64,000 bases of DNA, taken from Polaribacter filamentus (GTDB taxonomy: Bacteria; Bacteroidota; Bacteroidia; Flavobacteriales; Flavobacteriaceae). This document shows, in pieces, positions 1 through 64,000 of the stretch (its first letter is position 1; every line of letters starts with the position of its first letter). The stretch is taken from contig NZ_MQUA01000014.1 of assembly GCF_002943715.1 (NCBI RefSeq), positions 434,001 through 498,000 of the forward strand, in the 5' to 3' direction. The position numbers were made by a program, and so were the translations under genes. A model generated the notes under the pieces. The model saw only the letters and a list, made by a program, of their open reading frames with translations, did no database searches and was not told the origin of the DNA.

Positions 1-311
1 CACTGGTGCAAAATCATCAATCAGTTGGTTTCATTATAATTCCATCTTTTACCAACTGATTTCTTCCTTTTCCTGAATTGTTGTTCAACAATGGGTGTGA
101 ACTTAAATACGCACCATTGAATAGTAGCATGATCCATTTTTACGGCTCTTATAGATAGAAGTTCTTCTACGTTTTTATAGCTAAGACTAAATCTTAACTT
201 AAAATACACTGCTTGTACTATAATTGATTTAGGGAAGCAGTGACCTTTGAAAATCTTTTTGGAGTATATATATAAGATTTAAGTTTTGCTTAACTTAGAT
301 GCGGCAGAACC
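1..311 (-). pseudogene. IS6-family insertion sequence remnant (transposase N-terminus)
   Basis: The minus strand encodes the start of an IS6-family (IS26-like) DDE transposase: a FKGHCFPKSIIVQAVYFKLR stretch, then SLSYKNVEELL, then VKMDHATIQWCVFKFTP and FRKRKKSVGKRW. These are the family's N-terminal helix-turn-helix and the lead-in to the catalytic domain. The frame stops at about position 21, just where the first catalytic Asp region (MDETY in the family) should follow, and no valid start is present upstream. A GGTTCTGCCGC terminal-repeat-like end lies at 301-311 on the minus strand. The element is therefore a truncated, dead copy, possibly continuing beyond the left edge. Confidence 0.75.
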
Positions 312-351
312 TTAATATTTGCATTTATAAAATCTTTTTTAATTGATACCG

Positions 352-1455
352 TCACGTTTTCTCTCCGCTAATTTTAGAATTTCTAAAATCTTTCCAATAT
401 TCTGTTGGTGTACATCCTTTATTTTTTTTAAAAGCTCTATAAAATGTTTGATGTGAATTAAATCCAGATTCAACGGATAATGATTTTAAATTTTTCTTAA
501 TTAGATAGTTGCTATTAATAAGCTGAATAGATCTATCTATTCTGTATGAGTTTACAAAATCATTAAAATTTAATTGAGAGTTCGCAAAGATTGCTTTTTG
601 CACCTTTTTTTTATTAGTGCCAATACGGTCCACAACTTCTTCAATTGTGATTCTCTTTTTTAAATATGCTTTTTCATTTTTAAATAAATTTTCGACCCTA
701 GAAAAAGTGTCTACATGAATTTTTTCTTCAATAATATTGATTTTTTTAATAAGTGGTAAGTATTTTAAAATAAAGGGATTGGATAAGAAGAAAATAACAG
801 ACACCATTGCATTAATTCGAATAATTAATGCAATAGTGTTGTCAAAAACAGGATTTGTAATATTGAAGTAATAGCAATTTGTAATTAATATTGTTTCAAC
901 TAAAATAAAGAGATAACCATAAATCCAAATTTCATATAGTCGTTTTTTTTTAATTGTATTAGAAAAATGGATATGCTTAAAGCATAGTCTAAAAAGGTAT
1001 ACAAATATAGGAATAACCCCTATAGACTTTATAAGTATTTTATCACTAAAGAATATCGGGTTGTCTATTTTAAGTAATAAGATATCTGATTTCACAGTAT
1101 TATAGTTTAATATATAAATCCCATAATAATTTAAAATCATGATTAGCATATATAATACTATTGGAATGCAAAAAAGAAGAGATATTTTTGTTTTATGTCC
1201 CTTTATGGCAGATTCTACATGCAGTGTTAGATAAATAAATGACCCAATATGTAAAATATGGATCAAGTCGAAAAAGCTTGTTCCAATATCATACGATTTT
1301 ATTCCTTTGTATATTAAAGAGGATACTAGTAATAAAAAGGTGTGAATGATTATATAATCTAAATGGAATTTATTTTGGTAGTTCCGTTTAATCAATAAAA
1401 AGCAAATTAAGATAGTGAGTATTCCTATAGTAACATGTATAGTTTGATTTCCCAT
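352..1455 (-). CDS. Membrane-anchored AraC-family transcriptional regulator
   Basis: This is a 367-residue protein. The first ~235 residues hold about seven hydrophobic segments and the last ~120 form an AraC-type double helix-turn-helix. The C-terminal signature is visible: RITIEEVVDRIGTNKKKVQK for the first HTH, then SLSVESGFNSHQTFYRAFKK and TPTEYW for the second. This architecture is common in flavobacteria, where the membrane half is thought to sense a signal. It is divergent from the exported protein starting at 1623, so regulation of that gene or of itself is the simplest guess. The ligand is unknown. The start at 1455 is the first ATG and leads directly into a membrane helix. Confidence 0.85.
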   Translation of the reverse strand: MGNQTIHVTIGILTILICFLLIKRNYQNKFHLDYIIIHTFLLLVSSLIYKGIKSYDIGTSFFDLIHILHIGSFIYLTLHVESAIKGHKTKISLLFCIPIVLYMLIMILNYYGIYILNYNTVKSDILLLKIDNPIFFSDKILIKSIGVIPIFVYLFRLCFKHIHFSNTIKKKRLYEIWIYGYLFILVETILITNCYYFNITNPVFDNTIALIIRINAMVSVIFFLSNPFILKYLPLIKKINIIEEKIHVDTFSRVENLFKNEKAYLKKRITIEEVVDRIGTNKKKVQKAIFANSQLNFNDFVNSYRIDRSIQLINSNYLIKKNLKSLSVESGFNSHQTFYRAFKKNKGCTPTEYWKDFRNSKISGEKT

Positions 1456-1509
1456 TTTATATTTTTACTCAAATATAGTTTTTTTATTTGTTCTCATTAT
1501 TTTTTATTT

Positions 1510-1550
1510 GGACTTATTAGTTTTTTTTGGACTTAATTAGTTTTTTTTGG
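1510..1550. promoter_or_regulatory. Tandem direct repeat between divergent genes, candidate operator
   Basis: Two head-to-tail copies of GGACTTA(A)TTAGTTTTTTTT start at about 1510 and 1529, in the 167-bp gap between the AraC-type gene and the exported protein gene. AraC-family dimers usually bind direct repeats spaced about two helical turns apart, and this spacing is 19 bp. The assignment to this AraC protein is inference from position and spacing only. Confidence 0.4.
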
Positions 1551-1622
1551 GTTAACTTAACTCTTTCGAAACATATATTTAGTTGTTTTGTTTTTATTTT
1601 TGAAAATTAATTAGAATTTTTT

Positions 1623-2693
1623 GTGAATAAAACTATCTATTTAATGTTTTGCATGTTACTTACTAATGTTACATGGTCTCACGATCTGTATGTAGGTTCT
1701 GGAGCAGCAATAACAACGTTACCTGGTAGTGTTTTATTTGCAGGAAGCAATGCCTCTGTCAATTCAGTAGCAAGCTTAACCACAACTTCAGATGCTACTG
1801 CAAGTGGCTCTAGCTTTATTGGTTTAGCTGATACTTTAAGTCCATGGACTCGTTCGGGACATTTATCTTTGGGAGGGACTTTTAATTTTGTTTTTGGAAA
1901 GAGCTTGAAAAAAAGCAATTTAAATATTATTGAGAATACAACTTATAAGATAGAATACCATAAAAATAAAATGAATCAAATTCACTCGTTTCATCACACT
2001 TTAAGCATATCAAAACATGGTAAAGATCAATTTCAGATAGATAATGACAACCTACTTTATGCTTATAGACTTGAAATTGATCATACTAAAAAATATCATT
2101 TTGGGTTTTTATTAGATCTTCGCACACAATCTGCTCCTGGCACTTCAACTGGAAGCATTGATGATAAATCTCGTATCTCCAATTTTTTTTCACCAGCTAT
2201 TATAACTGAAGGGGTAACATATGGATATAATAATGATAAGGGCATACATGTCACATACTCCCCATTATCAGGCAAACATACGCTAGTGCTAGATAAGAAT
2301 GTAGATCCGACCTATTATGGATTAGATGAAGGAAAAAGAGTACAACATGAAATGGGAACTTTTTTAGCTTTGGGGATACACGGTTTACAAATTATAAAGA
2401 ATTTCACCCTTTCAAGTGAAGTATTATTTTTCTCTAATTATCTTAATGATTTTGGTGCAATTGATTTTTCCTCTAACAATACGATAAATATAGATCTTAA
2501 TAAATGGATCTCTCTTAAATATATCTTGGTAATGAATTATGATAATGATCATAATGTACCTGTTTCGCAAGATTTAGTTACAAATTATACCGGTACTACT
2601 TTAGTTTATACTCAGAGTAAGGTTAAATTTTCAAATATTTTATTTTTATCGCTTAACATTAATTATAATTTAAAAAAAAGAAGTAATAAATAA
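1623..2693 (+). CDS. Exported protein of unknown function, possible outer-membrane beta-barrel
   Basis: This is a 356-residue protein with an N-terminal signal peptide (hydrophobic MFCMLLTNVTWS, likely cleaved after WS). I do not recognise the family. The first mature part is rich in Ser, Thr, Ala and Gly. The rest alternates polar and aromatic residues in short strands (for example YAYRLEIDHTKKYHFGFLL), and the C-terminus is SLNINYNLKK, which would fit an outer-membrane beta-barrel. The start is GTG at 1623; an ATG at 1644 would cut the signal peptide short, so GTG is preferred. It is divergent from the AraC-type regulator and followed by the three tandem DUF1566-like genes. Confidence 0.6.
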   Translation: MNKTIYLMFCMLLTNVTWSHDLYVGSGAAITTLPGSVLFAGSNASVNSVASLTTTSDATASGSSFIGLADTLSPWTRSGHLSLGGTFNFVFGKSLKKSNLNIIENTTYKIEYHKNKMNQIHSFHHTLSISKHGKDQFQIDNDNLLYAYRLEIDHTKKYHFGFLLDLRTQSAPGTSTGSIDDKSRISNFFSPAIITEGVTYGYNNDKGIHVTYSPLSGKHTLVLDKNVDPTYYGLDEGKRVQHEMGTFLALGIHGLQIIKNFTLSSEVLFFSNYLNDFGAIDFSSNNTINIDLNKWISLKYILVMNYDNDHNVPVSQDLVTNYTGTTLVYTQSKVKFSNILFLSLNINYNLKKRSNK

Positions 2694-2747
2694 AAAAGGG
2701 TTTCACAAAAATTAAGAATATTCTAAAATTAAAATAAATAAATAAAT

Positions 2748-3134
2748 ATGAAACAATTATTACTAATTCCAATGTTATTTTTCTGTTATCTGGGGATGGG
2801 GCAATCTAGTATAATAGGAACACCTATTACAATAGGAAATCTTTTAGTTGCTCAAAAGGATTTTCCTACAACTTTGACTTGGTATAAGGCCACAGATGCA
2901 TGTACTGCACTTGGCGATGGTTGGAGACTACCAACTGCAGAAGAATTGAATACGATATATAAAAACCAGACTATAATTGGTGGTTTTAATTATCCGGGTA
3001 GTGGTAGTTATTGGAGTTCTACGGTGGGCAAGAAGGACAGTCCGTGGCAACAGAATTTTGAGAATGGTGTTCAGACCACCAACTACTATAAGTTCTACGC
3101 ATTTTTTGTTCGTGCCGTTAGGGATAAAGATTAA
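2748..3134 (+). CDS. Small secreted DUF1566/Lcl-type protein, tandem copy 1
   Basis: This is a 128-residue protein with signal peptide MKQLLLIPMLFFCYLGMGQ followed by a single small domain. The motifs ALGDGWRLPTAEELNTIY, SGSYWSST and FVRAVRDKD are characteristic of the DUF1566/Lcl C-terminal domain, a C-type-lectin-like fold often found in secreted Bacteroidota proteins. It is nearly identical to copy 3 at 3788; the few differences are mostly silent. The upstream box TTCTAAAATTAAAATAAATA is repeated before each copy, so each probably has its own promoter. Function is unknown; ligand binding or surface display is possible. Confidence 0.75.
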   Translation: MKQLLLIPMLFFCYLGMGQSSIIGTPITIGNLLVAQKDFPTTLTWYKATDACTALGDGWRLPTAEELNTIYKNQTIIGGFNYPGSGSYWSSTVGKKDSPWQQNFENGVQTTNYYKFYAFFVRAVRDKD

Positions 3135-3267
3135 AAGTCCCTTCAAGAATGGGTGTGCTTTTTTAAAAAAAAACTAGTTCCTCAGCGATACGGAATAATA
3201 GATCAAATGATATAAAAGGTGTTCATAAGAATGTAGAATGTTCTAAAATTAAAATAAATAAATAAAT

Positions 3268-3660
3268 ATGAAACAATTATTACTAATTCCAATGTTATTT
3301 GTCTGTTATCTAGGGATGGGGCAAGAAGCACCTGAAGACATCGACATAATAGGTACACCTTTTACAATAGGTTCAATTGAAGTTGCTCAACTCGATTTTG
3401 AAAATGAGATTAATTGGTTCGATTCGGGACGCGCATGTGCTGCACTTGGCGATGGTTGGAGACTACCAACTGTAGATGAATTGAACGTTTTATATACCAA
3501 CCGGGAAATAATTGGCTGTAAAAGAACTGTGTATTGGAGTAGTACGAGGCAAGGGAAACACAAACCAGCGGCTACTCGTGATTTCACCGCAAATGGACAA
3601 GTGCTTCAGCAGAACACTAACTTAAGCTTCGGGGTTCGTGCCGTTAGGGATAAAGATTAA
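3268..3660 (+). CDS. Small secreted DUF1566/Lcl-type protein, tandem copy 2 (diverged interior)
   Basis: This is a 130-residue protein. The signal peptide, the ALGDGWRLPT core and the GVRAVRDKD tail match copies 1 and 3 almost exactly. The segment after the signal (EAPEDIDIIGTPFTIGSIEV) and the loop-bearing C-terminal half (around VYWSSTRQGKHKPAATRDF) are very different. The gene and flanks sit on the same 520-bp period as the other two copies. Constant ends around a changed middle suggest gene conversion or cassette-like shuffling of a binding domain, which is inference. Confidence 0.75.
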   Translation: MKQLLLIPMLFVCYLGMGQEAPEDIDIIGTPFTIGSIEVAQLDFENEINWFDSGRACAALGDGWRLPTVDELNVLYTNREIIGCKRTVYWSSTRQGKHKPAATRDFTANGQVLQQNTNLSFGVRAVRDKD

Positions 3661-3787
3661 AAGTCCCTTCAAGAATGGGCGTGCTTTTTTCAAAAGACTA
3701 GTTCCTCAACGATACGGAATAATAGATCAAATGATATAAAAGGCGTTCATAAAAATGTAGAATGTTCTAAAATTAAAATAAATAAAT

Positions 3788-4174
3788 ATGAAACAATTAT
3801 TACTAATTCCAATGTTATTTGTCTGTTATCTGGGGATGGGGCAATCTAATATAATAGGAACACCTATTACAATAGGGAATCTTTTAGTTGCTCAAAAGGA
3901 TTTTCCTACAACTTTGACTTGGTATAAGGCCACAGATGCATGCACTGCACTTGGCGATGGTTGGAGGCTACCAACTGCAGAAGAATTGAATACGATATAT
4001 AAAAACCAGACTATAATTGGTGGTTTTAATTATCCGGGTAGTGGTAGTTATTGGAGTTCTACGGTGGGCAAGAAGGACAGCCCGTGGCAACAGAATTTTG
4101 AGAATGGTGTTCAGACCACCAACTACTATAAGTTCTACGCATTTTTTGTTCGTGCCGTTAGGGATAAAGATTAA
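3788..4174 (+). CDS. Small secreted DUF1566/Lcl-type protein, tandem copy 3
   Basis: This is a 128-residue protein with the same signal peptide and DUF1566/Lcl domain as copy 1; it differs at about two residues (for example Q-S-N-I versus Q-S-S-I after the signal). The downstream 75 bp still match those after copies 1 and 2. The match then breaks off near 4250, where a fragment resembling the interior of the AraC gene begins. The high identity with copy 1 suggests recent duplication or conversion. Confidence 0.75.
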   Translation: MKQLLLIPMLFVCYLGMGQSNIIGTPITIGNLLVAQKDFPTTLTWYKATDACTALGDGWRLPTAEELNTIYKNQTIIGGFNYPGSGSYWSSTVGKKDSPWQQNFENGVQTTNYYKFYAFFVRAVRDKD

Positions 4175-4250
4175 AAGTCTCTTCGATAATGGGTGTGCTT
4201 TTTTAAAAAGACTAGTTCCTCAACGATATGGAATAATAGGTCAAATGATA

Positions 4251-4285
4251 TAAAGGGATTGGATAAAAAGAAAATAACATACCTC
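4251..4285. repeat. Short copy of AraC-gene interior
   Basis: The stretch TAAAGGGATTGGATAA followed by AAGAAAATAACA at 4251-4285 closely matches 771-805, which lies inside the AraC-family gene. It begins exactly where the tandem-repeat trailer stops, so it probably marks a recombination breakpoint. Confidence 0.5.
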
Positions 4286-4481
4286 AAATGGAATAAATTT
4301 GTTTGATATAGCACTTTTTAAAACTACTTACACTTTTGTTTAAAAGAAATACCGTGTAATGTGTGTGAAATATGATAAATTTGTATCAAAAGCACAGTAT
4401 TTTGCTCTTTACATTTTGATAATGTCTTAAAAAATTTGACTTTTGTTAAGTTAATCAAAAAATACAAAAGACATATTTCAA

Positions 4482-7400
4482 ATGAAATTAAAACAGACTC
4501 TTCTTCTTGTTGCAATTTTAACGTGTAGCCTGCTAACAGCTCAAAAAACAGCTCAAAATAGTTATTGGACAAAAGATAATACAAGTTTATCCAAACAAGT
4601 ACTTGATAAAAAGAATATTAAAGAAAATAGCTATGCTGTTTATCAACTCGATGAACAAGCGTTTAAAAATAATTTAAATGCTGGCAGCAAAACAAGTGTA
4701 GTTTATTTTCCAAATCAAGAAGGTGTACTTATAAAGTTTCAGGTTCAAGAAAAGTCAAATATGGCTCCTGCTTTAGCAGCTAAATATGCTTCTATAAAAT
4801 CATTTAGAGGTTTTGCTGTGTCAAATAAAAGCCTAATCATTTCCTTTACAATGTCTAATAATGGTTTGTCAGCCTTAATGATGAGCCATAGCAATGAAGG
4901 AGCTGTATCCGTTATAAAACTTTCAGGAAATCAGTATATTAGTTTTAACTCTGTAGCATCTAAAAATAAAATAGAAGAGTTTAATTGTTCTTCAGAATTA
5001 AGCCAATTAAAAAAGTCAACAAAGTCGCTTACTTCAAAAAATAGTAATGCTAAAACAGCCAAAAATAACGCATCAGATTTACGCACTTTACGACTGGCTG
5101 TAGTCGCTCCAGGAGAATATACAGAACTTGTTGGAGGTACTGTTGAAGCCGCCTTGATAGCAATTAACAATACCGTTAATGCTGCTAATAGTGTTCTTGA
5201 AGAAGACCTAGGTATCGTTTTCCAGCTTATTGCTGATAATGATCAGCTCATCTTTATAGATAAAACGAATGATCCTTATGACATTGAGGAACAGGGAGTT
5301 AGTACTAGAAGCATCTATTTAAATAAAACCACCCAAGAAGTCATCGATGCAAGAATACCTTTTGATGCTTATGATTTGGGTCATTTATTCATTGCCCGCG
5401 ATGAAGACGGTGATAGTGCTTATGGTATTGGTAATGCTTATGGCATTGGTAATGTTGGTACCCCAGAAAAAGGCTCGGCTTGGAACTATTGGTCGCAACC
5501 TGATGTAGCCAGTAATCCTGGCTTTGTCAAATTATTTTTACATGAAGCAGGTCATAATTTAGGGGCTACTCATACGTTTTCCTTTGAACCAGATTATACT
5601 TTTAGTCAGGTAGAACCTTCTGCAGGGAGAACTATAATGAGTTATGGTCCAGATCATTTTTATTATCATTTTTATTCCATCAATCAAATACTAAATCATT
5701 TTTATTTAAATCCTTGGGATGTTTCATTAGGAAGTGTAATTGCGTATACCAACCAAATTTCTATTTCAGACTTAACGGAGACTTACTATATCCCAAAAGG
5801 CACTCCATTTTATCTGGAAGTTCCCGAAACTGGTGCAGATCCATCGTACAATTACAACTGGGAACAGTTAGATTATGGATTAACTAACAATATGAGTTTT
5901 TGGGGCCACAAATGGTCTCTGGCCCACTGTTTAGTTCTACCGTACCGTCAAACAATAGAATACGATATTTTCCTTCATTGCAAACCATTCTTGATGGTGA
6001 GTTAACAAATAATTTTGATAGTTATATTGGGTACAATCAAGATGCTCAAAAAATTGGTTTTTATGAGACTCTACCTTTAATCCCTAGAACCTTAAGTTTT
6101 GGATTAACGGTTCGTGATCCCAATTTTACAAAAGGGGTATATTTAGATAGTACCAGTGTTGTAGTTGTAAAAAATACACAGCCTTTTAAAATCACCTCCA
6201 ATCTAGCGGCGCAAAATGTAACAGCTGGTGAGATAACGACGGTAACCTGGGGGGTGGGTAATACCAATTTAGCGCCTATTAATGCTCAATTTGTAGACAT
6301 TCTATTATCTACAGATGGAGGCTTAACGTTTCCTATAACCCTAGCAAAAAATGTACTTAATGATGGTTCAGAAACAGTGGGTTTCCCAAATATTAATACT
6401 ACAGACGCCCGCATAAAAATACACCCTGTAAACAAAATTTTCTTTGCAATCAACGAAGGGTCATTTAGCATAATACCCTCAGATATCGTATTATTTTTTG
6501 AAAACTTAAATTTAGAACTCAATAATTGTGATTTAACTCCGCAAAGTTTTAGCACAGCATTCCAATACCAAACCGCTGCTGGATTTTCAGAAACCAGCGC
6601 ATTAAGCATTGCAGGTTTACCTGCAGGGTTAACCGCAACCTTAAGTCAAAACAGTGTGTCTGCATCTGATACAGATATTGATATTGATTTTCAAGCAGAT
6701 GCAACATTAACTGCAGGCACATACGCTATAGATATTATTGCCACAGCAGCTTCTAAAACGGTAACAAAACAAATACAAGTTATTATTTTAAACAGTAATA
6801 CTGCTATTACCACACTCGTTACCCCTGCAGACACTTCACAGAATGTGTCGTTAAACCCTATATTAACTTGGGTGGCCAATACCAATGCAACAAAGTACCG
6901 AGTGCAAGTCTCTAAAGACGTTTCATTTGCAACAACACTCATAGATACTTATACTTTTAATACTAATTATACACCTATCAATTTAGATGCAAACACCACC
7001 TATTACTGGCGCGTGTCTGGTGTAAATACTTGTTCAGAAAACACGTTTAGTGCGGCTTTTAGTTTTACTACTGTACAAGCTTATGAACAAGAATTTTCTT
7101 TAATTTCGCATTTAAACCAAATAGAAATTCCTAATGGATCATCAAGCTATTTCATTACGATAGAAGATGACGTACCCCTTTTAGATGTTAATGTATTCAC
7201 CTCTTTTACAGGTACCCAAAATGGTGGTTTAACTTTAAAATTGAAAGGTCCAGATGGCACCGAAATAAATCTATCAAACGGCTTAGCTTCAGATAATAAT
7301 ACAGAGGAGCTAAATGCTTTAGCCGATGATGAAACCGATGAGGTTCCTTTAGTTTCCGCTGATATTATAAACATTTCTTATTTACCAGAACAAGCATTAT

Positions 7401-9949
7401 CAGTCTTTAATAGTAAAAGCATCAAAGGAGATTGGGTCTTGACTGTTACCAATGCAACTAATGCTCAAGGTATTTATATAAAAGATTTTGGTTTAAAAAT
7501 AAAAGCAAGTAATAATTATTATGTACCCTTGGCTATTTCTGAAACAAAAACGGTTTTTGGTGCGGAAAATAGGTCAATTAATTTATTAGCAACCAATCAA
7601 AACAAGGAGGCTATCTCTGGGTTTAGTGTTAAAATAACACGCTTGCCAGAGCATGGTAATTTATTAAATAGTGTAGATAATGCTATTTTAATGCTTAATG
7701 AAGTCATTAGCGATACTACCATTATTTATCAAAGCACTGAATCTGAAGACTTCTTAGGGGTAGATTATTTTTATTTTAGTGTAAATGATCAAACAAATGA
7801 CAGTAGACCAGCAATTATTGTGGTTAATAATATAGCGGGATACAAAACTCCAAAAGCTTTACCAGCTTATGCTGCAACCCCAGTTAATACAGAATTAGAA
7901 GTAGGTTTGGACATTGTATATTTTTATTTAAGTGATATTGCAACTATTAATCTAACTCCACCAACAAACGGGACAGCATCCTATGTGAACGGAAAGGTCT
8001 TATACACACCCAATCAAGGATACATTGGTTTAGATACTTTTTCTTATTCTGCAGATGATGGACGCTCTGAAACTACAAATTCGATAAATGTAAAAGTTTT
8101 TGCAGCTTATAAAACGGATACGAAACCAGGTTTTATGCTAGAAGGAGTTATGCATGGACACCCTGTTGCTCAAAGTATAGCTATTAGTGGAAATGGAAGC
8201 ATTGTAGCTACTTCTTCTGGTCTGGACCCTTCCATTAATCCTTTAGTTTTTGAAGGGCATGTTATCGTTTATAAACGGGACTCACAAACGGGTATTTACA
8301 GGCAATTAGGTAATCAAATATTTGGTGATAATGCCTTGGATCAATTTGGGGGCTACATTGCGCTTAGTGATGATGGTAAAATACTTGCAGTAGCAACTAA
8401 TAAAGTAACCGGATATAGTCAAGGTAATATTGATTACCTTAGAACTTACCAATATAATGAAACATCAAATACTTGGGAGCAAATAGGCCAAACTTTGACC
8501 TTTGAAGGTGGTGGCTCACTCGTTGATTTAAAATTGGATTTGAATGCCGATGGTTCTATATTAGCGATTAGTAACCCTAGAATAGGATTCACCGATTTTG
8601 GTCAGGGTGTTGCGGAAGTGCATCAATTTGACCAGAATAATAATCAATGGAATTTATTAGGGGATAAATTTGAGGGAGAATTAACATACGGGCTTTTAGG
8701 ATCTTCTATATCCCTAAATGCAGTTGGAGATGTTATAGCAATTTCTGAACTACTTGAAAATAGTCGTTATAATAAGCCTGGATATGTTAAAATTTTTAAA
8801 TATAATGGCATTTCTTGGATTCAAAAAGGAAAATCAATACGTGGTAAAGAAACTATGGATAGATTTGGAAAGTCAATTTCTATAAACAATGCTGGAAACG
8901 TAATCGCTATTGGTGCAGACTACGAGTTAGAAACAGTGCAACAACCAGGTATAGCTGGCTATGTCTCTGTATATTCATTTAATGAAAGCAAAAATGACTG
9001 GGAGTTAAAAGGACAAACATTAGATGGTAGATTAGAAAGTGATTATGTGAACTTAATGTTCGGTCATTCAGTATCTATTGATGGTTCTGGTGATATTCTT
9101 AGTGTTGGCGCTCCAACACGGGATTCCAATGGAATTAATAATTTAGAAACTTTTACACTTGTTTATAAATATAATAAACAAAATGACTTATGGTCAAGAA
9201 TCAACCTAACAAACAATAGCGGTAAAATCGGCTCTGCAGCTTATCCTAAAGCTGGTAGTTCAGTAGCCTTAAGTTCAGACGGGACAGTTCTGTGGAATGG
9301 TTTCAAACCCCTGTCCGATAAAAGAGAATCTGCAGTAATGGCGTATAAATTAATTAGTGATTTTGAAGTAGAAATTGAAGATGTTAATTTTGCTCCTAAA
9401 CCAAAAGATATTTTGATAAGAGAAGCTTTTCAAGAAGTTTCTGAAAGTTTAAACTTGTACGGTAATGATCCTGAGAATGTTCAGATTACCTATTTTATTT
9501 CAAAAGCACCAAATAATGGAAGTTTGAAAACTATGGAGGGAAAGGAAATAATAACGGGTGAGTTGATCCCTGATTTTAGTAGAGTTCTCTATACAAGTGA
9601 TGCAGATGCTACAAGTGATTATTTTGAATATCAAGTATTCGATGGAGAAAAATATGGACTTGGTCTTGTTTGGATAGATCCTATTTCTGAATCAACACTT
9701 TCTAATAATGAATTTGAATTAGCAAATAGCATTCTGTTTTATCCAAATCCAACTAAAGGTGTCCTAAATATACAAGGTGATGTTTCTAAATTAAAATCTA
9801 TAGAAGTGTATTCTATACTTGGAAAACGTCTACTAGAGGTTAAAGAAAACCTGAATGAAATTAATATTTCAAATCTGCAATCTGGTATGTATTTATTAAG
9901 AGTAAATACAGACGAAGCTTCTGTAACTTATAAAATTGTTAAGGAGTAA
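4482..9949 (+). pseudogene. Large secreted reprolysin-like metalloprotease with T9SS sorting tail (one frameshift)
   Basis: Two overlapping frames (4482-6005 and about 5900-9949) together make one protein of about 1,820 residues. The first has a signal peptide (LLLVAILTCSLLTAQ), a propeptide, and a zinc-metalloprotease domain with HEAGHNLGATH and a Met-turn-like TIMSYG, as in reprolysin-like M12 peptidases. The second has an fn3-like region, a proprotein-convertase P-like domain (EIPNGSSSYFITIEDDV), an Ig/cadherin-like DTFSYSADDG segment, repeats resembling FG-GAP/beta-propeller units, and a T9SS tail (FYPNPTKGVLNI ... SGMYLLRV). The frames join if one T is added to the T5 run at 5897-5901. 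That could be a real inactivation, slippage or a sequencing indel. It would act outside the cell. Confidence 0.85.
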
Positions 9950-10177
9950 AAAGGGTTCTGTCGCATCTACCAAATATAATTATAAAAGTTTGATTTGAAT
10001 CTTGATGTACGAAGCTAATGATATAAATGATTTATAGGTTTGATTGAAATTTACAAAAATAGATCTCGAGTCTGTGTTAGATTTTTGTGCTACAAAATCC
10101 TATGAATTACTATTAAATGCATGTTTTGTGTTTTAACTAAAAACATTTTCCTTTTTTTAAATTATATTAAAATAAAC

Positions 10178-10208
10178 CTTGTAGAAGTTAAAAACTATCG
10201 TATATTTG
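10178..10208 (+). promoter_or_regulatory. Promoter of the initiator tRNA gene (Bacteroidota type)
   Basis: CTTG at 10178-10181 and TATATTTG at 10201-10208 are separated by 19 bp, matching the Bacteroidota sigma-70 consensus TTTG / N19 / TAnnTTTG. Transcription would begin a few bases before the tRNA at 10219. Confidence 0.7.
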
Positions 10209-10218
10209 CATTCGAAAT

Positions 10219-11885
<1,667 letters not shown>

Positions 11886-11890
11886 TTTAA

Positions 11891-12067
11891 TTAATTCTTC
11901 ACGTTAAAATTGTCATATATTAGTTTTGTAAACTCATAAATAGATGATGATATCTTATAAACTTGCTCATCGTTTAAAGGTTCAATTTGTTCTGGTAAAC
12001 ATTCTTCAATTTCTTTACGAGTAAGAAATAATTGTTCTTGAAGATTGGTTTTTGATTTCCGGCCCAT
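11891..12067 (-). CDS. Small conserved-looking protein upstream of the serine recombinase
   Basis: This is a 58-residue reading frame beginning MGRKSKTNLQEQLFLTRKEI and ending 5 bp before the recombinase start. It is charged and soluble, with no signal peptide or membrane segment. Tight spacing in the same operon suggests a role with the recombinase (for example a directionality or accessory factor), but I do not recognise the family. Confidence 0.55.
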   Translation of the reverse strand: MGRKSKTNLQEQLFLTRKEIEECLPEQIEPLNDEQVYKISSSIYEFTKLIYDNFNVKN

Positions 12068-12131
12068 TCCTGATTTGTTTAAAATCAGGCTGTAAAATCA
12101 GGGACTGACGGAATGATACATAATAATTCAT

Positions 12132-12983
12132 TTATTTTGTTATTAATGTTAATTTATAATTGTCTTGTGAACGCGGTTCAATTAATAATTTTGAGTTTTT
12201 AGGCAGCTTATTACTTAATATAAAGTTTGCCAATTGTTCACCTTTTTTGTGTTGCTCAGTTATTATAAGTGGTTTTATTTTTTCGTTATCTATAACCAAT
12301 TCAATATACTTAGGACTTTTAAATAGTATGATATCTTTTAATTGATTCTCTATTTGACTCAAATAAGCTAAATCTCCTTCTATCATTTCAAATTCTATAG
12401 TGACTATTTTTTTTATAAAGCCAATAAGAGGAATGCAAATACTTGTTTCTTGATTCATTAATGAATTTAGCTTTAAAGTAGGAGTTATATCTCCAATGAT
12501 AAAAGTGTGTTCTCCAGTATTTGGGAAATATAATAATGATGAAGGAGATTTTTCTATATAAATACTAGCTTTAATTGCATCTGTAAAAGGATTGTTTTCA
12601 GTTCTTAGTGTATTCATTAATAATTCATCATCGAGCATAATCTTTAATGAACTAATATGTACATCATCTAATCGGTTTACCTTTTTATTTAGATGATATT
12701 CAAATATTGAATCTAAATACTTTTCTTCCCTTGGCAGGTCCCAAACATCTTTTGCTAATTGTGCGAGTCTTTTGGTGTCAATTCCAAGCTTTGTAAGCTC
12801 ATTAATTGCATACAGCCAAACAGCCTGAGGAATATTCATTTTGCCATATTTCTCTTTTTCAAAAAAAGGTAGAATAACTCTTTCCTTCCAATAATTAACT
12901 TGACGGGAAGAAATACCTAAATGACGTGGTAAAATATACCTTTCTGAAAAAAGCTCTCCAGTAGCAATATAATCTGTATTCAT
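12132..12983 (-). CDS. MerR-like DNA-binding regulator of the element
   Basis: This is a 283-residue protein. Its N-terminal ~75 residues form a MerR/excisionase-like winged helix (PRHLGISSRQVNYWKERVIL, then a KMNIPQAVWLYAINELTKLG helix). The remaining ~200 residues are not recognised. It is the first gene of the minus-strand operon with the small protein and the recombinase, so it probably controls or assists integration and excision. Two AT-rich palindromic blocks just upstream are the likely operator and suggest autoregulation. Confidence 0.65.
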   Translation of the reverse strand: MNTDYIATGELFSERYILPRHLGISSRQVNYWKERVILPFFEKEKYGKMNIPQAVWLYAINELTKLGIDTKRLAQLAKDVWDLPREEKYLDSIFEYHLNKKVNRLDDVHISSLKIMLDDELLMNTLRTENNPFTDAIKASIYIEKSPSSLLYFPNTGEHTFIIGDITPTLKLNSLMNQETSICIPLIGFIKKIVTIEFEMIEGDLAYLSQIENQLKDIILFKSPKYIELVIDNEKIKPLIITEQHKKGEQLANFILSNKLPKNSKLLIEPRSQDNYKLTLITK

Positions 12984-12992
12984 AAATTGTTA

Positions 12993-13054
12993 AATTAACG
13001 TTAAGGTAAATTATAAAATAATTATTTGTAAATTTACGTTAATTATGTTAATTT
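12993..13054. promoter_or_regulatory. Candidate operator: repeated inverted TTAACGTTAA-like boxes
   Basis: AATTAACGTTAAGGTAAATT at 12993-13012 and AATTTACGTTAATT plus ATGTTAATTT at 13031-13054 are related boxes in opposite orientation around an AT-rich spacer. They lie just upstream of the MerR-like gene start at 12983. Binding by that protein is inferred. Confidence 0.5.
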
Positions 13055-13163
13055 AGCAAAATATTTAGTCTAATAAGTCACAAAATAGGATTCCACGATT
13101 GGTAAGACCAAGTGTAACCTCTAGAAAGACTCATTTCATTAATAATTTATAAAATTAAAAATA

Positions 13164-13607
13164 ATGGAAGCTGAAAGCGAACAAAAACAAGGGATAATTG
13201 AACTAGTTGAAAAAACACCACTACCTCGACCTGTTTCACCTAGAGACTGTGAATGTGGATGCGGTAATAGATTTCAACCAAATAGAAGAGATCAAATGTA
13301 TTTAAATAAACAGCACGCTGACTACGGGTAAAACCAAGTAAAGAGAAAGGAAAAGAATCTTAACAGAAAAAAATGTGAAAAGATTTTATTGCTTAATGAT
13401 AATATTTTAAAGAAACACTGTACCTCAGATAGGAGTGGTAAGCAAGTTGATTGTTATTATGATATTATTAAAGCAGAAGGTTTCAAATTTGCATTTAATT
13501 TAGGTAGAAAAGAAGTTCAGGAAGTCGTTTATAATTATACTTATAACTACACATATTCTATATACTTCATGAACAAAATAAAAATGATAAAAATATTAAA
13601 AAGATGA
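13164..13607 (+). pseudogene. Small zinc-ribbon-type protein interrupted by an in-frame TAA
   Basis: The frame opens at 13164 (MEAESEQKQGIIELVEK). It carries a Cys-rich knuckle CECGCGNRFQPNRRDQMYL and stops at TAA 13329-13331 after NKQHADYG. The same frame continues without another stop to 13607 (NQVKRKEKNLNRKKCEK ...), as expected if one sense codon, probably Tyr, became TAA. Intact it would be about 147 residues. The tail ends in Lys-rich low-complexity sequence. It sits just beyond the recombinase operon and may be cargo of that element. Function unknown. Confidence 0.55.
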
Positions 13608-13813
13608 ATTCACCTATGCCAGTTGACGAGTTGCCAAGTTTTTTAGCTAAACATAATAACGTAATAGAGCCTTCTAATAATCCCATGTTAAAATATATGA
13701 TAGTTGGAGGTCTTTTGCTTTTTGCATTTGTAATTTCTGTAGCTATAATAGGTAAAAAAGGAGCATATAGTATAAACAAAAATCCAGAAGAAAATGAATC
13801 CAGTAATGAATAA
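13604..13813 (+). CDS. Small single-pass membrane protein
   Basis: This is a 69-residue protein with one strong membrane helix (LKYMIVGGLLLFAFVISVAI) and polar ends. Its start overlaps the end of the preceding frame (13607) and its end overlaps the next small gene, so the three probably form one transcript. No family recognised. Confidence 0.5.
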   Translation: MNSPMPVDELPSFLAKHNNVIEPSNNPMLKYMIVGGLLLFAFVISVAIIGKKGAYSINKNPEENESSNE

Positions 13814-13943
13814 ATCTTCAAAAGAAGATATAAAAAAAATTGTAAGTATTACGATTGGAACAATAGTTCTTGTAGGGGGATTTACCGTTTTAATAAGATT
13901 AGGTAGAATAATGATTTTTGACTGTAAAGAGATGGGGTTGTAG
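13794..13943 (+). CDS. Second small membrane protein overlapping the first
   Basis: This is a 49-residue frame beginning MNPVMNKSSKEDIKK, followed by one hydrophobic segment (IVSITIGTIVLVGGFTVLI). It overlaps the preceding gene by 20 bp in another frame, a layout typical of translationally coupled small genes. No family recognised. Confidence 0.4.
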   Translation: MNPVMNKSSKEDIKKIVSITIGTIVLVGGFTVLIRLGRIMIFDCKEMGL

Positions 13944-13998
13944 TTGAAACATTCTCACAAAATCAATCCAAATAAAAAAAAGGTCGTCCATAATAGGA

Positions 13999-14880
13999 GG
14001 GGGCTGAAAAAGTAGATTAATTTTAAAATTGACCTATAAAACGATTGTTTTTAACCCTTTTTTAGGTAATTCTTCTACCTATTAGCTTAGTTTTAAGAAT
14101 CTTTTAAGGTTCACTGCAAAAATAGCTATGGCTCTCTGCATTTGCATGTTTGTAATACTGTGTGATTTTGTTCTTCTAAAATCCTGAGTTTTTTCAATTC
14201 TCCATTTTTTTTTTAAATAGTCGGTTTCATGAAAAGTCAATTGGTACTTATGAACATCTGACTTTATAATAACAGAATACGTTTTTGATTCCGATCCTTC
14301 TTTATAATATCCTTTTTGACATACAAACATATCAGCATCTTTATTATAATCAAATTGATCTTCTTTTTTTCTAAAGCCTTGTGTTATTGAAGGGTTTAGT
14401 TTAGACACAACTTTAATTCCTTGCTCATTGGTTAGTTTAAGAATACTCTTTCCTGAGTAGGCTGCATCACCTATCACTGTGTCAACATCAATTCTATTTT
14501 GTTGACTATTCTCTAGTCGCTCAGTCAGTAATGGGCCATCTCCCTTCCTCTTAAGGTTACAAGGGCTGCGGTTATAATATATTCTTCGCTCATTGCGAGA
14601 TGAGTCTTGCAGCCATAAAAGGAACTATCTACCAATTTATGTCCTATTTTTGCATCGGTATCTTTAGCACATAGCGTACAGTTATTTTGAGTTTCTTCAA
14701 TCGCTTCTTTGAGTAAATTTAATTTTTATTTTATAGCTCAATTGAACTTTTTGTTGCTGAATTAGCATTTTTAAGGGGCTTTACATTATTCCTAAAGTGC
14801 AAAAAAAAAGAGTAGAAAACTTTCGTATTTTACTCTTTTTTAATTCTGTTTTTGCTGCTATTGACTTTTTTAGAGCCCCT
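13999..14880 (-). pseudogene. IS1182-family transposase remnant
   Basis: The minus strand encodes pieces of an IS1182 transposase in different frames. DTDAKIGHKLVDSSFYGCKT and EEYIITAALVTLRG are followed, after a frameshift, by DVDTVIGDAAYSGKSILKL, GIKVVSKLNPSI and, after an internal deletion, MQRAIAIFAVNLKRFLKL. The DDE core is incomplete. GGGGCT...AAAAGT-like ends are seen at about 13999 and, inverted, at 14866-14880, so nearly the whole decayed element is delimited. Confidence 0.75.
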
Positions 14881-15536
14881 TCTTAAATTGCTTTGTCTTT
14901 TGTTATAATCTATTTTGTACGATCTATAATAAAAAACCTGAGAACAGCGTAAAAAGCCGTAAAACGTCGTTGTACATCGTAAAGCCTCTTGAAACGACGT
15001 TTTAAGTAATTTAGTTAAGCGTCAAATTTGACAAATTTAATGAGATTTCAGTTGACAAAACCACCTTTGAACACCTGTTTTTGAGTAAAGAAAAAATCTA
15101 GTTTTCTTCTAAACTAGTTGAGACAGAACCTGGCTCCCATGAAGTTACTTTAGCTTTTGATTTAGGAGCGAACGGAAAATATGCTGCTAAAAAGAAAACA
15201 CCTTTATTTTGATAGTATAATAATAGCAATCACATAAAACTAAAAGTAACGATTCTAAAATTGTTGCTTTTTTATTTAAATAATCTCAAAATTATGTCCG
15301 ATTAAATGTAATAACTCCATTTGTTTAAGTTGTCTAATTTTTAGTCAACCTATTTTAGGAAAGTACAGTTTCGCAATTGCAAAATCTGGATTACCTTATG
15401 ATGAAAAGTACGTTTCTATTTTACCAAAATAAGTAGTATTTATATAAAAAATAAAAGTTCAAAACACTAATTAATAGAATTATGAGCCTAGAATAATTAT
15501 GCATAAATTTAATGAAGAAAAGAGTTGTTTTTTAGC
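14881..15536. other. Intergenic region with gene fragments and an IS3-type end
   Basis: No intact gene is seen. Around 14950-15000 there is a short tract with recurring CGTaaAacg words. A frame fragment GSHEVTLAFDLGANGKYAA ends at about 15213. Another tail fragment (SGLPYDEKYVSILPK) ends at about 15432. Between them, TTTTAGTCAACCTATTTTAGG at about 15341-15361 matches the terminal repeat of the IS3 element at 42359-42383. The stretch looks like accumulated breakpoints. Confidence 0.5.
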
Positions 15537-16373
15537 TCAGTTCTTTGTTGTCAGTAGTTGTTTTAAGCTTTCTGTTATTATCTTTCTCAATTCATCTGAC
15601 CAAAGAATATTATAATGACCTAGATTATCTAATTCTATAAGACTACTTCTTTTAAAAGCCTTCGTTACCTCTCTCGCTCCCTCGATGGGTAATACTTTAT
15701 CTGTTTTTGAATGAACAATAATTGCCTTTTTCACATTCGATAATTCTTGACAGTATGAAGCCATATTAAGATGATTAATATCTTCATTAGTATCATTTTG
15801 AATAAGCTTTATCAATTCATTCTTAGCTTTGCTTTTTATTCCAAAATAGTCTGAAATTTCATTAACTCTCGACATAAAATTATATGGTGTTGTAACCATT
15901 ATCCACAGATCTAAATTAAATTCAGGATTATTCCTAAAAATTGTTGCTGCATTTACACTACCGAAGGAATGACTAATGATTACTTGAGGCATTATATTAG
16001 TAAATTCAGATTCTAGAAATTCAGCAAATTCAAACATCGATGTTTTTTTTATTGAACTTTTTCCGTGTGCTGGTGCATCATACGCTACAACCTGATATTT
16101 ATTTTGTATTAAATCATCTATAATTCCTGCAAAATTCCCGGCTCGTCCTTCCCAACCGTGAATAAGAAGAGCAGTTTTCTTATTTTCCTTTCCCCACTGA
16201 TATTTATGAATTTTAAACTTTTTGTATTCTATATCTTCAGTATGTGCTTTACTTAATATCGATTCCTCTGAATCTCTTAATTTTCTAATTCTCGGGTTGC
16301 TCAAATACTTATAAGCAATCCTTGAAACAAGTTTAGGGGAAAATAACTGTAGTATTTGAATCATTCTTTTCAT
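15537..16373 (-). CDS. Alpha/beta hydrolase
   Basis: This is a 278-residue alpha/beta-hydrolase-fold protein. The oxyanion-side motif LLIHGWEGRAGNFAG, the nucleophile elbow SHSFGS (G-x-S-x-G variant with Ser at the first position), an acid in VHSKTDKVLP and a C-terminal His in LDNLGHYNIL are visible. No signal peptide; probably cytoplasmic or membrane-associated. The substrate cannot be told. Its 5' side abuts the first attC-like unit of the array, so it may be the last cassette gene. Confidence 0.75.
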   Translation of the reverse strand: MKRMIQILQLFSPKLVSRIAYKYLSNPRIRKLRDSEESILSKAHTEDIEYKKFKIHKYQWGKENKKTALLIHGWEGRAGNFAGIIDDLIQNKYQVVAYDAPAHGKSSIKKTSMFEFAEFLESEFTNIMPQVIISHSFGSVNAATIFRNNPEFNLDLWIMVTTPYNFMSRVNEISDYFGIKSKAKNELIKLIQNDTNEDINHLNMASYCQELSNVKKAIIVHSKTDKVLPIEGAREVTKAFKRSSLIELDNLGHYNILWSDELRKIITESLKQLLTTKN

Positions 16374-16381
16374 ATGTAATT

Positions 16382-16527
16382 GGTATTAACCTTGGAATAC
16401 GCGTATCATTTCGTTGCGTATTAAAGCAACTAATTTAACAGTTAAAATGGAGTACTAAAAATCATACTTGGTTCTTTTTTGAATAAAGTTTGTGGAATAC
16501 TTCATTATTTATAGGTTTTGTTATCTG
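16382..16527 (-). repeat. attC-like site a1
   Basis: The + strand begins GGTATTAAC, continues CGTATCATTTCGTTGCGTAT, which resembles units a6 and a7, and ends TTTATAGG...GTTATCTG. The right end lies inside the last codons of the gene at 16505, the same overlap seen at a10. This is a divergent member of the family. Confidence 0.5.
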
Positions 16528-16915
16528 TTCGGTTTTTTTCTTTATTTAGAATTATCCAAATTAGAATTGAGAAAGCTAATGTTAATAAAGTGAAAAATTT
16601 CTCAAAATTGGTTTTAGCTAAAATATTTCCAATCGTATTCAAACCAAATACTATAAAGAAAATCCATAAAGTTACATTCACAATTTTCATTGATATAAAA
16701 GCTCTTAAATACTTTCCTTTTATCAATAGGATTGAAAATAAAAATAGATTGATTATTACAGAAATAGTTTCAAAAATATACATCTCGAAATCATTTTTTA
16801 GTCTTCCTCCCCAAGAAATTTCATAGGGAACTATTTTTATCATAATACATAAGTGAAAAAGTATTACCGCTACCAATAGATAGAACATAGTTTTAATTGC
16901 AGATTTTGGATTCAA
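16505..16915 (-). CDS. Four-helix membrane protein of unknown function (cassette gene)
   Basis: This is a 136-residue protein with four predicted membrane helices (for example FYLLVAVILFHLCIMI, TISVIINLFLFSILLI and TLAFSILIWIILN). No conserved family is recognised. The stop codon lies within attC-like unit a1, as is common for integron cassette genes. Confidence 0.6.
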   Translation of the reverse strand: MNPKSAIKTMFYLLVAVILFHLCIMIKIVPYEISWGGRLKNDFEMYIFETISVIINLFLFSILLIKGKYLRAFISMKIVNVTLWIFFIVFGLNTIGNILAKTNFEKFFTLLTLAFSILIWIILNKEKNRTDNKTYK

Positions 16916-16975
16916 TTTTTTTGTTATTTAAAAATAAATTATACTCTATCGTACATAATATCCTGTCCGCATTAA

Positions 16976-17707
16976 TTAATTAATTAACTCCAAAATCATC
17001 TTTCCTGCTTGTATATACACCTCTTGCCTAATTACTTGTCTGTTGTTAATATCAATATAAAATGTCATAATACCTTTATCGTCCATAATATCATCAGTCA
17101 CTTTTACTATCCAAACATCCCTATCGCCATTTCCGGGCATTTTACCTTCTTCAACATTTTTAATAAATGCCTTTATTACGCCTGTTTTAGCACTTGGGTT
17201 ATAATCAAAAATAGAAATAGTTTTTTGGTAGCCGTTATGCAATGGCAACCATCGAATCAATTGCGGATACATATTGCTATCGAAATAACTGCCAGATGTA
17301 GTTTCAGATATTTCGCTTTTAGTATTTGTGTTTTTGTCAAAATAATAGCCTGTTACTATTTCATCATAATTAAGTACCACATCTCTTTGTCGATTATATG
17401 AAGAGTGGTAAATAGGTTTAAGGCTATTTATATGAGCAATAGTGGTGTCAACCCATTTTGTTGGAACTTGCTTCATTTTAACAGAGGTAATTATTAAAAC
17501 CCTATTTTTTATTTTTTTTATCTCTGTTTTAATTTTTCCTATTTCTAGTTTGGTGGTGTCCATTTCAATAGACCAAGTCATTTCGTAATTCTCATTTTTG
17601 ATCAATTCTGAATCAAAAGAATTGTTTAATGGTGTGATTGTGGACTCTTGCCCAAATGAACTCAGAGAAATAAATACCAATAGGGCTGTTAAAAGAATAT
17701 TTTTCAT
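16976..17707 (-). CDS. Secreted DUF3108-like protein
   Basis: This is a 243-residue protein with signal peptide MKNILLTALLVFISLSSFGQ. The rest is beta-rich and resembles DUF3108-like periplasmic proteins (YHSSYNRQRDVVLNYDEIVTG ... DVWIVKVTDDIMDDKGIMTF ... NRQVIRQEVYI). Function unknown. No clear attC-like unit separates it from its neighbours. Confidence 0.6.
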   Translation of the reverse strand: MKNILLTALLVFISLSSFGQESTITPLNNSFDSELIKNENYEMTWSIEMDTTKLEIGKIKTEIKKIKNRVLIITSVKMKQVPTKWVDTTIAHINSLKPIYHSSYNRQRDVVLNYDEIVTGYYFDKNTNTKSEISETTSGSYFDSNMYPQLIRWLPLHNGYQKTISIFDYNPSAKTGVIKAFIKNVEEGKMPGNGDRDVWIVKVTDDIMDDKGIMTFYIDINNRQVIRQEVYIQAGKMILELIN

Positions 17708-17775
17708 AAATTATTTTTTAAATGTTATTAGCAATAGTCAATTTTAGTTAGAAGAATTATTATTAATTAAATCAA

Positions 17776-18135
17776 CTAATGAAGGATTGTAACTTTAGGG
17801 TTTAGAGTAACTTCTGTGAATTTTCCACTACCATTTTTAGTTTCTTCCATTATTCCAGTTGCGTTGTCCAAATATTCAGTCACTATAATTTTATTCACAG
17901 AACATAAATGCAAATACCAAAGCATATGGCAAGCTGACAATGAAGATAGGAAAAGGTCTTCAGGGTTATATCTCGTTTTGTCTCCCAAAAAAGAAGGGTC
18001 AGAAGAACCATTTATTCCATCATATTTTCCTGTAGCTATAATTTTATGATTTCTATTGAAAGATTTGTAATTCAAAGTTCCATTTCCTTCGTTTCCTGTC
18101 CATTCAACTTTGATTTCGTAATTGTGTTTTTTCAT
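17776..18135 (-). CDS. OsmC-family protein, copy 1 (3'-truncated)
   Basis: This is a 119-residue OsmC/Ohr-like protein with GKYDGINGSSDPSFLGDK, YNPEDLFLSSLSACHMLWYL and a C-terminal strand KFTEVTLNPKV. The redox Cys of SACHM is present. The usual C-terminal helix with the second Cys (ANEMCFIANSC in copy 2 at 27559) is missing because the sequence diverges right after NPKV. The upstream flank is identical to copy 2 through TCGGTTTTCTC. Its 5' edge still carries GGCTTACAAC, the cassette boundary that copy 2 lacks. Confidence 0.75.
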   Translation of the reverse strand: MKKHNYEIKVEWTGNEGNGTLNYKSFNRNHKIIATGKYDGINGSSDPSFLGDKTRYNPEDLFLSSLSACHMLWYLHLCSVNKIIVTEYLDNATGIMEETKNGSGKFTEVTLNPKVTILH

Positions 18136-18168
18136 TCTTATTTCAAATTATTATCGGTTTTCTCAAAT

Positions 18169-18273
18169 GGCTTACAACACCTGGCTATCTGCTCCTGGTG
18201 TTGATATATTATAATATCTACACACCCGTTGTGCATTATAAATATCTACACCTTTATATACTGTTGTTTGTGG
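18169..18273 (-). repeat. attC-like site a2 with solo IS982 end
   Basis: The + strand begins GGCTTACAAC and ends TTTATATACTGTTGTTTGTGG, matching the family's ends. A short hairpin (CAACACCTGG/CCTGGTGTTG) follows the left core. CCCGTTGTGCATTATAAA at about 18224-18241 is identical to an IS982 terminal repeat found at 46058 and 47036, suggesting a past insertion or excision. Confidence 0.55.
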
Positions 18274-18667
18274 ACTTTTTCGTTTTTGTAAACACGTGCG
18301 ATAATATTAGAAACAAGAAGGCTATTCCAAAGCCTAAAATTCCAATATTAATTCCTAATACAGTCTTTTCACTTCCATCTAAATATTTCATAGAACCACC
18401 ATAGCCATCCTTTAAGAAAAATGCTAATAAAAATCCACCCATAACTATGAGGCTTAATAAAGTGCTTAATCGGACATCTTTTTTATACCAAACTAACCAC
18501 AAGCATACTACGCCTATACTTGAGTTGGTAATCAATTGCCAAACTTCGTGGATTAGAGCATGAGGTGTCCAATCTGGATTCCAAACATGCGTTTCACTGA
18601 CATCCAAAAAAGGGACGACAACTGCATATAAAATTACACTGAATGTTATTGCTATTTTTTTTATCAT
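18254..18667 (-). CDS. Four-helix membrane protein, DUF6640-like
   Basis: This is a 137-residue membrane protein with about four helices. A conserved-looking segment after the first helix (VSETHVWNPDWTPHALIHEVW) resembles the DUF6640 family. Function unknown. Its last codons (NNSI then TAA) lie inside attC-like unit a2. Confidence 0.6.
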   Translation of the reverse strand: MIKKIAITFSVILYAVVVPFLDVSETHVWNPDWTPHALIHEVWQLITNSSIGVVCLWLVWYKKDVRLSTLLSLIVMGGFLLAFFLKDGYGGSMKYLDGSEKTVLGINIGILGFGIAFLFLILSHVFTKTKKSTNNSI

Positions 18668-18727
18668 AACTATTTGTTTTTAGATGTACATAACTAATAT
18701 TATTTGATGTATTTCATTTCAAGTATT

Positions 18728-19010
18728 CTAAAGTTTGAGAGAACCTTCATAATCAAGAGCGTTGCTATTAAGCGTTTTATGAATTTCATCTCTAAATTCT
18801 TGATAATATAACAAAACACCACTTGGATTCTCAATTTGTGGCCAATGCCCAATGTCTTGCCTCAGTAGCTTTACATTCGGTTCGGGAATCAGTTCTTTAT
18901 ATCGTTTAGCCATATGAATACCAGAATTAGGATCGAATGGCCCATTTATAAAGCACATTGGGATCTTAGTGTTTTGCATTGCACTTATCCATCTTTCTTG
19001 ATGGTTTAAT
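18728..19010 (-). pseudogene. C-terminal fragment of an alpha/beta hydrolase
   Basis: The frame reads LNHQERWISAMQNTKIPMCF and then FDPNSGIHMAKRYKELIPEP and DIGHWPQIENPSGVL. This is the acid and catalytic-His end of a haloalkane-dehalogenase-like alpha/beta hydrolase. The N-terminal two-thirds, with the nucleophile, are missing: the frame begins exactly where the RND pump gene ends (19006). Insertion or deletion during arrival of the efflux operon is the likely cause. Confidence 0.7.
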
Positions 19011-22000
19011 TTGTCTTATTTTTTGTTAACCATTTATATAGAATAGGTACTACCAAAAGTGTTAATATTGTACTAGAAATCATTCCCCCAATTAATGTCC
19101 AGCCTAAGGGCGACCATAAAGTAGTTCCTGAAAATGTAAGAGGCATCAATCCTAAAATTGTTGTCAAAGACGTTAATACTATTGGTGTGAATCGTGTCTT
19201 GGCGGCAAGTTTAATGGCTTCCATTTTTTCCATACCTTCCGAAATGAGTTGATTTGTATAATCCACTAGAATAATCGAATTGTTCACTACGATTCCCTGT
19301 AAACTGATAAAGCCTACGAAGGCAAAAAACGAGAACGACCAACCTGTTAGAAACAAGGCGATAAAAGAGCCGCTGAATGCCAAGGGAATCGCTGAAAATA
19401 TAATCAACGGTTGAGTTACACTTCTAAACTGTAGAACGAGAACTGCAAAAATCAAAATAAGCGCGATCCCAAGAAGAAGACCTAAATCACCAAAACTTTC
19501 GGATTGTGACTCGTATTCACCGCCTAGGTAATATCGATATCCTTTGGGCCACTTATATGCATCAAGTTTAGGAATGATAGCTTCCATATAATCCTTGGTT
19601 TTATCTGGGTCTGAAACATTAGCGGTTACGGCTGTATTTAAATTCGTATTAAAATGATTCAAGGTTGCATAATTCTGCTTGAACCTTAGGGATGCAACTT
19701 GCTTTAGTGGTAATGTAGCACCCGTACTACTGGTAACAAATATCCTGTCAAAATCTTCCAGTACTTGTTTTTCGTTAAATGGCATACGTATTACTAACGG
19801 ATAATTATCTTTATCAATTTGAAGGTTATCTATTGTTAGTCCATTTAGACTAGCACGAACGGTCTGGTCGATTGTAATTAATGGAACATTTAATAAAGCG
19901 GCTTTATCTCTATTGATTTCTATGGATATATCTGTCTTGGCCACAGAAAGTGGGTTGTCGACATCCATAACACCTTCTGTCTGCTTCAATATGCGTTCCA
20001 CTTCATAAGCAATACTTTTTAAGGTATCTATTTCCTCGCCTATTAATAGAATTTCAATCGGTGCTGCGAAGGGTGCTCCATTTTTTAACTCTCTAAAAGA
20101 AATTTGTGCATCTGGATAGCTCGCAAACCTTTCGCGCAAACTTTGCAATGTGGCGTAGAATTTTTTTGGATTCCATTCTTCAAAGTTTACCAATACTTCG
20201 CCGTGATATGTTTTGTATTCTTCTGGAATTCGATTGTAATAGACCTGTGGGTTTCCGTGGCCTGCATTTACCGTATAATTTTTGACATAACCCGTAGTGT
20301 CCAAAACAGATTCAATATACCGTAATGTTTTATCAGTATGGTCAATATTACTTGAGTATGGATGATTTACATCAATAAGTAGCATCGGTTTGTCCGCAGT
20401 TGGAAAAAAACTGATGCCAATACTTGGGAACAAAGCGGCGGATGCTATCAAGAATCCGAAACTGGCAAGCACAACCAAAGTACCTTTTCGAAGTGCAAAA
20501 TTCAATAGACGACTGTAGTGCTTCTCAACAAAATAGTTAAGTTTTTTAGTAACAAGAGGTGTTTTTTTCTCTTTGCCTTTTTTCAATAGTCTACTCGCGA
20601 TTATAGGCGTAAAGGTCAATGCAAGAACAAGTGAGGCCAGTAAAACAAAGATTACCGTTAGTGGAAGTGTACGAAGAAATTCGCCCGGTCCACTTTCTAA
20701 CAACGCCAAAGGCGCGAACGATAGAATTGTTGTAAGCGTAGAGCTGATGATGGCGTAGCCAACTTCACTAGTGCCTTTTGCTGCCGCTTCCATTAAAGAA
20801 AAACCCTCTCGTTTGAAACGAACGATATTTTCTATGACTACGATACCATTGTCGACTAAAAGGCCCAATGCAATAACCAATGCCGCAATGGATATTTGTT
20901 GTAAAGCATAGCCTGATAGGTCTAAGACCGTTAAGGCTATCAGAATAGAAAGCGGAATAACTACCATAATTATCAAAGAGGAACGCCATCCTAGAAAGAT
21001 TAGAATTATGATACCTACCAACAGAATGCCTTGAACTAGATTTAAGATAAAATCATTGATTCGTAACGCAACAGCAGGTGCTTGTTCAAAGGCCGTTTCA
21101 AGCGCAATCGTATTGGGTAGATTCTGCTTAAAAGCTGTGGTAGTTTTATTTATTTCTTCTGCTAGTTTGATGATATTTCCACCACGCTTTTGAGTGACGT
21201 TTATATAAATAGCTTTTTTGCCGTTGTGCCTAGCAATCCATCTACTTTCTTCATAATCAAAATTGACTTCCGCAATATCTCTTAAATAGACGATTTGATT
21301 TTCATCCGAATAAATTGCTGTATTCCTTATTTCCTCTAATGATTCATAGTTACCCGATGTTTTTATATTGAATCCAATATTGCCAGCTTTAATATTTCCC
21401 CCAGGAATATTGAGATTATTGGACTGTAAGATGTTAATGACCATACCGAGGTTGATGTCTAGGTTAGACATTTTTTGAAAATCCAGAGTTATTCTTATTT
21501 CTTCTTCAGGATTGGCTTCAATTTCAACCTTCTTTATGTAGTCTATGGTTTCTAATTCATCCTCAAAATCTTCAGCAATATCATTTAATATGTTATAGGG
21601 AACGGTTTCAGAAACAAGTGCGAATTGATTCACCGCAACGCGGTCTTCTGGTTTAAACTGGTCAATATCCAACTGTATAATTCCATCTGGTAATGTTGGT
21701 CGTATTTTGTCGATTTCTGAAACAATATCATCGTAGCTATCATCGTAGTTCACCCCAAACTCAACTTCTACTTTTATAACAGCTAAACCATCTGCAATTT
21801 CGGTTTTGATTTCGGTTACATCGTCTATTTCGCCTATTACTTCTTCAATAGGGTCAACTATCAACTCTTCCATATCTTCCGGGCTTGCACCAGGATAAAC
21901 CACAACAACAGTATAGTTAGGTAGGTTTAGAAAAGGGTCCTCAGACCTAGGCATAGTATTAAAACTACGAATACCTAGAAAGACTGCAAGTGCAATTGTA

Positions 22001-22047
22001 GTAAGTACAAAAAGGTAGTTTTTTATTGCTAATTGTGGTAATTTCAT
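19006..22047 (-). CDS. RND efflux pump, inner-membrane transporter
   Basis: This is a 1,013-residue AcrB/CzcA-superfamily transporter. The N-terminal helix is followed by porter segments (NYTVVVVYPGASPEDMEELI), then the central membrane block (IALGLLVDNGIVVIENI with the conserved Asp, and the GTSEVGYAIISSTLTTI loop). A second porter region and the C-terminal block (GIVVNNSIILVDYTNQLI, then PIVLTSLTTILGLMPL) follow. It would exchange protons for drugs or other amphipathic compounds. Its start overlaps the adaptor gene stop by 4 bp; together with the outer-membrane factor they form a three-part pump under the TetR regulator at 25104. Confidence 0.93.
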   Translation of the reverse strand: MKLPQLAIKNYLFVLTTIALAVFLGIRSFNTMPRSEDPFLNLPNYTVVVVYPGASPEDMEELIVDPIEEVIGEIDDVTEIKTEIADGLAVIKVEVEFGVNYDDSYDDIVSEIDKIRPTLPDGIIQLDIDQFKPEDRVAVNQFALVSETVPYNILNDIAEDFEDELETIDYIKKVEIEANPEEEIRITLDFQKMSNLDINLGMVINILQSNNLNIPGGNIKAGNIGFNIKTSGNYESLEEIRNTAIYSDENQIVYLRDIAEVNFDYEESRWIARHNGKKAIYINVTQKRGGNIIKLAEEINKTTTAFKQNLPNTIALETAFEQAPAVALRINDFILNLVQGILLVGIIILIFLGWRSSLIIMVVIPLSILIALTVLDLSGYALQQISIAALVIALGLLVDNGIVVIENIVRFKREGFSLMEAAAKGTSEVGYAIISSTLTTILSFAPLALLESGPGEFLRTLPLTVIFVLLASLVLALTFTPIIASRLLKKGKEKKTPLVTKKLNYFVEKHYSRLLNFALRKGTLVVLASFGFLIASAALFPSIGISFFPTADKPMLLIDVNHPYSSNIDHTDKTLRYIESVLDTTGYVKNYTVNAGHGNPQVYYNRIPEEYKTYHGEVLVNFEEWNPKKFYATLQSLRERFASYPDAQISFRELKNGAPFAAPIEILLIGEEIDTLKSIAYEVERILKQTEGVMDVDNPLSVAKTDISIEINRDKAALLNVPLITIDQTVRASLNGLTIDNLQIDKDNYPLVIRMPFNEKQVLEDFDRIFVTSSTGATLPLKQVASLRFKQNYATLNHFNTNLNTAVTANVSDPDKTKDYMEAIIPKLDAYKWPKGYRYYLGGEYESQSESFGDLGLLLGIALILIFAVLVLQFRSVTQPLIIFSAIPLAFSGSFIALFLTGWSFSFFAFVGFISLQGIVVNNSIILVDYTNQLISEGMEKMEAIKLAAKTRFTPIVLTSLTTILGLMPLTFSGTTLWSPLGWTLIGGMISSTILTLLVVPILYKWLTKNKTN

Positions 22048-23096
22048 TTTACTGTTTTTATTGAATCATTGTCTTTTAAAAAGGGTGCACCGTCTATTAT
22101 GACCATTGCGTCATTAGACAGTTCAGAGGTGCTGATACTGAAGTAATTGTTACGGAACTGTTCTATTCGAACTGTTGCCCGTTTAGCAATTTGATTATCC
22201 GTGGTAAAAAAAATAATCGCTTGTTTATTGTTACCTTCAACCAACGCATCCATTGGAATTTTATAGGTTTTTAAGGCGTTCTTAGGATAGATTTTTATTT
22301 TACCGATAAACCCGTTTTTTATCTCGCCTTTAAAATCATCGAGTGTGATTTCTACCTCAAAAAGTGCTGTTTTGGGATTGGCCATCATACCTATTTCAGT
22401 AACAGCCCCTTTATATTCGGTTTTTTCGAATACATCAAAAACAACAGTAGCAGAATCGTTTAAGGCGATCTTCACCACATCTTTATCCGGCAAACCTAAT
22501 CGGATAATCTGAGAACCGTTAGTTCCTGAACTGCCAATTTTATAGATAGGTTGACCAGAAGAAACTAATTGGCCGACTTCTACATATCGTTGCAAAACTT
22601 TTCCGGTTACAGGGGAATTAACAACGGCAAAACGTCTATTGAACTGAGCAATCTCGAGATTGGAATTGGCAATTTCTTTTGCTGTTCTGGCATTTTGCTT
22701 TTGTTCTAATGTCCCAACGGTGTCCCGATATAAATTTGTAGCACGTTCCAAGTCCCTCACAGACTTATCATAGGTATTGTTTGCGCTAACAACTTGAGCA
22801 TTGATTTCGGAAAGGTTGAGACTTCCTATTTTCTGGTTCTTTTTGACAGTTTGCCCTTCTTCTACGAGTAGACTGCTCAATATACCACCAATTTTAAAAG
22901 AAAGAACGATTTCTTGTTTAGATTGAAGTGTTCCTGAAGCTATGATAGGTTCAATATGTTCTAAACGCTCTAACGGTAGCACTCGTACAGTTTTTGAGGC
23001 CGATATCTTTGTGTTCGATTCTTTAATATACTCTTGCTTACAAGAGGTAAATACCTGAAGTATTAATATTGCGATAATGTGATACCTATATTTCAT
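22044..23096 (-). CDS. RND efflux adaptor (membrane fusion protein)
   Basis: This is a 350-residue periplasmic adaptor. The lipoprotein-type signal ILQVFTSCKQ places Cys as the lipid anchor. The biotinyl/lipoyl-like halves (IVLSFKIGGILSSLLVEEGQ and VNSPVTGKVLQRYVEVGQ) flank an alpha-hairpin, followed by the beta-barrel (GVDV-like DVFEKTEYKGAVTEIG). It links the inner-membrane pump to the outer-membrane channel. Translationally coupled to the pump gene. Confidence 0.9.
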   Translation of the reverse strand: MKYRYHIIAILILQVFTSCKQEYIKESNTKISASKTVRVLPLERLEHIEPIIASGTLQSKQEIVLSFKIGGILSSLLVEEGQTVKKNQKIGSLNLSEINAQVVSANNTYDKSVRDLERATNLYRDTVGTLEQKQNARTAKEIANSNLEIAQFNRRFAVVNSPVTGKVLQRYVEVGQLVSSGQPIYKIGSSGTNGSQIIRLGLPDKDVVKIALNDSATVVFDVFEKTEYKGAVTEIGMMANPKTALFEVEITLDDFKGEIKNGFIGKIKIYPKNALKTYKIPMDALVEGNNKQAIIFFTTDNQIAKRATVRIEQFRNNYFSISTSELSNDAMVIIDGAPFLKDNDSIKTVK

Positions 23097-23126
23097 CTTT
23101 TGCTATTTAATTGTTTGTCTAATTTA

Positions 23127-24497
23127 TTATTTGATTTGAATGGTTCTATCAAGATTCGCTTTTGCTATTTTGATATTAAACCTTGCGATGGATTCTTTCA
23201 GTTGGGCTGTGGTCAATTGTGTTCGAGATTCGTTAAATTCGACTAAAAGCACTTTATTCTGTCTATACTTACCTTGAACGATTTTAAAATTTTCTTTTGC
23301 ACTTTTAAGTAGTGCTAATTGCAAATCGTAGACTTTCAGAGTCTCTTCATATTCATACACCGCAGTTGAAACTTCTAACTGAATTCTTTTTTTAATGTCG
23401 CTCAAGTCAGCTTCAAGTTGTTTTTTTTCGAATTTTGCCTTTCTTACTTGAGCATTATTCTTTCCGCCCTGAAAAATCGACCACGATAGATTAAAGCTAA
23501 TCAAGTAGTAGTCTTGATTCCGGTCGAACTCATAACCAAAACCTTGATATCCAAATTCCCCTGCTACTGAAATATCTGGAATCAGAAAGCCTTTGCTACG
23601 TTTAATTTCATAGTCACTGGCATCAATGCCACTCTGTACCTGATTTACTTCCGTACGATTTGTAAGCGCATTATTCTGAAGTTTTTTAATGGAAAATATT
23701 TCACGCTCAAAGCCAATAAGTTCATCTCTATCAATTGGTGTTTCCAAATCACGGTTCAGAAGGAAATTGAAGAAATTTCTTGAAGTGCTAATATTCTTTT
23801 GAGCTTGGGTCAGTTGAGCATCAACTTCGTAAAGCTGCGCTTCCGCGTTGTAAAGAACATCCTTAGTGGCTAAACCATACTTGACAAACTTTCCATTGAC
23901 TCGAACTAATTCTTTGACTACTAATCTTGTGCTGTCCAAAATTGTTTTTTGTTCTAAGACTTTTAAGTGGTTGAAATAAGCTTTTTTTATTTCAAATTTC
24001 AATTGGTTTCGGTAGGCATTCGTTTTTGCTTCGCTCAACGATATCAATGCCTTTTTAGCTTTGTAGCCAAAATAGATATTGGTATTAAGAATAGGTTGAA
24101 TAATTCTAATTTTAGTTTCGTGAAAATTGTTAGGTAATAGTTGCTCATTGAAGTTTTCCAAGTCTGTTGGGAACTGATTTGAATTGGTCAATTGGTTCAG
24201 GGTAGCATATGCGGGATTGAGCAAATCACCTACGGGGAATCCTATCGTCCTTCCGCCACCGGATAAAAGATAACTGGCATTAAAACTTATGTCTGGAAAA
24301 AGGAGACTTTTAGAAATATTGCTTTCTTCTTGGGCAATATCTATACTTAATAGTTGTTTTAAATACTGTTGATTTGAAATAAGACCTTCCTTGACATAAG
24401 TGTCTAAAATAGATTGGGCTGATGCTTCTATAGTGCATAGCATAAATGACAATAGAATAATAATTTGTCTCAATTTAATTTTTAATTGTTTCTTCAT
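23127..24497 (-). CDS. TolC-family outer-membrane efflux protein
   Basis: This is a 456-residue protein with a signal peptide (IILLSFMLCTIEASAQ) and two repeats of the outer-membrane-efflux domain, rich in long helices (KKAYFNHLKVLEQKTILDST and KKRIQLEVSTAVYEYEETLK). It forms the outer-membrane channel of the pump. It lies 31 bp upstream of the adaptor gene in the same operon. Confidence 0.9.
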   Translation of the reverse strand: MKKQLKIKLRQIIILLSFMLCTIEASAQSILDTYVKEGLISNQQYLKQLLSIDIAQEESNISKSLLFPDISFNASYLLSGGGRTIGFPVGDLLNPAYATLNQLTNSNQFPTDLENFNEQLLPNNFHETKIRIIQPILNTNIYFGYKAKKALISLSEAKTNAYRNQLKFEIKKAYFNHLKVLEQKTILDSTRLVVKELVRVNGKFVKYGLATKDVLYNAEAQLYEVDAQLTQAQKNISTSRNFFNFLLNRDLETPIDRDELIGFEREIFSIKKLQNNALTNRTEVNQVQSGIDASDYEIKRSKGFLIPDISVAGEFGYQGFGYEFDRNQDYYLISFNLSWSIFQGGKNNAQVRKAKFEKKQLEADLSDIKKRIQLEVSTAVYEYEETLKVYDLQLALLKSAKENFKIVQGKYRQNKVLLVEFNESRTQLTTAQLKESIARFNIKIAKANLDRTIQIK

Positions 24498-24562
24498 TTT
24501 GCTTTTGTACTTATAATGACATTAATAATACTGATATGATGCTTAGTATGTATTTCTAAAAA

Positions 24563-25039
24563 CTACTTTGCTTCGTCTTTTTTAAGAACACCGAAATCAG
24601 GATGTATGAAGTAGGCGTTATTTGGAAGTGAATCCATTTGAAGGATATTAGATTTCGCTAGTTCTTAGTCAAGGTTATTTTTTTCTATTGTTATGAGTTT
24701 GGGTGGACGTACATTTTCAATTGCCTTTGCTTGTCTGAGAGGCATTTCCTCAAAGGCAAACAACATTGATTTTCCAGTATTCAAACTCTCACAAAAATCT
24801 TCGGGATTTGATTTTTCCAAAGCGCTATAAATCTGATTGATAGTTAGTAGAATATGGTCTAAGTGCCAACCAACAAAAACTGAGGAAACTTCAGTAGCTA
24901 TAGATTCTCTTTGTTTAGTGCGGGTAAGTAAACTTTTTATTTCATCCTTTAAAAATAATGATGAATTTTTGTTAGTATTTGAAATTGAACATCCCATAAG
25001 TGAAAAGAATATTAGAGTTTGTGATATATAAATTTTCAT
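24563..25039 (-). pseudogene. DUF1569-like lipoprotein with internal TAA
   Basis: The frame begins at 25039 with a lipoprotein signal (FFSLMGCSIS) and contains GWHLDHILLTINQIYSALEK and EEMPLRQAKAIENVRPPK, matching DUF1569 (DinB-like) proteins. It stops at TAA 24665-24667, but the same frame continues ELAKSNILQMDSLPNNAYFI then HPDFGVLKK to 24563, the expected next part of the family. So one codon, plausibly Gln, became TAA; the usual C-terminal helix is also missing. It is the first gene after the TetR-type palindrome. Confidence 0.6.
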
Positions 25040-25071
25040 ATCGTTTTAGAGTTTCAAAATTTTATTAAAAA

Positions 25072-25087
25072 AAGACCGTACGGTTTT
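25072..25087. promoter_or_regulatory. TetR-type operator before the efflux operon
   Basis: A perfect palindrome AACCGTACGGTT-like core (+ strand ACCGTACGGT at 25075-25084, flanked by A and T runs) lies between the 3' end of tetR and the start of the efflux operon. A near copy (ACCGTAAGGT) stands upstream of tetR itself, supporting it as the binding site. Confidence 0.6.
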
Positions 25088-25103
25088 TTTTATGGCAAAA
25101 AAA

Positions 25104-25697
25104 TTAAACGCTTTCTTGTATATTTTTTTTCAAACGTTTCATATTACTATTTAAAATGTACTTCTGTTTAAATGTTTTAGCAAGAGTAATACTTCCTTCA
25201 ATCGTTGCAATTATATAAAACGCTAGCTCTTCTGCATTCAATTCTTGATTGAACTCATTATTTGATTTACCCATATCCACTATCTCTATTATCAAATTTT
25301 TCCAAGATGAGAACGCTTGTTTTACTATCTCATTCATATGCGGATTGGTATCATCAACTTCAATAGCCGTGTTAAGAATTGGGCATCCACCAGGAATGAT
25401 TTGCTCAACGCGATTGTTAATGTAGAAATCAGGAATTGCTAATAGTTTTGAAATTGCTGATTTTTTAGAATGTACGTTTTGTATCAGTCCTCTTTGTAGT
25501 TTACCAAGGTTGTATTTAAAAGCCTCTAAAGAAAGTTCGTCTTTGTCTACAAAAGTTCTATATAATGCACCCTTTGAATATCCAGCAGCATCTAATATTT
25601 CTGAAATAGCCGTGCCCGCGTATCCTTTCTTATTGAATAAATCAGCACTCACTTCTATAAAGTGCTGTCTTGTTCGTTCGCCTTTTTCTGTGTACAT
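25104..25697 (-). CDS. TetR/AcrR-family repressor of the efflux operon
   Basis: This is a 197-residue regulator with an N-terminal TetR HTH (RQHFIEVSADLFNKKGYAGT, then AISEILDAAGYSKGALYRTF). The ligand-binding C-terminal half (VDMGKSNNEFNQELNAEELA) resembles YxaF/AcrR-like members. It lies directly upstream of the efflux operon on the same strand, with candidate operators on both sides. It most likely represses the pump and itself until a pump substrate binds. Confidence 0.9.
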   Translation of the reverse strand: MYTEKGERTRQHFIEVSADLFNKKGYAGTAISEILDAAGYSKGALYRTFVDKDELSLEAFKYNLGKLQRGLIQNVHSKKSAISKLLAIPDFYINNRVEQIIPGGCPILNTAIEVDDTNPHMNEIVKQAFSSWKNLIIEIVDMGKSNNEFNQELNAEELAFYIIATIEGSITLAKTFKQKYILNSNMKRLKKNIQESV

Positions 25698-25734
25698 AAT
25701 AGTTTTTTAAAAGTGCTAAGATAGAAAATTAATT

Positions 25735-25893
25735 TTAAAAAAATACCGTAAGGTCTTTTTTTTTGGTTTATAGAAATTAATCACACTATCCAAAGCTTCA
25801 TCGGTATCTTTATGAATAAAATCAGATTGATAATTTAAAATAACTTTCAAGTTACTATGCCCGAATTTTGCAATTGTATTATACTGATATAGG
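25735..25893 (-). pseudogene. C-terminal tail of a tyrosine recombinase (copy 1)
   Basis: The minus strand reads QYNTIAKFGHSNLKVILNY, then QSDFIHKDTDEALDSVINF and KKKDLTVFF stop. The GH...Y spacing (His to Tyr nine residues) matches the last catalytic residues of tyrosine recombinases, with Tyr as nucleophile. The rest of the gene is absent: an IS3-like end (ATAGGTTGACC at about 25888-25898) abuts it. A second copy of the tail lies at 32101-32259. Confidence 0.6.
25745..25755. promoter_or_regulatory. Second TetR-type operator, upstream of tetR
   Basis: ACCGTAAGGT at 25745-25754 differs by one base from the palindrome at 25075. It lies about 50 bp upstream of the tetR start; a TATCTTAG -10-like box (minus strand) lies between them. 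The whole block is duplicated near 32116. Autoregulation is inferred. Confidence 0.45.
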
Positions 25894-26160
25894 TTGACCT
25901 TTTTTGGTTTAATTTGAACTAGCTATTTTCTAAATTAGAAGTTCAGTTAAATTTACGTTATTTCTGCGATATGATTTATATTTTATATTCGGATTCAAAT
26001 GGACTTCGGCAGGTTTTCTTAAACCGAGGCTAAAATGGGCTCTTAAATTATTGTAAATAGATACTGCTTGTTTTGTTATTTGTTGAGCAATGTCGGTGTT
26101 TTTTATACAGTTTCTAAGTTCATATTCATAATTTAAAGTTCTATTAATCCTTTCTGCAAT
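25885..26160 (-). mobile_element. IS3-family remnant (orfB C-terminus)
   Basis: The terminal-repeat-like TGATATAGGTTGACC at 25884-25898 is followed on the minus strand by the end of an IS3 orfB: AERINRTLNYEYELRNCIKN, AVSIYNNLRAHFSLGLRKPA, KYKSYRR. The family's last catalytic Glu lies in AERIN. The upstream part is lost, and the frame is fused to csaA. Confidence 0.75.
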
Positions 26161-26427
26161 TGCAATTTGCTTTGGTGGAAAATTAATTACTGCAATAACT
26201 TGCTTTCCTATAATTTCCTTTGTGTTATAAAGTTCAGTTATTTGTGCAGAAGTTTTTCGTTGTCCAAATTCTCCAAAATCGACGACTGTTTTATAAGCTG
26301 GATTTCTTACCTCTTTAAATTCTTCTGCTGAAATAATAGTTCCTACTCTCATTTCAACTTTCATAAATTCATTCCATTCTAATTTTTTTCTTTTGAAGAC
26401 TCCATAAATATATTGTTTTAAGTACAA
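25930..26427 (-). pseudogene. csaA: csaA-like tRNA-binding protein fused to an IS3 orfB tail
   Basis: One 165-residue frame has two origins. Residues 17-89 (LEWNEFMKVEMRVGTIISAE, VVDFGEFGQRKTSAQITELY, GKQVIAVINFPPKQIA) are a CsaA-type tRNA-binding/EMAP-like OB fold. From residue ~90 it turns into the IS3 transposase tail. The last ~25 residues of CsaA are gone, so the fold is probably broken although the frame stays open. A clean insertion/deletion chimera. Confidence 0.75.
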
Positions 26428-26448
26428 TTTTGGCTTTTTATAAATTTG

Positions 26449-27311
26449 TTATTTACTTATTTTTAGTCCTATAATCACGAATATCGTTCCGACTACTTCG
26501 TAAATAGTTATTTCTTCTCCTAATATCAAATACGATAATAAATACCCAAAAACAGGCGCTAAAAACAACCACTTACTTGCTTTGACGGTATCTTTTTTGA
26601 GTAGATTTAGCCAAAGTAATGTGGCGAAAACTGAAATGACGATAGTTAACCAAAACAGAGAAATATAAAAATTAGAATCTAAAATAATAGCCTTAGTATT
26701 CATTATATAAGCAACTGGAATTAGAAAAATTCCTCCTATAAGAGTTTGCCAACCATTAATAGATTTATTTGATAATTTTAAATCAATTTTTTATAATATA
26801 CACTTCCTAAAGAGTATGATGACATTCCGATTATTAATAATATAATTCCAATTAAACTGGCTTTTGACTCTTTAAGTATAGGAATAGTTGCTATTAAAAG
26901 ACCTCCAAAACAAATTAAAAAACCAATTATTTCATATTTAGAAACTTTCCTTTTCAAAAAAAGAACGGAAAATAATATTATTAATATTGGGTTAATAGAA
27001 ATGAATAGATTCATTAATCCAGCTGATACAAATTCTATTGCTGCGAATAAACAACCGAGATAAATAGTTATGTTTAGTAATCCGAATATTGTAATTTTTA
27101 ACCATTCAGATTTAGATGGTAGTTTTTCCCTTGAAAACATTTGAAGAACTGTGACCATTAATAGACCTGCTATTAAAAATCTAATTACCGCTAACGTTAA
27201 TGGCGAAGATGAATTTATGCCGATTTTCATAGCAATTGCAGCAGAAGCCCAAAGCAAAGCAAAGAATATTCCAGTTGTATTTTCTTTTTGTCGTATAGTT
27301 AATATTTGCAT
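26449..27311 (-). pseudogene. EamA/DMT-family transporter, frameshifted (cassette gene)
   Basis: Two frames (26778-27311 and 26449-26703) are halves of one EamA drug/metabolite transporter. The first half has FFALLWASAAIAMKIG, AAIEFVSAGLMNLFISINPI and FLKRKVSKYEIIGF. The second half has PVFGYLLSYLILGEEITIYE. They rejoin (YYKKIDLKLSNKSINGWQTL) if one T is removed from the T6 run at about 26788-26793. Ten helices would be restored. Its 5' side carries attC-like unit a3. Confidence 0.8.
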
Positions 27312-27357
27312 TTATTTTATCTGGTTATTTTCGCCTTACTGATTTTTTTCAAATTGT

Positions 27358-27554
27358 GCCTAACGGCTCGGCTATGGTTAGTACGGGAATTAAAAGTAAT
27401 TAATTTCCGATTAAGCGATTAGCCAAAACTTTTTTTTGTTTTATCTTTTTTGTTCTAAAGCCAAATCAAAAAGATTTGGCGGACTTACTAAGAATACACT
27501 AGACTTTGGGTTAAGCACCAAACCCAGTATTAATTATAGGCATTGTTGTAAGCC
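27358..27554 (-). repeat. attC-like site a3 (long type)
   Basis: The + strand runs from GCCTAACGGCTCGGCTATGG to ATTATAGGCATTGTTGTAAGCC. It is 77% or more identical by eye to a14. An internal hairpin AAGCCAAATC/GATTTGGC with flanking GGACTT is present. The right core GTTGTAAGCC is the exact complement of GGCTTACAAC at the 5' edge of OsmC copy 1. Confidence 0.8.
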
Positions 27555-27558
27555 GTTT

Positions 27559-28028
27559 TTATTCCGCGGTTGTGTTCGGATTATGTTCAATTTTGAAGTT
27601 ACAAGAATTTGCTATAAAGCACATTTCATTTGCTTCTTGGTGTAATTCGTTAGCTTTCGAAATCATACTCAAATCTGTGATTTTAACTTTAGGGTTTAGA
27701 GTAACTAATGTGAATTTTCCACTACCATTTTTAGTTTCTTCCATTATTCCAGTTGCGTTGTCCAAATATTCAGTCACTATAATTTTATTCACAGAACATA
27801 AATGCAAATACCAAAGCATATGGCAAGCTGATAATGAAGATAGGAAAAGGTCTTCAGGGTTATTCTCGTTTTGTCTCCCAAAAAAGAAGGGTCAGAAGAA
27901 CCATTTATTCCATCGTATTTTTCAGTAGCTATAATTTTATGATTTCTATTGAAAGATTTGTAATTCAAAGTTCCATTTCCTTCGTTTCCTGTCCATTCAA
28001 CTTTGATTTCGTAGTTGTGTTTTTTCAT
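27559..28028 (-). pseudogene. OsmC-family protein, copy 2 (frameshifted cassette gene)
   Basis: The frames 27789-28028 and 27559-27819 together give a full-length OsmC protein, including the C-terminal helix with ELHQEANEMCFIANSCNF that copy 1 lacks. A one-base loss near 27863 (TTATTCTCG against TTATATCTCG in copy 1) shifts the frame just before the SSLSACHMLW helix. The coding DNA is otherwise about 97% identical to copy 1. Each copy is broken in a different place. Confidence 0.8.
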
Positions 28029-28056
28029 TCTTATTTCAAATTATTATCGGTTTTCT

Positions 28057-28204
28057 CTTATGTACATTAAGATACATGGTTTACAAAAGTTAAAGATTAG
28101 ACGTTACACTAAATTCAGTAAATAAATCACAGATAGAAAGTCTGCGAGGACTTTCGCAAATTAACTAAAATCAGCAATTAATTTTATACGGTGTTGGCAA
28201 CTGG
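28057..28204 (-). repeat. attC-like site a4 (short type)
   Basis: The + strand starts near TGTACATTAAGATACATGG and ends TTTTATACGGTGTTGGCAACTGG. An internal hairpin AAAGTC/GACTTT is present. The first ~60 bp are nearly identical to a5 (GGTTTACAAAAGTTAAAGAT). The end abuts the racemase stop. Confidence 0.75.
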
Positions 28205-28207
28205 CTT

Positions 28208-28891
28208 TTATTTTTCCAATGCAAACTTTATGATGCTTTCTACGTGAATTTTAGTTGTATCAAACACAGGAAAGTTAAAGTCTTTTTGTTTAATTAACAT
28301 AGGTATTTCGGTACAACCTAAAACAATTCCTTCTGCTCCTCTTTCGACCAACTTGTTAGCATAATTAATAAACTTCTCCTTTGAATCTTTAGTTACAATT
28401 CCTTTTCCGAGTTCATTTTTTACAATATTTTGAATTATTTCAATATCTTTTTCATCAGTTGGGATAATTGTCTCTATATCGTATTCTTTCAGCTTATCAC
28501 GGTAAAAGCCCATTTCCATTGTGAATTTAGTTCCTAATAATCCAATCTTCCTCAATTTTTTTCTATTTATTTCCTTTGCAGTAGCAGTTGCAATATGAAG
28601 AATTGGAATATCAATTTTTTCTTGAATTTCGTCTGCAAATAGATGGGCTGTATTTGCACACAAAACTATTGCATCTACATTGCTTGAAACTAAACTTTTA
28701 CAAGCGTCAAAAATGAGATCAAAAGAATTTGTCCAACCTTTGTTTTGAACATCTGAAAAATTTAAGGAATATATAATACATTCCGCAGAATTTAATCCAC
28801 CCAATTTTAAATTAATACCTTGATTTAAAAATTTGTAATAATCCAATGTTGAAGTCCAACTAATTCCTCCTATAAGTCCAATTTTTTTCAT
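28208..28891 (-). CDS. Aspartate/glutamate racemase family protein (cassette gene)
   Basis: This is a 227-residue protein of the Asp/Glu racemase superfamily (YgeA/RacX type). The start MKKIGLIGGISWTSTLDYYK and the two catalytic Cys contexts, VLCANTAHLFADEI and GIVLGCTEIPMLI, are intact. It would interconvert amino-acid enantiomers in the cytoplasm; the substrate cannot be told. Stop codon abuts attC-like unit a4. Confidence 0.9.
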   Translation of the reverse strand: MKKIGLIGGISWTSTLDYYKFLNQGINLKLGGLNSAECIIYSLNFSDVQNKGWTNSFDLIFDACKSLVSSNVDAIVLCANTAHLFADEIQEKIDIPILHIATATAKEINRKKLRKIGLLGTKFTMEMGFYRDKLKEYDIETIIPTDEKDIEIIQNIVKNELGKGIVTKDSKEKFINYANKLVERGAEGIVLGCTEIPMLIKQKDFNFPVFDTTKIHVESIIKFALEK

Positions 28892-28973
28892 TCTATATTT
28901 TTTTTTCGTTCTATGTTCTGTTTTTAGCTTTTTACTAGCTGGTTTTTTCGGTTTTTATCGACTTCGTATTCAG

Positions 28974-29478
28974 CTAAACGGACATTTGAAATAAACTAAC
29001 TGTAGCATTATTATAATGAGCCGGAAGTTCAGATGTCTCTTTTAATATTGATAAGCCTAAAAAATCAAATCCACATTTTTGTAGTAATTAATTAGTCCTA
29101 CGTTTTCTCCAACAGTATCCATTCTCACAAACTTTTTGTCCTTGTGGATGGCATAATTCTTTGACCATTTTGCAATTTCACTTACCAAATTCCGACCTCT
29201 AAAATTTGGGTTTGTAGAAATCCTATGAATATAAATAGCAGGTTCTTCATTTTTTCTTGCCAAATTTGAATGTCACTTTCTGTAATAGCCCAAACACAAG
29301 CAATTTCATCATCAATTACAATTTTCCATTGTCTATTTTCGTTAATTTCCTTTTCAATTAATTCTAGGTCAAAATTTGGCCAAGGAACAACTGATTTTGT
29401 TTTTTGAAAATCGGTTGCTATTTTATAAAGTTCGAGTATTTTATTAATATCCTCAATTTTACTATTCAGTATTTTCAT
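28974..29478 (-). pseudogene. GNAT-family acetyltransferase, two frameshifts (cassette gene)
   Basis: The N-terminal frame (29182-29478, ILNSKIEDINKILELYKIAT ... WAITESDIQIW) continues in a second frame (RKNEEPAIYIHRISTNPNFR, GRNLVSEIAKWSKNYA), which has the acetyl-CoA-binding R-x-x-G-like loop. It then continues in a third frame (CGFDFLGLSILKETSELPAH, ending at 28974). One missing G near 29258 and another indel near 29072 explain this. Not functional as written. Confidence 0.7.
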
Positions 29479-29510
29479 ATTTCTTTAATGCTTCTCGTTC
29501 TGTTTCTTCA

Positions 29511-29658
29511 GCTGTACGTTAAGATACATGGTTTACAAAAGTTAAAGATTAGACGTTACACTAAATTAGTAAACAAATACGTGCCAGAGAAAATTCCGAA
29601 GGAATTTTCCAAATAAGCAACGACCAAAGCAATTAATTATACACGCTGTTGTAGCCAG
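29511..29658 (-). repeat. attC-like site a5 (short type)
   Basis: The + strand runs from GCTGTACGTTAAGATACATGG to TTATACACGCTGTTGTAGCCAG. The internal hairpin is AAAATTCC/GGAATTTT. The right core GTTGTAGCCA pairs with TGGTTACAAC at a6 (9 of 10), bounding the PhzF cassette; the PhzF stop begins at the next base. Confidence 0.8.
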
Positions 29659-30450
29659 TTATTCTATCCATAATGTTCCTTCCGAAAACGTTTTTGCCTT
29701 TCCAGCTATCAAGACCCTATTTTTTTTATTTGTGCATAACAACTTTCCTTTTCTAGCAGATAACTGAATTGCAGACATTTCTTTTTTATTCAGAACATTA
29801 CCCCAATATGGAATTAATGAAGCATGGGCAGAACCAGTAACAGGGTCTTCAAATATTGTTGCTTGAGGAATGAAGAATCTTGATACAAAATCAGAATTAT
29901 TTCCTTTGGAAGTTATTACTACACCTCCTGGGTCAATATTTTCTTTGTCAAATATGCTTTTATCTATTTTAATATTCCTAACATCTTGTTCAGTTTCATA
30001 GACTAAAATATAATCTCTCGACTTTAAAACTTCTTTCGGCTGTTTGTTAAGAGATGCTTTTATAAAATTCGGTAATTCCACTTTAACAGGATTCCTTTGA
30101 GGTAAATCCATTACATACATGTCGTTTTCAACGTGAACATACAATTGTCCACTTTTAGTATTGAAAACTATTTTGTCTTTATTATAATCTAAAATCGTTG
30201 TTAGAACATGAGCTGTTGCAATAGTTGCATGTCCACATAAATCAAGTTCTAAATCAGGTGTAAACCATCTTAACTCTATATCGTCTCCACTGTTGTAAAT
30301 AAAAAATGCAGTTGCGTCAACAGAATTTTCTTTTGCAATATTCTGAAGTAATTCATCTTCCAACCATTCATTTAGTGGCACAACTTTAGCAGGGTTTCCT
30401 CCGAATATTTTATCGGTAAAAGCATCTATTTGGTAATAATTTAATTTCAC
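29659..30450 (-). CDS. PhzF-family isomerase/epimerase (cassette gene)
   Basis: This is a 263-residue PhzF-like protein with both diaminopimelate-epimerase-type halves: YYQIDAFTDKIFGGNPAKVV, ELRWFTPDLELDLCGHATIA, then DPVTGSAHASLIPYW and LSARKGKLLC. The usual catalytic Glu of the N-L-S-E-T-A-F motif is not there: the sequence reads NSVDATAF, with Ala at that position and Asp next to it. It may act by another residue or do a different job. Complete frame; bounded by attC-like units a5 and a6. Confidence 0.88.
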   Translation of the reverse strand: MKLNYYQIDAFTDKIFGGNPAKVVPLNEWLEDELLQNIAKENSVDATAFFIYNSGDDIELRWFTPDLELDLCGHATIATAHVLTTILDYNKDKIVFNTKSGQLYVHVENDMYVMDLPQRNPVKVELPNFIKASLNKQPKEVLKSRDYILVYETEQDVRNIKIDKSIFDKENIDPGGVVITSKGNNSDFVSRFFIPQATIFEDPVTGSAHASLIPYWGNVLNKKEMSAIQLSARKGKLLCTNKKNRVLIAGKAKTFSEGTLWIE

Positions 30451-30470
30451 AGGATAAGTTTTTTTTAAAT

Positions 30471-30609
30471 TGGTTACAACGTGTATGTATATGATTTGTT
30501 ACGTATTTTAAGCACCTAATTTAGCAAATACAAACCGAATATAAAATCCGAAAGGATTTTCGCAAGTAGGCTTTTACCAGAAATTTTTTTTACACGGTGT
30601 TGCAAGTAG
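30471..30609 (-). repeat. attC-like site a6 (short type)
   Basis: The + strand runs from TGGTTACAACGTGTATGTAT to TTTACACGGTGTTGCAAGTAG. The internal hairpin is AAAATCC-GAAA-GGATTTT with a GNRA-type loop. Its first 90 bp differ from a7 at only about two positions. Confidence 0.85.
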
Positions 30610-30615
30610 TTTTTT

Positions 30616-31119
30616 TTATTCAGACTGTTTTTTAAAAATCATAACATAATCTTTCTTGTATTCAATTTTCATTTCAAATTCAGATATTGATATAATTTTA
30701 CTTATTGATTTGTCAAGAGAATTTCCTTTTTTATCTTTTTCCCATTTTCTATTAATCATTTTTTGTGTTGCAACAATTAATTTTCCTTGACGAGATTTTT
30801 TTGGTATTACCATTTCATATTCAATTTCATCTTCCGATTTCATTTGCTAATTTCCAGAATCAATATTTTCCAATGTAAATTGTTTGCTATATGTTCCATT
30901 TTTGTTGATTATTATATTTGGACTATTAGCTTTGACTTTCATTTCTTTTCCATTAGGATATTTTTTTATTATTTATTCGACAGATGTTTTTTCAGAATCG
31001 ATAGTTTTTAAATAATCCCATTTTCCGATTAATTTGTTTCTTATAGTTTTTGAAGTTTGAGCATTTAAGCTCGAAAAACACAAACAAAAGATAATTCCAA
31101 ATATTAATTTTACTTTCAT
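30616..31119 (-). pseudogene. Secreted lipocalin-like protein with two in-frame stops (cassette gene)
   Basis: One frame from 31119 opens with a signal peptide (MKVKLIFGIIFCLCFSSLNAQ) and LIGKWDYLKTIDSEK. It meets TAA after TSVE, continues IIKKYPNGKEMKVKANSPNI, meets TAG after IDSGN, and continues QMKSEDEIEYEMVIPKK to the stop at 30616. The GKWDY start and beta-rich length (~167 codons) resemble lipocalin-like domains. Both stops are one C-to-T change from Gln codons. Confidence 0.6.
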
Positions 31120-31121
31120 AA

Positions 31122-31460
31122 TTATTCAGCAATTTGTTTTTCAAATATAAGTTCACTGTATTTAGGATTTTTTTCTGAATAATAAACCTCAAATTTATCT
31201 CCGATTTTTACAAATTCTTTTTTAATCGTTAATTTCTGATTTTCGGTATATTTTTCTCCTTTTATTTGGAATTCATATTTTATAAATAAGCCTCTTTGAA
31301 ATCTCTCCTCAATTTTAATAACAGTCCCAATTGTGCTTTTTGAGTTTTTTAATTCGTTTTTTTCTGTGAAACTATTCCAAGCTCCAAAACTAATTAAAGA
31401 AATTATGAATATGATTAAAATCCATATTTGAAATTTGGTCTTTTTCTCCTTTTTTTTCAT
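31122..31460 (-). CDS. DUF3592-like membrane protein (cassette gene)
   Basis: This is a 112-residue protein with one N-terminal membrane helix (IWILIIFIISLISFGAW) and a beta-rich outside domain (STIGTVIKIEERFQRGLFIK ... VGDKFEVYYSEKNP-like). The motif order resembles DUF3592 proteins, of unknown function. Stop is 2 bp before the next start, so it is coupled to the damaged secreted gene. Both share one cassette between a6 and a7. Confidence 0.65.
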   Translation of the reverse strand: MKKKEKKTKFQIWILIIFIISLISFGAWNSFTEKNELKNSKSTIGTVIKIEERFQRGLFIKYEFQIKGEKYTENQKLTIKKEFVKIGDKFEVYYSEKNPKYSELIFEKQIAE

Positions 31461-31493
31461 TTTTTTTCATTTTTTTGAGCCAAGTGATAAATT

Positions 31494-31631
31494 ACTTACA
31501 ACGTGTATGTATATGATTTGTTGCGTATTTTAAGCACCTAATTTAGCAAATACAAACCGAATGTAAAATCCGAAAGGATTTTCGTAAATAGGCAAGAACT
31601 AGCAATAAATTATATACTTTGTTAGCTACAG
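31494..31631 (-). repeat. attC-like site a7 (short type)
   Basis: The + strand runs from ACTTACAACGTGTATG to ATATACTTTGTTAGCTACAG. Same internal AAAATCC-GAAA-GGATTTT hairpin as a6. The right core GTTAGCTACA is the exact complement of TGTAGCTAAC at a8, enclosing the cupin gene. Confidence 0.85.
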
Positions 31632-31664
31632 TTTTTTCTCAGAAGTAACTACTTTAAGTCCTAT

Positions 31665-32024
31665 TCAGTAAGATTGTTCTTGGATTGATTTGGTTATGGA
31701 AGACTTAACTTCTCCTGTATGCTTTGTTGTTTTAGTCTCTATTAACATAATTGAACATTCGTCTATTGAAGAAACTCTATGGTTAATTCCTTTTGGAACT
31801 ACCAACATATCTCCAGTTTTCATAGTCCTATTAGTTTCATTTTCGACTTCCATTAAAAGTTCACCTTCTATTATGTAAAATAGTTCATCCTCATTTTCGT
31901 GATTATGCCAAGGAACTTCTTGGCCTTTGATCTTGGCAATTTTCACATACTGGTTATTAACTTCTGTAACTATTTTTGGAGTGAAGTAATCTTTAACGTC
32001 TTCTAATTGTTCTTTTAGATTCAT
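31665..32024 (-). CDS. Cupin-domain protein (cassette gene)
   Basis: This is a 119-residue single cupin. Metal-site motifs are visible: PWHNHENEDELFYIIEGEL (two His and Glu) and VVPKGINHRV (third His). Such small cupins bind a metal or small ligand; the function here is unknown. Bounded by a matching pair of cassette edges (GTTAGCTACA / TGTAGCTAAC). Confidence 0.88.
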   Translation of the reverse strand: MNLKEQLEDVKDYFTPKIVTEVNNQYVKIAKIKGQEVPWHNHENEDELFYIIEGELLMEVENETNRTMKTGDMLVVPKGINHRVSSIDECSIMLIETKTTKHTGEVKSSITKSIQEQSY

Positions 32025-32042
32025 TTGATTTCGTTTTATAAT

Positions 32043-32081
32043 TGTAGCTAACGGACGTGTGTATTGTTTGTGCGTTTTATT
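32043..32081 (-). repeat. attC-like site a8, left part only
   Basis: TGTAGCTAACGGACGTGTGT and GTTTGTGCGTTTTATT match the beginning of the family. The rest is replaced from about 32082 by the duplicated tetR-upstream/recombinase-tail block and an IS3 end. Confidence 0.65.
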
Positions 32082-32230
32082 AAAGTGCTAAGATAGAAAA
32101 TTAATTTTTAAAAAAACCGTAAGGTCTTTTTTTTAGTTTATATAAATTAATCACACTATCCAAAGCTTCATCGGCATCTTTATGGATAAAATCAGATTGA
32201 TAATTTAAAGTTACTTTTTCGTATGTTTTT
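32082..32230 (-). repeat. Second copy of the tetR-upstream block
   Basis: AAGTGCTAAGATAGAAAATT, the ACCGTAAGGT box and CTTTATGGATAAAATCAG match 25708-25860 at about 93% by eye. The block carries the tetR promoter region and the tyrosine-recombinase tail, now detached from tetR and placed inside an attC-like site. Confidence 0.75.
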
Positions 32231-32259
32231 TTTCGCCAGGGTTCTTTTTGTGTTTTCAT
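32101..32259 (-). pseudogene. Chimera: IS3 orfA start fused to a tyrosine-recombinase tail (copy 2)
   Basis: This 52-residue frame begins MKTQKEPWRKKTYEKV, which resembles the opening of an IS3 orfA (compare KHPCPKKKYQKI in the element at 42340). From VTLNYQSDFIHKDADEALDS onward it equals the recombinase tail of copy 1. Just upstream (32284-32306) is an IS3 terminal repeat (TCAACCTATTTCAGGA). The IS3 element lost its body while its end and first codons stayed. Confidence 0.6.
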
Positions 32260-32324
32260 AAGTGACTATTATTAAGTGTTTAATTTTTAGTCAACCTATT
32301 TCAGGAAAGTACATGCGTTAAATT

Positions 32325-32517
32325 ACACACAACGGGTTGTGTATGGCTTCGTTGCGTATTTAAAGGTAATTTTTTCGGATTAGCACAAGCCAAATTTTTA
32401 CATTTTGTTTTTATCTTTCATTTTTAATTCAAATTTAAAAATTTGGTGATCTTTGAAAATATGCTTTAACTTTGGTTAGGCAATTACCAGCAATGAGTTA
32501 TACAAGGTGTTCTCTGC
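32325..32517 (-). repeat. attC-like site a9 (long type)
   Basis: The + strand runs from ACACACAACGGGTTGTGTAT through GTTGCGTATTTAAAGG to TTATACAAGGTGTTCTCTGC. An internal CAAATTT/AAATTTG hairpin is present. Right core GTTCTCTGC is the exact complement of GCAGAGAAC at a10, bounding the EamA-LysR cassette. Confidence 0.8.
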
Positions 32518-32562
32518 AGGCTTTTTATATGGATTAATAAAATCTAACTTATATTTATTAGT

Positions 32563-33424
32563 TCATTTTTTTAAATTAAAAATTAGCACACCACAAATTG
32601 TTATGATTCCTCCAATTATGGTAGACGTAATTGGTATTTCTTTTATCCAAATAGCTCCAATAATTATTGTTATTATTGGAATAATGTATAAGAATACAGT
32701 TGCTGATTGTACATTCATTTTTGACAAAACATAAGTCCAAGTTAAATAACCAATTGAGCCTGGAAAAACACCAAGATATAAAACTGACAAATGATTATAT
32801 ATGCTTGCTGTTTTTAAATTTTCTGTGTTTTCTAATAATAAAAAAGGTAACAAACAAAAGGTTCCAATCCACACAGAGTAACAAATTAAACTAAGAGGCG
32901 AGTATTTTTTTAATAATGGTTTTTGAAGTAAAAAAACACACTTTGAGAGAAAGCTGCAAGTAGGATTAAAAAGATACTCTTATTTAGATTTAACGCACCT
33001 CCCTCTGCAAAACAAATTAAACCAACACCAAAAAGACTGATAATAGTTCCAAGATAAGCTTTAGAATTTATTTTTTCTTTTAAAAATATTATAGAAAGTA
33101 ACAATGTTAACATTGGAACAGTATTTATTATAAAACTAGCTGCACTAACAGTCACATTTAATTCGCCATAATTTAATGCAAGATTATATATTGTAATACC
33201 TGTAAATCCTATAAAAAAAATCTAGGTAAATCTTTTAAAATTATGCGATCAATTTTTTTAAAAAACGAAATTAATAGAAGTGTTAAGGAAGCAATTATAA
33301 ATCTCCAAACAGATAATTGAATCGGTGTATATCCATCTAATGCTGCTTTTATTCCTACAAATGCAGAAGCCCATAAAATGATAGTAATTATTAATGAGAG
33401 ATATACTAAAGGTTGTTTTGTCAT
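32563..33424 (-). pseudogene. Second EamA/DMT transporter, two frameshifts (cassette gene)
   Basis: Three frames (33209-33424, 32910-33155 and 32563-32874) are consecutive parts of one EamA transporter: LIITIILWASAFVGIKAALD; then SAASFIINTVPMLTLLLSII with FLKEKINSKAYLGT; then LYLGVFPGSIGYLTWTYVLS and IKEIPITSTIIGG. Breaks fall at the A/T run near 33215-33225 and the A7 run near 32929-32935. Divergent from the LysR gene at 33565, a common transporter-regulator pair. Confidence 0.8.
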
Positions 33425-33564
33425 ACAATTATTAATTATAAATTAATGTCGTCAAAAATATTAGTAATTGATATCTCGGCAAATTTTTATAACTGAAAAA
33501 TTTTTATTTATAACTGAAAAATTTTCAGTGAAGGTATATTTTATTTTGATGTAGCTTTACATTT

Positions 33565-34455
33565 ATGGAAATCAAATATTTTAGATTAATAAAAACCATT
33601 ACCGAAGAGGGGAGCATTGTTAATTCATCTAAAAGGTTATTTTTAACTCAATCCGCTTTAAGTCATCAATTAAAGGAGTTAGAGGAACAACTTGGTTTTA
33701 AAGTGTTTCATAGAGCTCGAAATAAATGGGAGTTAACAGAGGAGGGTAATGAGTTATATAAATTAGCAAATAATATTTTTGCCAGTATTGAAAAGAGTTT
33801 TGATAAGATTCAGAAAATAACAACGGGTTCGGTAGGGAGTATTGGAGTTAGTACAAAGTGCTTTTCTTTTTATCAAGGATTGCCTAATTTTATTCAAAAA
33901 ATGGGATTATTATATCCTGAAATTACTGTTGATCTAATTCTTGAAGCTACCCATCAACCCATTGCAAAGATTTTATCAAATGAAATTGATATAGCCATAG
34001 TTACATCAAACCCTGAAAACGAGTTATTATTAAGTGTTGAAGTCTTTGAAGATGAAATTTTTGCTATTATGCATAAAGAAAATTTATTAAATAAAGTTGA
34101 ATTTCTTGATGTTAGTTGTTTTTCTGATATACATCTAATTATCCACTCCTTTCCTTTAGAAACGGTTTCTGTTTATGAACAATTTTTGAATCCAAGTAAA
34201 ATTATGCCTTTTAAAATTTCCGCTATTCCACTTACTGAGGTTGCTTTAGAAATGGTTAATGCTAATATGGGAATATTATGTATGCCAAAGTGGGCTTTAA
34301 AATCATTTAAATTATCAGATGATTTAGTTTACAAGAGAATTGGTAAAAATGGTTTAAAAAGAAGTCATTTTTTAGTCATCCGTAAGTCTGATAAAACTAA
34401 AAAATATATTCAAGATTTCATTTCAAACTTTACTGATGAATTTTCAACGGACTAG
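33565..34455 (+). CDS. LysR-family transcriptional regulator (cassette gene, reversed)
   Basis: This is a 296-residue LysR-type regulator. The N-terminal HTH (FRLIKTITEEGSIVNSSKRL, FLTQSALSHQLKELEEQLGF) is followed by a substrate-binding domain (GSIGVSTKCFSFYQGLPNFI ... NEIDIAIVTSNPEN). It resembles MetR-like members. It is divergent from the broken EamA transporter and is the only ordinary cassette gene on the + strand. A TAACTGAAAAATTTT repeat at about 33490-33527 is a candidate binding site. Confidence 0.9.
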   Translation: MEIKYFRLIKTITEEGSIVNSSKRLFLTQSALSHQLKELEEQLGFKVFHRARNKWELTEEGNELYKLANNIFASIEKSFDKIQKITTGSVGSIGVSTKCFSFYQGLPNFIQKMGLLYPEITVDLILEATHQPIAKILSNEIDIAIVTSNPENELLLSVEVFEDEIFAIMHKENLLNKVEFLDVSCFSDIHLIIHSFPLETVSVYEQFLNPSKIMPFKISAIPLTEVALEMVNANMGILCMPKWALKSFKLSDDLVYKRIGKNGLKRSHFLVIRKSDKTKKYIQDFISNFTDEFSTD

Positions 34456-34467
34456 TTTTTTTAGCTT

Positions 34468-34653
34468 GCAGAGAACGGTTTGTATAAGAATAGTAAGGGA
34501 TTAAAATGCACTTAATTTTCGAATTAGCACTTAGCCAAATTTACCGTTAATTTTCTTTTAACCGTCAAATTGTAAATTTGGCGGACTTTGCAAAATGTAC
34601 TGCACTTTCGGTCGAGCATTTAACCTTTATTATTTTTATACATTGTTATCTCC
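34468..34653 (-). repeat. attC-like site a10 (long type)
   Basis: The + strand runs from GCAGAGAACGGTTTGTATAA to TTTTTATACATTGTTATCTCC. The internal hairpin CAAATTGTAAATTTGGCGGA matches the long-type loop. The right core lies within the last codons of the DUF4386 gene. Confidence 0.85.
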
Positions 34654-35349
34654 TTTTTTGATGTGAGATTGTTGGGTCTTTACTCCTTTTATTAAAAGCC
34701 AAAAGATAATTGAAAATTCCCCAATCGCCAAAGGAACTATCAAAATAGGAAAAATAATTTCTTTATAAAGTGGAAAAAGTAATGAAGTAAAACTATCAGT
34801 CAAATAAGCAAAACACCCAATTATTAAGAAAATTCCTATAATTTTTGGAATAAATTTCGACTTAATAACTAGCAGTCCAAGTGGATAAAGCCAAAGCCCC
34901 CAAAATATTCCAACAATAAAAATCCCATGTTCGTACAAATTTAGGAACACCATCATAATAGAATTTAATTGGTTTTCATCAAAAATGGTTAGATAATCAG
35001 CCCCACTAACAAGTATCTGGGCTGCAACTAGATTAAGTATATTCAGGAAAGCTATTGGCACCGAAATCGTAACCAATGTAACCATCAGCCTAGCGTGTTT
35101 GGGGTTAACCCCTTTAAGTAAGCGATTTAGAGACAAGACCAAAAAGACAAAAATCGTCTGGCTGATTAGATTACTTATCATACTTAAGCGAAAAAGTAAT
35201 TCAGAATCCATAATGTTATTGGCTGTTGCTGTTGCGTTTCCCGCTACCATAATATTGGAGGGTACATACATGATACCAAAAGCACCTGTTATTCCCATTA
35301 ATAGATACATTAATCCCGCTATTCTTGCGTTTTTTTTCTTTGAGTTCAT
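34636..35349 (-). CDS. DUF4386 membrane protein (cassette gene)
   Basis: This is a 237-residue protein with about six membrane helices. It begins KKKNARIAGLMYLLMGITGA and has WGLWLYPLGLLVIKSKFIPK, both typical of DUF4386. Function unknown. Its last codons (GDNNV, stop) are made from the attC-like end GATAACAATGTATAA, an overlap expected for integron cassettes. Confidence 0.88.
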   Translation of the reverse strand: MNSKKKNARIAGLMYLLMGITGAFGIMYVPSNIMVAGNATATANNIMDSELLFRLSMISNLISQTIFVFLVLSLNRLLKGVNPKHARLMVTLVTISVPIAFLNILNLVAAQILVSGADYLTIFDENQLNSIMMVFLNLYEHGIFIVGIFWGLWLYPLGLLVIKSKFIPKIIGIFLIIGCFAYLTDSFTSLLFPLYKEIIFPILIVPLAIGEFSIIFWLLIKGVKTQQSHIKKGDNNV

Positions 35350-35564
35350 TTTCTTACCTTTTTGATTGATAATTTCAAGACGATTTAGTAATTAGAATGT
35401 TATAATAGAACATACGATTTTTCTTGATTTTAATTGCAGATAACGGTTTTTATATGAAAAGTAGCGGATTTTTAAGCACTTACTTTTCGGATTATTGCTG
35501 ATTTTAAATTTATAGAATTTATTTTCGTTTAAGCATTTAAACCGCTATTTTTTATATACCGTGT

Positions 35565-37419
35565 GTGTGCCCAGTATGGGCATCTTTAACTTATCGCAAG
35601 ATAAGTTATTCAACTAGAGGGTGCAAGTCCCTTATGCACAGGAGTAACGTCTTGAAGCATTAGTAAGTCGCAAGGGTGGTAACTGCGAAGTTACATCTGA
35701 AGAAAGCGAGACTACAAAACTCGTTACTGACGAACAGAAATCGTATACAGCGGCATATTTACTTGGGTAAGCAAGCACATCATTGTAACGCCCAAAAGAG
35801 TAACAAAAGGGTAAGTATGTAGATACGGCAGGAATTGAGTGAAAGAAGATGCCATTACCTGGGGAGGTCTCTAGAGCCACGAGTTGGCTGTATAGAGAAG
35901 TCAGCAGAAGTCATAGTACTTACAGGAAACGAGGAGGGAAAAACCCTCACGGTCTCACAAGTAAGGAAGGACTGAACATTAAATTACGTTGTAATTCGAC
36001 TAGGAGGCATTGCTAGCCTAGTCTTAGCTCAACAGGAGTAAACAAATTATTTAAAACTATGATTGCCCAAGTATTAGAAGCTACGAATCTTTATAAAGCA
36101 GCACGTCAAGTTATGCGCAATAAAGGAGCAAGCGGAATAGACAGTATGTCGCATCAAAAACTCCCTGAATACATTAGGGAAAATAGGTCAGAACTACTGC
36201 TATCCATTTGTAATAATAGCTATGTACCACAAGCAATTTTAGGAGTAACGATCCCTAAAGGAAATGGTAAAACCCGACTTTTAGGAATACCAACGGTAGT
36301 AGACAGATGGTTACAACAGGGGGTAAACCAACAATTAATGACTAAGTTCGAATACGAATTTGAAACCTTTAGTTACGGATTTCGCCCACAGAAGAACATC
36401 CAAAAGGCAGTACTACAAGCCCAGCGATACATCAATGATGGCTATCAGGATATTGTAGATATTGACTTAAAAGGATTCTTCGATGAAGTAGACCATTGCA
36501 TCCTACTGCAACTTATTTACAACAAAGTACAATGCCGAACCACCTTGCGTTTAATCCGAAAATGGCTTAGAGTTCCCATTTCAATAAATGGAAAACTTTA
36601 TAAACGCCGAAAAGGAATTCCACAAGGCAGTCCAATAAGTCCATTACTATCTAATATTATATTAGACGTTCTGGATAAAGAAATGCAAAAACAAGGGGTA
36701 CGATATGTGCGTTATGCAGACGATTTTAGTATGTATGCTAAAAGCAAAAGCGAGGCAAAACGAATAGGAAATAGCATGTATTTGTTTCTTAGAGACAAAT
36801 TAAAGCTCCCTATAAATGGTGCTAAAAGTGGTATACGCAGACCTGTAAATTTTAAATTGCTAGGACACGGTTTTGTGCCAATCTATAAGAAAGGCATAAA
36901 AGGGCAGTATCAACTAGTTGTAAAACAGGAAAGTTGGGAAAAGTTTAAGCGCAATCTTAAAAGTTTAACCAAGAAAACCAAACCAATGTCTTTACTAGAA
37001 AGACTCGAGCGACTAAATCAAGTTTGCAGGGGCTGGATGAATAATTACCGATTAACAAACATTTATGCTAAACTTAAAAAGTTGGATGAATGGTTGCGAA
37101 ATAGGTTACGATATTGCATTTGGCATGATTGGAAAAAACTAGAAAGAAAACGTAAAAGCCTAATTCGATTAGGAATAGAAAACGGACAAGCGTATGCTTG
37201 GAGTAGAACAAGAATGGGAGGCTGGGCAGTAGCCCAAAGCCCTATACTTAAAACTACAATTACCCTTTCTATACTTAAAAGAAAAGGTTACAAACCCATG
37301 GTAGATTACATAAATAAGAAGCAAACTTCAATTTGGTGAACCGCCGTATACGAGACCCGTACGTACGGTGGTGTGAGAGGCGCACTGGCTACTTTTTGGT
37401 AGTCAGCCGTCTACTCGAT
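35565..37419 (+). mobile_element. Group II intron inserted in an attC-like core
   Basis: The 5' end GTGTGCCCAGTATGGGCA and the 3' end CTACTCGAT fit group II intron boundaries (GUGYG ... AY). Domain V is readable at about 37339-37379: ACCGCCGTA pairs with TACGGTGGT, with CGC at the triad position as in group IIC introns. Domain VI follows (GGCTAC...GTAGTC). The intron encodes one reverse transcriptase/maturase and lies on the strand opposite to the cassette genes, between GT and T of the GTTATC core. The ~490 bp before the ORF hold RNA domains I-III and part of IV. Confidence 0.85.
36059..37339 (+). CDS. ltrA: Group II intron reverse transcriptase/maturase
   Basis: This is a 426-residue protein. 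RT motifs are in order: RNKGASGIDSMS, IPKGNGKTRLLGIPTVVDRW, FSYGFRPQKNIQKAV, DIVDIDLKGFFDEVDH, GIPQGSPISPLLSNIILDVL, and the catalytic RYVRYADDFSMY. The maturase/thumb region follows (LERLNQVCRGWMNNYRLTNI). There is no HNH endonuclease domain, so it would rely on RNA-guided insertion, as in group IIC. All catalytic Asp residues are present, so it looks active. Confidence 0.93.
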   Translation: MIAQVLEATNLYKAARQVMRNKGASGIDSMSHQKLPEYIRENRSELLLSICNNSYVPQAILGVTIPKGNGKTRLLGIPTVVDRWLQQGVNQQLMTKFEYEFETFSYGFRPQKNIQKAVLQAQRYINDGYQDIVDIDLKGFFDEVDHCILLQLIYNKVQCRTTLRLIRKWLRVPISINGKLYKRRKGIPQGSPISPLLSNIILDVLDKEMQKQGVRYVRYADDFSMYAKSKSEAKRIGNSMYLFLRDKLKLPINGAKSGIRRPVNFKLLGHGFVPIYKKGIKGQYQLVVKQESWEKFKRNLKSLTKKTKPMSLLERLERLNQVCRGWMNNYRLTNIYAKLKKLDEWLRNRLRYCIWHDWKKLERKRKSLIRLGIENGQAYAWSRTRMGGWAVAQSPILKTTITLSILKRKGYKPMVDYINKKQTSIW

Positions 37420-37424
37420 TATCT

Positions 37425-37931
37425 TTAGTTTTTTATTATTTCAAAGATTCTTCCAGTATTTATATCTGTGTTTTCTGTCCAAACATTTGTGTCATTATAC
37501 CAAACTTTATTACAAACTGTGTGATTATCTCCATATCTATAATTTGTTTTAATAGTATCTGTTTCCGTATCATTCCATTCAATATATGTAACTGCATTTT
37601 CCATTATATAAGTATTTGGAAATAGTTGAAAAGCATAAATATCTGAACCAGAATCTTCGGGTGTTATAATTTTAAAGTTTCTTGAAGCATCTAAATTAGA
37701 ATTATAAACTTCTTCAATTTCTCCATTTTCTTTTAAGTAGAAAATTTTTATAGGTTCACTTAAATATGCATTTGGATTGTTAGGGTTTAACAAGTCGTTT
37801 CCATTTGAATCTTTAAATGTGAAAATTATATCCGTGTCTAAATTATAATAATCGTTATCATTATTATTGTCATCTGAACTGCAAGAAACTATTAGTATAG
37901 TTGCTAGTAGTAAAAAAATTAATTTTTTCAT
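37425..37931 (-). CDS. Lipoprotein partner of the C10 protease (cassette gene)
   Basis: This is a 168-residue lipoprotein: MKKLIFLLLATILIVSCSSD with Cys as the anchor, then an Asp/Asn-rich linker and a beta-rich domain (DTDIIFTFKDSNGNDLLNPN ... TYIEWNDTETDTIKTN). No known family. It begins 11 bp after the C10 protease stop and shares its cassette. In this family the neighbouring gene is often a protease inhibitor, so that role is possible. Confidence 0.65.
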   Translation of the reverse strand: MKKLIFLLLATILIVSCSSDDNNNDNDYYNLDTDIIFTFKDSNGNDLLNPNNPNAYLSEPIKIFYLKENGEIEEVYNSNLDASRNFKIITPEDSGSDIYAFQLFPNTYIMENAVTYIEWNDTETDTIKTNYRYGDNHTVCNKVWYNDTNVWTENTDINTGRIFEIIKN

Positions 37932-37942
37932 AAATTTATTTT

Positions 37943-39262
37943 TTAAGGTTTAATTCTATATATGCATTCTCTATTATATTGAAAGTTTGGATTAACCGCA
38001 TTACCGTCAACTAAAATATTTACGCCATTTACCCAAAGATGGTTTTTGTAAAACCAACCATTACCTGCATTGTTCCAGCCCCAATTCATATGTAACCATT
38101 CATATCTGTTTTCTTGTTGGGTGTATTCATATGTTGTGCCTTCATTGTAAATATATAAATCATATTGTTGTTTGTAACCATCACAAACCCAAGCGTGACC
38201 ATCTTGATAGCTTGTCTGTTTCCAAAACCAAGTTCCACTTGTTTCAAAAGAATGATAACCATCCATATAAACAGGGCGATTGTACATATAAATTTCTTGC
38301 TTTACTGTGCTAAAATTATAAGAAGAATATGTCGCAGTAGAAGAATATCCGTAATCATTAATTAAAGAATTTTTTGCATCTTCGGAATCTGCTCCAGAAC
38401 TAGATGCTGAATAATTCATGTTTACATTAATACCAATGTCAGACATTAGTGATGCAATTTCTAAACCTGTATTTGTCGTGAAAGGACGGTTTGGCATACC
38501 TGCCCAATTAAAATTATTGGGCCATTCATGATAATGCATTATTTGCGCTGTAGCTACTGCAACACAACCAGTTGGGTTATTGTTTGGGGTGAAATTATTA
38601 TATGGAAAATTTTGTCCCCAAGTTGTTTGCATTAATGGTCCAACTTGTTCATTTACTGTGTGACTATATCTCGCATTTGAGTTTGAATTATTACCACTTC
38701 CTGTTTCTCCGTCATCATCAGGATTAGTATCGTCATCTGGAAAAGGCATAACATAGTACCATTGTTTTTCAACCTCTTCAATAGGTTCTCTTGCTTCTAA
38801 AATATCATTGAAAACAATATTTTCAGCAATCCAACTTTTTAATCCATCAGGGGAATTTTCATTAAATTCAAAAGCACCTGTTTCTGAGTGGGCTGCAATA
38901 GGCACGTTTTTTGAGTTTGAAGTAACTAAAACAAATCCCTCAGGTTCCATATTAACAATATAGATACCTGTTTTACTATTGTAGTCTTTTATTGTTTCAA
39001 TTGAAGATATAGTAGTTTTTGTTTGGGTACTGTTTTTTTGTAGATAGTTTTGTGATTTGTAGGTTTTATTAAAAAAAATTAAAGCGACTTCTTTAGCAAC
39101 TTCTTCTGTTATTTCTGTTCCTTGAATTATTTGATTGGAATTTGAATTTAGTTCTCCGTCAATGGGTTCATTATCACAGGAATAAAATGATAATAATGTA
39201 ATAGCGAAGACGAGTTTCAGTCCGTTAATCAGTTTGTTTTTTTTCATAATTCTTGGATTCAA
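37943..39262 (-). CDS. C10-family (streptopain-like) cysteine protease, lipoprotein (cassette gene)
   Basis: This is a 439-residue protein. The signal peptide ends in LLSFYSC, a lipobox. A propeptide follows (VAKEVALIFFNKTYKSQNYL, GFVLVTSNSKNVPIAAHSET), then the catalytic domain with QTTWGQNFPYNN and NPTGCVAVATAQIMHYHEWP, where the Cys is the nucleophile. The His lies in GHAWVCDGY and the Trp motif is LHMNWGWNNAGNGWF. It would be surface or periplasmic. The start is either 39262 or the ATG five codons in. An IS30 element sits just upstream and may have cut its promoter. Confidence 0.9.
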   Translation of the reverse strand: MNPRIMKKNKLINGLKLVFAITLLSFYSCDNEPIDGELNSNSNQIIQGTEITEEVAKEVALIFFNKTYKSQNYLQKNSTQTKTTISSIETIKDYNSKTGIYIVNMEPEGFVLVTSNSKNVPIAAHSETGAFEFNENSPDGLKSWIAENIVFNDILEAREPIEEVEKQWYYVMPFPDDDTNPDDDGETGSGNNSNSNARYSHTVNEQVGPLMQTTWGQNFPYNNFTPNNNPTGCVAVATAQIMHYHEWPNNFNWAGMPNRPFTTNTGLEIASLMSDIGINVNMNYSASSSGADSEDAKNSLINDYGYSSTATYSSYNFSTVKQEIYMYNRPVYMDGYHSFETSGTWFWKQTSYQDGHAWVCDGYKQQYDLYIYNEGTTYEYTQQENRYEWLHMNWGWNNAGNGWFYKNHLWVNGVNILVDGNAVNPNFQYNRECIYRIKP

Positions 39263-39267
39263 CGTTG

Positions 39268-40340
39268 TAACGCAACAAAACGTTATTAATTTTTGATGTT
39301 ACTAAGCTACTAATTTTAGTTCAATATTTATCATTTCAAGAGGTGTTTTATACCCAATAATTTTTCGTGGTCTATTATTAAGTTTTTCCTGAATAATTTG
39401 GAGTTGATTTTCACTAATTTCATTAAAGTTTGTTCCTTTAGGTAGATACCTTCTTATGAGTCCATTTGTGTTTTCATTAGTACCTCTTTCCCAAGAAGAA
39501 TATGGATGAGCAAAGTAAATTTTCATACCGGTATTTTCAGTAATTTTTTCATGTCTTGCCATTTCAATTCCATTGTCATAAGTCATAGATTTTTTAAGAT
39601 TATTGTTTAATTGATTTAACTTTTTAGAAAATTCTTTAGCCACTTCATCTGCTTTTTTAGAGTTTAATTTTACTATTATAGTAAATCTTGTTTTGCGTTC
39701 AACAATGGTTCCAATAGCACTTTTATGATCTTTTCCAATGACTAAATCACCTTCCCAATGTCCAGCTTCAAGTCTAAGTTCAATATGTCCAGGTCTATTG
39801 TCAATACTGACTTGATTGACTATTTTACTTCCTCCACCACGTCTTTTTTTAGAGGGGTTTCTTGTTGTTTTTTTACGAACGAGCAGCTTGATTAGTTTTT
39901 TATTTAAACTAGCTTGTGGTCTTGTATAAATGTGTCTATATATTGCTTCGTGAGAAATAGCCATTATAGGATCATTCGGATACAATTCTTTAAGTCTCCC
40001 AGAAATTTGTTCAGGAGTCCAATTGGATAAAAGTCCTTTATATACAAAAAATCTTAACAGAGAATATGTACTTATTTTATCTCTATTCCTTTTGTTAGCG
40101 TACTCATCTTTTGCATTCCAATGTGCTAGTTCAGCATCATAAATATCATTATTATCTAGCACCCATTTATTGATTTCTCTGGAGATTGTAGAAGGTGCTC
40201 TATCAAGAGTTTTAGTAATGTATGTTTTGGTCTTTTTTTCGTTTAAAAGTGTCTGAATTTGGACTCTTTCTTTAAGGGTAAGTCGTCTGTGTTTTTTTAC
40301 TATCATTTTACAAATCTATAAATTTAGATTTGTTGCGTTA
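39268..40340 (-). mobile_element. IS30-family insertion sequence
   Basis: The terminal repeats TAACGCAACAAA (39268-39279) and, inverted, TTTGTTGCGTTA (40329-40340) bound one complete transposase gene. It lies between the C10 protease start and the cassette's 5' edge (AAAGATAAC at 40373), so it inserted into an existing cassette. A target duplication is not obvious. Confidence 0.85.
39302..40306 (-). CDS. IS30-family transposase
   Basis: This is a 334-residue transposase. The N-terminal HTH (KHRRLTLKERVQIQTLLNEK, RAPSTISREINKW) is followed by the DDE domain: HWEGDLVIGKD, SMTYDNGIEMARHE and ERGTNENTNGLIRRYLPKG. All three acidic residues are present, so it appears intact. Confidence 0.93.
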   Translation of the reverse strand: MIVKKHRRLTLKERVQIQTLLNEKKTKTYITKTLDRAPSTISREINKWVLDNNDIYDAELAHWNAKDEYANKRNRDKISTYSLLRFFVYKGLLSNWTPEQISGRLKELYPNDPIMAISHEAIYRHIYTRPQASLNKKLIKLLVRKKTTRNPSKKRRGGGSKIVNQVSIDNRPGHIELRLEAGHWEGDLVIGKDHKSAIGTIVERKTRFTIIVKLNSKKADEVAKEFSKKLNQLNNNLKKSMTYDNGIEMARHEKITENTGMKIYFAHPYSSWERGTNENTNGLIRRYLPKGTNFNEISENQLQIIQEKLNNRPRKIIGYKTPLEMINIELKLVA

Positions 40341-40372
40341 AGTTATTGAATGGAAGATTTTGGTTTTAAATT

Positions 40373-40508
40373 AAAGATAACGGTTTAGGGTATGGAAAGT
40401 TGCGATTTTGTAATCGTAATTTTCCGATGTTTAAATTTAATATTTTTTTATTTTAGAAAAGTTTTATTTTACTGATTTAAGCAATTTTTTATACCCATTG
40501 TTATATGC
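40373..40508 (-). repeat. attC-like site a12
   Basis: The + strand runs from AAAGATAACGGTTTAGGGTA to TTTTTATACCCATTGTTATATGC. The left core is the exact complement of the intron-split core a11; the right core pairs 8 of 9 with GCACATAAC at a13. Confidence 0.8.
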
Positions 40509-40513
40509 TGACT

Positions 40514-40942
40514 TTATTTTTTGAATTCCCAAAACACATTGATTATTTTCCAATTCCCTTCAAGCTTTACGAGGTGAATATATTCAGTCCATCTAGTTTT
40601 TGGGTATCCGGTTTTCAAACTCGCACTGGCCATATTCCCATAAACGATAATATTTTCTACGACATTATATTGATGCTCTATTTTAAACTTTTGTTTTGTT
40701 AACATAAGTTCTTTTAGTTTTTCAGGAGGGAAATCATCGCTTAATGTACCGTCTTGATTCAGTCCTCTTTTAGCAAGCCGTGGATGTAATGATTCATTCA
40801 TTGCGTCATAATTGTTCTCAAAGAAATTTTCTATATAGTTTAAAATTGTCTTTTCTATTACAGCATTTTCATCTGTTATTGATTGAGCCTGAGAAGTCGC
40901 TACAGAAATTGATAGGATAACAAGGATAATTATTCTTTTCAT
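40514..40942 (-). CDS. Secreted NTF2/SnoaL-like protein (cassette gene)
   Basis: This is a 142-residue protein with a signal peptide (IIILVILSISVATSQAQS) and a SnoaL/NTF2-like fold (DENAVIEKTILNYIENFFEN, MNESLHPRLAKRG, YIHLVKLEGNWKIINVFWEF), as in the Lumazine-binding-like nuclear transport factor group. It probably folds in the periplasm; role unknown. The IS3 element lies 30 bp upstream of its start. Confidence 0.75.
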   Translation of the reverse strand: MKRIIILVILSISVATSQAQSITDENAVIEKTILNYIENFFENNYDAMNESLHPRLAKRGLNQDGTLSDDFPPEKLKELMLTKQKFKIEHQYNVVENIIVYGNMASASLKTGYPKTRWTEYIHLVKLEGNWKIINVFWEFKK

Positions 40943-41093
40943 TTATGTGTTTTTAATTATTAATGTCTTCTCCTGAAATAGGTTGTCAATTTTTGTTATG
41001 AATTTTATGATCAAAAATAGTGTTTAGTAATCGGAACATTGATAACTTTTTTAAAAAATTCCCTCCGGGTTTTAAAAAAGTTACCAACATTCC

Positions 41094-41960
41094 TTACGTA
41101 TTTAAAATAGATTTTTTCATTTTTCTATAAGATTTGTATTTGTGTTGTTGGTTTTTGTGAGCAAACTCGGGTGTTTTCAACTCTACTGAGTAATGTCTTC
41201 TATGGTTGTTATAAATTTCAATAGCCTGTTTGACCATTTTTTGAGCTGTTTTAAAGTTTGGAATCGTTTTCCCTAATCCAAATTCTTGTTTTAGAATTCC
41301 ATTAATCCTTTCAGCTACAGCATTTTCGTATGGGCTTGAGTTTTGAGTTGTACTTAAAGTCATGTTTTTTGCTTTGGCAAAATCTGCAAAATCAGGACAG
41401 CAATATTGTATCCCTCTATCAGAGTGATGAATTGTGTTTTGATGTTTGTAAATTCGATTATTGCCAGCCATTTCCAGAGCATCTTTTACTAGTTTTACTT
41501 TCATATTTGTATCTATTTTATAGCCCATTACTTTTTTAGAATAGGCATCCGTAACCAGCGCTAAATAGGCATGTTGTGATGCTAATTTAATGTAGGTTAT
41601 ATCGCTTACAAATACTTGTTCTGCGTTTATAATTTCAAGGTTTACAGTTAAATCTTCTGATTTGTAAAAGCCATGATTAGAGTCAGTTGTAATATGATAT
41701 TTTTTAGTTTTCTTAATCAATAAGCCATAGTTTCTCATTAAGGCGTAGAACTTGTCACGCCCCATTTTAATGCCGTTTTTGATTAAATCACCCTTGATAT
41801 CCAAATATACTTTTGCACAACCATAACGAGGCTGTAAAAGCCTAATGGGCTTTATTAGCTCAAAGATAATAAGTGCTTGTTTTTGTTCTAATTCTTGTTT
41901 TTTGATTCTTTTGTAATAAGCCTGTCTGCTTATACCGAAGCATTGGTGGATCCATTTCTC
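41094..41960 (-). CDS. IS3-family transposase orfB
   Basis: The open frame from the first ATG is 41094-41804. Recognisable orfB sequence (FGISRQAYYKRIKKQELEQK, PIRLLQPRYGCAKVYLDIKG) extends to about 41960, made by frameshifting from orfA. The DDE domain is complete: VFVSDITYIKLASQ, TIHHSDRGIQYCCPDF, AVAERINGILKQEFG. Appears functional. It integrates the IS with the help of orfA. Confidence 0.9.
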   Translation of the reverse strand, partial: EKWIHQCFGISRQAYYKRIKKQELEQKQALIIFELIKPIRLLQPRYGCAKVYLDIKGDLIKNGIKMGRDKFYALMRNYGLLIKKTKKYHITTDSNHGFYKSEDLTVNLEIINAEQVFVSDITYIKLASQHAYLALVTDAYSKKVMGYKIDTNMKVKLVKDALEMAGNNRIYKHQNTIHHSDRGIQYCCPDFADFAKAKNMTLSTTQNSSPYENAVAERINGILKQEFGLGKTIPNFKTAQKMVKQAIEIYNNHRRHYSVELKTPEFAHKNQQHKYKSYRKMKKSILNT

Positions 41961-42340
41961 TTTGAAAGGTCTTTCATTTTTTTCTCCACTTCTTTGTACA
42001 GTGCTTCGGGCAATAACTTTTTTGCGAATCCAAGATTTGTACTATTCTCAAAATCAGCGATTATCATTTGTTGAAAGTCTTTAACGAACTCGAGTTCTTC
42101 GACACGTTCTTTGAGTTTTTTAAGTTCTTGATTTTTACTCATTGTTTTAGAATTTTGTTCAAAGGAACGCAATTTTTTCATCCAATAGGTAATAGATGAT
42201 CGAGAAATTCCATGCAATTTAGCTGCATAATTTACAGAAATCTGACCGTTTGTAATTTGGTCAATGATGGAAAGTTTGAGATCAAAACCAATTTTTTGAT
42301 ACTTCTTTTTTGGACAGGGGTGTTTTTTTGTTAGTGTCAT
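41930..42340 (-). CDS. IS3-family transposase orfA
   Basis: This is a 136-residue protein with an HTH (FDLKLSIIDQITNGQISVNY, AAKLHGISRSSITYWMKKL) and a leucine-zipper coiled coil (SKNQELKKLKERVEELEFVK). It provides end recognition and, fused by -1 frameshift, the transposase OrfAB. The overlap with orfB is at about 41930-41960. Confidence 0.88.
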   Translation of the reverse strand: MTLTKKHPCPKKKYQKIGFDLKLSIIDQITNGQISVNYAAKLHGISRSSITYWMKKLRSFEQNSKTMSKNQELKKLKERVEELEFVKDFQQMIIADFENSTNLGFAKKLLPEALYKEVEKKMKDLSKRNGSTNASV

Positions 42341-42402
42341 AAGTTGCTAAAAGTGTTTAATTTTTTGTCAACCTATTTCAGGAATTGTCATTTTTTCAGC
42401 TT

Positions 42403-42631
42403 GCACATAACGTGATTGTATATGGCAAGTAGGGCAGTAGAAAACAATAAACTTTCTAGTTTGCACTGAGCCAAAACGTTGTATTTTGCTTTTTATTTAT
42501 TCATTCTTAAAAGCCAAGTTTTTAAATATTTCCCTATCGGGTAATCTAACGATTTGGCGGTGTTTGTAAATAGCACTGAACTTACCTAAACCACCAAAGG
42601 CCCTATTTGCTATATATAGTGTTACCCAACG
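42403..42631 (-). repeat. attC-like site a13 (long type)
   Basis: The + strand runs from GCACATAACGTGATTGTATA to GCTATATATAGTGTTACCCAACG. An internal GCCAAG...GATTTGGCGG stem is present. It borders the IS3 element directly on the left. Confidence 0.7.
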
Positions 42632-42711
42632 TTCTCATTTTTATGGTAAAGTTATATGTCTCTGTTTCCGCAATCGTTTGTCCATTGGGGTTAAGAGCTT
42701 TACCTCTTGTT

Positions 42712-42757
42712 TCTGCAATCAAGACCTGTTAATGAATTAACAGGTCTTGATTGCAGA
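42712..42757. terminator. Perfect 21-bp hairpin downstream of the collagen-like gene
   Basis: TCTGCAATCAAGACCTGTTA (plus one A) at 42712-42732 is followed by a TGAA loop and its exact complement at 42737-42757. It lies about 40 bp after the collagen-like stop. Placement suggests transcript termination or 3'-end protection, but there is no T-run and the stem is unusually long and perfect. Confidence 0.5.
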
Positions 42758-42798
42758 ATGAAAGATCATAGTCTCTGAAGACTCTTAAAAGTTCTAGT

Positions 42799-44232
42799 TT
42801 AGAAATTTACTACTACCCAATCAGTACCATCATAAATCAATAAAGCTAAACTAGACCCGAATAGATTTTGAAATGTATCAGTTCCGAAGTTCCCGAAACC
42901 TCCGAAAAATAAGATATTTCCAGTTACACTGACAATAGCGCTTGTATTATTAGTAGTTAAATATAAACGTCTTCCTGTTGTAGGACTTGCTGGTAAAGTA
43001 ATTGTTCTTAAACCATCGATTCTGACAAGTTGGTCTTCATCAGTAATTGTTACGTTCGATGAAACTAGAGTAACGATTAAGTTGCCAGCACCAGCAGGTC
43101 CTGTTGGTCCTGTTGCACCCGTTGGTCCAGCTACTGTTGAAGCAGCTCCTGTTGGTCCTGTTGTACCCGTTGGTCCAGCTACTGTTGAAGCAGCGCCTGT
43201 CGCACCCGTTGGTCCTGTAGGTCCAGCTACTGTTGAAGCGGCTCCTGTCGCACCCGTTGGTCCTGTAGGTCCAGCTACTGTTGAAGCGGCTCCTGTCGCA
43301 CCCGTTGGTCCTGTAGGTCCCGCTACTGTTGAAGCAGCACCTGTCTCACCCGTTGGTCCTGTTGGTCCAGCCACTGTTGAAGCAGCTCCTGTCTCACCCG
43401 TTGCGCCCGTTGGTCCAGCTACTGTTGAAGTAGCTCCTGTTGGTCCTGTTGCACCCGTTGGTCCAGCTAGTGTTGAAGCAGCTCCTGTTGGTCCTGTTGC
43501 ACCCGTTGGTCCAGCTACTGTTGAAGTAGCTCCTGTTGGTCCTGTTGCACCCGTTGGTCCAGCTACTGTTGAAGCAGCTCCTGTTGGTCCTGTTGCACCC
43601 GTTGGTCCAGCTACTGTTGAAGCAGCTCCTGTTGGTCCTGTTGCACCAGTTGGTCCAGCTACTGTTGAAGCAGCTCCTGTTGGTCCTGTTGCACCCGTTG
43701 GTCCTTGAGGTCCAGCTACCGTTGAAGCAGCTCCTGTTGTTCCTGCAGCACCAGCTGCTCCTGTAGGTCCAGCTACTGTTGAAGCAGCACCTGTAGGTCC
43801 AGTTGCACCCGTTGGTCCAGCTATTGAGCTACCAGATGTTTTTGCATAAAGAGCAAAAGGTACACTCATTAATTGAGTTGTACCTGTAATAGTATAAGTT
43901 GTTCCTCCTGTTGGGTCAGTTTCGGTTTTTATAAAATAAGTATCGTTTCCCCAATCAATGATACTAAAATCTCCACTTACCAATGTCCCAGTTCCAATTT
44001 CTAAACTTACCAAACCATTGGCATTGGTTGTTGGAGTTTGCGTTTCTACATAAACAGGTGTTCCTGTTGAACCGCCTTGTAGTATACTTATTTGCATACC
44101 TACAGGTTGAGTAGTTACTAATGCATTACCTGCATCCCTAACCACTGCCTGATAACTCATTTTTTCGGGTGCTTGTGCAAAAACGGATGCTGTTAGCATT
44201 AGTGCTGCAATTATTGAATATATCTTTTTCAT
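42799..44232 (-). CDS. Collagen-like repeat secreted protein (cassette gene)
   Basis: This is a 477-residue protein. The signal peptide ([14 protein letters not shown]) is followed by a globular domain ([20 protein letters not shown] ... [14 protein letters not shown]) seen at the start of many flavobacterial collagen-like proteins. Then come about 15 units of a 16-residue G-x-y pattern ([16 protein letters not shown]) that could form triple helices, and a C-terminal domain ([20 protein letters not shown]). It probably forms a surface or adhesive fibre. It lies 5 bp after a T9SS-tail protein and shares its cassette. Confidence 0.88.
43100..43830. repeat. 48-bp coding minisatellite in the collagen-like gene
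   Basis: About 15 near-identical 48-bp units (for example GGTCCAGCTACTGTTGAAGC on the + strand) encode the G-x-y repeats. Units differ at few codons, so the array can expand or shrink by slippage or recombination. The opposite strand also stays open, giving a long spurious frame. Confidence 0.9.
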
Positions 44233-44237
44233 TGTTT

Positions 44238-44714
44238 TTAGTTTTTAATTACTTTAAATGTTTTAATTAAATGGTTGTTTTTGGTTACTTTTAACAAGTA
44301 GGTGGCTGTGGGCTGATTCTCTAAACTTATGTTAGAGGAATTACTCCTCACTGTTTTACTTTCTATCAGTTTACCTTGCATATCAATTAATTGATAATGT
44401 AAATTTTCAATCTTTTCTACTTTTAAGGTTAGAAAATCTGCAGTTGGGTTTGGGTAAACACTCAGTTCTAAATTAATCGTTGTTTCGTTTACGCCTAGAG
44501 TTGTAGAAATCTCAAAAGGTTGTTGCACTCCTTGCTCTACGCTTCCGTTTGTTCCTGTACCTGCAGTGTAAACTACTTGTCCTACCGTGTAACTGGCTGT
44601 TCCTCCTATTCCTGTTGCTTTATTACCTGCAGTAGTTACTGTTTTTTGTGCTTGTAATCCTCCTAAGCCGAGTATTAGAAACGCAATGCTTGTAATTGTC
44701 TTTTTATATTTCAT
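44238..44714 (-). CDS. Secreted protein with T9SS type A sorting tail
   Basis: This is a 158-residue protein: a signal peptide ([12 protein letters not shown]), a short domain ([32 protein letters not shown]), and a T9SS sorting tail ([20 protein letters not shown] ... ATYLLKV). The middle domain is a common partner gene before collagen-like proteins in flavobacteria. It would be exported by T9SS and attached to the surface. First gene of the collagen-like cassette. Confidence 0.82.
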
Positions 44715-44792
44715 AGTTTTATAAAGTTTAATTATTTGTCAAAGGTATTATTATTAATATTATGTGGTTTTTTTATTGGTTTTTAAATGTTT

Positions 44793-44985
44793 GCTAACGT
44801 CTCGGCTATGGTTAGTACGGAAATTAAAAGTGATGAACTTTAGATTAAGCACTTAGCCAAAACTTTTTATTTTGTTTTATCTTTTTGTTTTAAAGCCAAA
44901 TCAAAAGATTTGGCGGACTTGGTTTAAAGCTTTGAACTTTGAGTTAAGCACCAAAACCCGTATTAATTATAGCCATTGTTAGCGG
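44793..44985 (-). repeat. attC-like site a14 (long type)
   Basis: The + strand runs from GCTAACGTCTCGGCTATGG to ATTATAGCCATTGTTAGCGG. Long stretches are the same as in a3 (GGTTAGTACGG, AAGCCAAATC...GATTTGGCGG). The stop codon of the DUF1835 gene is formed by the core: CGC TAA C. Confidence 0.88.
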
Positions 44986-45728
44986 TTGTTTTTTATTTCA
45001 TCAAATAATCTTTTCACTTGTAAATCCCCAAATCCATAAATGCTTTCTCGTTTATTAAATTCCCTGAATACTGGTCCAAATTCATCTGTTTTGAGTTCCT
45101 CCATTATCTGAAGAAGAGATTGACTCGGTCTTCCCAATTCTCTATTAGTTGGTATTCGTTCAATATGTGCTTCGACTGCAGCAACTATGAATGGGTAAGA
45201 GTTTTTTAATTGACTTGATGTTTTAATCAATTTTTCGGTATCATTGATTTGATAAGATTCCCAAAGTCTTGCTAGTTCATCGAGTTCGGTTAATTCCAAT
45301 CTGTTATCGTAAATTGAAATTAATTCCGATTTATTTAGGCCTCCAAAACCATATTGGCTATGTGATTTGGGTCTAATAAGAAAAAAATGATTGTTCTGAT
45401 GTGATTTACTTAAAAAGTTAATTACGAACCAAAAGTTTACTTGACAAAATAAGTCATCCTCGAACCATAGATTAATATCTGTATTATCAGGAATGTTTTG
45501 CATTCTCTGAAATTCAGGAACTGTCTTTTCGAAATAGTCCTGTTCAGTATAACCATCATAATTGCTACTAATAAATTCGGCTCTGGTTTTAAAAAAATCA
45601 GTTAGGCTCTTTCCTTTCACACTTCCGTCTACTAAACATTCTTTAGCTACCATAATTTCACCTTGAAGATTTTCAGGAAATTGTTCCTTTAAAGAATCAC
45701 CATTAAGTATATGATATTGTTTTCTCAT
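44979..45728 (-). CDS. DUF1835-domain protein (cassette gene)
   Basis: This is a 249-residue protein beginning KQYHILNGDSLKEQFPENLQ, with IMVAKECLVDGSVKG and LWFEDDLFCQVNFWFVINFL, all typical of DUF1835. Function unknown. It is bounded by an exact 10-base pair of cassette edges (AACCGCTAAC at 45741 and GTTAGCGGTT at 44978), the clearest single example in the array. Confidence 0.88.
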   Translation of the reverse strand: MRKQYHILNGDSLKEQFPENLQGEIMVAKECLVDGSVKGKSLTDFFKTRAEFISSNYDGYTEQDYFEKTVPEFQRMQNIPDNTDINLWFEDDLFCQVNFWFVINFLSKSHQNNHFFLIRPKSHSQYGFGGLNKSELISIYDNRLELTELDELARLWESYQINDTEKLIKTSSQLKNSYPFIVAAVEAHIERIPTNRELGRPSQSLLQIMEELKTDEFGPVFREFNKRESIYGFGDLQVKRLFDEIKNNR

Positions 45729-45740
45729 TTGTTTTTTAAT

Positions 45741-45881
45741 AACCGCTAACGTTGTTGTGCAAGGTTAGTTGCGTTGGTTAAGCAATAAAGTTAATAAATA
45801 ATTACTGACAAAGAAAATCCGTGAGGATTTTCGTAAGTAAGCAATAAGCAAGCAATTAATTTTGTACGGTGTTGCCACCAG
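45741..45881 (-). repeat. attC-like site a15 (short type)
   Basis: The + strand runs from AACCGCTAACGTTGTTGTGC to TTTGTACGGTGTTGCCACCAG. The internal hairpin is AAAATCC-GTGA-GGATTTT. It is the rightmost site seen. Confidence 0.85.
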
Positions 45882-46076
45882 TTATTTTATTAGTTTAATT
45901 AAATTTGGGTACAAACTTTCGGACTTTCCTTTATTTGTCCTAATGGCAAAAATTACAGGTAATATTATATTCAAAGCACAAAGTCCAATAAATATTGAAA
46001 AAAATATTGATGAATATATATAATTTCTAAATTTGAAAAATATATACATAAATATACCCGTTGTGCATTTAAACAA
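45882..46076 (-). pseudogene. Membrane protein fragment cut by IS982
   Basis: This 64-residue frame has one long hydrophobic stretch (IFFSIFIGLCALNIILPVIF) and a Lys-rich end. Its first codons come from the IS982 end (46058-46076), so the native N-terminus has been lost. It is the rightmost recognisable cassette gene, with an attC-like site at its 3' side and the IS at its 5' side. Confidence 0.5.
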
Positions 46077-47036
46077 TATTGACTTTTAAATTGTTTATAT
46101 TCCTATTAAAAACAAATTTGTTAATGTATTGAATGATAGTTAGTGCTGTTAATTTTGAGAGAATTCTTGTCTTAAAACCTTCAAAAGTTTTCGCATAATT
46201 ATTCCGTATTTTAAACTGGTCACAAAGTTGAGAAAACAAGGTCTCAATTCGTTTTCTTTTCTTCCCAAAAATATACGTTTGTTTTTTGTAATTCTGTTGA
46301 TTTTTATGCATTGTAACTTCTAATTTAATTTGTTTACTCTCAAATAAATCTAACTGATAGTCAGCACTTAGGTATCCTTTGTCCCCTAAAACCACACAGT
46401 TATTAAACTGATTTTTAATGTCTTTTAAATAATGAATATCATGTACAGAAGCTTTGCTAATATCAAAACTTTTAAACACGCCATCAATAGAACAAACAGC
46501 ATGTATTTTATAGCCATAATAATGCATGTTTTGACTAGCACAATAACCTCTATTTGGGGCTGAATAAAAGTACTCCTTACAAACTTTACTTCTCCCGCTT
46601 CTTGAGAGTTTTACAATCTCCAAAGGCATACTATCTACTACATAATAGTTTTCAAACTCCGTGAACTTATTGGAGAGTTGAGTTCTTATAAATTCAATGG
46701 CAAAAAATAATTTTCGCTTCCGTTTATTGTAAACTGATCGCTCTATTTTAGCAAACAAATATTCTGGAATATCCCGAAACAACTGACACTCACTGTCTAT
46801 AGCCATATATTCTGCTGTTAAATTCATAGCGATTAATTCAATGTCTTTTAGTTATGGTTTCCTGTTTTGACGTAAAAATTGTTCCTTTTCTGTAATTGTG
46901 GCTAAGACTTCTAAAATTTTATCGTAATTTGCTCTAAAGTTATTCATCGTATTTAATCGATTGATTGTCAATTAAATATACGACTTTTAATAGTCAAATG
47001 AATAACTTTTTTTAACTATTTATAATGCACAACGGG
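46058..47036 (-). mobile_element. IS982-family insertion sequence
   Basis: The inverted ends CCCGTTGTGCATTTAAA (46058) and TTTATAATGCACAACGGG (to 47036) enclose one transposase gene. The same end sequence is found alone at about 18224. The transposase is interrupted by a stop codon. Confidence 0.85.
46069..46947 (-). pseudogene. IS982-family transposase with in-frame TAA
   Basis: The frame from 46947 (MNNFRANYDKILEVLATITE) stops at TAA 46852-46854 after NRKP. The same frame continues LKDIELIAMNLTAEYMAIDS and the full DDE domain: YVVDSMPLEIVK, NCVVLGDKGYLSADY, KKRKRIETLFSQLCDQFKIR. Without that stop the protein would be the usual ~292 residues. A start at 46827 would give a 252-residue protein lacking the N-terminal DNA-binding part. 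Confidence 0.85.
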
Positions 47037-47054
47037 TTACTTAATACTAACAAT

Positions 47055-47790
47055 ATGAAAAAATTAATATTTATTATTGCTACACTTTTTATCAGTCTTC
47101 ATACTAATGCTTAAAAAGAAGATTTTAGCTTTCATAATGGTTAAAATTATAAATTAGCAGAATTTATATTTTCGAATTCAAATTTAAATGACAATTACAG
47201 CGGTATTTTAGTTCTTACTTTTGGATTTAATGATGACGGTAGAGAAGGTGTTTTAGATACAGTTTGGCAAAAATTTGCAACTAAACATAACCTTATTATT
47301 GTAGCAATTCATTTTAAAGAGTATCAAAAGCTTGAGGGAAGATGTCCTTACAGAGATGCCTCAAAAGCTAGCGGAGATATTTTACTTAAATCAATAGAAA
47401 AATACAGTAAGGCAATGTCAAATAAAAATATTATTCAATTACCTCTTCTTTTATTTGGTTTTTCCGCAGGGGGAGGATTTAATTGTGAATTTGCATCTAG
47501 GAAACCAGAAAAAGTCATTTCTTTTTTAGTTAACAAGGGTGTATATTATACTAATGCATAACTTCAAGCGAAACACAGAAAGTTCCATAAATTTTTTTCA
47601 TAGGTGAAGATGACAATTATTACAGAAATAATATGATTCTTGGAATATAAGCAGCCAACAGAAGTCAAGGAGCGAATTGTACATTAATTAGAGAAAAAGA
47701 AACAAAGCGTTCACTAAAGAATTCAAAAGCCTTGTCCATCTCTTTTTTTGAAAGTATAATGTTAAAAAGACTTAGAAAAAATAAAACAAC
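47055..47790 (+). pseudogene. Secreted alpha/beta hydrolase, several in-frame stops
   Basis: The frame opens with a signal peptide (MKKLIFIIATLFISLHTNA) and at once meets TAA. It continues KEDFSFHNG, TAA, NYKLAEFIFSNSNLNDNYSG, then VLTFGFNDDGREGVLDTVWQ, the nucleophile elbow LLFGFSAGGGFNCEFA, and TAA again after YYTNA; a frameshift and one more TAA follow. Most of the stops are one C-to-T step from Gln codons. A long-dead gene, possibly a paralogue of the hydrolases at 49681 and 61755. Confidence 0.65.
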
Positions 47791-48226
47791 AACGTAGTGA
47801 AACTAATCAAGCAATTACTTTGTAATTTGTACCCTTTATACTTAAACCGTATGTCCTGTTAGGGCAAACAGTTTAATAAATACTGCCCTGGCGGTCTATT
47901 TTTTTAACACCCAGTTTGTAACATTGTAAGGGTTTCTCAAAAGCGTAAAGATGAACAACAAATACGTTGGTTTTTAACAAAAAAATGACATTAAAAGAAA
48001 AAGTAAATTTGGCAGCACAGCCTAATGCTTTGCACTTTTTAAAGAAGGCATGTTTTATAAAGCGTATAACCAAAACGCCATGTGGTTTGTACAACAAGTA
48101 AAACAGTATAAAATAACGGTTAAATACTTTTGATTTGCTTCAAAGCTAATAAAAAAATAGGGTTATGGAAGGTTTCAATAACTTTTTTGTCTATTACATC
48201 GGAATGTTTTATTAAAATAGGTAGAT
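47791..48226. other. Gap with a decayed MutS-I-like fragment
   Basis: No intact gene is seen. From 47985 a frame (MTLKEKVNLAAQPNALHF), shifted near 48040, continues EGMFYKAYNQNAMWFVQQVK to 48133. The pattern resembles the N-terminal MutS-I-like domain (a small domain found in MutS and in stand-alone flavobacterial proteins), but the fragment is short and the match is by eye. The stretch from 47791 to 47984 holds nothing I can assign. Confidence 0.3.
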
Positions 48227-49669
48227 TTAAGAAAATCCCCAAATAAGTGGTAAAATAAAATAAACGATTAAGGTTAATAAAATGATAGAAATAAGGTTCA
48301 TCCAAACCCCTTTTTTAACCATATCCTGAATTTCCAAATACCCAGAACCAAAAACAACTGCATTTGGCGGAGTTGCAACCGGTAACATAAAAGCACAAGA
48401 AGCGGCAACTGTAGCGCCAACTAATAAATAATATTCATGAACGCCAATAGCGGCTGCTAAAGATACTAAAACAGGTAAAAGCATTGCTGTTGTTGCTAAA
48501 TTTGAGGTAATCTCGGTTAAAAAATTAACAGAAGTTATTAAAATAAATAATAAAACAATTAAAGGTATTGTTTCTAAAGAAGTTAATTGTGAGCCGATCC
48601 AAACGGCTAATCCACTTTGTTCAAAGCCAGAAGCTAATGCCATTCCTCCTCCAAAAAGCAATAAAATTCCCCACGGTAATTTAATAGTATCTCCCCAGTT
48701 TAATAATTTCTCACCCTTTGTTTTACTTGGTAAAATAAATAAAATAACTGCTGATATTATAGCTATAATGGTGTCATCTATTGCAGGAATAAATTTTGAT
48801 AAAAAGAAAGATCTTGTAATCCAGGCCAATGCGGTCAAAACGAAAACAGATAGAATTAACTTTTCTTCAAAAGAAAACCTTCCTAATTCTCTTAATTGTC
48901 TATTGATTTCATTTTTACCTCCTGGAAATGTTTTTTGTTTAAACTTAAAAGCAATTTTAGTAAGATACAACCAACACAATACTAAAAAAACGACGCTTAT
49001 GGGAAATCCAAACAGAAACCATTGCGAAAATGTAATTTCTGTGTTGTACGTTTCTTGTACAACGCCCGCTAAAACTAAGTTTGGTGGTGTACCAATTAAA
49101 GTTGCCATTCCGCCAATGGATGCGCTATATGCAATTGCAAGCATTAAGGCTTTTGCAAATATTATATTTTCGTTTTCAACGGTATTTGGGTTGTCTTTTA
49201 ATTGCGTAACAATTGCCATACCAACTGGTAAAATCATTACTGCGGTTGCTGTGTTTGAAATCCACATCGATAAAAATGCAGTAGCAACCATAAAGCCTAA
49301 AATGATTTGCGTAACATTTGTGCCAACAACTTTTATAATACGTAATGCGATTCTTTTATGTAAGTTCCATTTTTCTAATGCTATTGATAAAACAAAACCA
49401 CCTATAAATAGAAAAATATATTTGTGTCCAAAAGACGCTGTAGTCTCAGAAAGTGATAAACCTCCGCTTAATGGAAAAAGAACAATGGGTAATAAAGCGG
49501 TTACGGATATAGAAACAGCTTCTGTAATCCACCAAATAGCAATCCATAAAGCAGATGCCAAAACTGCATTTGCTTGTTCTGATAAACCTTCAGGATGCAT
49601 GAAGTTAAGTGTTACAATAAAAGCGACTGGGCCTAAAAATAGACCAATTTTTTTTTTAGTTAGTTTCAA
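48227..49669 (-). CDS. DASS-family sodium:dicarboxylate symporter
   Basis: This is a 480-residue SLC13/DASS transporter (VcINDY type). Two Ser-Asn-Thr-type motifs are seen: SMWISNTATAVMILPVGMAI and FLTEITSNLATTAMLLPVLV, with GMATLIGTPPNLVLAG between. These form the sodium and carboxylate sites. It likely takes up succinate, malate, fumarate or aspartate-like substrates. Followed on the same strand, 11 bp away, by the secreted hydrolase gene at 49681 (which lies upstream); part of the aspartate/dicarboxylate cluster. Confidence 0.92.
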   Translation of the reverse strand: MKLTKKKIGLFLGPVAFIVTLNFMHPEGLSEQANAVLASALWIAIWWITEAVSISVTALLPIVLFPLSGGLSLSETTASFGHKYIFLFIGGFVLSIALEKWNLHKRIALRIIKVVGTNVTQIILGFMVATAFLSMWISNTATAVMILPVGMAIVTQLKDNPNTVENENIIFAKALMLAIAYSASIGGMATLIGTPPNLVLAGVVQETYNTEITFSQWFLFGFPISVVFLVLCWLYLTKIAFKFKQKTFPGGKNEINRQLRELGRFSFEEKLILSVFVLTALAWITRSFFLSKFIPAIDDTIIAIISAVILFILPSKTKGEKLLNWGDTIKLPWGILLLFGGGMALASGFEQSGLAVWIGSQLTSLETIPLIVLLFILITSVNFLTEITSNLATTAMLLPVLVSLAAAIGVHEYYLLVGATVAASCAFMLPVATPPNAVVFGSGYLEIQDMVKKGVWMNLISIILLTLIVYFILPLIWGFS

Positions 49670-49680
49670 AGGATGCTGTT

Positions 49681-50607
49681 TTATTTAAACAGTAAATCTA
49701 CTGCTTTTTCTAGTGCTGGCTTAAAATCATGATTTAAACCCTTATTAGTCTGTATTTTCCATGTAAAAGACATCGTATTATTCTCTGCTAAATTTTTAGC
49801 CTTGTTATAAAAGTAATAGGCGCGTGCATATCTATTGTTTCCTTGTGCATCTGCAAATTCATTTCTTCGCAATCCGCTTTCATTTTTATTGTTGTCTAAT
49901 TCGCCAACTTGTAAATAGATTTCTTTAGAAAAAAAGTTTGATAAATTGATTTCTTCTAAAGGACTTATCTTAAACCCGTAAGGAAAATCCACAGAAAAAT
50001 CGGGAACTGTATACCAACCAGAAGCAGATGCTATTATTTTATTAAATCTAGCCGCTGGTTTAAACATTGCAAAACGTAGGGCAAATTGTGCACCAGCAGA
50101 ATGCCCAATAATAGTATATTTTTCTGATGTATTTGCTGATTTTTCTTTTGCAAAATCAAAAATTGGCTCAATGGTAGAAAACGTCCATTTTTCTTCTGAT
50201 ACCTGAGTTTCGGGAGAAGGATTATCACCATCAATAAAAACATTTCCTAAATTATAAGAATCGCCTGTAGGAAAATTTGTGTTGGAGAATTCAGGTGCAA
50301 TGACAATAAAATTAAATTCGTTTGCTTTTTTAATAACTGCATCTCGGTACTCTTTTGCATTTCTGCCATTGCCATGAAAAACAAAAACGATTGGAGTATT
50401 TTTTGAAGTACTTTTAGGAACATGAAAAAAAAGTTTAATAGTTTTATCGGCCAAAGGCGCATACTCGCTAAACTCAATAAAACCAGTTCCTTCAATTTTA
50501 GTTGACGGATTTATAACAACATTATTCGTTTCTAAATTGGATTCAGAACAAGAAATAAATGCAAGTAAAAGCAAACAAAAAGAAATTGATTTCAAATATA
50601 TTTTCAT
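49681..50607 (-). CDS. Secreted alpha/beta hydrolase lipoprotein (PHB-depolymerase-like)
   Basis: This is a 308-residue lipoprotein: ISFCLLLLAFISCSES with the Cys anchor. The hydrolase part has PIVFVFHGNGRNAKEYRDAV (oxyanion loop), IIGHSAGAQFALRFAMF (nucleophile Ser), YLQVGELDNNKNESGLRRNE (acid region) and NKGLNHDFKPALEKA (His). It resembles esterase/PHB-depolymerase-like enzymes. It is homologous over its length to the gene at 61755. First gene of the minus-strand unit, divergent from the MocR-type regulator. Confidence 0.85.
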   Translation of the reverse strand: MKIYLKSISFCLLLLAFISCSESNLETNNVVINPSTKIEGTGFIEFSEYAPLADKTIKLFFHVPKSTSKNTPIVFVFHGNGRNAKEYRDAVIKKANEFNFIVIAPEFSNTNFPTGDSYNLGNVFIDGDNPSPETQVSEEKWTFSTIEPIFDFAKEKSANTSEKYTIIGHSAGAQFALRFAMFKPAARFNKIIASASGWYTVPDFSVDFPYGFKISPLEEINLSNFFSKEIYLQVGELDNNKNESGLRRNEFADAQGNNRYARAYYFYNKAKNLAENNTMSFTWKIQTNKGLNHDFKPALEKAVDLLFK

Positions 50608-50675
50608 TAAAAGTGGCTAAAAACATAAAAAAAACGAATATTTAACTATCTTTAAGATGCCAATTTTAACAATTT

Positions 50676-52175
50676 ATGGATACCAATTATCAATTTAGTC
50701 TCGAAAGAATTAAAAAATCCTTAAAAATACAGGAACAATTAGAGCAGAAAACAAAGTATATAGTGCTTTATAACGCTATTAAAGAGTGTATTCAAAATAT
50801 TGAGTTGCCCCACAATTGGGTATTGCCGGCAACTAGAGTTTTAGCTGAAGAATTAAAGATTTCAAGAACAACAATTGTGAAATCATACGAATTATTACAG
50901 CTAGAAAAATTAATCGTTTCTAAAATAGGATCTGGTTTTATAGTTAATTACGATATCACAAATAATAAAGAGAATTCTAAAGAAAGTACAGCAATTGTTA
51001 ATGTTGAATTCTATCCAGAAATCTCTAGTATCGGCAAATCTTTTGTGAATAATTTTACGCTTATCAATAGAACTACTGCAAATAGTATTGCTTTTAGACC
51101 TGGTTTACCTCCTTTAGATATATTTCCAATTAATCGATGGAAAAATTTACTAAATACGTATTGGCGTCATGTTAAATCATCAAAACTATCATACCAACGC
51201 TCCACAGGAATTGATCCGCTTAAAAAAAGTATTTGCGATTATTTAAATGTAAGTAGAAATATAAAGTGCGATTACAACCAAATTATGGTCGTTTCTGGGT
51301 CTTTACAATCGTTGTATTTAATTGGTAGCACGATGATTGATAAAGGTGATAATGTTATTTTAGAAGATCCTGCGTTTCCAAATGTGCATTCTTTATTTAA
51401 AAGTATTCAAGCAAATCTATTGCCTGTTTCTTTGGATAAAAACGGAATTAGCATCGAAAAGATGAATGAATTAAATCATTTAAAACCAAAGTTAGTGCAT
51501 GTAACTCCTTCAAATCATTATCCTTTAGGAACAAAAATGAGTTTAGGCAGAAGAAAAGAACTTTTAAATTGGGCATCTACAAACAAAGCACTTATTATTG
51601 AAAATGATTATGAAAATGAGGTTGGCAATCATTTAAATAATATACCTAGTATTTACAGTTTAGATACAGAAGACAGAACTATTTATATGGGTACTTTTAA
51701 TAGGTTATTACATCCATCAATTCGGTTAGGATATATGATTGTACCAAAATATTTAATACAAGCGGTGGAGGCATTGCAAGAACATTCGCACAGGTTTGTC
51801 GCGCCTTCCGCGCAAGCCGTTATGAGTCAGTTTATTGAACGTAATTATTTGTATCAACATTTAAAGAATACTATCGAAGTATCCGAAGAAAGACATAAAC
51901 TTTTTCTAAAAGAATTTCAGAAAAGCAAAAATATGACTGTTAAAAATCAAGAATTTTATAGTCTTAATGTAGTGGCTGAATTTAATCATTCAATATCAAA
52001 AGACAAAGAAACACAGATTATTCAAAAGTTAAAAAAAGCAAACATTACGGCATATTCCTTAAGTGAATGTTTTATAGGCAATAACAAACAACAAGGTTTA
52101 ATTTTAGGGTATTGCTCTGTAAGAAACAATCTTTTGGAAAGAAAAGTAAAAAAATTAGTAGATATTATAGGGTAA
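50676..52175 (+). CDS. MocR/PdxR-type regulator (GntR HTH plus aminotransferase-like domain)
   Basis: This is a 499-residue protein. The N-terminal GntR winged helix (LPATRVLAEELKISRTTIVK, SYELLQLEKLIVSKIGSGF) is joined to a class-I aminotransferase fold (SGSLQSLYLIGSTMIDKGDN, VHVTPSNHYPLGTKMSLGRR). The usual PLP-binding Lys of GTFSKxLxPxLRLGY is Arg here: MGTFNRLLHPSIRLGYMI. The D-D-Y-D motif is also changed to NDYEN. It may bind a ligand without PLP. Divergent from the hydrolase/transporter pair and followed by the + strand cluster, so it probably controls both. Confidence 0.88.
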   Translation: MDTNYQFSLERIKKSLKIQEQLEQKTKYIVLYNAIKECIQNIELPHNWVLPATRVLAEELKISRTTIVKSYELLQLEKLIVSKIGSGFIVNYDITNNKENSKESTAIVNVEFYPEISSIGKSFVNNFTLINRTTANSIAFRPGLPPLDIFPINRWKNLLNTYWRHVKSSKLSYQRSTGIDPLKKSICDYLNVSRNIKCDYNQIMVVSGSLQSLYLIGSTMIDKGDNVILEDPAFPNVHSLFKSIQANLLPVSLDKNGISIEKMNELNHLKPKLVHVTPSNHYPLGTKMSLGRRKELLNWASTNKALIIENDYENEVGNHLNNIPSIYSLDTEDRTIYMGTFNRLLHPSIRLGYMIVPKYLIQAVEALQEHSHRFVAPSAQAVMSQFIERNYLYQHLKNTIEVSEERHKLFLKEFQKSKNMTVKNQEFYSLNVVAEFNHSISKDKETQIIQKLKKANITAYSLSECFIGNNKQQGLILGYCSVRNNLLERKVKKLVDIIG

Positions 52176-52279
52176 GTTTTAAAAGAAAAATAATTGGACT
52201 TTGATTATTTACTAAATTGGTACCTTTATATACTTTACCATTATTATAATTTTCAAGAATATTAAATTATTAACTTTTA

Positions 52280-54016
52280 ATGAATTCTATAATTATGAAG
52301 AAAAAATACTTTTTATTCGCTTTTTTACTAACTTCTTTCGTTGGTTTCGCTCAAAACGTTACTATCACAAAAATCATTGAAACAGATTGTCCAGATCCGT
52401 ATTTAAAATCAATAGAATTATATGTAGACGGCACTGTAGATTTTTCTACTAACGTAGTTTTAAACTATATGCAAAACGGTGAGCCTTGGGTTAACATTCA
52501 AATTGATGTTTCGGGTTTTGGTGTTCAGAGCAACAAATTCATTTACATTGTTAGAGATCTTGATTTAATGAAAGCAGAGTTTCCTAGTACTACTTTTGAT
52601 GCATCTAATACGATACTTGACGGTGGTTTCGCTACAAATGGGGATGATGGTTATCAAGTTGTTTTAAACGGAACAGTCGTTAGTCAATTTGGAAAAACAG
52701 AAACAGATGCAGATGATGATACCATTTGGGAGCATGATGATTCGGTAGTTTCTAGAAAGTCTGGTGTTATAGATCTAGGTACTTGGGATGAAACACATTG
52801 GGAGTATAGTGGAAAAAATTCTATAGACGGTTTAACTAAATGTCAAGGAGGAAATGGTGCAGAAGCCTTTTTAACTGGTTTGGGCGGAACTTATCCTTTA
52901 GGTTCTGGTGCTGGTTGGACACCAACTGCTGCAACATGTACAACAGTTTTAGCAAGTACAAATGCAACCTGCACTACAACAGTTGCTGGGGCAACCGATG
53001 ATACGTATACCGCTACAATCGCTTTTTCTGGCGGAAATACAGGTAAAACATTTGTAATTACATCTTCTGCCGGAACTGTTAGTGGAGATAACCCAGGCGC
53101 AGATGAAACGGGTACCATAACAATTTCTGATATTCCAGAAGGAACTAATATTACGGTAACAGCTTCTGATTCTGCAAATGGTGGTGTTTGCACTTTAAGC
53201 ACAACGATCGAAAGTCCTGCGTGTGTTCCTTTAATTATCAACGAAGTTTTATTTGATCCAGCAAGTGATGACGCTGCCACTGCAGATGTAGTAGAAGGAG
53301 ATGCAAATGGCGATGGAACAAGAGATGCTGCACAAGACGAATTTATAGAGTTTTACAATAATTCTAATGCAGATTTAGATATTAGTGGGTATACAATTTC
53401 TGATGGATCACAATTAAGACATACATTTCCTGCTGCTACGGTAATTCCCGCAAATAAATTTTTAGTAGTTTTTGGTGGTGGAACACCAACTGGTACTTTT
53501 GGTAGCGCAATAGTTCAAATTGCTTCAGAAGGAGCAAATCCAGAATTAAATTTAAATAATGGCGGAGATGTAATTACAATTCGTAACTCAGCAAATGCGA
53601 TAGCTCTCGTGTATAATAGCGCATCAACTGGAATTAGCCATGGCGATGATCAATCTGTAACAAGAAGTCCAGATGTAACAGGAGACTTTGTATTGCATAC
53701 AACTGCAAATGCAAGTTTGTTTTTCTCACCAGGATTAAAAGTTGATGGCGCAGCATTATCAACAAAACAAAATATTTTAGGCGATGTACGTTTTTATCCT
53801 AATCCTGTAAATAAAAACAGCGGTGGTTTTGTAACAATATCATCAAACTCAACAGAAAAAATAACTGCAAAAATATACAGTGTTATTGGTAAAATGATTA
53901 AAAATATATCTGTAAATAATAATCAAATAGACATTACAAACCTTTCAACTGGGTTGTATTTGGTTAAAATAACACAAGATAATAAGTCGATTACAAAAAA
54001 ATTATTAATAGAGTAA
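52280..54016 (+). CDS. Lamin-tail-domain secreted protein with T9SS tail
   Basis: This is a 578-residue protein. The signal peptide (MKKKYFLFAFLLTSFVGFAQ, start probably at 52295) is followed by an unknown first domain (TKIIETDCPDPYLKSIELYV). A beta-sandwich with Cys-rich strands comes next, then a lamin-tail domain (PLIINEVLFDPASDD ... DEFIEFYNNSNADLDISGYT) and a T9SS tail (DVRFYPNPVNKNSGGFVTIS ... TGLYLVKI). Surface or secreted; the role in the cluster is unknown, perhaps substrate or DNA/nucleotide binding. A terminator follows. Confidence 0.85.
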   Translation: MNSIIMKKKYFLFAFLLTSFVGFAQNVTITKIIETDCPDPYLKSIELYVDGTVDFSTNVVLNYMQNGEPWVNIQIDVSGFGVQSNKFIYIVRDLDLMKAEFPSTTFDASNTILDGGFATNGDDGYQVVLNGTVVSQFGKTETDADDDTIWEHDDSVVSRKSGVIDLGTWDETHWEYSGKNSIDGLTKCQGGNGAEAFLTGLGGTYPLGSGAGWTPTAATCTTVLASTNATCTTTVAGATDDTYTATIAFSGGNTGKTFVITSSAGTVSGDNPGADETGTITISDIPEGTNITVTASDSANGGVCTLSTTIESPACVPLIINEVLFDPASDDAATADVVEGDANGDGTRDAAQDEFIEFYNNSNADLDISGYTISDGSQLRHTFPAATVIPANKFLVVFGGGTPTGTFGSAIVQIASEGANPELNLNNGGDVITIRNSANAIALVYNSASTGISHGDDQSVTRSPDVTGDFVLHTTANASLFFSPGLKVDGAALSTKQNILGDVRFYPNPVNKNSGGFVTISSNSTEKITAKIYSVIGKMIKNISVNNNQIDITNLSTGLYLVKITQDNKSITKKLLIE

Positions 54017-54031
54017 TTTGAAAATTTTATA

Positions 54032-54063
54032 AAAAGTACTCTACTTAAGTGGAGTACTTTTAA
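54032..54063 (+). terminator. Intrinsic terminator after the lamin-tail gene
   Basis: AAAAGTACTC (54032-54041) pairs with GAGTACTTTT (54052-54061) over a 10-base loop, 16 bp after the stop codon. The A/T ends let it work in both directions. Confidence 0.6.
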
Positions 54064-54081
54064 AGATTAAATTAGAAAGAA

Positions 54082-55089
54082 ATGGATAGATTAAAAACGT
54101 TAAGTAAAATAGCTTTTGTACTAATTTTAGTTGTTTTTACACAAGTTTCGTGCACAACGGAAGATATTTTACCTGCCATAGAATTATCTGTTAATCAAGA
54201 TAATTTAAGTGAGGCAAACGGATCTGTAGTTTTAACAGCTACTTTAAATATCGCTACATCTACTGCCGTAACCATACCAATAATTACTTCGGGTACTGCA
54301 ACTGCGATGACAGATTATTCTTTGTCTGCTTCCGTAATTACAATAAATTCTGGCGAAAATTTTGGAAGTATTACAATTACTGGCGTTCAAGACGAACAAA
54401 TTGAAGGCATCGAAACACTGATTATCAATTTAGGGGAAGCTTCAAATTATTTAGTTTTAAGAGGCTCTTCTATAGAACTAACTGTTTTAGATGATGATGC
54501 AGATTCCGATAATGATGGTGTTTTGGATAGTAACGATCTTTGCCCAAATACGGTTGGTGAAATAACAAATAATGGTTGCCCGTTTCTTGGTTTTTTAATT
54601 AATGAGGTTTTGTACGATCCTGCTTCTGAAGATGCTGGTGATGCTAATGGCGACGGAACAAGAGATGCAAATGACGATGAATTTATAGAGTTTTTTAATT
54701 CTGGGCCACAATTAGATCTTTCTGGTTATACAATTTCAGATGCATCACAACTAAGACACACGTTTCCGTCAGGAACCATTTTAGGTGTGAATAAGGTTTT
54801 AGTTTTATTTGGTGGAGGAAATCCGACGGGTACATTTGGCGGAGCATTGGTTCAAACTGCTTCCGAGGGATCTTTAAATTTGTCTAATTCAGGCGATTTT
54901 GTGACCTTAAGCGATGCGAATGGAAATGTGCTTTTAACTTTTGATGTGGAACCGTTATCAAATAATCCAGATGAAGCATACACGAGAAACCCTGATTTAA
55001 CAGGCGATTTTGTGCAGCATTCAACAATTCCAGAAGCAAATGGCAAATTATTTTCTCCAGGAACAAAATTAGACGGTTCATCTTTCTAA
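54082..55089 (+). CDS. Lipoprotein with Calx-beta, thrombospondin-3-like and lamin-tail domains
   Basis: This is a 335-residue lipoprotein: ILVVFTQVSCTTEDI with the Cys anchor. Next come a Calx-beta domain (SVNQDNLSEANGSVVLTATL ... EGIETLIINLGEASNY), a calcium-type repeat (DADSDNDGVLDSNDLCPN) and a lamin-tail domain (FLINEVLYDPASEDA ... FIEFFNSGPQLDLSGYT) clearly paralogous to the one in the gene before. Probably displayed at the outer membrane with it. Confidence 0.85.
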   Translation: MDRLKTLSKIAFVLILVVFTQVSCTTEDILPAIELSVNQDNLSEANGSVVLTATLNIATSTAVTIPIITSGTATAMTDYSLSASVITINSGENFGSITITGVQDEQIEGIETLIINLGEASNYLVLRGSSIELTVLDDDADSDNDGVLDSNDLCPNTVGEITNNGCPFLGFLINEVLYDPASEDAGDANGDGTRDANDDEFIEFFNSGPQLDLSGYTISDASQLRHTFPSGTILGVNKVLVLFGGGNPTGTFGGALVQTASEGSLNLSNSGDFVTLSDANGNVLLTFDVEPLSNNPDEAYTRNPDLTGDFVQHSTIPEANGKLFSPGTKLDGSSF

Positions 55090-55105
55090 AAACGACACCT
55101 AATTT

Positions 55106-56467
55106 ATGAATAATGTAGGCATTATCTTATCCCTAGTTTTTATAGTAATTACAGCAAGATTTTTATTAAAAAAATACAATCCGCATGCGGTTTTATTATT
55201 TTCTGGATTGGCAATGTTATTGCTCTCTCAATTATTAAATTTTAAAATGCCAATTTTAGAAGATCCTACAGGTTTTTCTGGTTTTGATTTTTTTAGATAT
55301 ATTAAAGAATCTTTCGCTAAAACGAATGCTGGCGTTGGTCTTATGATTATGTCTATCGGAGGATTTGTAGCATATATCGATAAAATAGGAGCCTCAAAAG
55401 CACTGGTTTTTATTGCGATGAAACCGTTAAATTTCTTCAAAAAAAGACCTTATATAGCTGCATCATTAGTAATACCTATCGGGCAAGTATTATTTGTAGC
55501 AATTCCGTCTGCAGCAGGTTTAAGTTTGTTATTAATGGCGTCATTATTTCCGATATTAACAAATTTAGGCGTTAGCAAATTATCGGCAGTTTCGGTAATT
55601 ACAGCAACAACAGCTTTTGGTATTGGTCCGGCTTCCGCAATTACTGCGAGTGCCACTACCATTGCGGATTTAGATGCTATTGAGTTCTTTTTAAGTTATC
55701 AAATTCCGTTAGTTTATCCGCTTACAATTTCTATGATGATTACCTATTATTTTGTGAATAGATACTTTGATAAAAAAGATAAGAATGTATTGGAAGTTAA
55801 AGAAGTAGAAAACGAAAAACTAGAGGTTCCGTTAATTTATGCGATCATTCCTGTACTACCAATTATTTTATTAATTGTGTTTTCAGAAATCTTTGGTTTA
55901 CTGCCTTTTCCAATTTCATTGGATACCACAACAGCAATGTTTATTAGTTTATTTATTGCGTTGCTTTTTGAATTTATTAGACTAAGAAAAATTAGAGAAG
56001 TAATGGATTCTCTTAAAATATTTTGGAACGGAATGGGAAATATTTTTAAAACCGTTGTTACTTTAATCATTACTGCAGATATTTTTGCCAAAGGATTAAT
56101 CAGTTTAGGCTTTATTGATGGCTTAATTGATATTTCTCAAGGTTTAGGTTTTGGTGCAGTTGGTATAGGAATTATGATGTCAGTCATGATATTTTTAGCA
56201 TCGATGCTCATGGGAAGTGGAAATGCATCATTTTTTGCATTTGGTCCATTAGTGCCAAAAATTGCAAAATCTTTAGGTGTAGAATCAACATCTATCATTT
56301 TACCAATGAATTTATCAGCATCTATGGGTAGAACAGTTTCGCCAGTTGCAGGTGTAATTATTGCAACTGCAGAAATTGCTGGTGTAACTACTTTACAGAT
56401 TGTAAAACGAAATTTAATTCCATTAGTAGTCGCTTTAATAATAATGTTATTATATCATTTTATATAA
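55106..56467 (+). CDS. DcuC-like C4-dicarboxylate transporter
   Basis: This is a 453-residue, ~12-helix transporter. Characteristic stretches are NPHAVLLFSGLAMLLLSQLL, GVGLMIMSIGGFVAYIDKIG, GQVLFVAIPSAAGLSLLLMA and LMGSGNASFFAFGPLVPKIA, matching the DcuC family of C4-dicarboxylate/aspartate exchangers. It lies 17 bp after the lipoprotein gene and 4 bp before the isoaspartyl dipeptidase gene, so the three form one operon. It would move the products (aspartate, fumarate or similar). Confidence 0.88.
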   Translation: MNNVGIILSLVFIVITARFLLKKYNPHAVLLFSGLAMLLLSQLLNFKMPILEDPTGFSGFDFFRYIKESFAKTNAGVGLMIMSIGGFVAYIDKIGASKALVFIAMKPLNFFKKRPYIAASLVIPIGQVLFVAIPSAAGLSLLLMASLFPILTNLGVSKLSAVSVITATTAFGIGPASAITASATTIADLDAIEFFLSYQIPLVYPLTISMMITYYFVNRYFDKKDKNVLEVKEVENEKLEVPLIYAIIPVLPIILLIVFSEIFGLLPFPISLDTTTAMFISLFIALLFEFIRLRKIREVMDSLKIFWNGMGNIFKTVVTLIITADIFAKGLISLGFIDGLIDISQGLGFGAVGIGIMMSVMIFLASMLMGSGNASFFAFGPLVPKIAKSLGVESTSIILPMNLSASMGRTVSPVAGVIIATAEIAGVTTLQIVKRNLIPLVVALIIMLLYHFI

Positions 56468-56470
56468 ATT

Positions 56471-57618
56471 ATGTTAACACTTATAAAAAATACAACTCTT
56501 TATTCACCTAAAAAATTAGGGACAAAAGATGTTTTAATTGCTGGTAAAAAAATTGTTGCCATTGGCGATAATCTAGATGCTTTTAAAAATAAAGAAGTTA
56601 CTATTTTTGATGCAAAAGGAAAAATTACAACACCAGGCCTTATTGATCAGCATATTCATATTAACGGAGCCGGCGGTAAACAGGGTTTTGCCTCGATGAC
56701 GCCAGAAATAAGTATATCAGAATTAATTGCCTGCGGTACAACCACAGTAAACGGTTTATTGGGCACAGACGGAACTGCAAGAAATATAAAAAGTTTGTAC
56801 GGTAAAGCAAAAGCATTAGAAGAGGAAGGTATTTCTTCTTATATATTTTGTGGTTATTATGGCGTAGACTCTTTAACAGTAACAGGCTCTATTGAAGACG
56901 ATATGGTTTTTATTGATAAAGTTTTAGGTTGTAAAATTGCTATTAGTGATATCCGTTCTTCATACCCAACCGCGCAAGAACTCATCAGAAAATTAAGAGC
57001 TGTCCGAGTTGGGGGTTTTTTAAGTCAGAAAAAAGGAATTTTACATGTTCATTTAGGTGGATTAGATTCAAAATTAGACCCACTTTTTGAATTGGTAGAA
57101 AAATATCAATTTCCGATCGAGCATATTTCTCCAACACACGTTGGCCGAACTAAGGAACTTTTTGACGATGCGATTCGGTTTGCTAAAATGGGGGGATTAT
57201 AGACATTACCACAGGAGCGTCTCAATATACGGCACCTTATAAATCGGTTTTATATGCTTTAGAACAAGGAGCATCCATAGAAAATATGACCTTTAGTACA
57301 GATGGAAATGCAGGATTAACCAAGTTTGACGAAAACAAAAAACCTATTGGGGTTAAAAAAGCGCCAATTGACACCAATTTAAAAGAAACTATTTTATTAA
57401 TTCAAAAAGGTAAATTACCAATAGAAGAAGCCTTTAAATTAATTACAACAAACCCTGCAAAAAATTTGGGTTTAAAACACAAAGGAAAAATAGAAGTTGG
57501 CTATGATGCAGATTTTTGTTTTTTTGACGCTAATTTAAAGTTAACAGATGTTTTTGCCAACGGAAAACAAATGATGAAAGATACAGAAATCATTGTAAAA
57601 GGAACATTTGAAACCTAA
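56471..57618 (+). pseudogene. iadA: Isoaspartyl dipeptidase (beta-aspartyl-peptidase, M38), one frameshift
   Basis: The frames 56471-57202 and about 57203-57618 together give a ~382-residue amidohydrolase. Metal and active-site motifs: GLIDQHIHINGAGGKQGFAS (His pair), GILHVHLGGLDSKLDPLFEL, PIEHISPTHVGRTKELFDDA and NMTFSTDGNAGLTKFDENKK (Asp). These match IadA, which splits beta-aspartyl dipeptides. The frames rejoin (KMGGIIDITTGASQY) if one G is added to the G6 run at 57191-57196. Could be a sequencing indel or a recent inactivation. Confidence 0.85.
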
Positions 57619-57619
57619 T

Positions 57620-58936
57620 ATGAAACAGAATCGTATGAAAATATATAGAATCTTATTTGCCATTATAGGTATTTTAAGTTGCTTAAATGCAATAGCTCAA
57701 GACACAGAATTAAATAGCTATACATTTGGTGAAGGCATTGATTTTGATGCTGAAAAAGGTGGTAAATTTAAATTAGAAGGATATATACAGCCATATTTTG
57801 AATCTAAGGGTTACTCTGAGGTAGATGAAACTGCAAACAGGTACAGAATGCGTAGAATGCGTTTAAGATTGTCTGGAAACTCCGCAAATGAACGTTTTAG
57901 TTATCGTTTTCAAGTAGATTTAGCAGGCGCAAATGAAGTAGATGATGAGGAAGGAAACAATTATTTATTAGATGCCTATATTGCTTATGATATTACTAAA
58001 AGAATAGAAGTTGCGTTTGGCCAAAGAGCAACGTATACAGACAATAGAGAGTTGTTTATGAATTCTTACGCGCTGCAATTAGTGGAAAGAAGTAGATTAA
58101 CATCTGCATTTGCTTCTATTAGAGAATTTGGTTTATTTCTTAGAGGAAACTTTAAAACCGGTAATGGAACTTATTTAAGACCCTATTTTGCACTAACAAC
58201 TGGCGATGGGCCTAATGTTTTTTCGAAAGATAGAGGTGGTCTAAAAATTGGAGGTCGATTAGATTTTCTTCCTTTTGGAACTTTTACAAATTTTGGTCAA
58301 TTCAGACAAGCAGATATTGTTCGAGAACGTGCACCAAAACTAGCAGTTGGTGTTCATTATAGCCACAACAATGGTATGAGCAGCAGAAGAGGTCGTGAAA
58401 GTGGTGCTATTGTGTATTTAGATGCAAATAATAACGAATCATTACCTAATTATACCAAATATGGAGTTGATTTTATTTTTAAATATTTAGGTTTTTCAGT
58501 ACTTGGAGAATATATTAATGCAGATGCTTTTGTTCCTGCAAACATTTCACAACGTGTCAGAATTGATGGTTCTACATCAACTAATTTTGATGTAAACGGA
58601 ACGATGAATGTAGACAGTTATGTAAGAGGAAGAATGATGTTAGGAGAAGCGTACAACATTCAAGGAGGCTATATTTTTAAAAACGGAGTTTCTTTGGATG
58701 CACGATATACCCATTTAATTGCAGATGAAAATTCATTTCTAAACAACGCCACTTTTTACAACAGACCAAACTATTATACAATAGGTGTAACAAAATATTT
58801 AACAAGGAGTTATGGCGCTAAAATTCAAGCATCGTATACCATAACAGATGGTAGTGATGGTGTTAATACCAATAAAGGATTACCAACTACAGAAGATGAA
58901 AATATTTTTAGATTAATTCTAACATTAGCTTTTTAA
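57620..58936 (+). CDS. OprO/OprP-like outer-membrane porin 1
   Basis: This is a protein of about 438 residues with a signal peptide (FAIIGILSCLNAIAQ). The beta-barrel is of the phosphate-selective porin O/P family (LEGYIQPYFESKGYSEVDET, YRMRRMRLRLSGNSANERFS, GGRLDFLPFGTF). ATG 57620 is chosen because the longer frame would need TTG at 57608 and overlap iadA. The last residues end in Phe (LILTLAF), as outer-membrane barrels do. It probably lets the anionic substrate or products cross the outer membrane. Confidence 0.85.
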   Translation: MKQNRMKIYRILFAIIGILSCLNAIAQDTELNSYTFGEGIDFDAEKGGKFKLEGYIQPYFESKGYSEVDETANRYRMRRMRLRLSGNSANERFSYRFQVDLAGANEVDDEEGNNYLLDAYIAYDITKRIEVAFGQRATYTDNRELFMNSYALQLVERSRLTSAFASIREFGLFLRGNFKTGNGTYLRPYFALTTGDGPNVFSKDRGGLKIGGRLDFLPFGTFTNFGQFRQADIVRERAPKLAVGVHYSHNNGMSSRRGRESGAIVYLDANNNESLPNYTKYGVDFIFKYLGFSVLGEYINADAFVPANISQRVRIDGSTSTNFDVNGTMNVDSYVRGRMMLGEAYNIQGGYIFKNGVSLDARYTHLIADENSFLNNATFYNRPNYYTIGVTKYLTRSYGAKIQASYTITDGSDGVNTNKGLPTTEDENIFRLILTLAF

Positions 58937-58938
58937 GG

Positions 58939-60474
58939 ATGAAAAAAACAATCTATACATTATTAATTTTATTGATTTCATTGCCAATTGCTGGACAATT
59001 AAGTCAGCAATCAAAAAATATTACAGAAACTTTTTTTCCTGATGTTACATCCGTAGAAAATGTGACGCCTGCTTTAAAAAAGAAAAAAGGCTATACAAAT
59101 TATAAAGAACTAAAAAGTTTTTTGAATGGTTTGGTAGTTGAAAATCCTCAAAAAATAAAATTATCTATTATAGGTAAAACTCAAAAAGGAAGAGAAATTC
59201 CGATGGTTATTTTAACGAATCCAAATCAAAAAGAAAAAGTTAGGGTTTGGATGCAAGGTGGGTTGCATGGGGATGAATCGGCAAGTACAGAAGGAATGTT
59301 GTATTTAATTCATCAATTATTAAATGATGAAAAATATAAAAATATTTTAGATGATATTGAGTTGGCAATTGTGCCCATGGCAAATATTGATGGCTATTTA
59401 AAAAAAGACAGATATGCTGCAAATGGATTAGATTTAAACAGAGATCAAGCCAAATTAATGGCGCCAGAAAGTGTAGTTTTAAAGAATGCCTTTGTAGCCT
59501 TTAATCCTGAAGTTGCTGTAGATTTTCATGAATTTAGACCTTTTAGAAGAGATTTAGCAATGATGGGCAATTTTGGTGTTGTAACCTTATACGACGCTAT
59601 GTTTTTAAATACAGGTAATTTAAATGTACCAAAAAATTTAAGAGATCTCACAGAAAATATTTTTGTGAAAAATGCACAAAAAAGTTTAAAAAGTTTTGGT
59701 TTTAACACCGTTCCATATGTTTCTACAGCCGATTATAATGGTGAGGTAGTTTTTAATCAAGGTTCTTTAAATTCAAGATCAAGCGTTACAAATTATGCCT
59801 TAACAAATACCATAGCCACTTTACTAGAAGTTAGAGGTGTAGGTATTGGTAAAACCTCTTTTAAAAGAAGAGTTTTTATTACCTTTTCTGTAGCAATATC
59901 CTTTCTGGAAACAACCAAAAATAATAAATTATTGGTCAAAGAGGAAATTGAAAAAGCAATCAATGAACAAAGAGAAGATGTCGTTGTAACTCATAAAAGA
60001 CCAATTTATAAAGATACAATTCAAGTTATTGATTTAAACACAGAACGAATAATTGATTTAGAAGTAAAAAAACGAGATGCCGCTAGAGTAAAACCAATTC
60101 TTGTAAGAAAAAGACCAATTGCCTATTATTTGGACGAAGATCAAAAAATACTTGTCGATAAAATGCGAATTTTAGGAGTAAAAGTAGCGCAGCTATCAAC
60201 AGATGAAGAAAAAATGTCTGAAAGTTACACGATTACGTATTACGATAAAAACTTCAAAAAATACGAGAAAGTTAATCAGCAAGACGTAAGAACAATGATT
60301 ATAAAAGAGAAAAAAATGTTCAAAAAGGGAACTTATAAGGTCTCTATGAATCAAAAAAGAGCAAACATCGTTATTGAACTTTTAGAGCCAGAAGCGCCCA
60401 ATAGTTTTGTAAGTTTTGGTCTTTTAAAAACCAAAGAAGGAGCGCAATTACCAATATATAGAATTTTAAATTAA
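58939..60474 (+). CDS. Secreted M14-family zinc carboxypeptidase
   Basis: This is a 511-residue protein with a signal peptide (TLLILLISLPIAGQ). The M14 domain has zinc ligands in MQGGLHGDESASTEGMLYLI (His and Glu) and in VAVDFHEFRPFRRD (second His), NGLDLNRDQAKL (Asn-Arg substrate site) and LLEVRGVG (catalytic Glu). The C-terminal ~180 residues are a beta-rich extension. It likely removes C-terminal residues from peptides in the periplasm. Two bp after porin 1. Confidence 0.9.
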   Translation: MKKTIYTLLILLISLPIAGQLSQQSKNITETFFPDVTSVENVTPALKKKKGYTNYKELKSFLNGLVVENPQKIKLSIIGKTQKGREIPMVILTNPNQKEKVRVWMQGGLHGDESASTEGMLYLIHQLLNDEKYKNILDDIELAIVPMANIDGYLKKDRYAANGLDLNRDQAKLMAPESVVLKNAFVAFNPEVAVDFHEFRPFRRDLAMMGNFGVVTLYDAMFLNTGNLNVPKNLRDLTENIFVKNAQKSLKSFGFNTVPYVSTADYNGEVVFNQGSLNSRSSVTNYALTNTIATLLEVRGVGIGKTSFKRRVFITFSVAISFLETTKNNKLLVKEEIEKAINEQREDVVVTHKRPIYKDTIQVIDLNTERIIDLEVKKRDAARVKPILVRKRPIAYYLDEDQKILVDKMRILGVKVAQLSTDEEKMSESYTITYYDKNFKKYEKVNQQDVRTMIIKEKKMFKKGTYKVSMNQKRANIVIELLEPEAPNSFVSFGLLKTKEGAQLPIYRILN

Positions 60475-60492
60475 AAATAAATACAATCGAAT

Positions 60493-61755
60493 ATGAAACG
60501 ATTTCAGAACTTCAATTTTAGGATAACACTTTGTACTTTTTTATGTGTTTGTGTTCCTTTTTTTGCAATAGCTCAAGATGATGATGAAGACCAAGATCAG
60601 GAAAATGATAGAAATAAGGTGAGTTTTAATGTAGGTAGTGGCTTAAATTTTTCTTTGAACGATAATCAATATCAGTTTAATTTGGGTGGTTTTGTTCAAC
60701 CAAGTTTTATGTCTTCCAAAGCAGATGGTCTTGACCGAGAAAACGAATTTAATTCTAGAAGATCTTATTTGTATTTTTCTGGAAATGCGGTAAAAGAAAA
60801 GGTGAGCTTTCTATTTCAGTTAGATTATAGTTTGCAAGAACCTTTGTTGGATGCTTGGATTGCATATCATCCTCACGAATCAACAACCATTACTATTGGT
60901 CAAAAACAAACGTTTTTAAACAATAGAGAAATGATGTATAGAGAAGATCGTTTGCAATTTACAAACCGTAGTTTTTTAAGTACTAATTTTAGTGAAACTG
61001 GTAGAGAATTTGGAGTTTTTGTAAGTTCTAAATTTGGCGATAAATTCGGAATTGCACCAATGTTAGCAGTAACTTCTGGCGATGGAAGAAACTCTTTTGG
61101 AGCAAATTCTAGAGATACAGATTTAGGTGGAATCAAATATGGTGGACGTTTAGACTTATATCCTTTAGGATTTTTTAAACCAGGAAACGATTTAACAAGC
61201 ACGGATTTAGAAAGAGAAGAAAAATTAAAATTCGTTCTTGGGTTTGCAGGAAGTCATAATATAGGTACAAGTAATGCTGTTGGCGAAGGTCATGGAAATT
61301 ATATTTTATATGATGTAAATGGCGAAAATAATTACCCAGATTACGTACAAATTTATGCCGATATTTTACTAAAATATCAAGGTTTTTCTTTATTAGCAGA
61401 ATATGTAAATGCAAGCGCTTCTAATATAAACGAAACCTATATCGATGCAAATGCAACACAAATTTTAGCACCAACTCAAATAAGCGATTTTTTAACTTTA
61501 GGCGATAGTTTTAACGTGCAAGTTGGTTATGTAACCGTAAGTGGTTTTAGTTTTGATGCGCGTTACGAAAACAGAACGCAAGAATTTGTTACAAACGTAA
61601 GTTCTGTTTTGCAAAGTGCCAATGCAACTACTTTTGGTTTGTCTAAATATTTTGTTGGCAACAGCTTAAAAGTACAGTCTTCATACAGTAACTACAATCC
61701 AAAAATTGGCACTAACATAAATCAGATTGATTTGTTATTTCAGATTACTTTCTAA
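60493..61755 (+). CDS. OprO/OprP-like outer-membrane porin 2
   Basis: This is a 420-residue porin paralogous to the one at 57620. It has a signal peptide (CTFLCVCVPFFAIAQ), an acidic linker (DDDEDQDQENDRN), and the barrel (NLGGFVQPSFMSSKADGLDR, GGRLDLYPLGFFKPGNDLTS), ending in Phe. It overlaps the next gene by one base (TAATG), so they are co-translated. Confidence 0.85.
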   Translation: MKRFQNFNFRITLCTFLCVCVPFFAIAQDDDEDQDQENDRNKVSFNVGSGLNFSLNDNQYQFNLGGFVQPSFMSSKADGLDRENEFNSRRSYLYFSGNAVKEKVSFLFQLDYSLQEPLLDAWIAYHPHESTTITIGQKQTFLNNREMMYREDRLQFTNRSFLSTNFSETGREFGVFVSSKFGDKFGIAPMLAVTSGDGRNSFGANSRDTDLGGIKYGGRLDLYPLGFFKPGNDLTSTDLEREEKLKFVLGFAGSHNIGTSNAVGEGHGNYILYDVNGENNYPDYVQIYADILLKYQGFSLLAEYVNASASNINETYIDANATQILAPTQISDFLTLGDSFNVQVGYVTVSGFSFDARYENRTQEFVTNVSSVLQSANATTFGLSKYFVGNSLKVQSSYSNYNPKIGTNINQIDLLFQITF

Positions 61756-62897
61756 TGAAAAAAAGTGTCATATTTATTTTATTTAGTTACTGTATTTTGT
61801 CATTATATAGTCAAAATTTAATACCAAATACAACTGGTTCATTTACCTATAATCCTTCAGGAGCATTGAGTTCAAAATCTATTGAAGTTTTTTATCATAT
61901 TCCTAACGGAGAGGTAAAAACGATGCCAATAGTAATGTCTTTTCACGGCGTAAATAGAAATGCAGCTGATTACAGAGATTATTGGATATCTATGGCAAAC
62001 AATAATAAATTCATGGTATTTGCACCACAGTTTTCTGATGAGGATTTCTCAACAGGAGATGCGTATAATTTAGCCAATATTTTTAATGATGGAGATAATC
62101 CTTCTTTATCAACATTTAATGCAAAAGAAGAATGGACTTTTTCTGTTTTAGATCCTTTGTTTGAACAAATAAAGTCAGCCGTTTCTGGTACGCAAGAAAA
62201 ATATAATGGTTGGGGCCATTCTGCTGGTGCACAATTTTTACAACGTTTTGTTTTGTATTTACCAAATAGTAAATTAGATATTGCAGTTTGCTCAAACGCT
62301 GGTTGGTATACTGTTCCTGAGTTCTCTATCGATTTTCCTTACGGATTAAAAAAAGGCCAATTGCCAAATTCAGATTTAAAACTAGCTCTTTCTAAAAAGC
62401 TAATCATTCATTTAGGAACTGGAGACACAGACCAAAGCTCTTCAGGATTAAGACATAATGCAGTTGTAGATACTCAACAAGGTTTAAGTAGATTGGTTAG
62501 AGGACGCTATTTTTTCACAGAAAGTCAATCAACAGCACAATCTTTAAATACTACTTTTAATTGGGAAAAGGATGAGGTTTTTTTAGTAGCACATGAGGCT
62601 CAAAAAATGGCTAACGATGCTCTAAAGCATATTTTAAAAAGCACTCTTTCTATTGATGAACAACTCAAAAATAACTTAATTATATTTTATCCAAACCCTG
62701 TAACAACTATTTTAACTTTTGATAACTCAAAACTAAAATCTAAAAATGCTGCTTTGTATTCGATTACTGGCAAAAAAGCATCTTCTTTTTTATTTAATAG
62801 CTTTGTTGCAAATCAAAATATTGATGTCTCCAAATTAGCAAACGGAATTTACTTTTTAAAAGTTGGTACTTCTTTAGTAAAGGTTCTCAAAAAATAA
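61755..62897 (+). CDS. Secreted alpha/beta hydrolase with T9SS tail (PHB-depolymerase-like)
   Basis: This is a 380-residue protein with a signal peptide (IFILFSYCILSLYSQ). The hydrolase part has PIVMSFHGVNRNAADYRDYW, NGWGHSAGAQFLQRFVLYLP (nucleophile Ser), HLGTGDTDQSSSGLRHNAVV and VFLVAHEAQKMANDALKHIL (His). It is homologous to the lipoprotein at 49681 and adds a T9SS tail (IFYPNPVTTILTFDNSKLKS ... NGIYFLKV). One copy is a lipoprotein and the other goes through T9SS, so the same activity seems placed both at the cell and outside. Confidence 0.87.
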   Translation: MKKSVIFILFSYCILSLYSQNLIPNTTGSFTYNPSGALSSKSIEVFYHIPNGEVKTMPIVMSFHGVNRNAADYRDYWISMANNNKFMVFAPQFSDEDFSTGDAYNLANIFNDGDNPSLSTFNAKEEWTFSVLDPLFEQIKSAVSGTQEKYNGWGHSAGAQFLQRFVLYLPNSKLDIAVCSNAGWYTVPEFSIDFPYGLKKGQLPNSDLKLALSKKLIIHLGTGDTDQSSSGLRHNAVVDTQQGLSRLVRGRYFFTESQSTAQSLNTTFNWEKDEVFLVAHEAQKMANDALKHILKSTLSIDEQLKNNLIIFYPNPVTTILTFDNSKLKSKNAALYSITGKKASSFLFNSFVANQNIDVSKLANGIYFLKVGTSLVKVLKK

Positions 62898-63259
62898 ATA
62901 GTTTGTTTTCACCAACAATCTATAATTCATGCTTGTAAATTATATTGCTGATGCAAAATGAGTTGGATAACATGTTCGTAATTCTTTAGATAGAAGATAG
63001 TCATGTGTAATATAGTTTGTATGCGCTCTATAAAGTTATATTGGACATATTATTTCTGATAGATAGCTTTAAAAGAAATAGTTTATGCGCTTTTAATTCT
63101 AGGTCTTTTGCTACCAATTTTCAATGACTACTTTAATGGACGGTCCATTTTACTAAAGCCGTTTACCTTAAGTGTAAATAGATGACCTCGCTACGTATTG
63201 GAAAATTTTGAGCAGCTACTTCTATCCAACAAGTCTGACAGGTTTAATGTAATACCAAT
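62898..63259. other. Intergenic stretch, nothing recognised
   Basis: There is no open frame with coding character and no repeat shared with the rest of the window. It separates the catabolic cluster from the IS630 element; one IS end is expected near 63245-63258. Confidence 0.5.
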
Positions 63260-64000
63260 TTAGTTAATAAATGCCGCATTAAATGCATTTAAAAAATGAT
63301 GATTTCCAGTTATAGATTTAATCGTTTCACTATCCATTTTCGTGACGGTTTTATGCAGCCATTCTTTAAGGTTTTCCATTTTTTCAAAGCGTTGATTTTT
63401 AAATCTATTTTTAATGTATTGCCAAACTTGTTCACAAGGATTTAACTCTGGATTATAAGGGGGGATTCTTAATAAATGAATATTTTCAGGTATTTCGATA
63501 TTCTTTGTTGAATGAAAACCTGCGTTATCGATTACCACAATTTTATATTCCTTAGGCTTATATAAAGAGAATTCTTTAAGATAGGCTTCGAATATTTTAG
63601 TATCAACACCATTAATTTCCCATACAAAACAATCTCCATTGATTGGGGAATAACTTCCATATAGATAAGTTGTTTTGAAAATATGCTGATAAGTAACTAT
63701 TGGTTTGACTCCACTAGCTGTTAAATATTTTCCTAAATGATTCATCATTCCAAATCTAGCTTCGTCTTGAAAATATAGATTTACCTCTTTGTATTTATTT
63801 TTATTTAGACTTAATCTAATGTTGTTTAGCGTATTAGGTAGTTTTTAAAAAGGCTTTTTCAGCCTCTACATTTTTTTTGTAATGAGATTTTCGCGGGCTT
63901 TTAAGTTTTGTTTTAAAATGTTGCTTTAAATACTCTCGAATACGTTGATATTTTATCTCAATCCCATAGGTTTCATTTACCCATATTTGCGCATCCCAAT
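63260..64000 (-). mobile_element. IS630-family element, transposase running off the right edge
   Basis: The main frame (63260-63748 from the first ATG, really open to about 63840) carries the DDE domain: VNLYFQDEARFGMMNHLGKY, YKIVVIDNAGFHSTKNIEIP and RIPPYNPELNPCEQVWQYIK, with all three acidic residues. A second frame towards the edge (DAQIWVNETYGIEIKYQRIR, EYLKQHFKTKLKSPRKSHYK) is the HTH half; the two are offset near 63840-63850, either a programmed shift or damage. The N-terminus lies beyond the window. Confidence 0.85.

Follow-up and report, generated by a model that had tools for sequence, protein, structure and literature searches.

Cassette arrays in Polaribacter filamentus and its relatives very probably form an integron-type system with a recombinase lacking I2

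The repeated cassettes described here very probably constitute an integron-type system, with a recombinase that lacks I2 and with sites that mostly show no sign of the extrahelical bases that I2 binds. The array lies in the window (the whole 64,000-nt stretch of P. filamentus DNA that was analysed) at about 27.3 to 45.9 kb, and the edges of each cassette would be the two halves of its recombination site. A free cassette would be a circle whose start (GTT-N6-N-A-NNN) and end (NNN-C-N-N6-AAC) lie on either side of an imperfect palindrome of about 55–215 nt; when single-stranded in the cell, its bottom strand would fold into a single long hairpin, in which an outer box of 14 bp is followed by an unpaired spacer (about 3 and 6 nt) and then by a long inner stem. 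A tyrosine recombinase whose gene heads the array would insert this circle into an attI-like site immediately past its own stop codon, cutting between the C and the GTT. Insertion at that site would make arrays grow from the recombinase end with their genes in the same direction; and since a site in a linear array has one arm from each neighbour, unit ends are expected to be unpaired and cassette edges paired. We infer from the patterns below that such recombination takes place and that the array recombinase carries it out.

Edge pairing in the window array

The array consists of attC-like units (U1–U12) alternating with cassette bodies, as follows.

27362..27547, minus strand: U1, attC-like unit, long type (fold, alignment; the plus strand is the bottom strand)
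28087..28197, minus strand: U2, degenerate left edge (unit-model match, E 2.9e-4)
29522..29650, minus strand: U3, degenerate left edge
29648..30480, minus strand: cassette body, PhzF-like gene (PF02567); edges GTTGTAGCCAG / reverse complement GTTGTAACCAA
30478..30601, minus strand: U4, short type (fold, unit-model match)
30599..31502, minus strand: cassette body, no family assigned (edge pairing)
31500..31623, minus strand: U5, short type (fold)
31621..32052, minus strand: cassette body, cupin gene (PF07883); edges GTTAGCTACAG / reverse complement GTTAGCTACAA
32050..32511, minus strand: U6, interrupted at about 32074–32305 by inserted DNA with the look of an IS remnant (judged by eye)
32509..34476, minus strand: cassette body, putative EamA-type remnant (a name from the initial annotation) and LysR regulator, the latter on the plus strand (PF03466, PF00126)
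34474..34647, minus strand: U7, long type (fold, alignment, unit-model match)
34645..35444, minus strand: cassette body, DUF4386 gene (PF14329; edge pairing)
35442..35564, minus strand: U8 as far as ...CGTGT, the intron insertion point (unit-model match)
35565..37419, plus strand: group II intron (Rfam RF02001; RF00029 ending at 37419; 5' boundary by eye)
37420..40381, minus strand: cassette body, C10 protease (PF01640)
40379..40502, minus strand: U9 (fold, unit-model match)
40500..42411, minus strand: cassette body, NTF2-like gene (Lumazine_bd_2, PF12893)
42409..42623, minus strand: U10, long type (fold, alignment)
42621..44798, minus strand: cassette body, collagen-like gene with 48-nt repeats (edge pairing)
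44796..44980, minus strand: U11, long type (fold, alignment)
44978..45750, minus strand: cassette body, DUF1835 gene; edges GTTAGCGGTTG / reverse complement GTTAGCGGTTA
45748..45873, minus strand: U12, the last unit found in the array (fold, unit-model match)

By analogy, U1 would be owned by the cassette to its right. Copies of the insertion in U6 occur at 25702–25847, and putative transposase genes were seen by eye in the C10 cassette (ORF 39302–40306) and the NTF2 cassette (ORFs at 41094–42340).

Nine of the eleven cassettes in the window pair their own edges over the six variable positions after GTT. The match is perfect (6/6) for cupin, EamA-LysR and, read across the intron, C10; it is 5/6 for each of PhzF, the 30.6–31.5 kb cassette, NTF2 and DUF4386, and 4/6 for the collagen-like cassette. 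All of these pairs had been listed in the initial annotation and were recovered on rescoring; its list missed one further perfect pair, 44978 with 45748 (6/6, the DUF1835 cassette), and omitted two cassettes at 27.5–29.5 kb with degenerate, unpaired right edges (2/6 each, with approximate anchors). The interval that it gave, 31621–34476, lies inside the array and spans just two of the cassettes. The permutation test that it had proposed bore out an excess of within-cassette pairing over shuffled pairs: the nine cassettes scored 48/54 against a mean of 23.4, and the one arrangement of 362,880 that scored as high was the true pairing itself, while all eleven scored 52/66 against 27.7, a value reached in none of 1,000,000 permutations. 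The two ends within one unit matched at 21/48 positions in the window, which is the chance level, as had also been claimed. The reading of the pairs as cassettes is thus supported; that within-cassette pairing is the hallmark of integron cassettes, that each arm spans about 14 nt and carries a near-fixed wobble, and that the recombinase is not a classical IntI all go beyond that annotation.

The group II intron interrupts the GTT of U8 (GT/T) and is carried by the bottom strand, against the direction of most cassette genes. Its site and strand match the description of IIC-attC introns in the excerpts available (bottom strand at R'', opposite to the cassette genes), and its target, GTGT/T, is one base from the TTGT/T given there. 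Rfam at gathering thresholds returned two group II intron matches and one tRNA only, with no attC-like family. The core GTTRRRY was not enriched in the window (108 versus 149 expected), so a scan for the canonical motif alone would miss the array.

Cassettes and sites across related genomes

A family search with positions 31490–31640, which contain U5, as the query extended the comparison to related genomes. In 187 cassettes from these and the window, edges matched at 1046/1122 positions against 496 ± 22 for 2000 shuffles, whose maximum was 578; neighbour pairs lacking clear anchors (16), and any spacing outside 60–2500 nt, had been set aside. Arm length in this set is about 14 nt, a G.T wobble is nearly fixed in the arms, and pairing between the two ends of a unit is at the chance level. 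A strict, sequence-independent arm rule applied to 45 loci (845 kb) found 323 cassettes in the array direction, one in the opposite direction and one after shuffling; seven loci overlapping others were left out of the 323. In the window it found 3 of the 11 cassettes, with none opposite and none outside the array. Full-length units have a single direction within each array. Among the 174 cassettes with at least 5/6 matching there are 84 distinct N6 arms, and the canonical R boxes of attC (RYYYAAC / GTTRRRY) fitted only 14.

For counts of ownership, spacer, strand stability, ORFs and extrahelical bases, seven overlapping loci and partial or weak unit matches were removed. Among 49 pairs of cassettes with similar bodies the downstream units were more alike than the upstream units in 39 (means 0.94 and 0.74, random 0.70); 42 pairs are from the same genome, many from a single cassette family (locus L052), and the 7 cross-genome pairs showed no clear difference. 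Where bodies were at least 99.5% identical, the downstream units were at least 0.95 alike in all 12 pairs; the upstream units were at most 0.71 alike in six, and in the other six were alike too. Near-identical cassettes at separate places therefore retain the site 3' of the gene. Identity continued through the downstream CGTT and ended 0–1 nt beyond it in the 10 pairs inspected, and began at CGTT in the four pairs with clearly different upstream units; this boundary is the integron crossover. The longest ORF was forward in 192 of 219 cassettes and reverse in one, with no ORF of 70 aa in 26, and the genes leave a median of 27 nt before the start and 12 nt to the site. Tandem unidirectional cassettes, each with a gene and a 3' site and with crossover at GTT, are as expected of integrons.

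Sites were reconstituted and modelled for 209 cassettes with at least 5/6 matching. By computed energies the bottom strand was the more stable in 207 and the circular form more stable than the array form in 202, and 173 of the modelled bottom-strand folds had the two arms base-paired with one another over at least 10 of their 14 positions. In these predicted folds the bottom-strand pairing is the conserved one. An unpaired central spacer of about 3 and 6 nt was present, a feature looked for in attC sites. Allowing one extrahelical base brought no gain in pairing in 231 of 300 stems and gained 1–3 pairs in 69, which may have a bulge.

The array recombinase and alternative explanations

Units were found at 34 of 40 recombinase-centred loci, always 3' of the recombinase (19/20 in genomes picked for known units, 15/20 in a mixed set); two weak opposite-strand matches (L100, L108) overlap proper ones. 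At 80 further named loci, units were found in 8, on the same side and strand, and the arm rule was satisfied on that side in 21; opposite-strand arm-rule matches occurred at L163 (1), L206 (4) and L217 (1). A tyrosine recombinase gene thus heads the array at 34/40 loci, and none adjoins the array in the window; elsewhere in the same genome a run of units over 84 kb adjoins a recombinase. The unit is present in 134 of 199 genomes from the window's family, where unit and recombinase co-occur in 102, with the unit alone in 32, the recombinase alone in 24 and neither in 41 (p 1.3e-7). At phylum scale (395 genomes) the unit model found 76 and the recombinase family 125. A candidate attI, a partner for the locus's own edge within 200 nt of the recombinase stop codon, was found at 21/34 loci at a score of at least 7 (28/1122 with foreign arms) and at 14/34 at a score of at least 8 (3/1122 with arms of other loci). 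These candidates lie 26–169 nt past the stop codon, and by sequence an attI-like insertion point is present beside the recombinase gene.

That the units belong to a family of dispersed repeats, or are a miniature transposon, with termini that pair by accident has next to no probability: they are numerous and alike in sequence, but the arms are cassette-specific, unit ends pair at chance, full-length units share one direction per array, and the unit moves together with the gene 5' of it. The initial annotation had likewise argued against a plain repeat family, and the carriage of 3' sites and the CGTT crossovers agree with it independently of the permutation test. A classical integron (IntI and attC) that has merely diverged in sequence is unlikely. 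Such a system would share the layout, the crossover, the AACG by the box and the bottom-strand preference, and the array recombinase is a relative of IntI1, with 31.6% identity across residues 105–363; however, the IntI-specific I2 insertion is missing from all 18 recombinase rows aligned with IntI1, and the corresponding motif gap is 65–66 aa in 39/39 array recombinases compared with 107 in the four IntI rows measured. The one protein scanned scored 205.9 bits against TIGR02249, below the curated cut-off of 265, neither NF011946 nor TIGR02249 had a match above cut-off anywhere in the genome, and few sites fit GTTRRRY, as given above.

It is very unlikely that the cassettes are instead an element of Xer or phage type, with a double-stranded, dif-like site, moved by the host XerCD (IMEX-like). 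The catalytic fold is equally close to XerA and VchIntIA (fold search, model residues 102–366), and CTX phage, in the description available in part, uses a hairpin with XerCD; but a dedicated recombinase heads these arrays, and a careful tree groups it with IntI (98/93), apart from Xer, XerA and XerS. The protein has an extra N-terminal domain of strands and helices. The 11 IntI rows form their own clade (100/99), with the array recombinases outside it and grouped alone at 92/73, which also separates them from a classical integrase, and three archaeal relatives branch with Xer. This tree holds 59 of the 73 rows of a quick tree, with N-terminal parts trimmed and a Xer-side root as an assumption; the rows omitted were L194 (long branch), L200, L137 (near-identical to L209), L189, L196 and nine flavobacterial ones. 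In the quick tree L206 and L217 took no resolved place, the clostridial XerA-like L200 fell inside the array group, and that group needed two changes.

Integron origins and known systems

An integron-type system without I2 bears on how integrons began. Excerpts of two papers hold that the I2 helix gave integron integrases single-strand recombination, and pose the puzzle of whether I2 was selected before attC sites or attC before I2 (PMC4792948, PMC7790495). The chances seem about even that I2-less integrons, widespread in Bacteroidota and with at least one relative in a Firmicutes metagenome-assembled genome (L206), are the sister lineage of the classical ones, and that cassettes with folded hairpins predate I2 and its extrahelical-base partners. 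If true, the chicken-and-egg question of integron origin would be answered; a recombinase without I2 at the head of cassette arrays could show integron beginnings, and large recombinase-linked arrays of this kind, whose recombinase branches next to IntI, provide a living test. The arrays also suggest that surveys selecting intI by its additional domain, as excerpted (PMC2426708), would overlook I2-less systems. Bacteroidota are already among integron-bearing phyla in the portions available of PMC8618304 and PMC9668308; the portion of IntegronFinder 2.0 (PMC9024848) names a single complete integron within Bacteroidetes proper, that of Salinibacter, in contrast to the prevalence of the unit in the window's family. 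Among the literature matches listed, titles and abstract openings held no description of these arrays, subscription journals and preprints lying outside that scope.

The recombinase passes the cut-off of NF040815 (221.8 versus 220), recomb_XerA_Arch, ‘site-specific tyrosine recombinase/integron integrase’, a likeness in protein name only. With integrons, including sedentary chromosomal ones, the arrays share compact cassettes, a 3' palindromic site, the GTT crossover, unidirectional arrays from a recombinase gene, the bottom-strand bias and a G beside the AAC of the box. They differ in a recombinase with no I2 and an extra N-terminal domain, in an R box consisting of a cassette-specific arm of 14 bp that contains a G.T wobble and mostly departs from RYYYAAC/GTTRRRY, in a spacer of about 3 and 6 nt, and in mostly showing no sign of extrahelical bases. 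In Treponema integrons, according to the excerpts available, the integrase is likewise transcribed toward the cassette array, although those are described as intI systems. CTX phage, as excerpted, resembles the arrays in that an I2-less tyrosine recombinase recombines a single-strand hairpin, but it has no recombinase of its own and is a phage genome instead of cassette arrays. The window array resembles a CALIN (a cluster of attC sites without an integrase) in having no adjoining recombinase, whereas its sites are mostly off the canonical R box and elsewhere in the genome there is a recombinase that has an array of its own.

Complementary cassette edges in the window and in related genomes

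The attC-like sites between cassettes, here called units, were located in the window between 27.3 and 45.9 kb, and cassette edges were scored at the six variable positions beside the GTT that begins and the AAC that ends each cassette. The initial annotation held that these edges are complementary within a cassette, and this was confirmed: in nine well-defined cassettes 48/54 positions matched the cassette's own edges, a value that in a permutation test of the edge pairs was reached by the true pairing alone among 362,880 permutations. With two degenerate cassettes added there were 52/66 own-edge matches, and 0/1,000,000 shuffles scored as high. The two ends of one repeat unit were said not to be complementary, and indeed their 21/48 matches across the unit are what chance would give.

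DNA relatives of the 31.5-kb unit were found in 134/199 genomes of the window genome's family, which judging by named relatives is Flavobacteriaceae. Fetched stretches of these genomes contained densely packed arrays in which 20 kb could include as many as 23 full-length units, with the units running in one direction within each locus. For 187 cassettes the six-position arm matches came to 1046/1122, against a mean of 496 (sd 22, maximum 578) for 2000 shuffles within locus; the match profile describes a helix of ~14 nt with a sharp end at position 15, and a G.T wobble at arm position 11 (88%). A strict cassette rule using the arm pattern alone, without any unit sequence, gave 323 cassettes in the array direction across 45 loci, one in the opposite direction and one after shuffling; because of this strictness it recovered only 3/11 window cassettes. 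Arms were diverse (84 distinct N6 among 174 cassettes) and the integron box GTTRRRY fitted only 14/174 of them. One window cassette contains a collagen-like gene that includes a tandem 48-nt repeat (42997-43860). Two similar window fragments (25702-25847 and 32074-32217; 80-93%), one of them inside unit U6, are perhaps remnants of one insertion sequence.

Modelled folding of the sites and extent of the mobile piece

Mismatches in the gene-strand stem, read in register, were A.C in 488 cases versus G.T in 14, so that the bottom strand, opposite the gene strand, keeps G.T pairs; with the arms slid, the A.C/G.T ratio was ~1.3 to 9. When stability was computed with DNA parameters for 209 reconstituted circular sites, it was higher for the bottom strand in 207/209 and higher for the circular than for the array form in 202/209. 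The modelled fold paired arm with arm at at least 10 of 14 positions in 173/209 sites, and site spacers were ~3 and 6 nt. Inner stems paired at 14/14 positions in unbroken register in 195/300 units; allowing one extrahelical base brought no gain in 231/300 and 1-3 more pairs in 69/300. Cassette sites in a Rufibacter locus (L186, 10288-12273) were only ~55 nt long, with near-perfect inner stems.

Ownership of the units was compared in 49 pairs of similar cassette bodies (42 same-genome and 7 cross-genome). Mean likeness was 0.94 for the unit 3' of the gene, 0.74 for that 5' of the gene and 0.70 at random, the 3' unit being the more alike in 39/49 pairs; where bodies were at least 99.5% identical (12 pairs), the 3' unit was at least 0.95 alike in all 12 and the 5' unit at background (<=0.71) in 6. 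It is the 42 same-genome pairs, to which one cassette family contributes many, that produce this effect; the 7 cross-genome pairs lacked it. On inspection of 10 pairs, identity passed the downstream CGTT and stopped 0-1 nt beyond, and in the four with clearly different upstream units it started at CGTT. The likeness of the 3' unit and these limits at CGTT show that the mobile piece consists of the gene and its 3' site, and that the crossover is placed as in integrons. Of 219 cassettes examined, 193 had an ORF of 70 aa; the longest ORF lay close to both edges and had the same direction in 192 of these.

Linkage of the arrays to a recombinase

The unit model gave 120 matches in the window's genome (E 0.001); by hand count, 56 unit matches fell on one strand within 1,451-1,535 kb of contig C13, beside the following gene.

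C13:1,449,371-1,450,522, tyrosine recombinase adjoining the run of 56 unit matches

No recombinase was found beside the window's array, which sits on another contig. An ORF judged by eye to be a transposase splits a second recombinase gene of this genome (C13:419006-420043). At C12:3066-7901 and C13:410527-415364 the units agree in spacing and scores, perhaps through duplication or as an assembly copy.

A similar tyrosine recombinase was present in 126/199 family genomes (E 1e-40) and relatives in 125/395 genomes of a phylum sample (E 1e-60), 76/395 of which matched the unit model. Units were found in 34/40 loci fetched around the recombinase (19/20 chosen from genomes with known units and 15/20 of a mixed set), always 3' of its gene. 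A partner of the first cassette edge with a score of at least 7 lay 26-169 nt past the recombinase stop codon in 21/34 loci, a score that arms of other loci reached in 28/1122 controls. By eye, 11 loci have ATATAACnAGTT in common at this attI-like point, and in four others (L113, L116, L133 and L135) an inverted repeat closely precedes the GTT of the first cassette. Among 80 further loci from one contig scan, units occurred in 8, on the same side and strand, and the arm rule detected cassettes there in 21, Rufibacter among them. A related recombinase was also seen on a Chryseobacterium plasmid, with same-direction genes after it, perhaps as a mobile form.

Comparison with integrons

The IntI-specific insertion (I2) was missing from 18/18 array recombinases aligned to IntI1, which, unlike IntI1, have an N-terminal domain. 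Two catalytic motifs were 65-66 residues apart in 39/39 array recombinases, versus 107 in the four IntI rows measured. The TIGR02249 score (205.9) was below the cut-off of 265, and the NF040815 cut-off was narrowly passed. A predicted structure (mean pLDDT 80.9, pTM 0.55) matched XerA, VchIntIA and XerH chains at Z ~19-22, with no separation among them. A careful tree, clearer than an earlier quick one, supported IntI at 100/99 and the array recombinases of Bacteroidota at 100/97; a wider group joining both with the two remaining array recombinases received 98/93. All of these were separate from Xer, XerA and XerS. In a Firmicutes MAG (L206, reverse strand, ~613-4467 of the locus) four arm-paired cassettes lie 5' of an I2-less recombinase, on the opposite side from the other loci and divergent as in typical integrons.

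Among the entries listed by the literature searches, none described these arrays. In the available text of the papers concerned, IntegronFinder 2.0 reports a single complete integron in Bacteroidetes proper, Bacteroidota are among the phyla with integrons (PMC8618304, PMC9668308), and intI, selected on either the additional domain or the intI patch, is found in the Bacteroidetes/Chlorobi group (PMC2426708). Passages of PMC8138268 describe the insertion as not fully conserved in an integron-like subgroup, yet essential for function; those of PMC4792948 and PMC7790495 present I2 as the innovation serving single-strand sites and set out the chicken-and-egg problem.

Within unit U8 of the window's array sits a group II intron. 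Its Rfam match runs to 37419, just before TATCTTT, and the joined exons are CGTGT/TATC (5' end set by eye). As far as the available text of PMC7923331 goes, IIC-attC introns target TTGT/T, at R'' of the bottom strand and against the direction of the cassettes; place and strand agree with these, and the target motif is one base off. Judging by its sequences, the array system very probably works like an integron. It is not a classical one, since tests for the domain that defines IntI and for the usual R-box consensus both came out negative.
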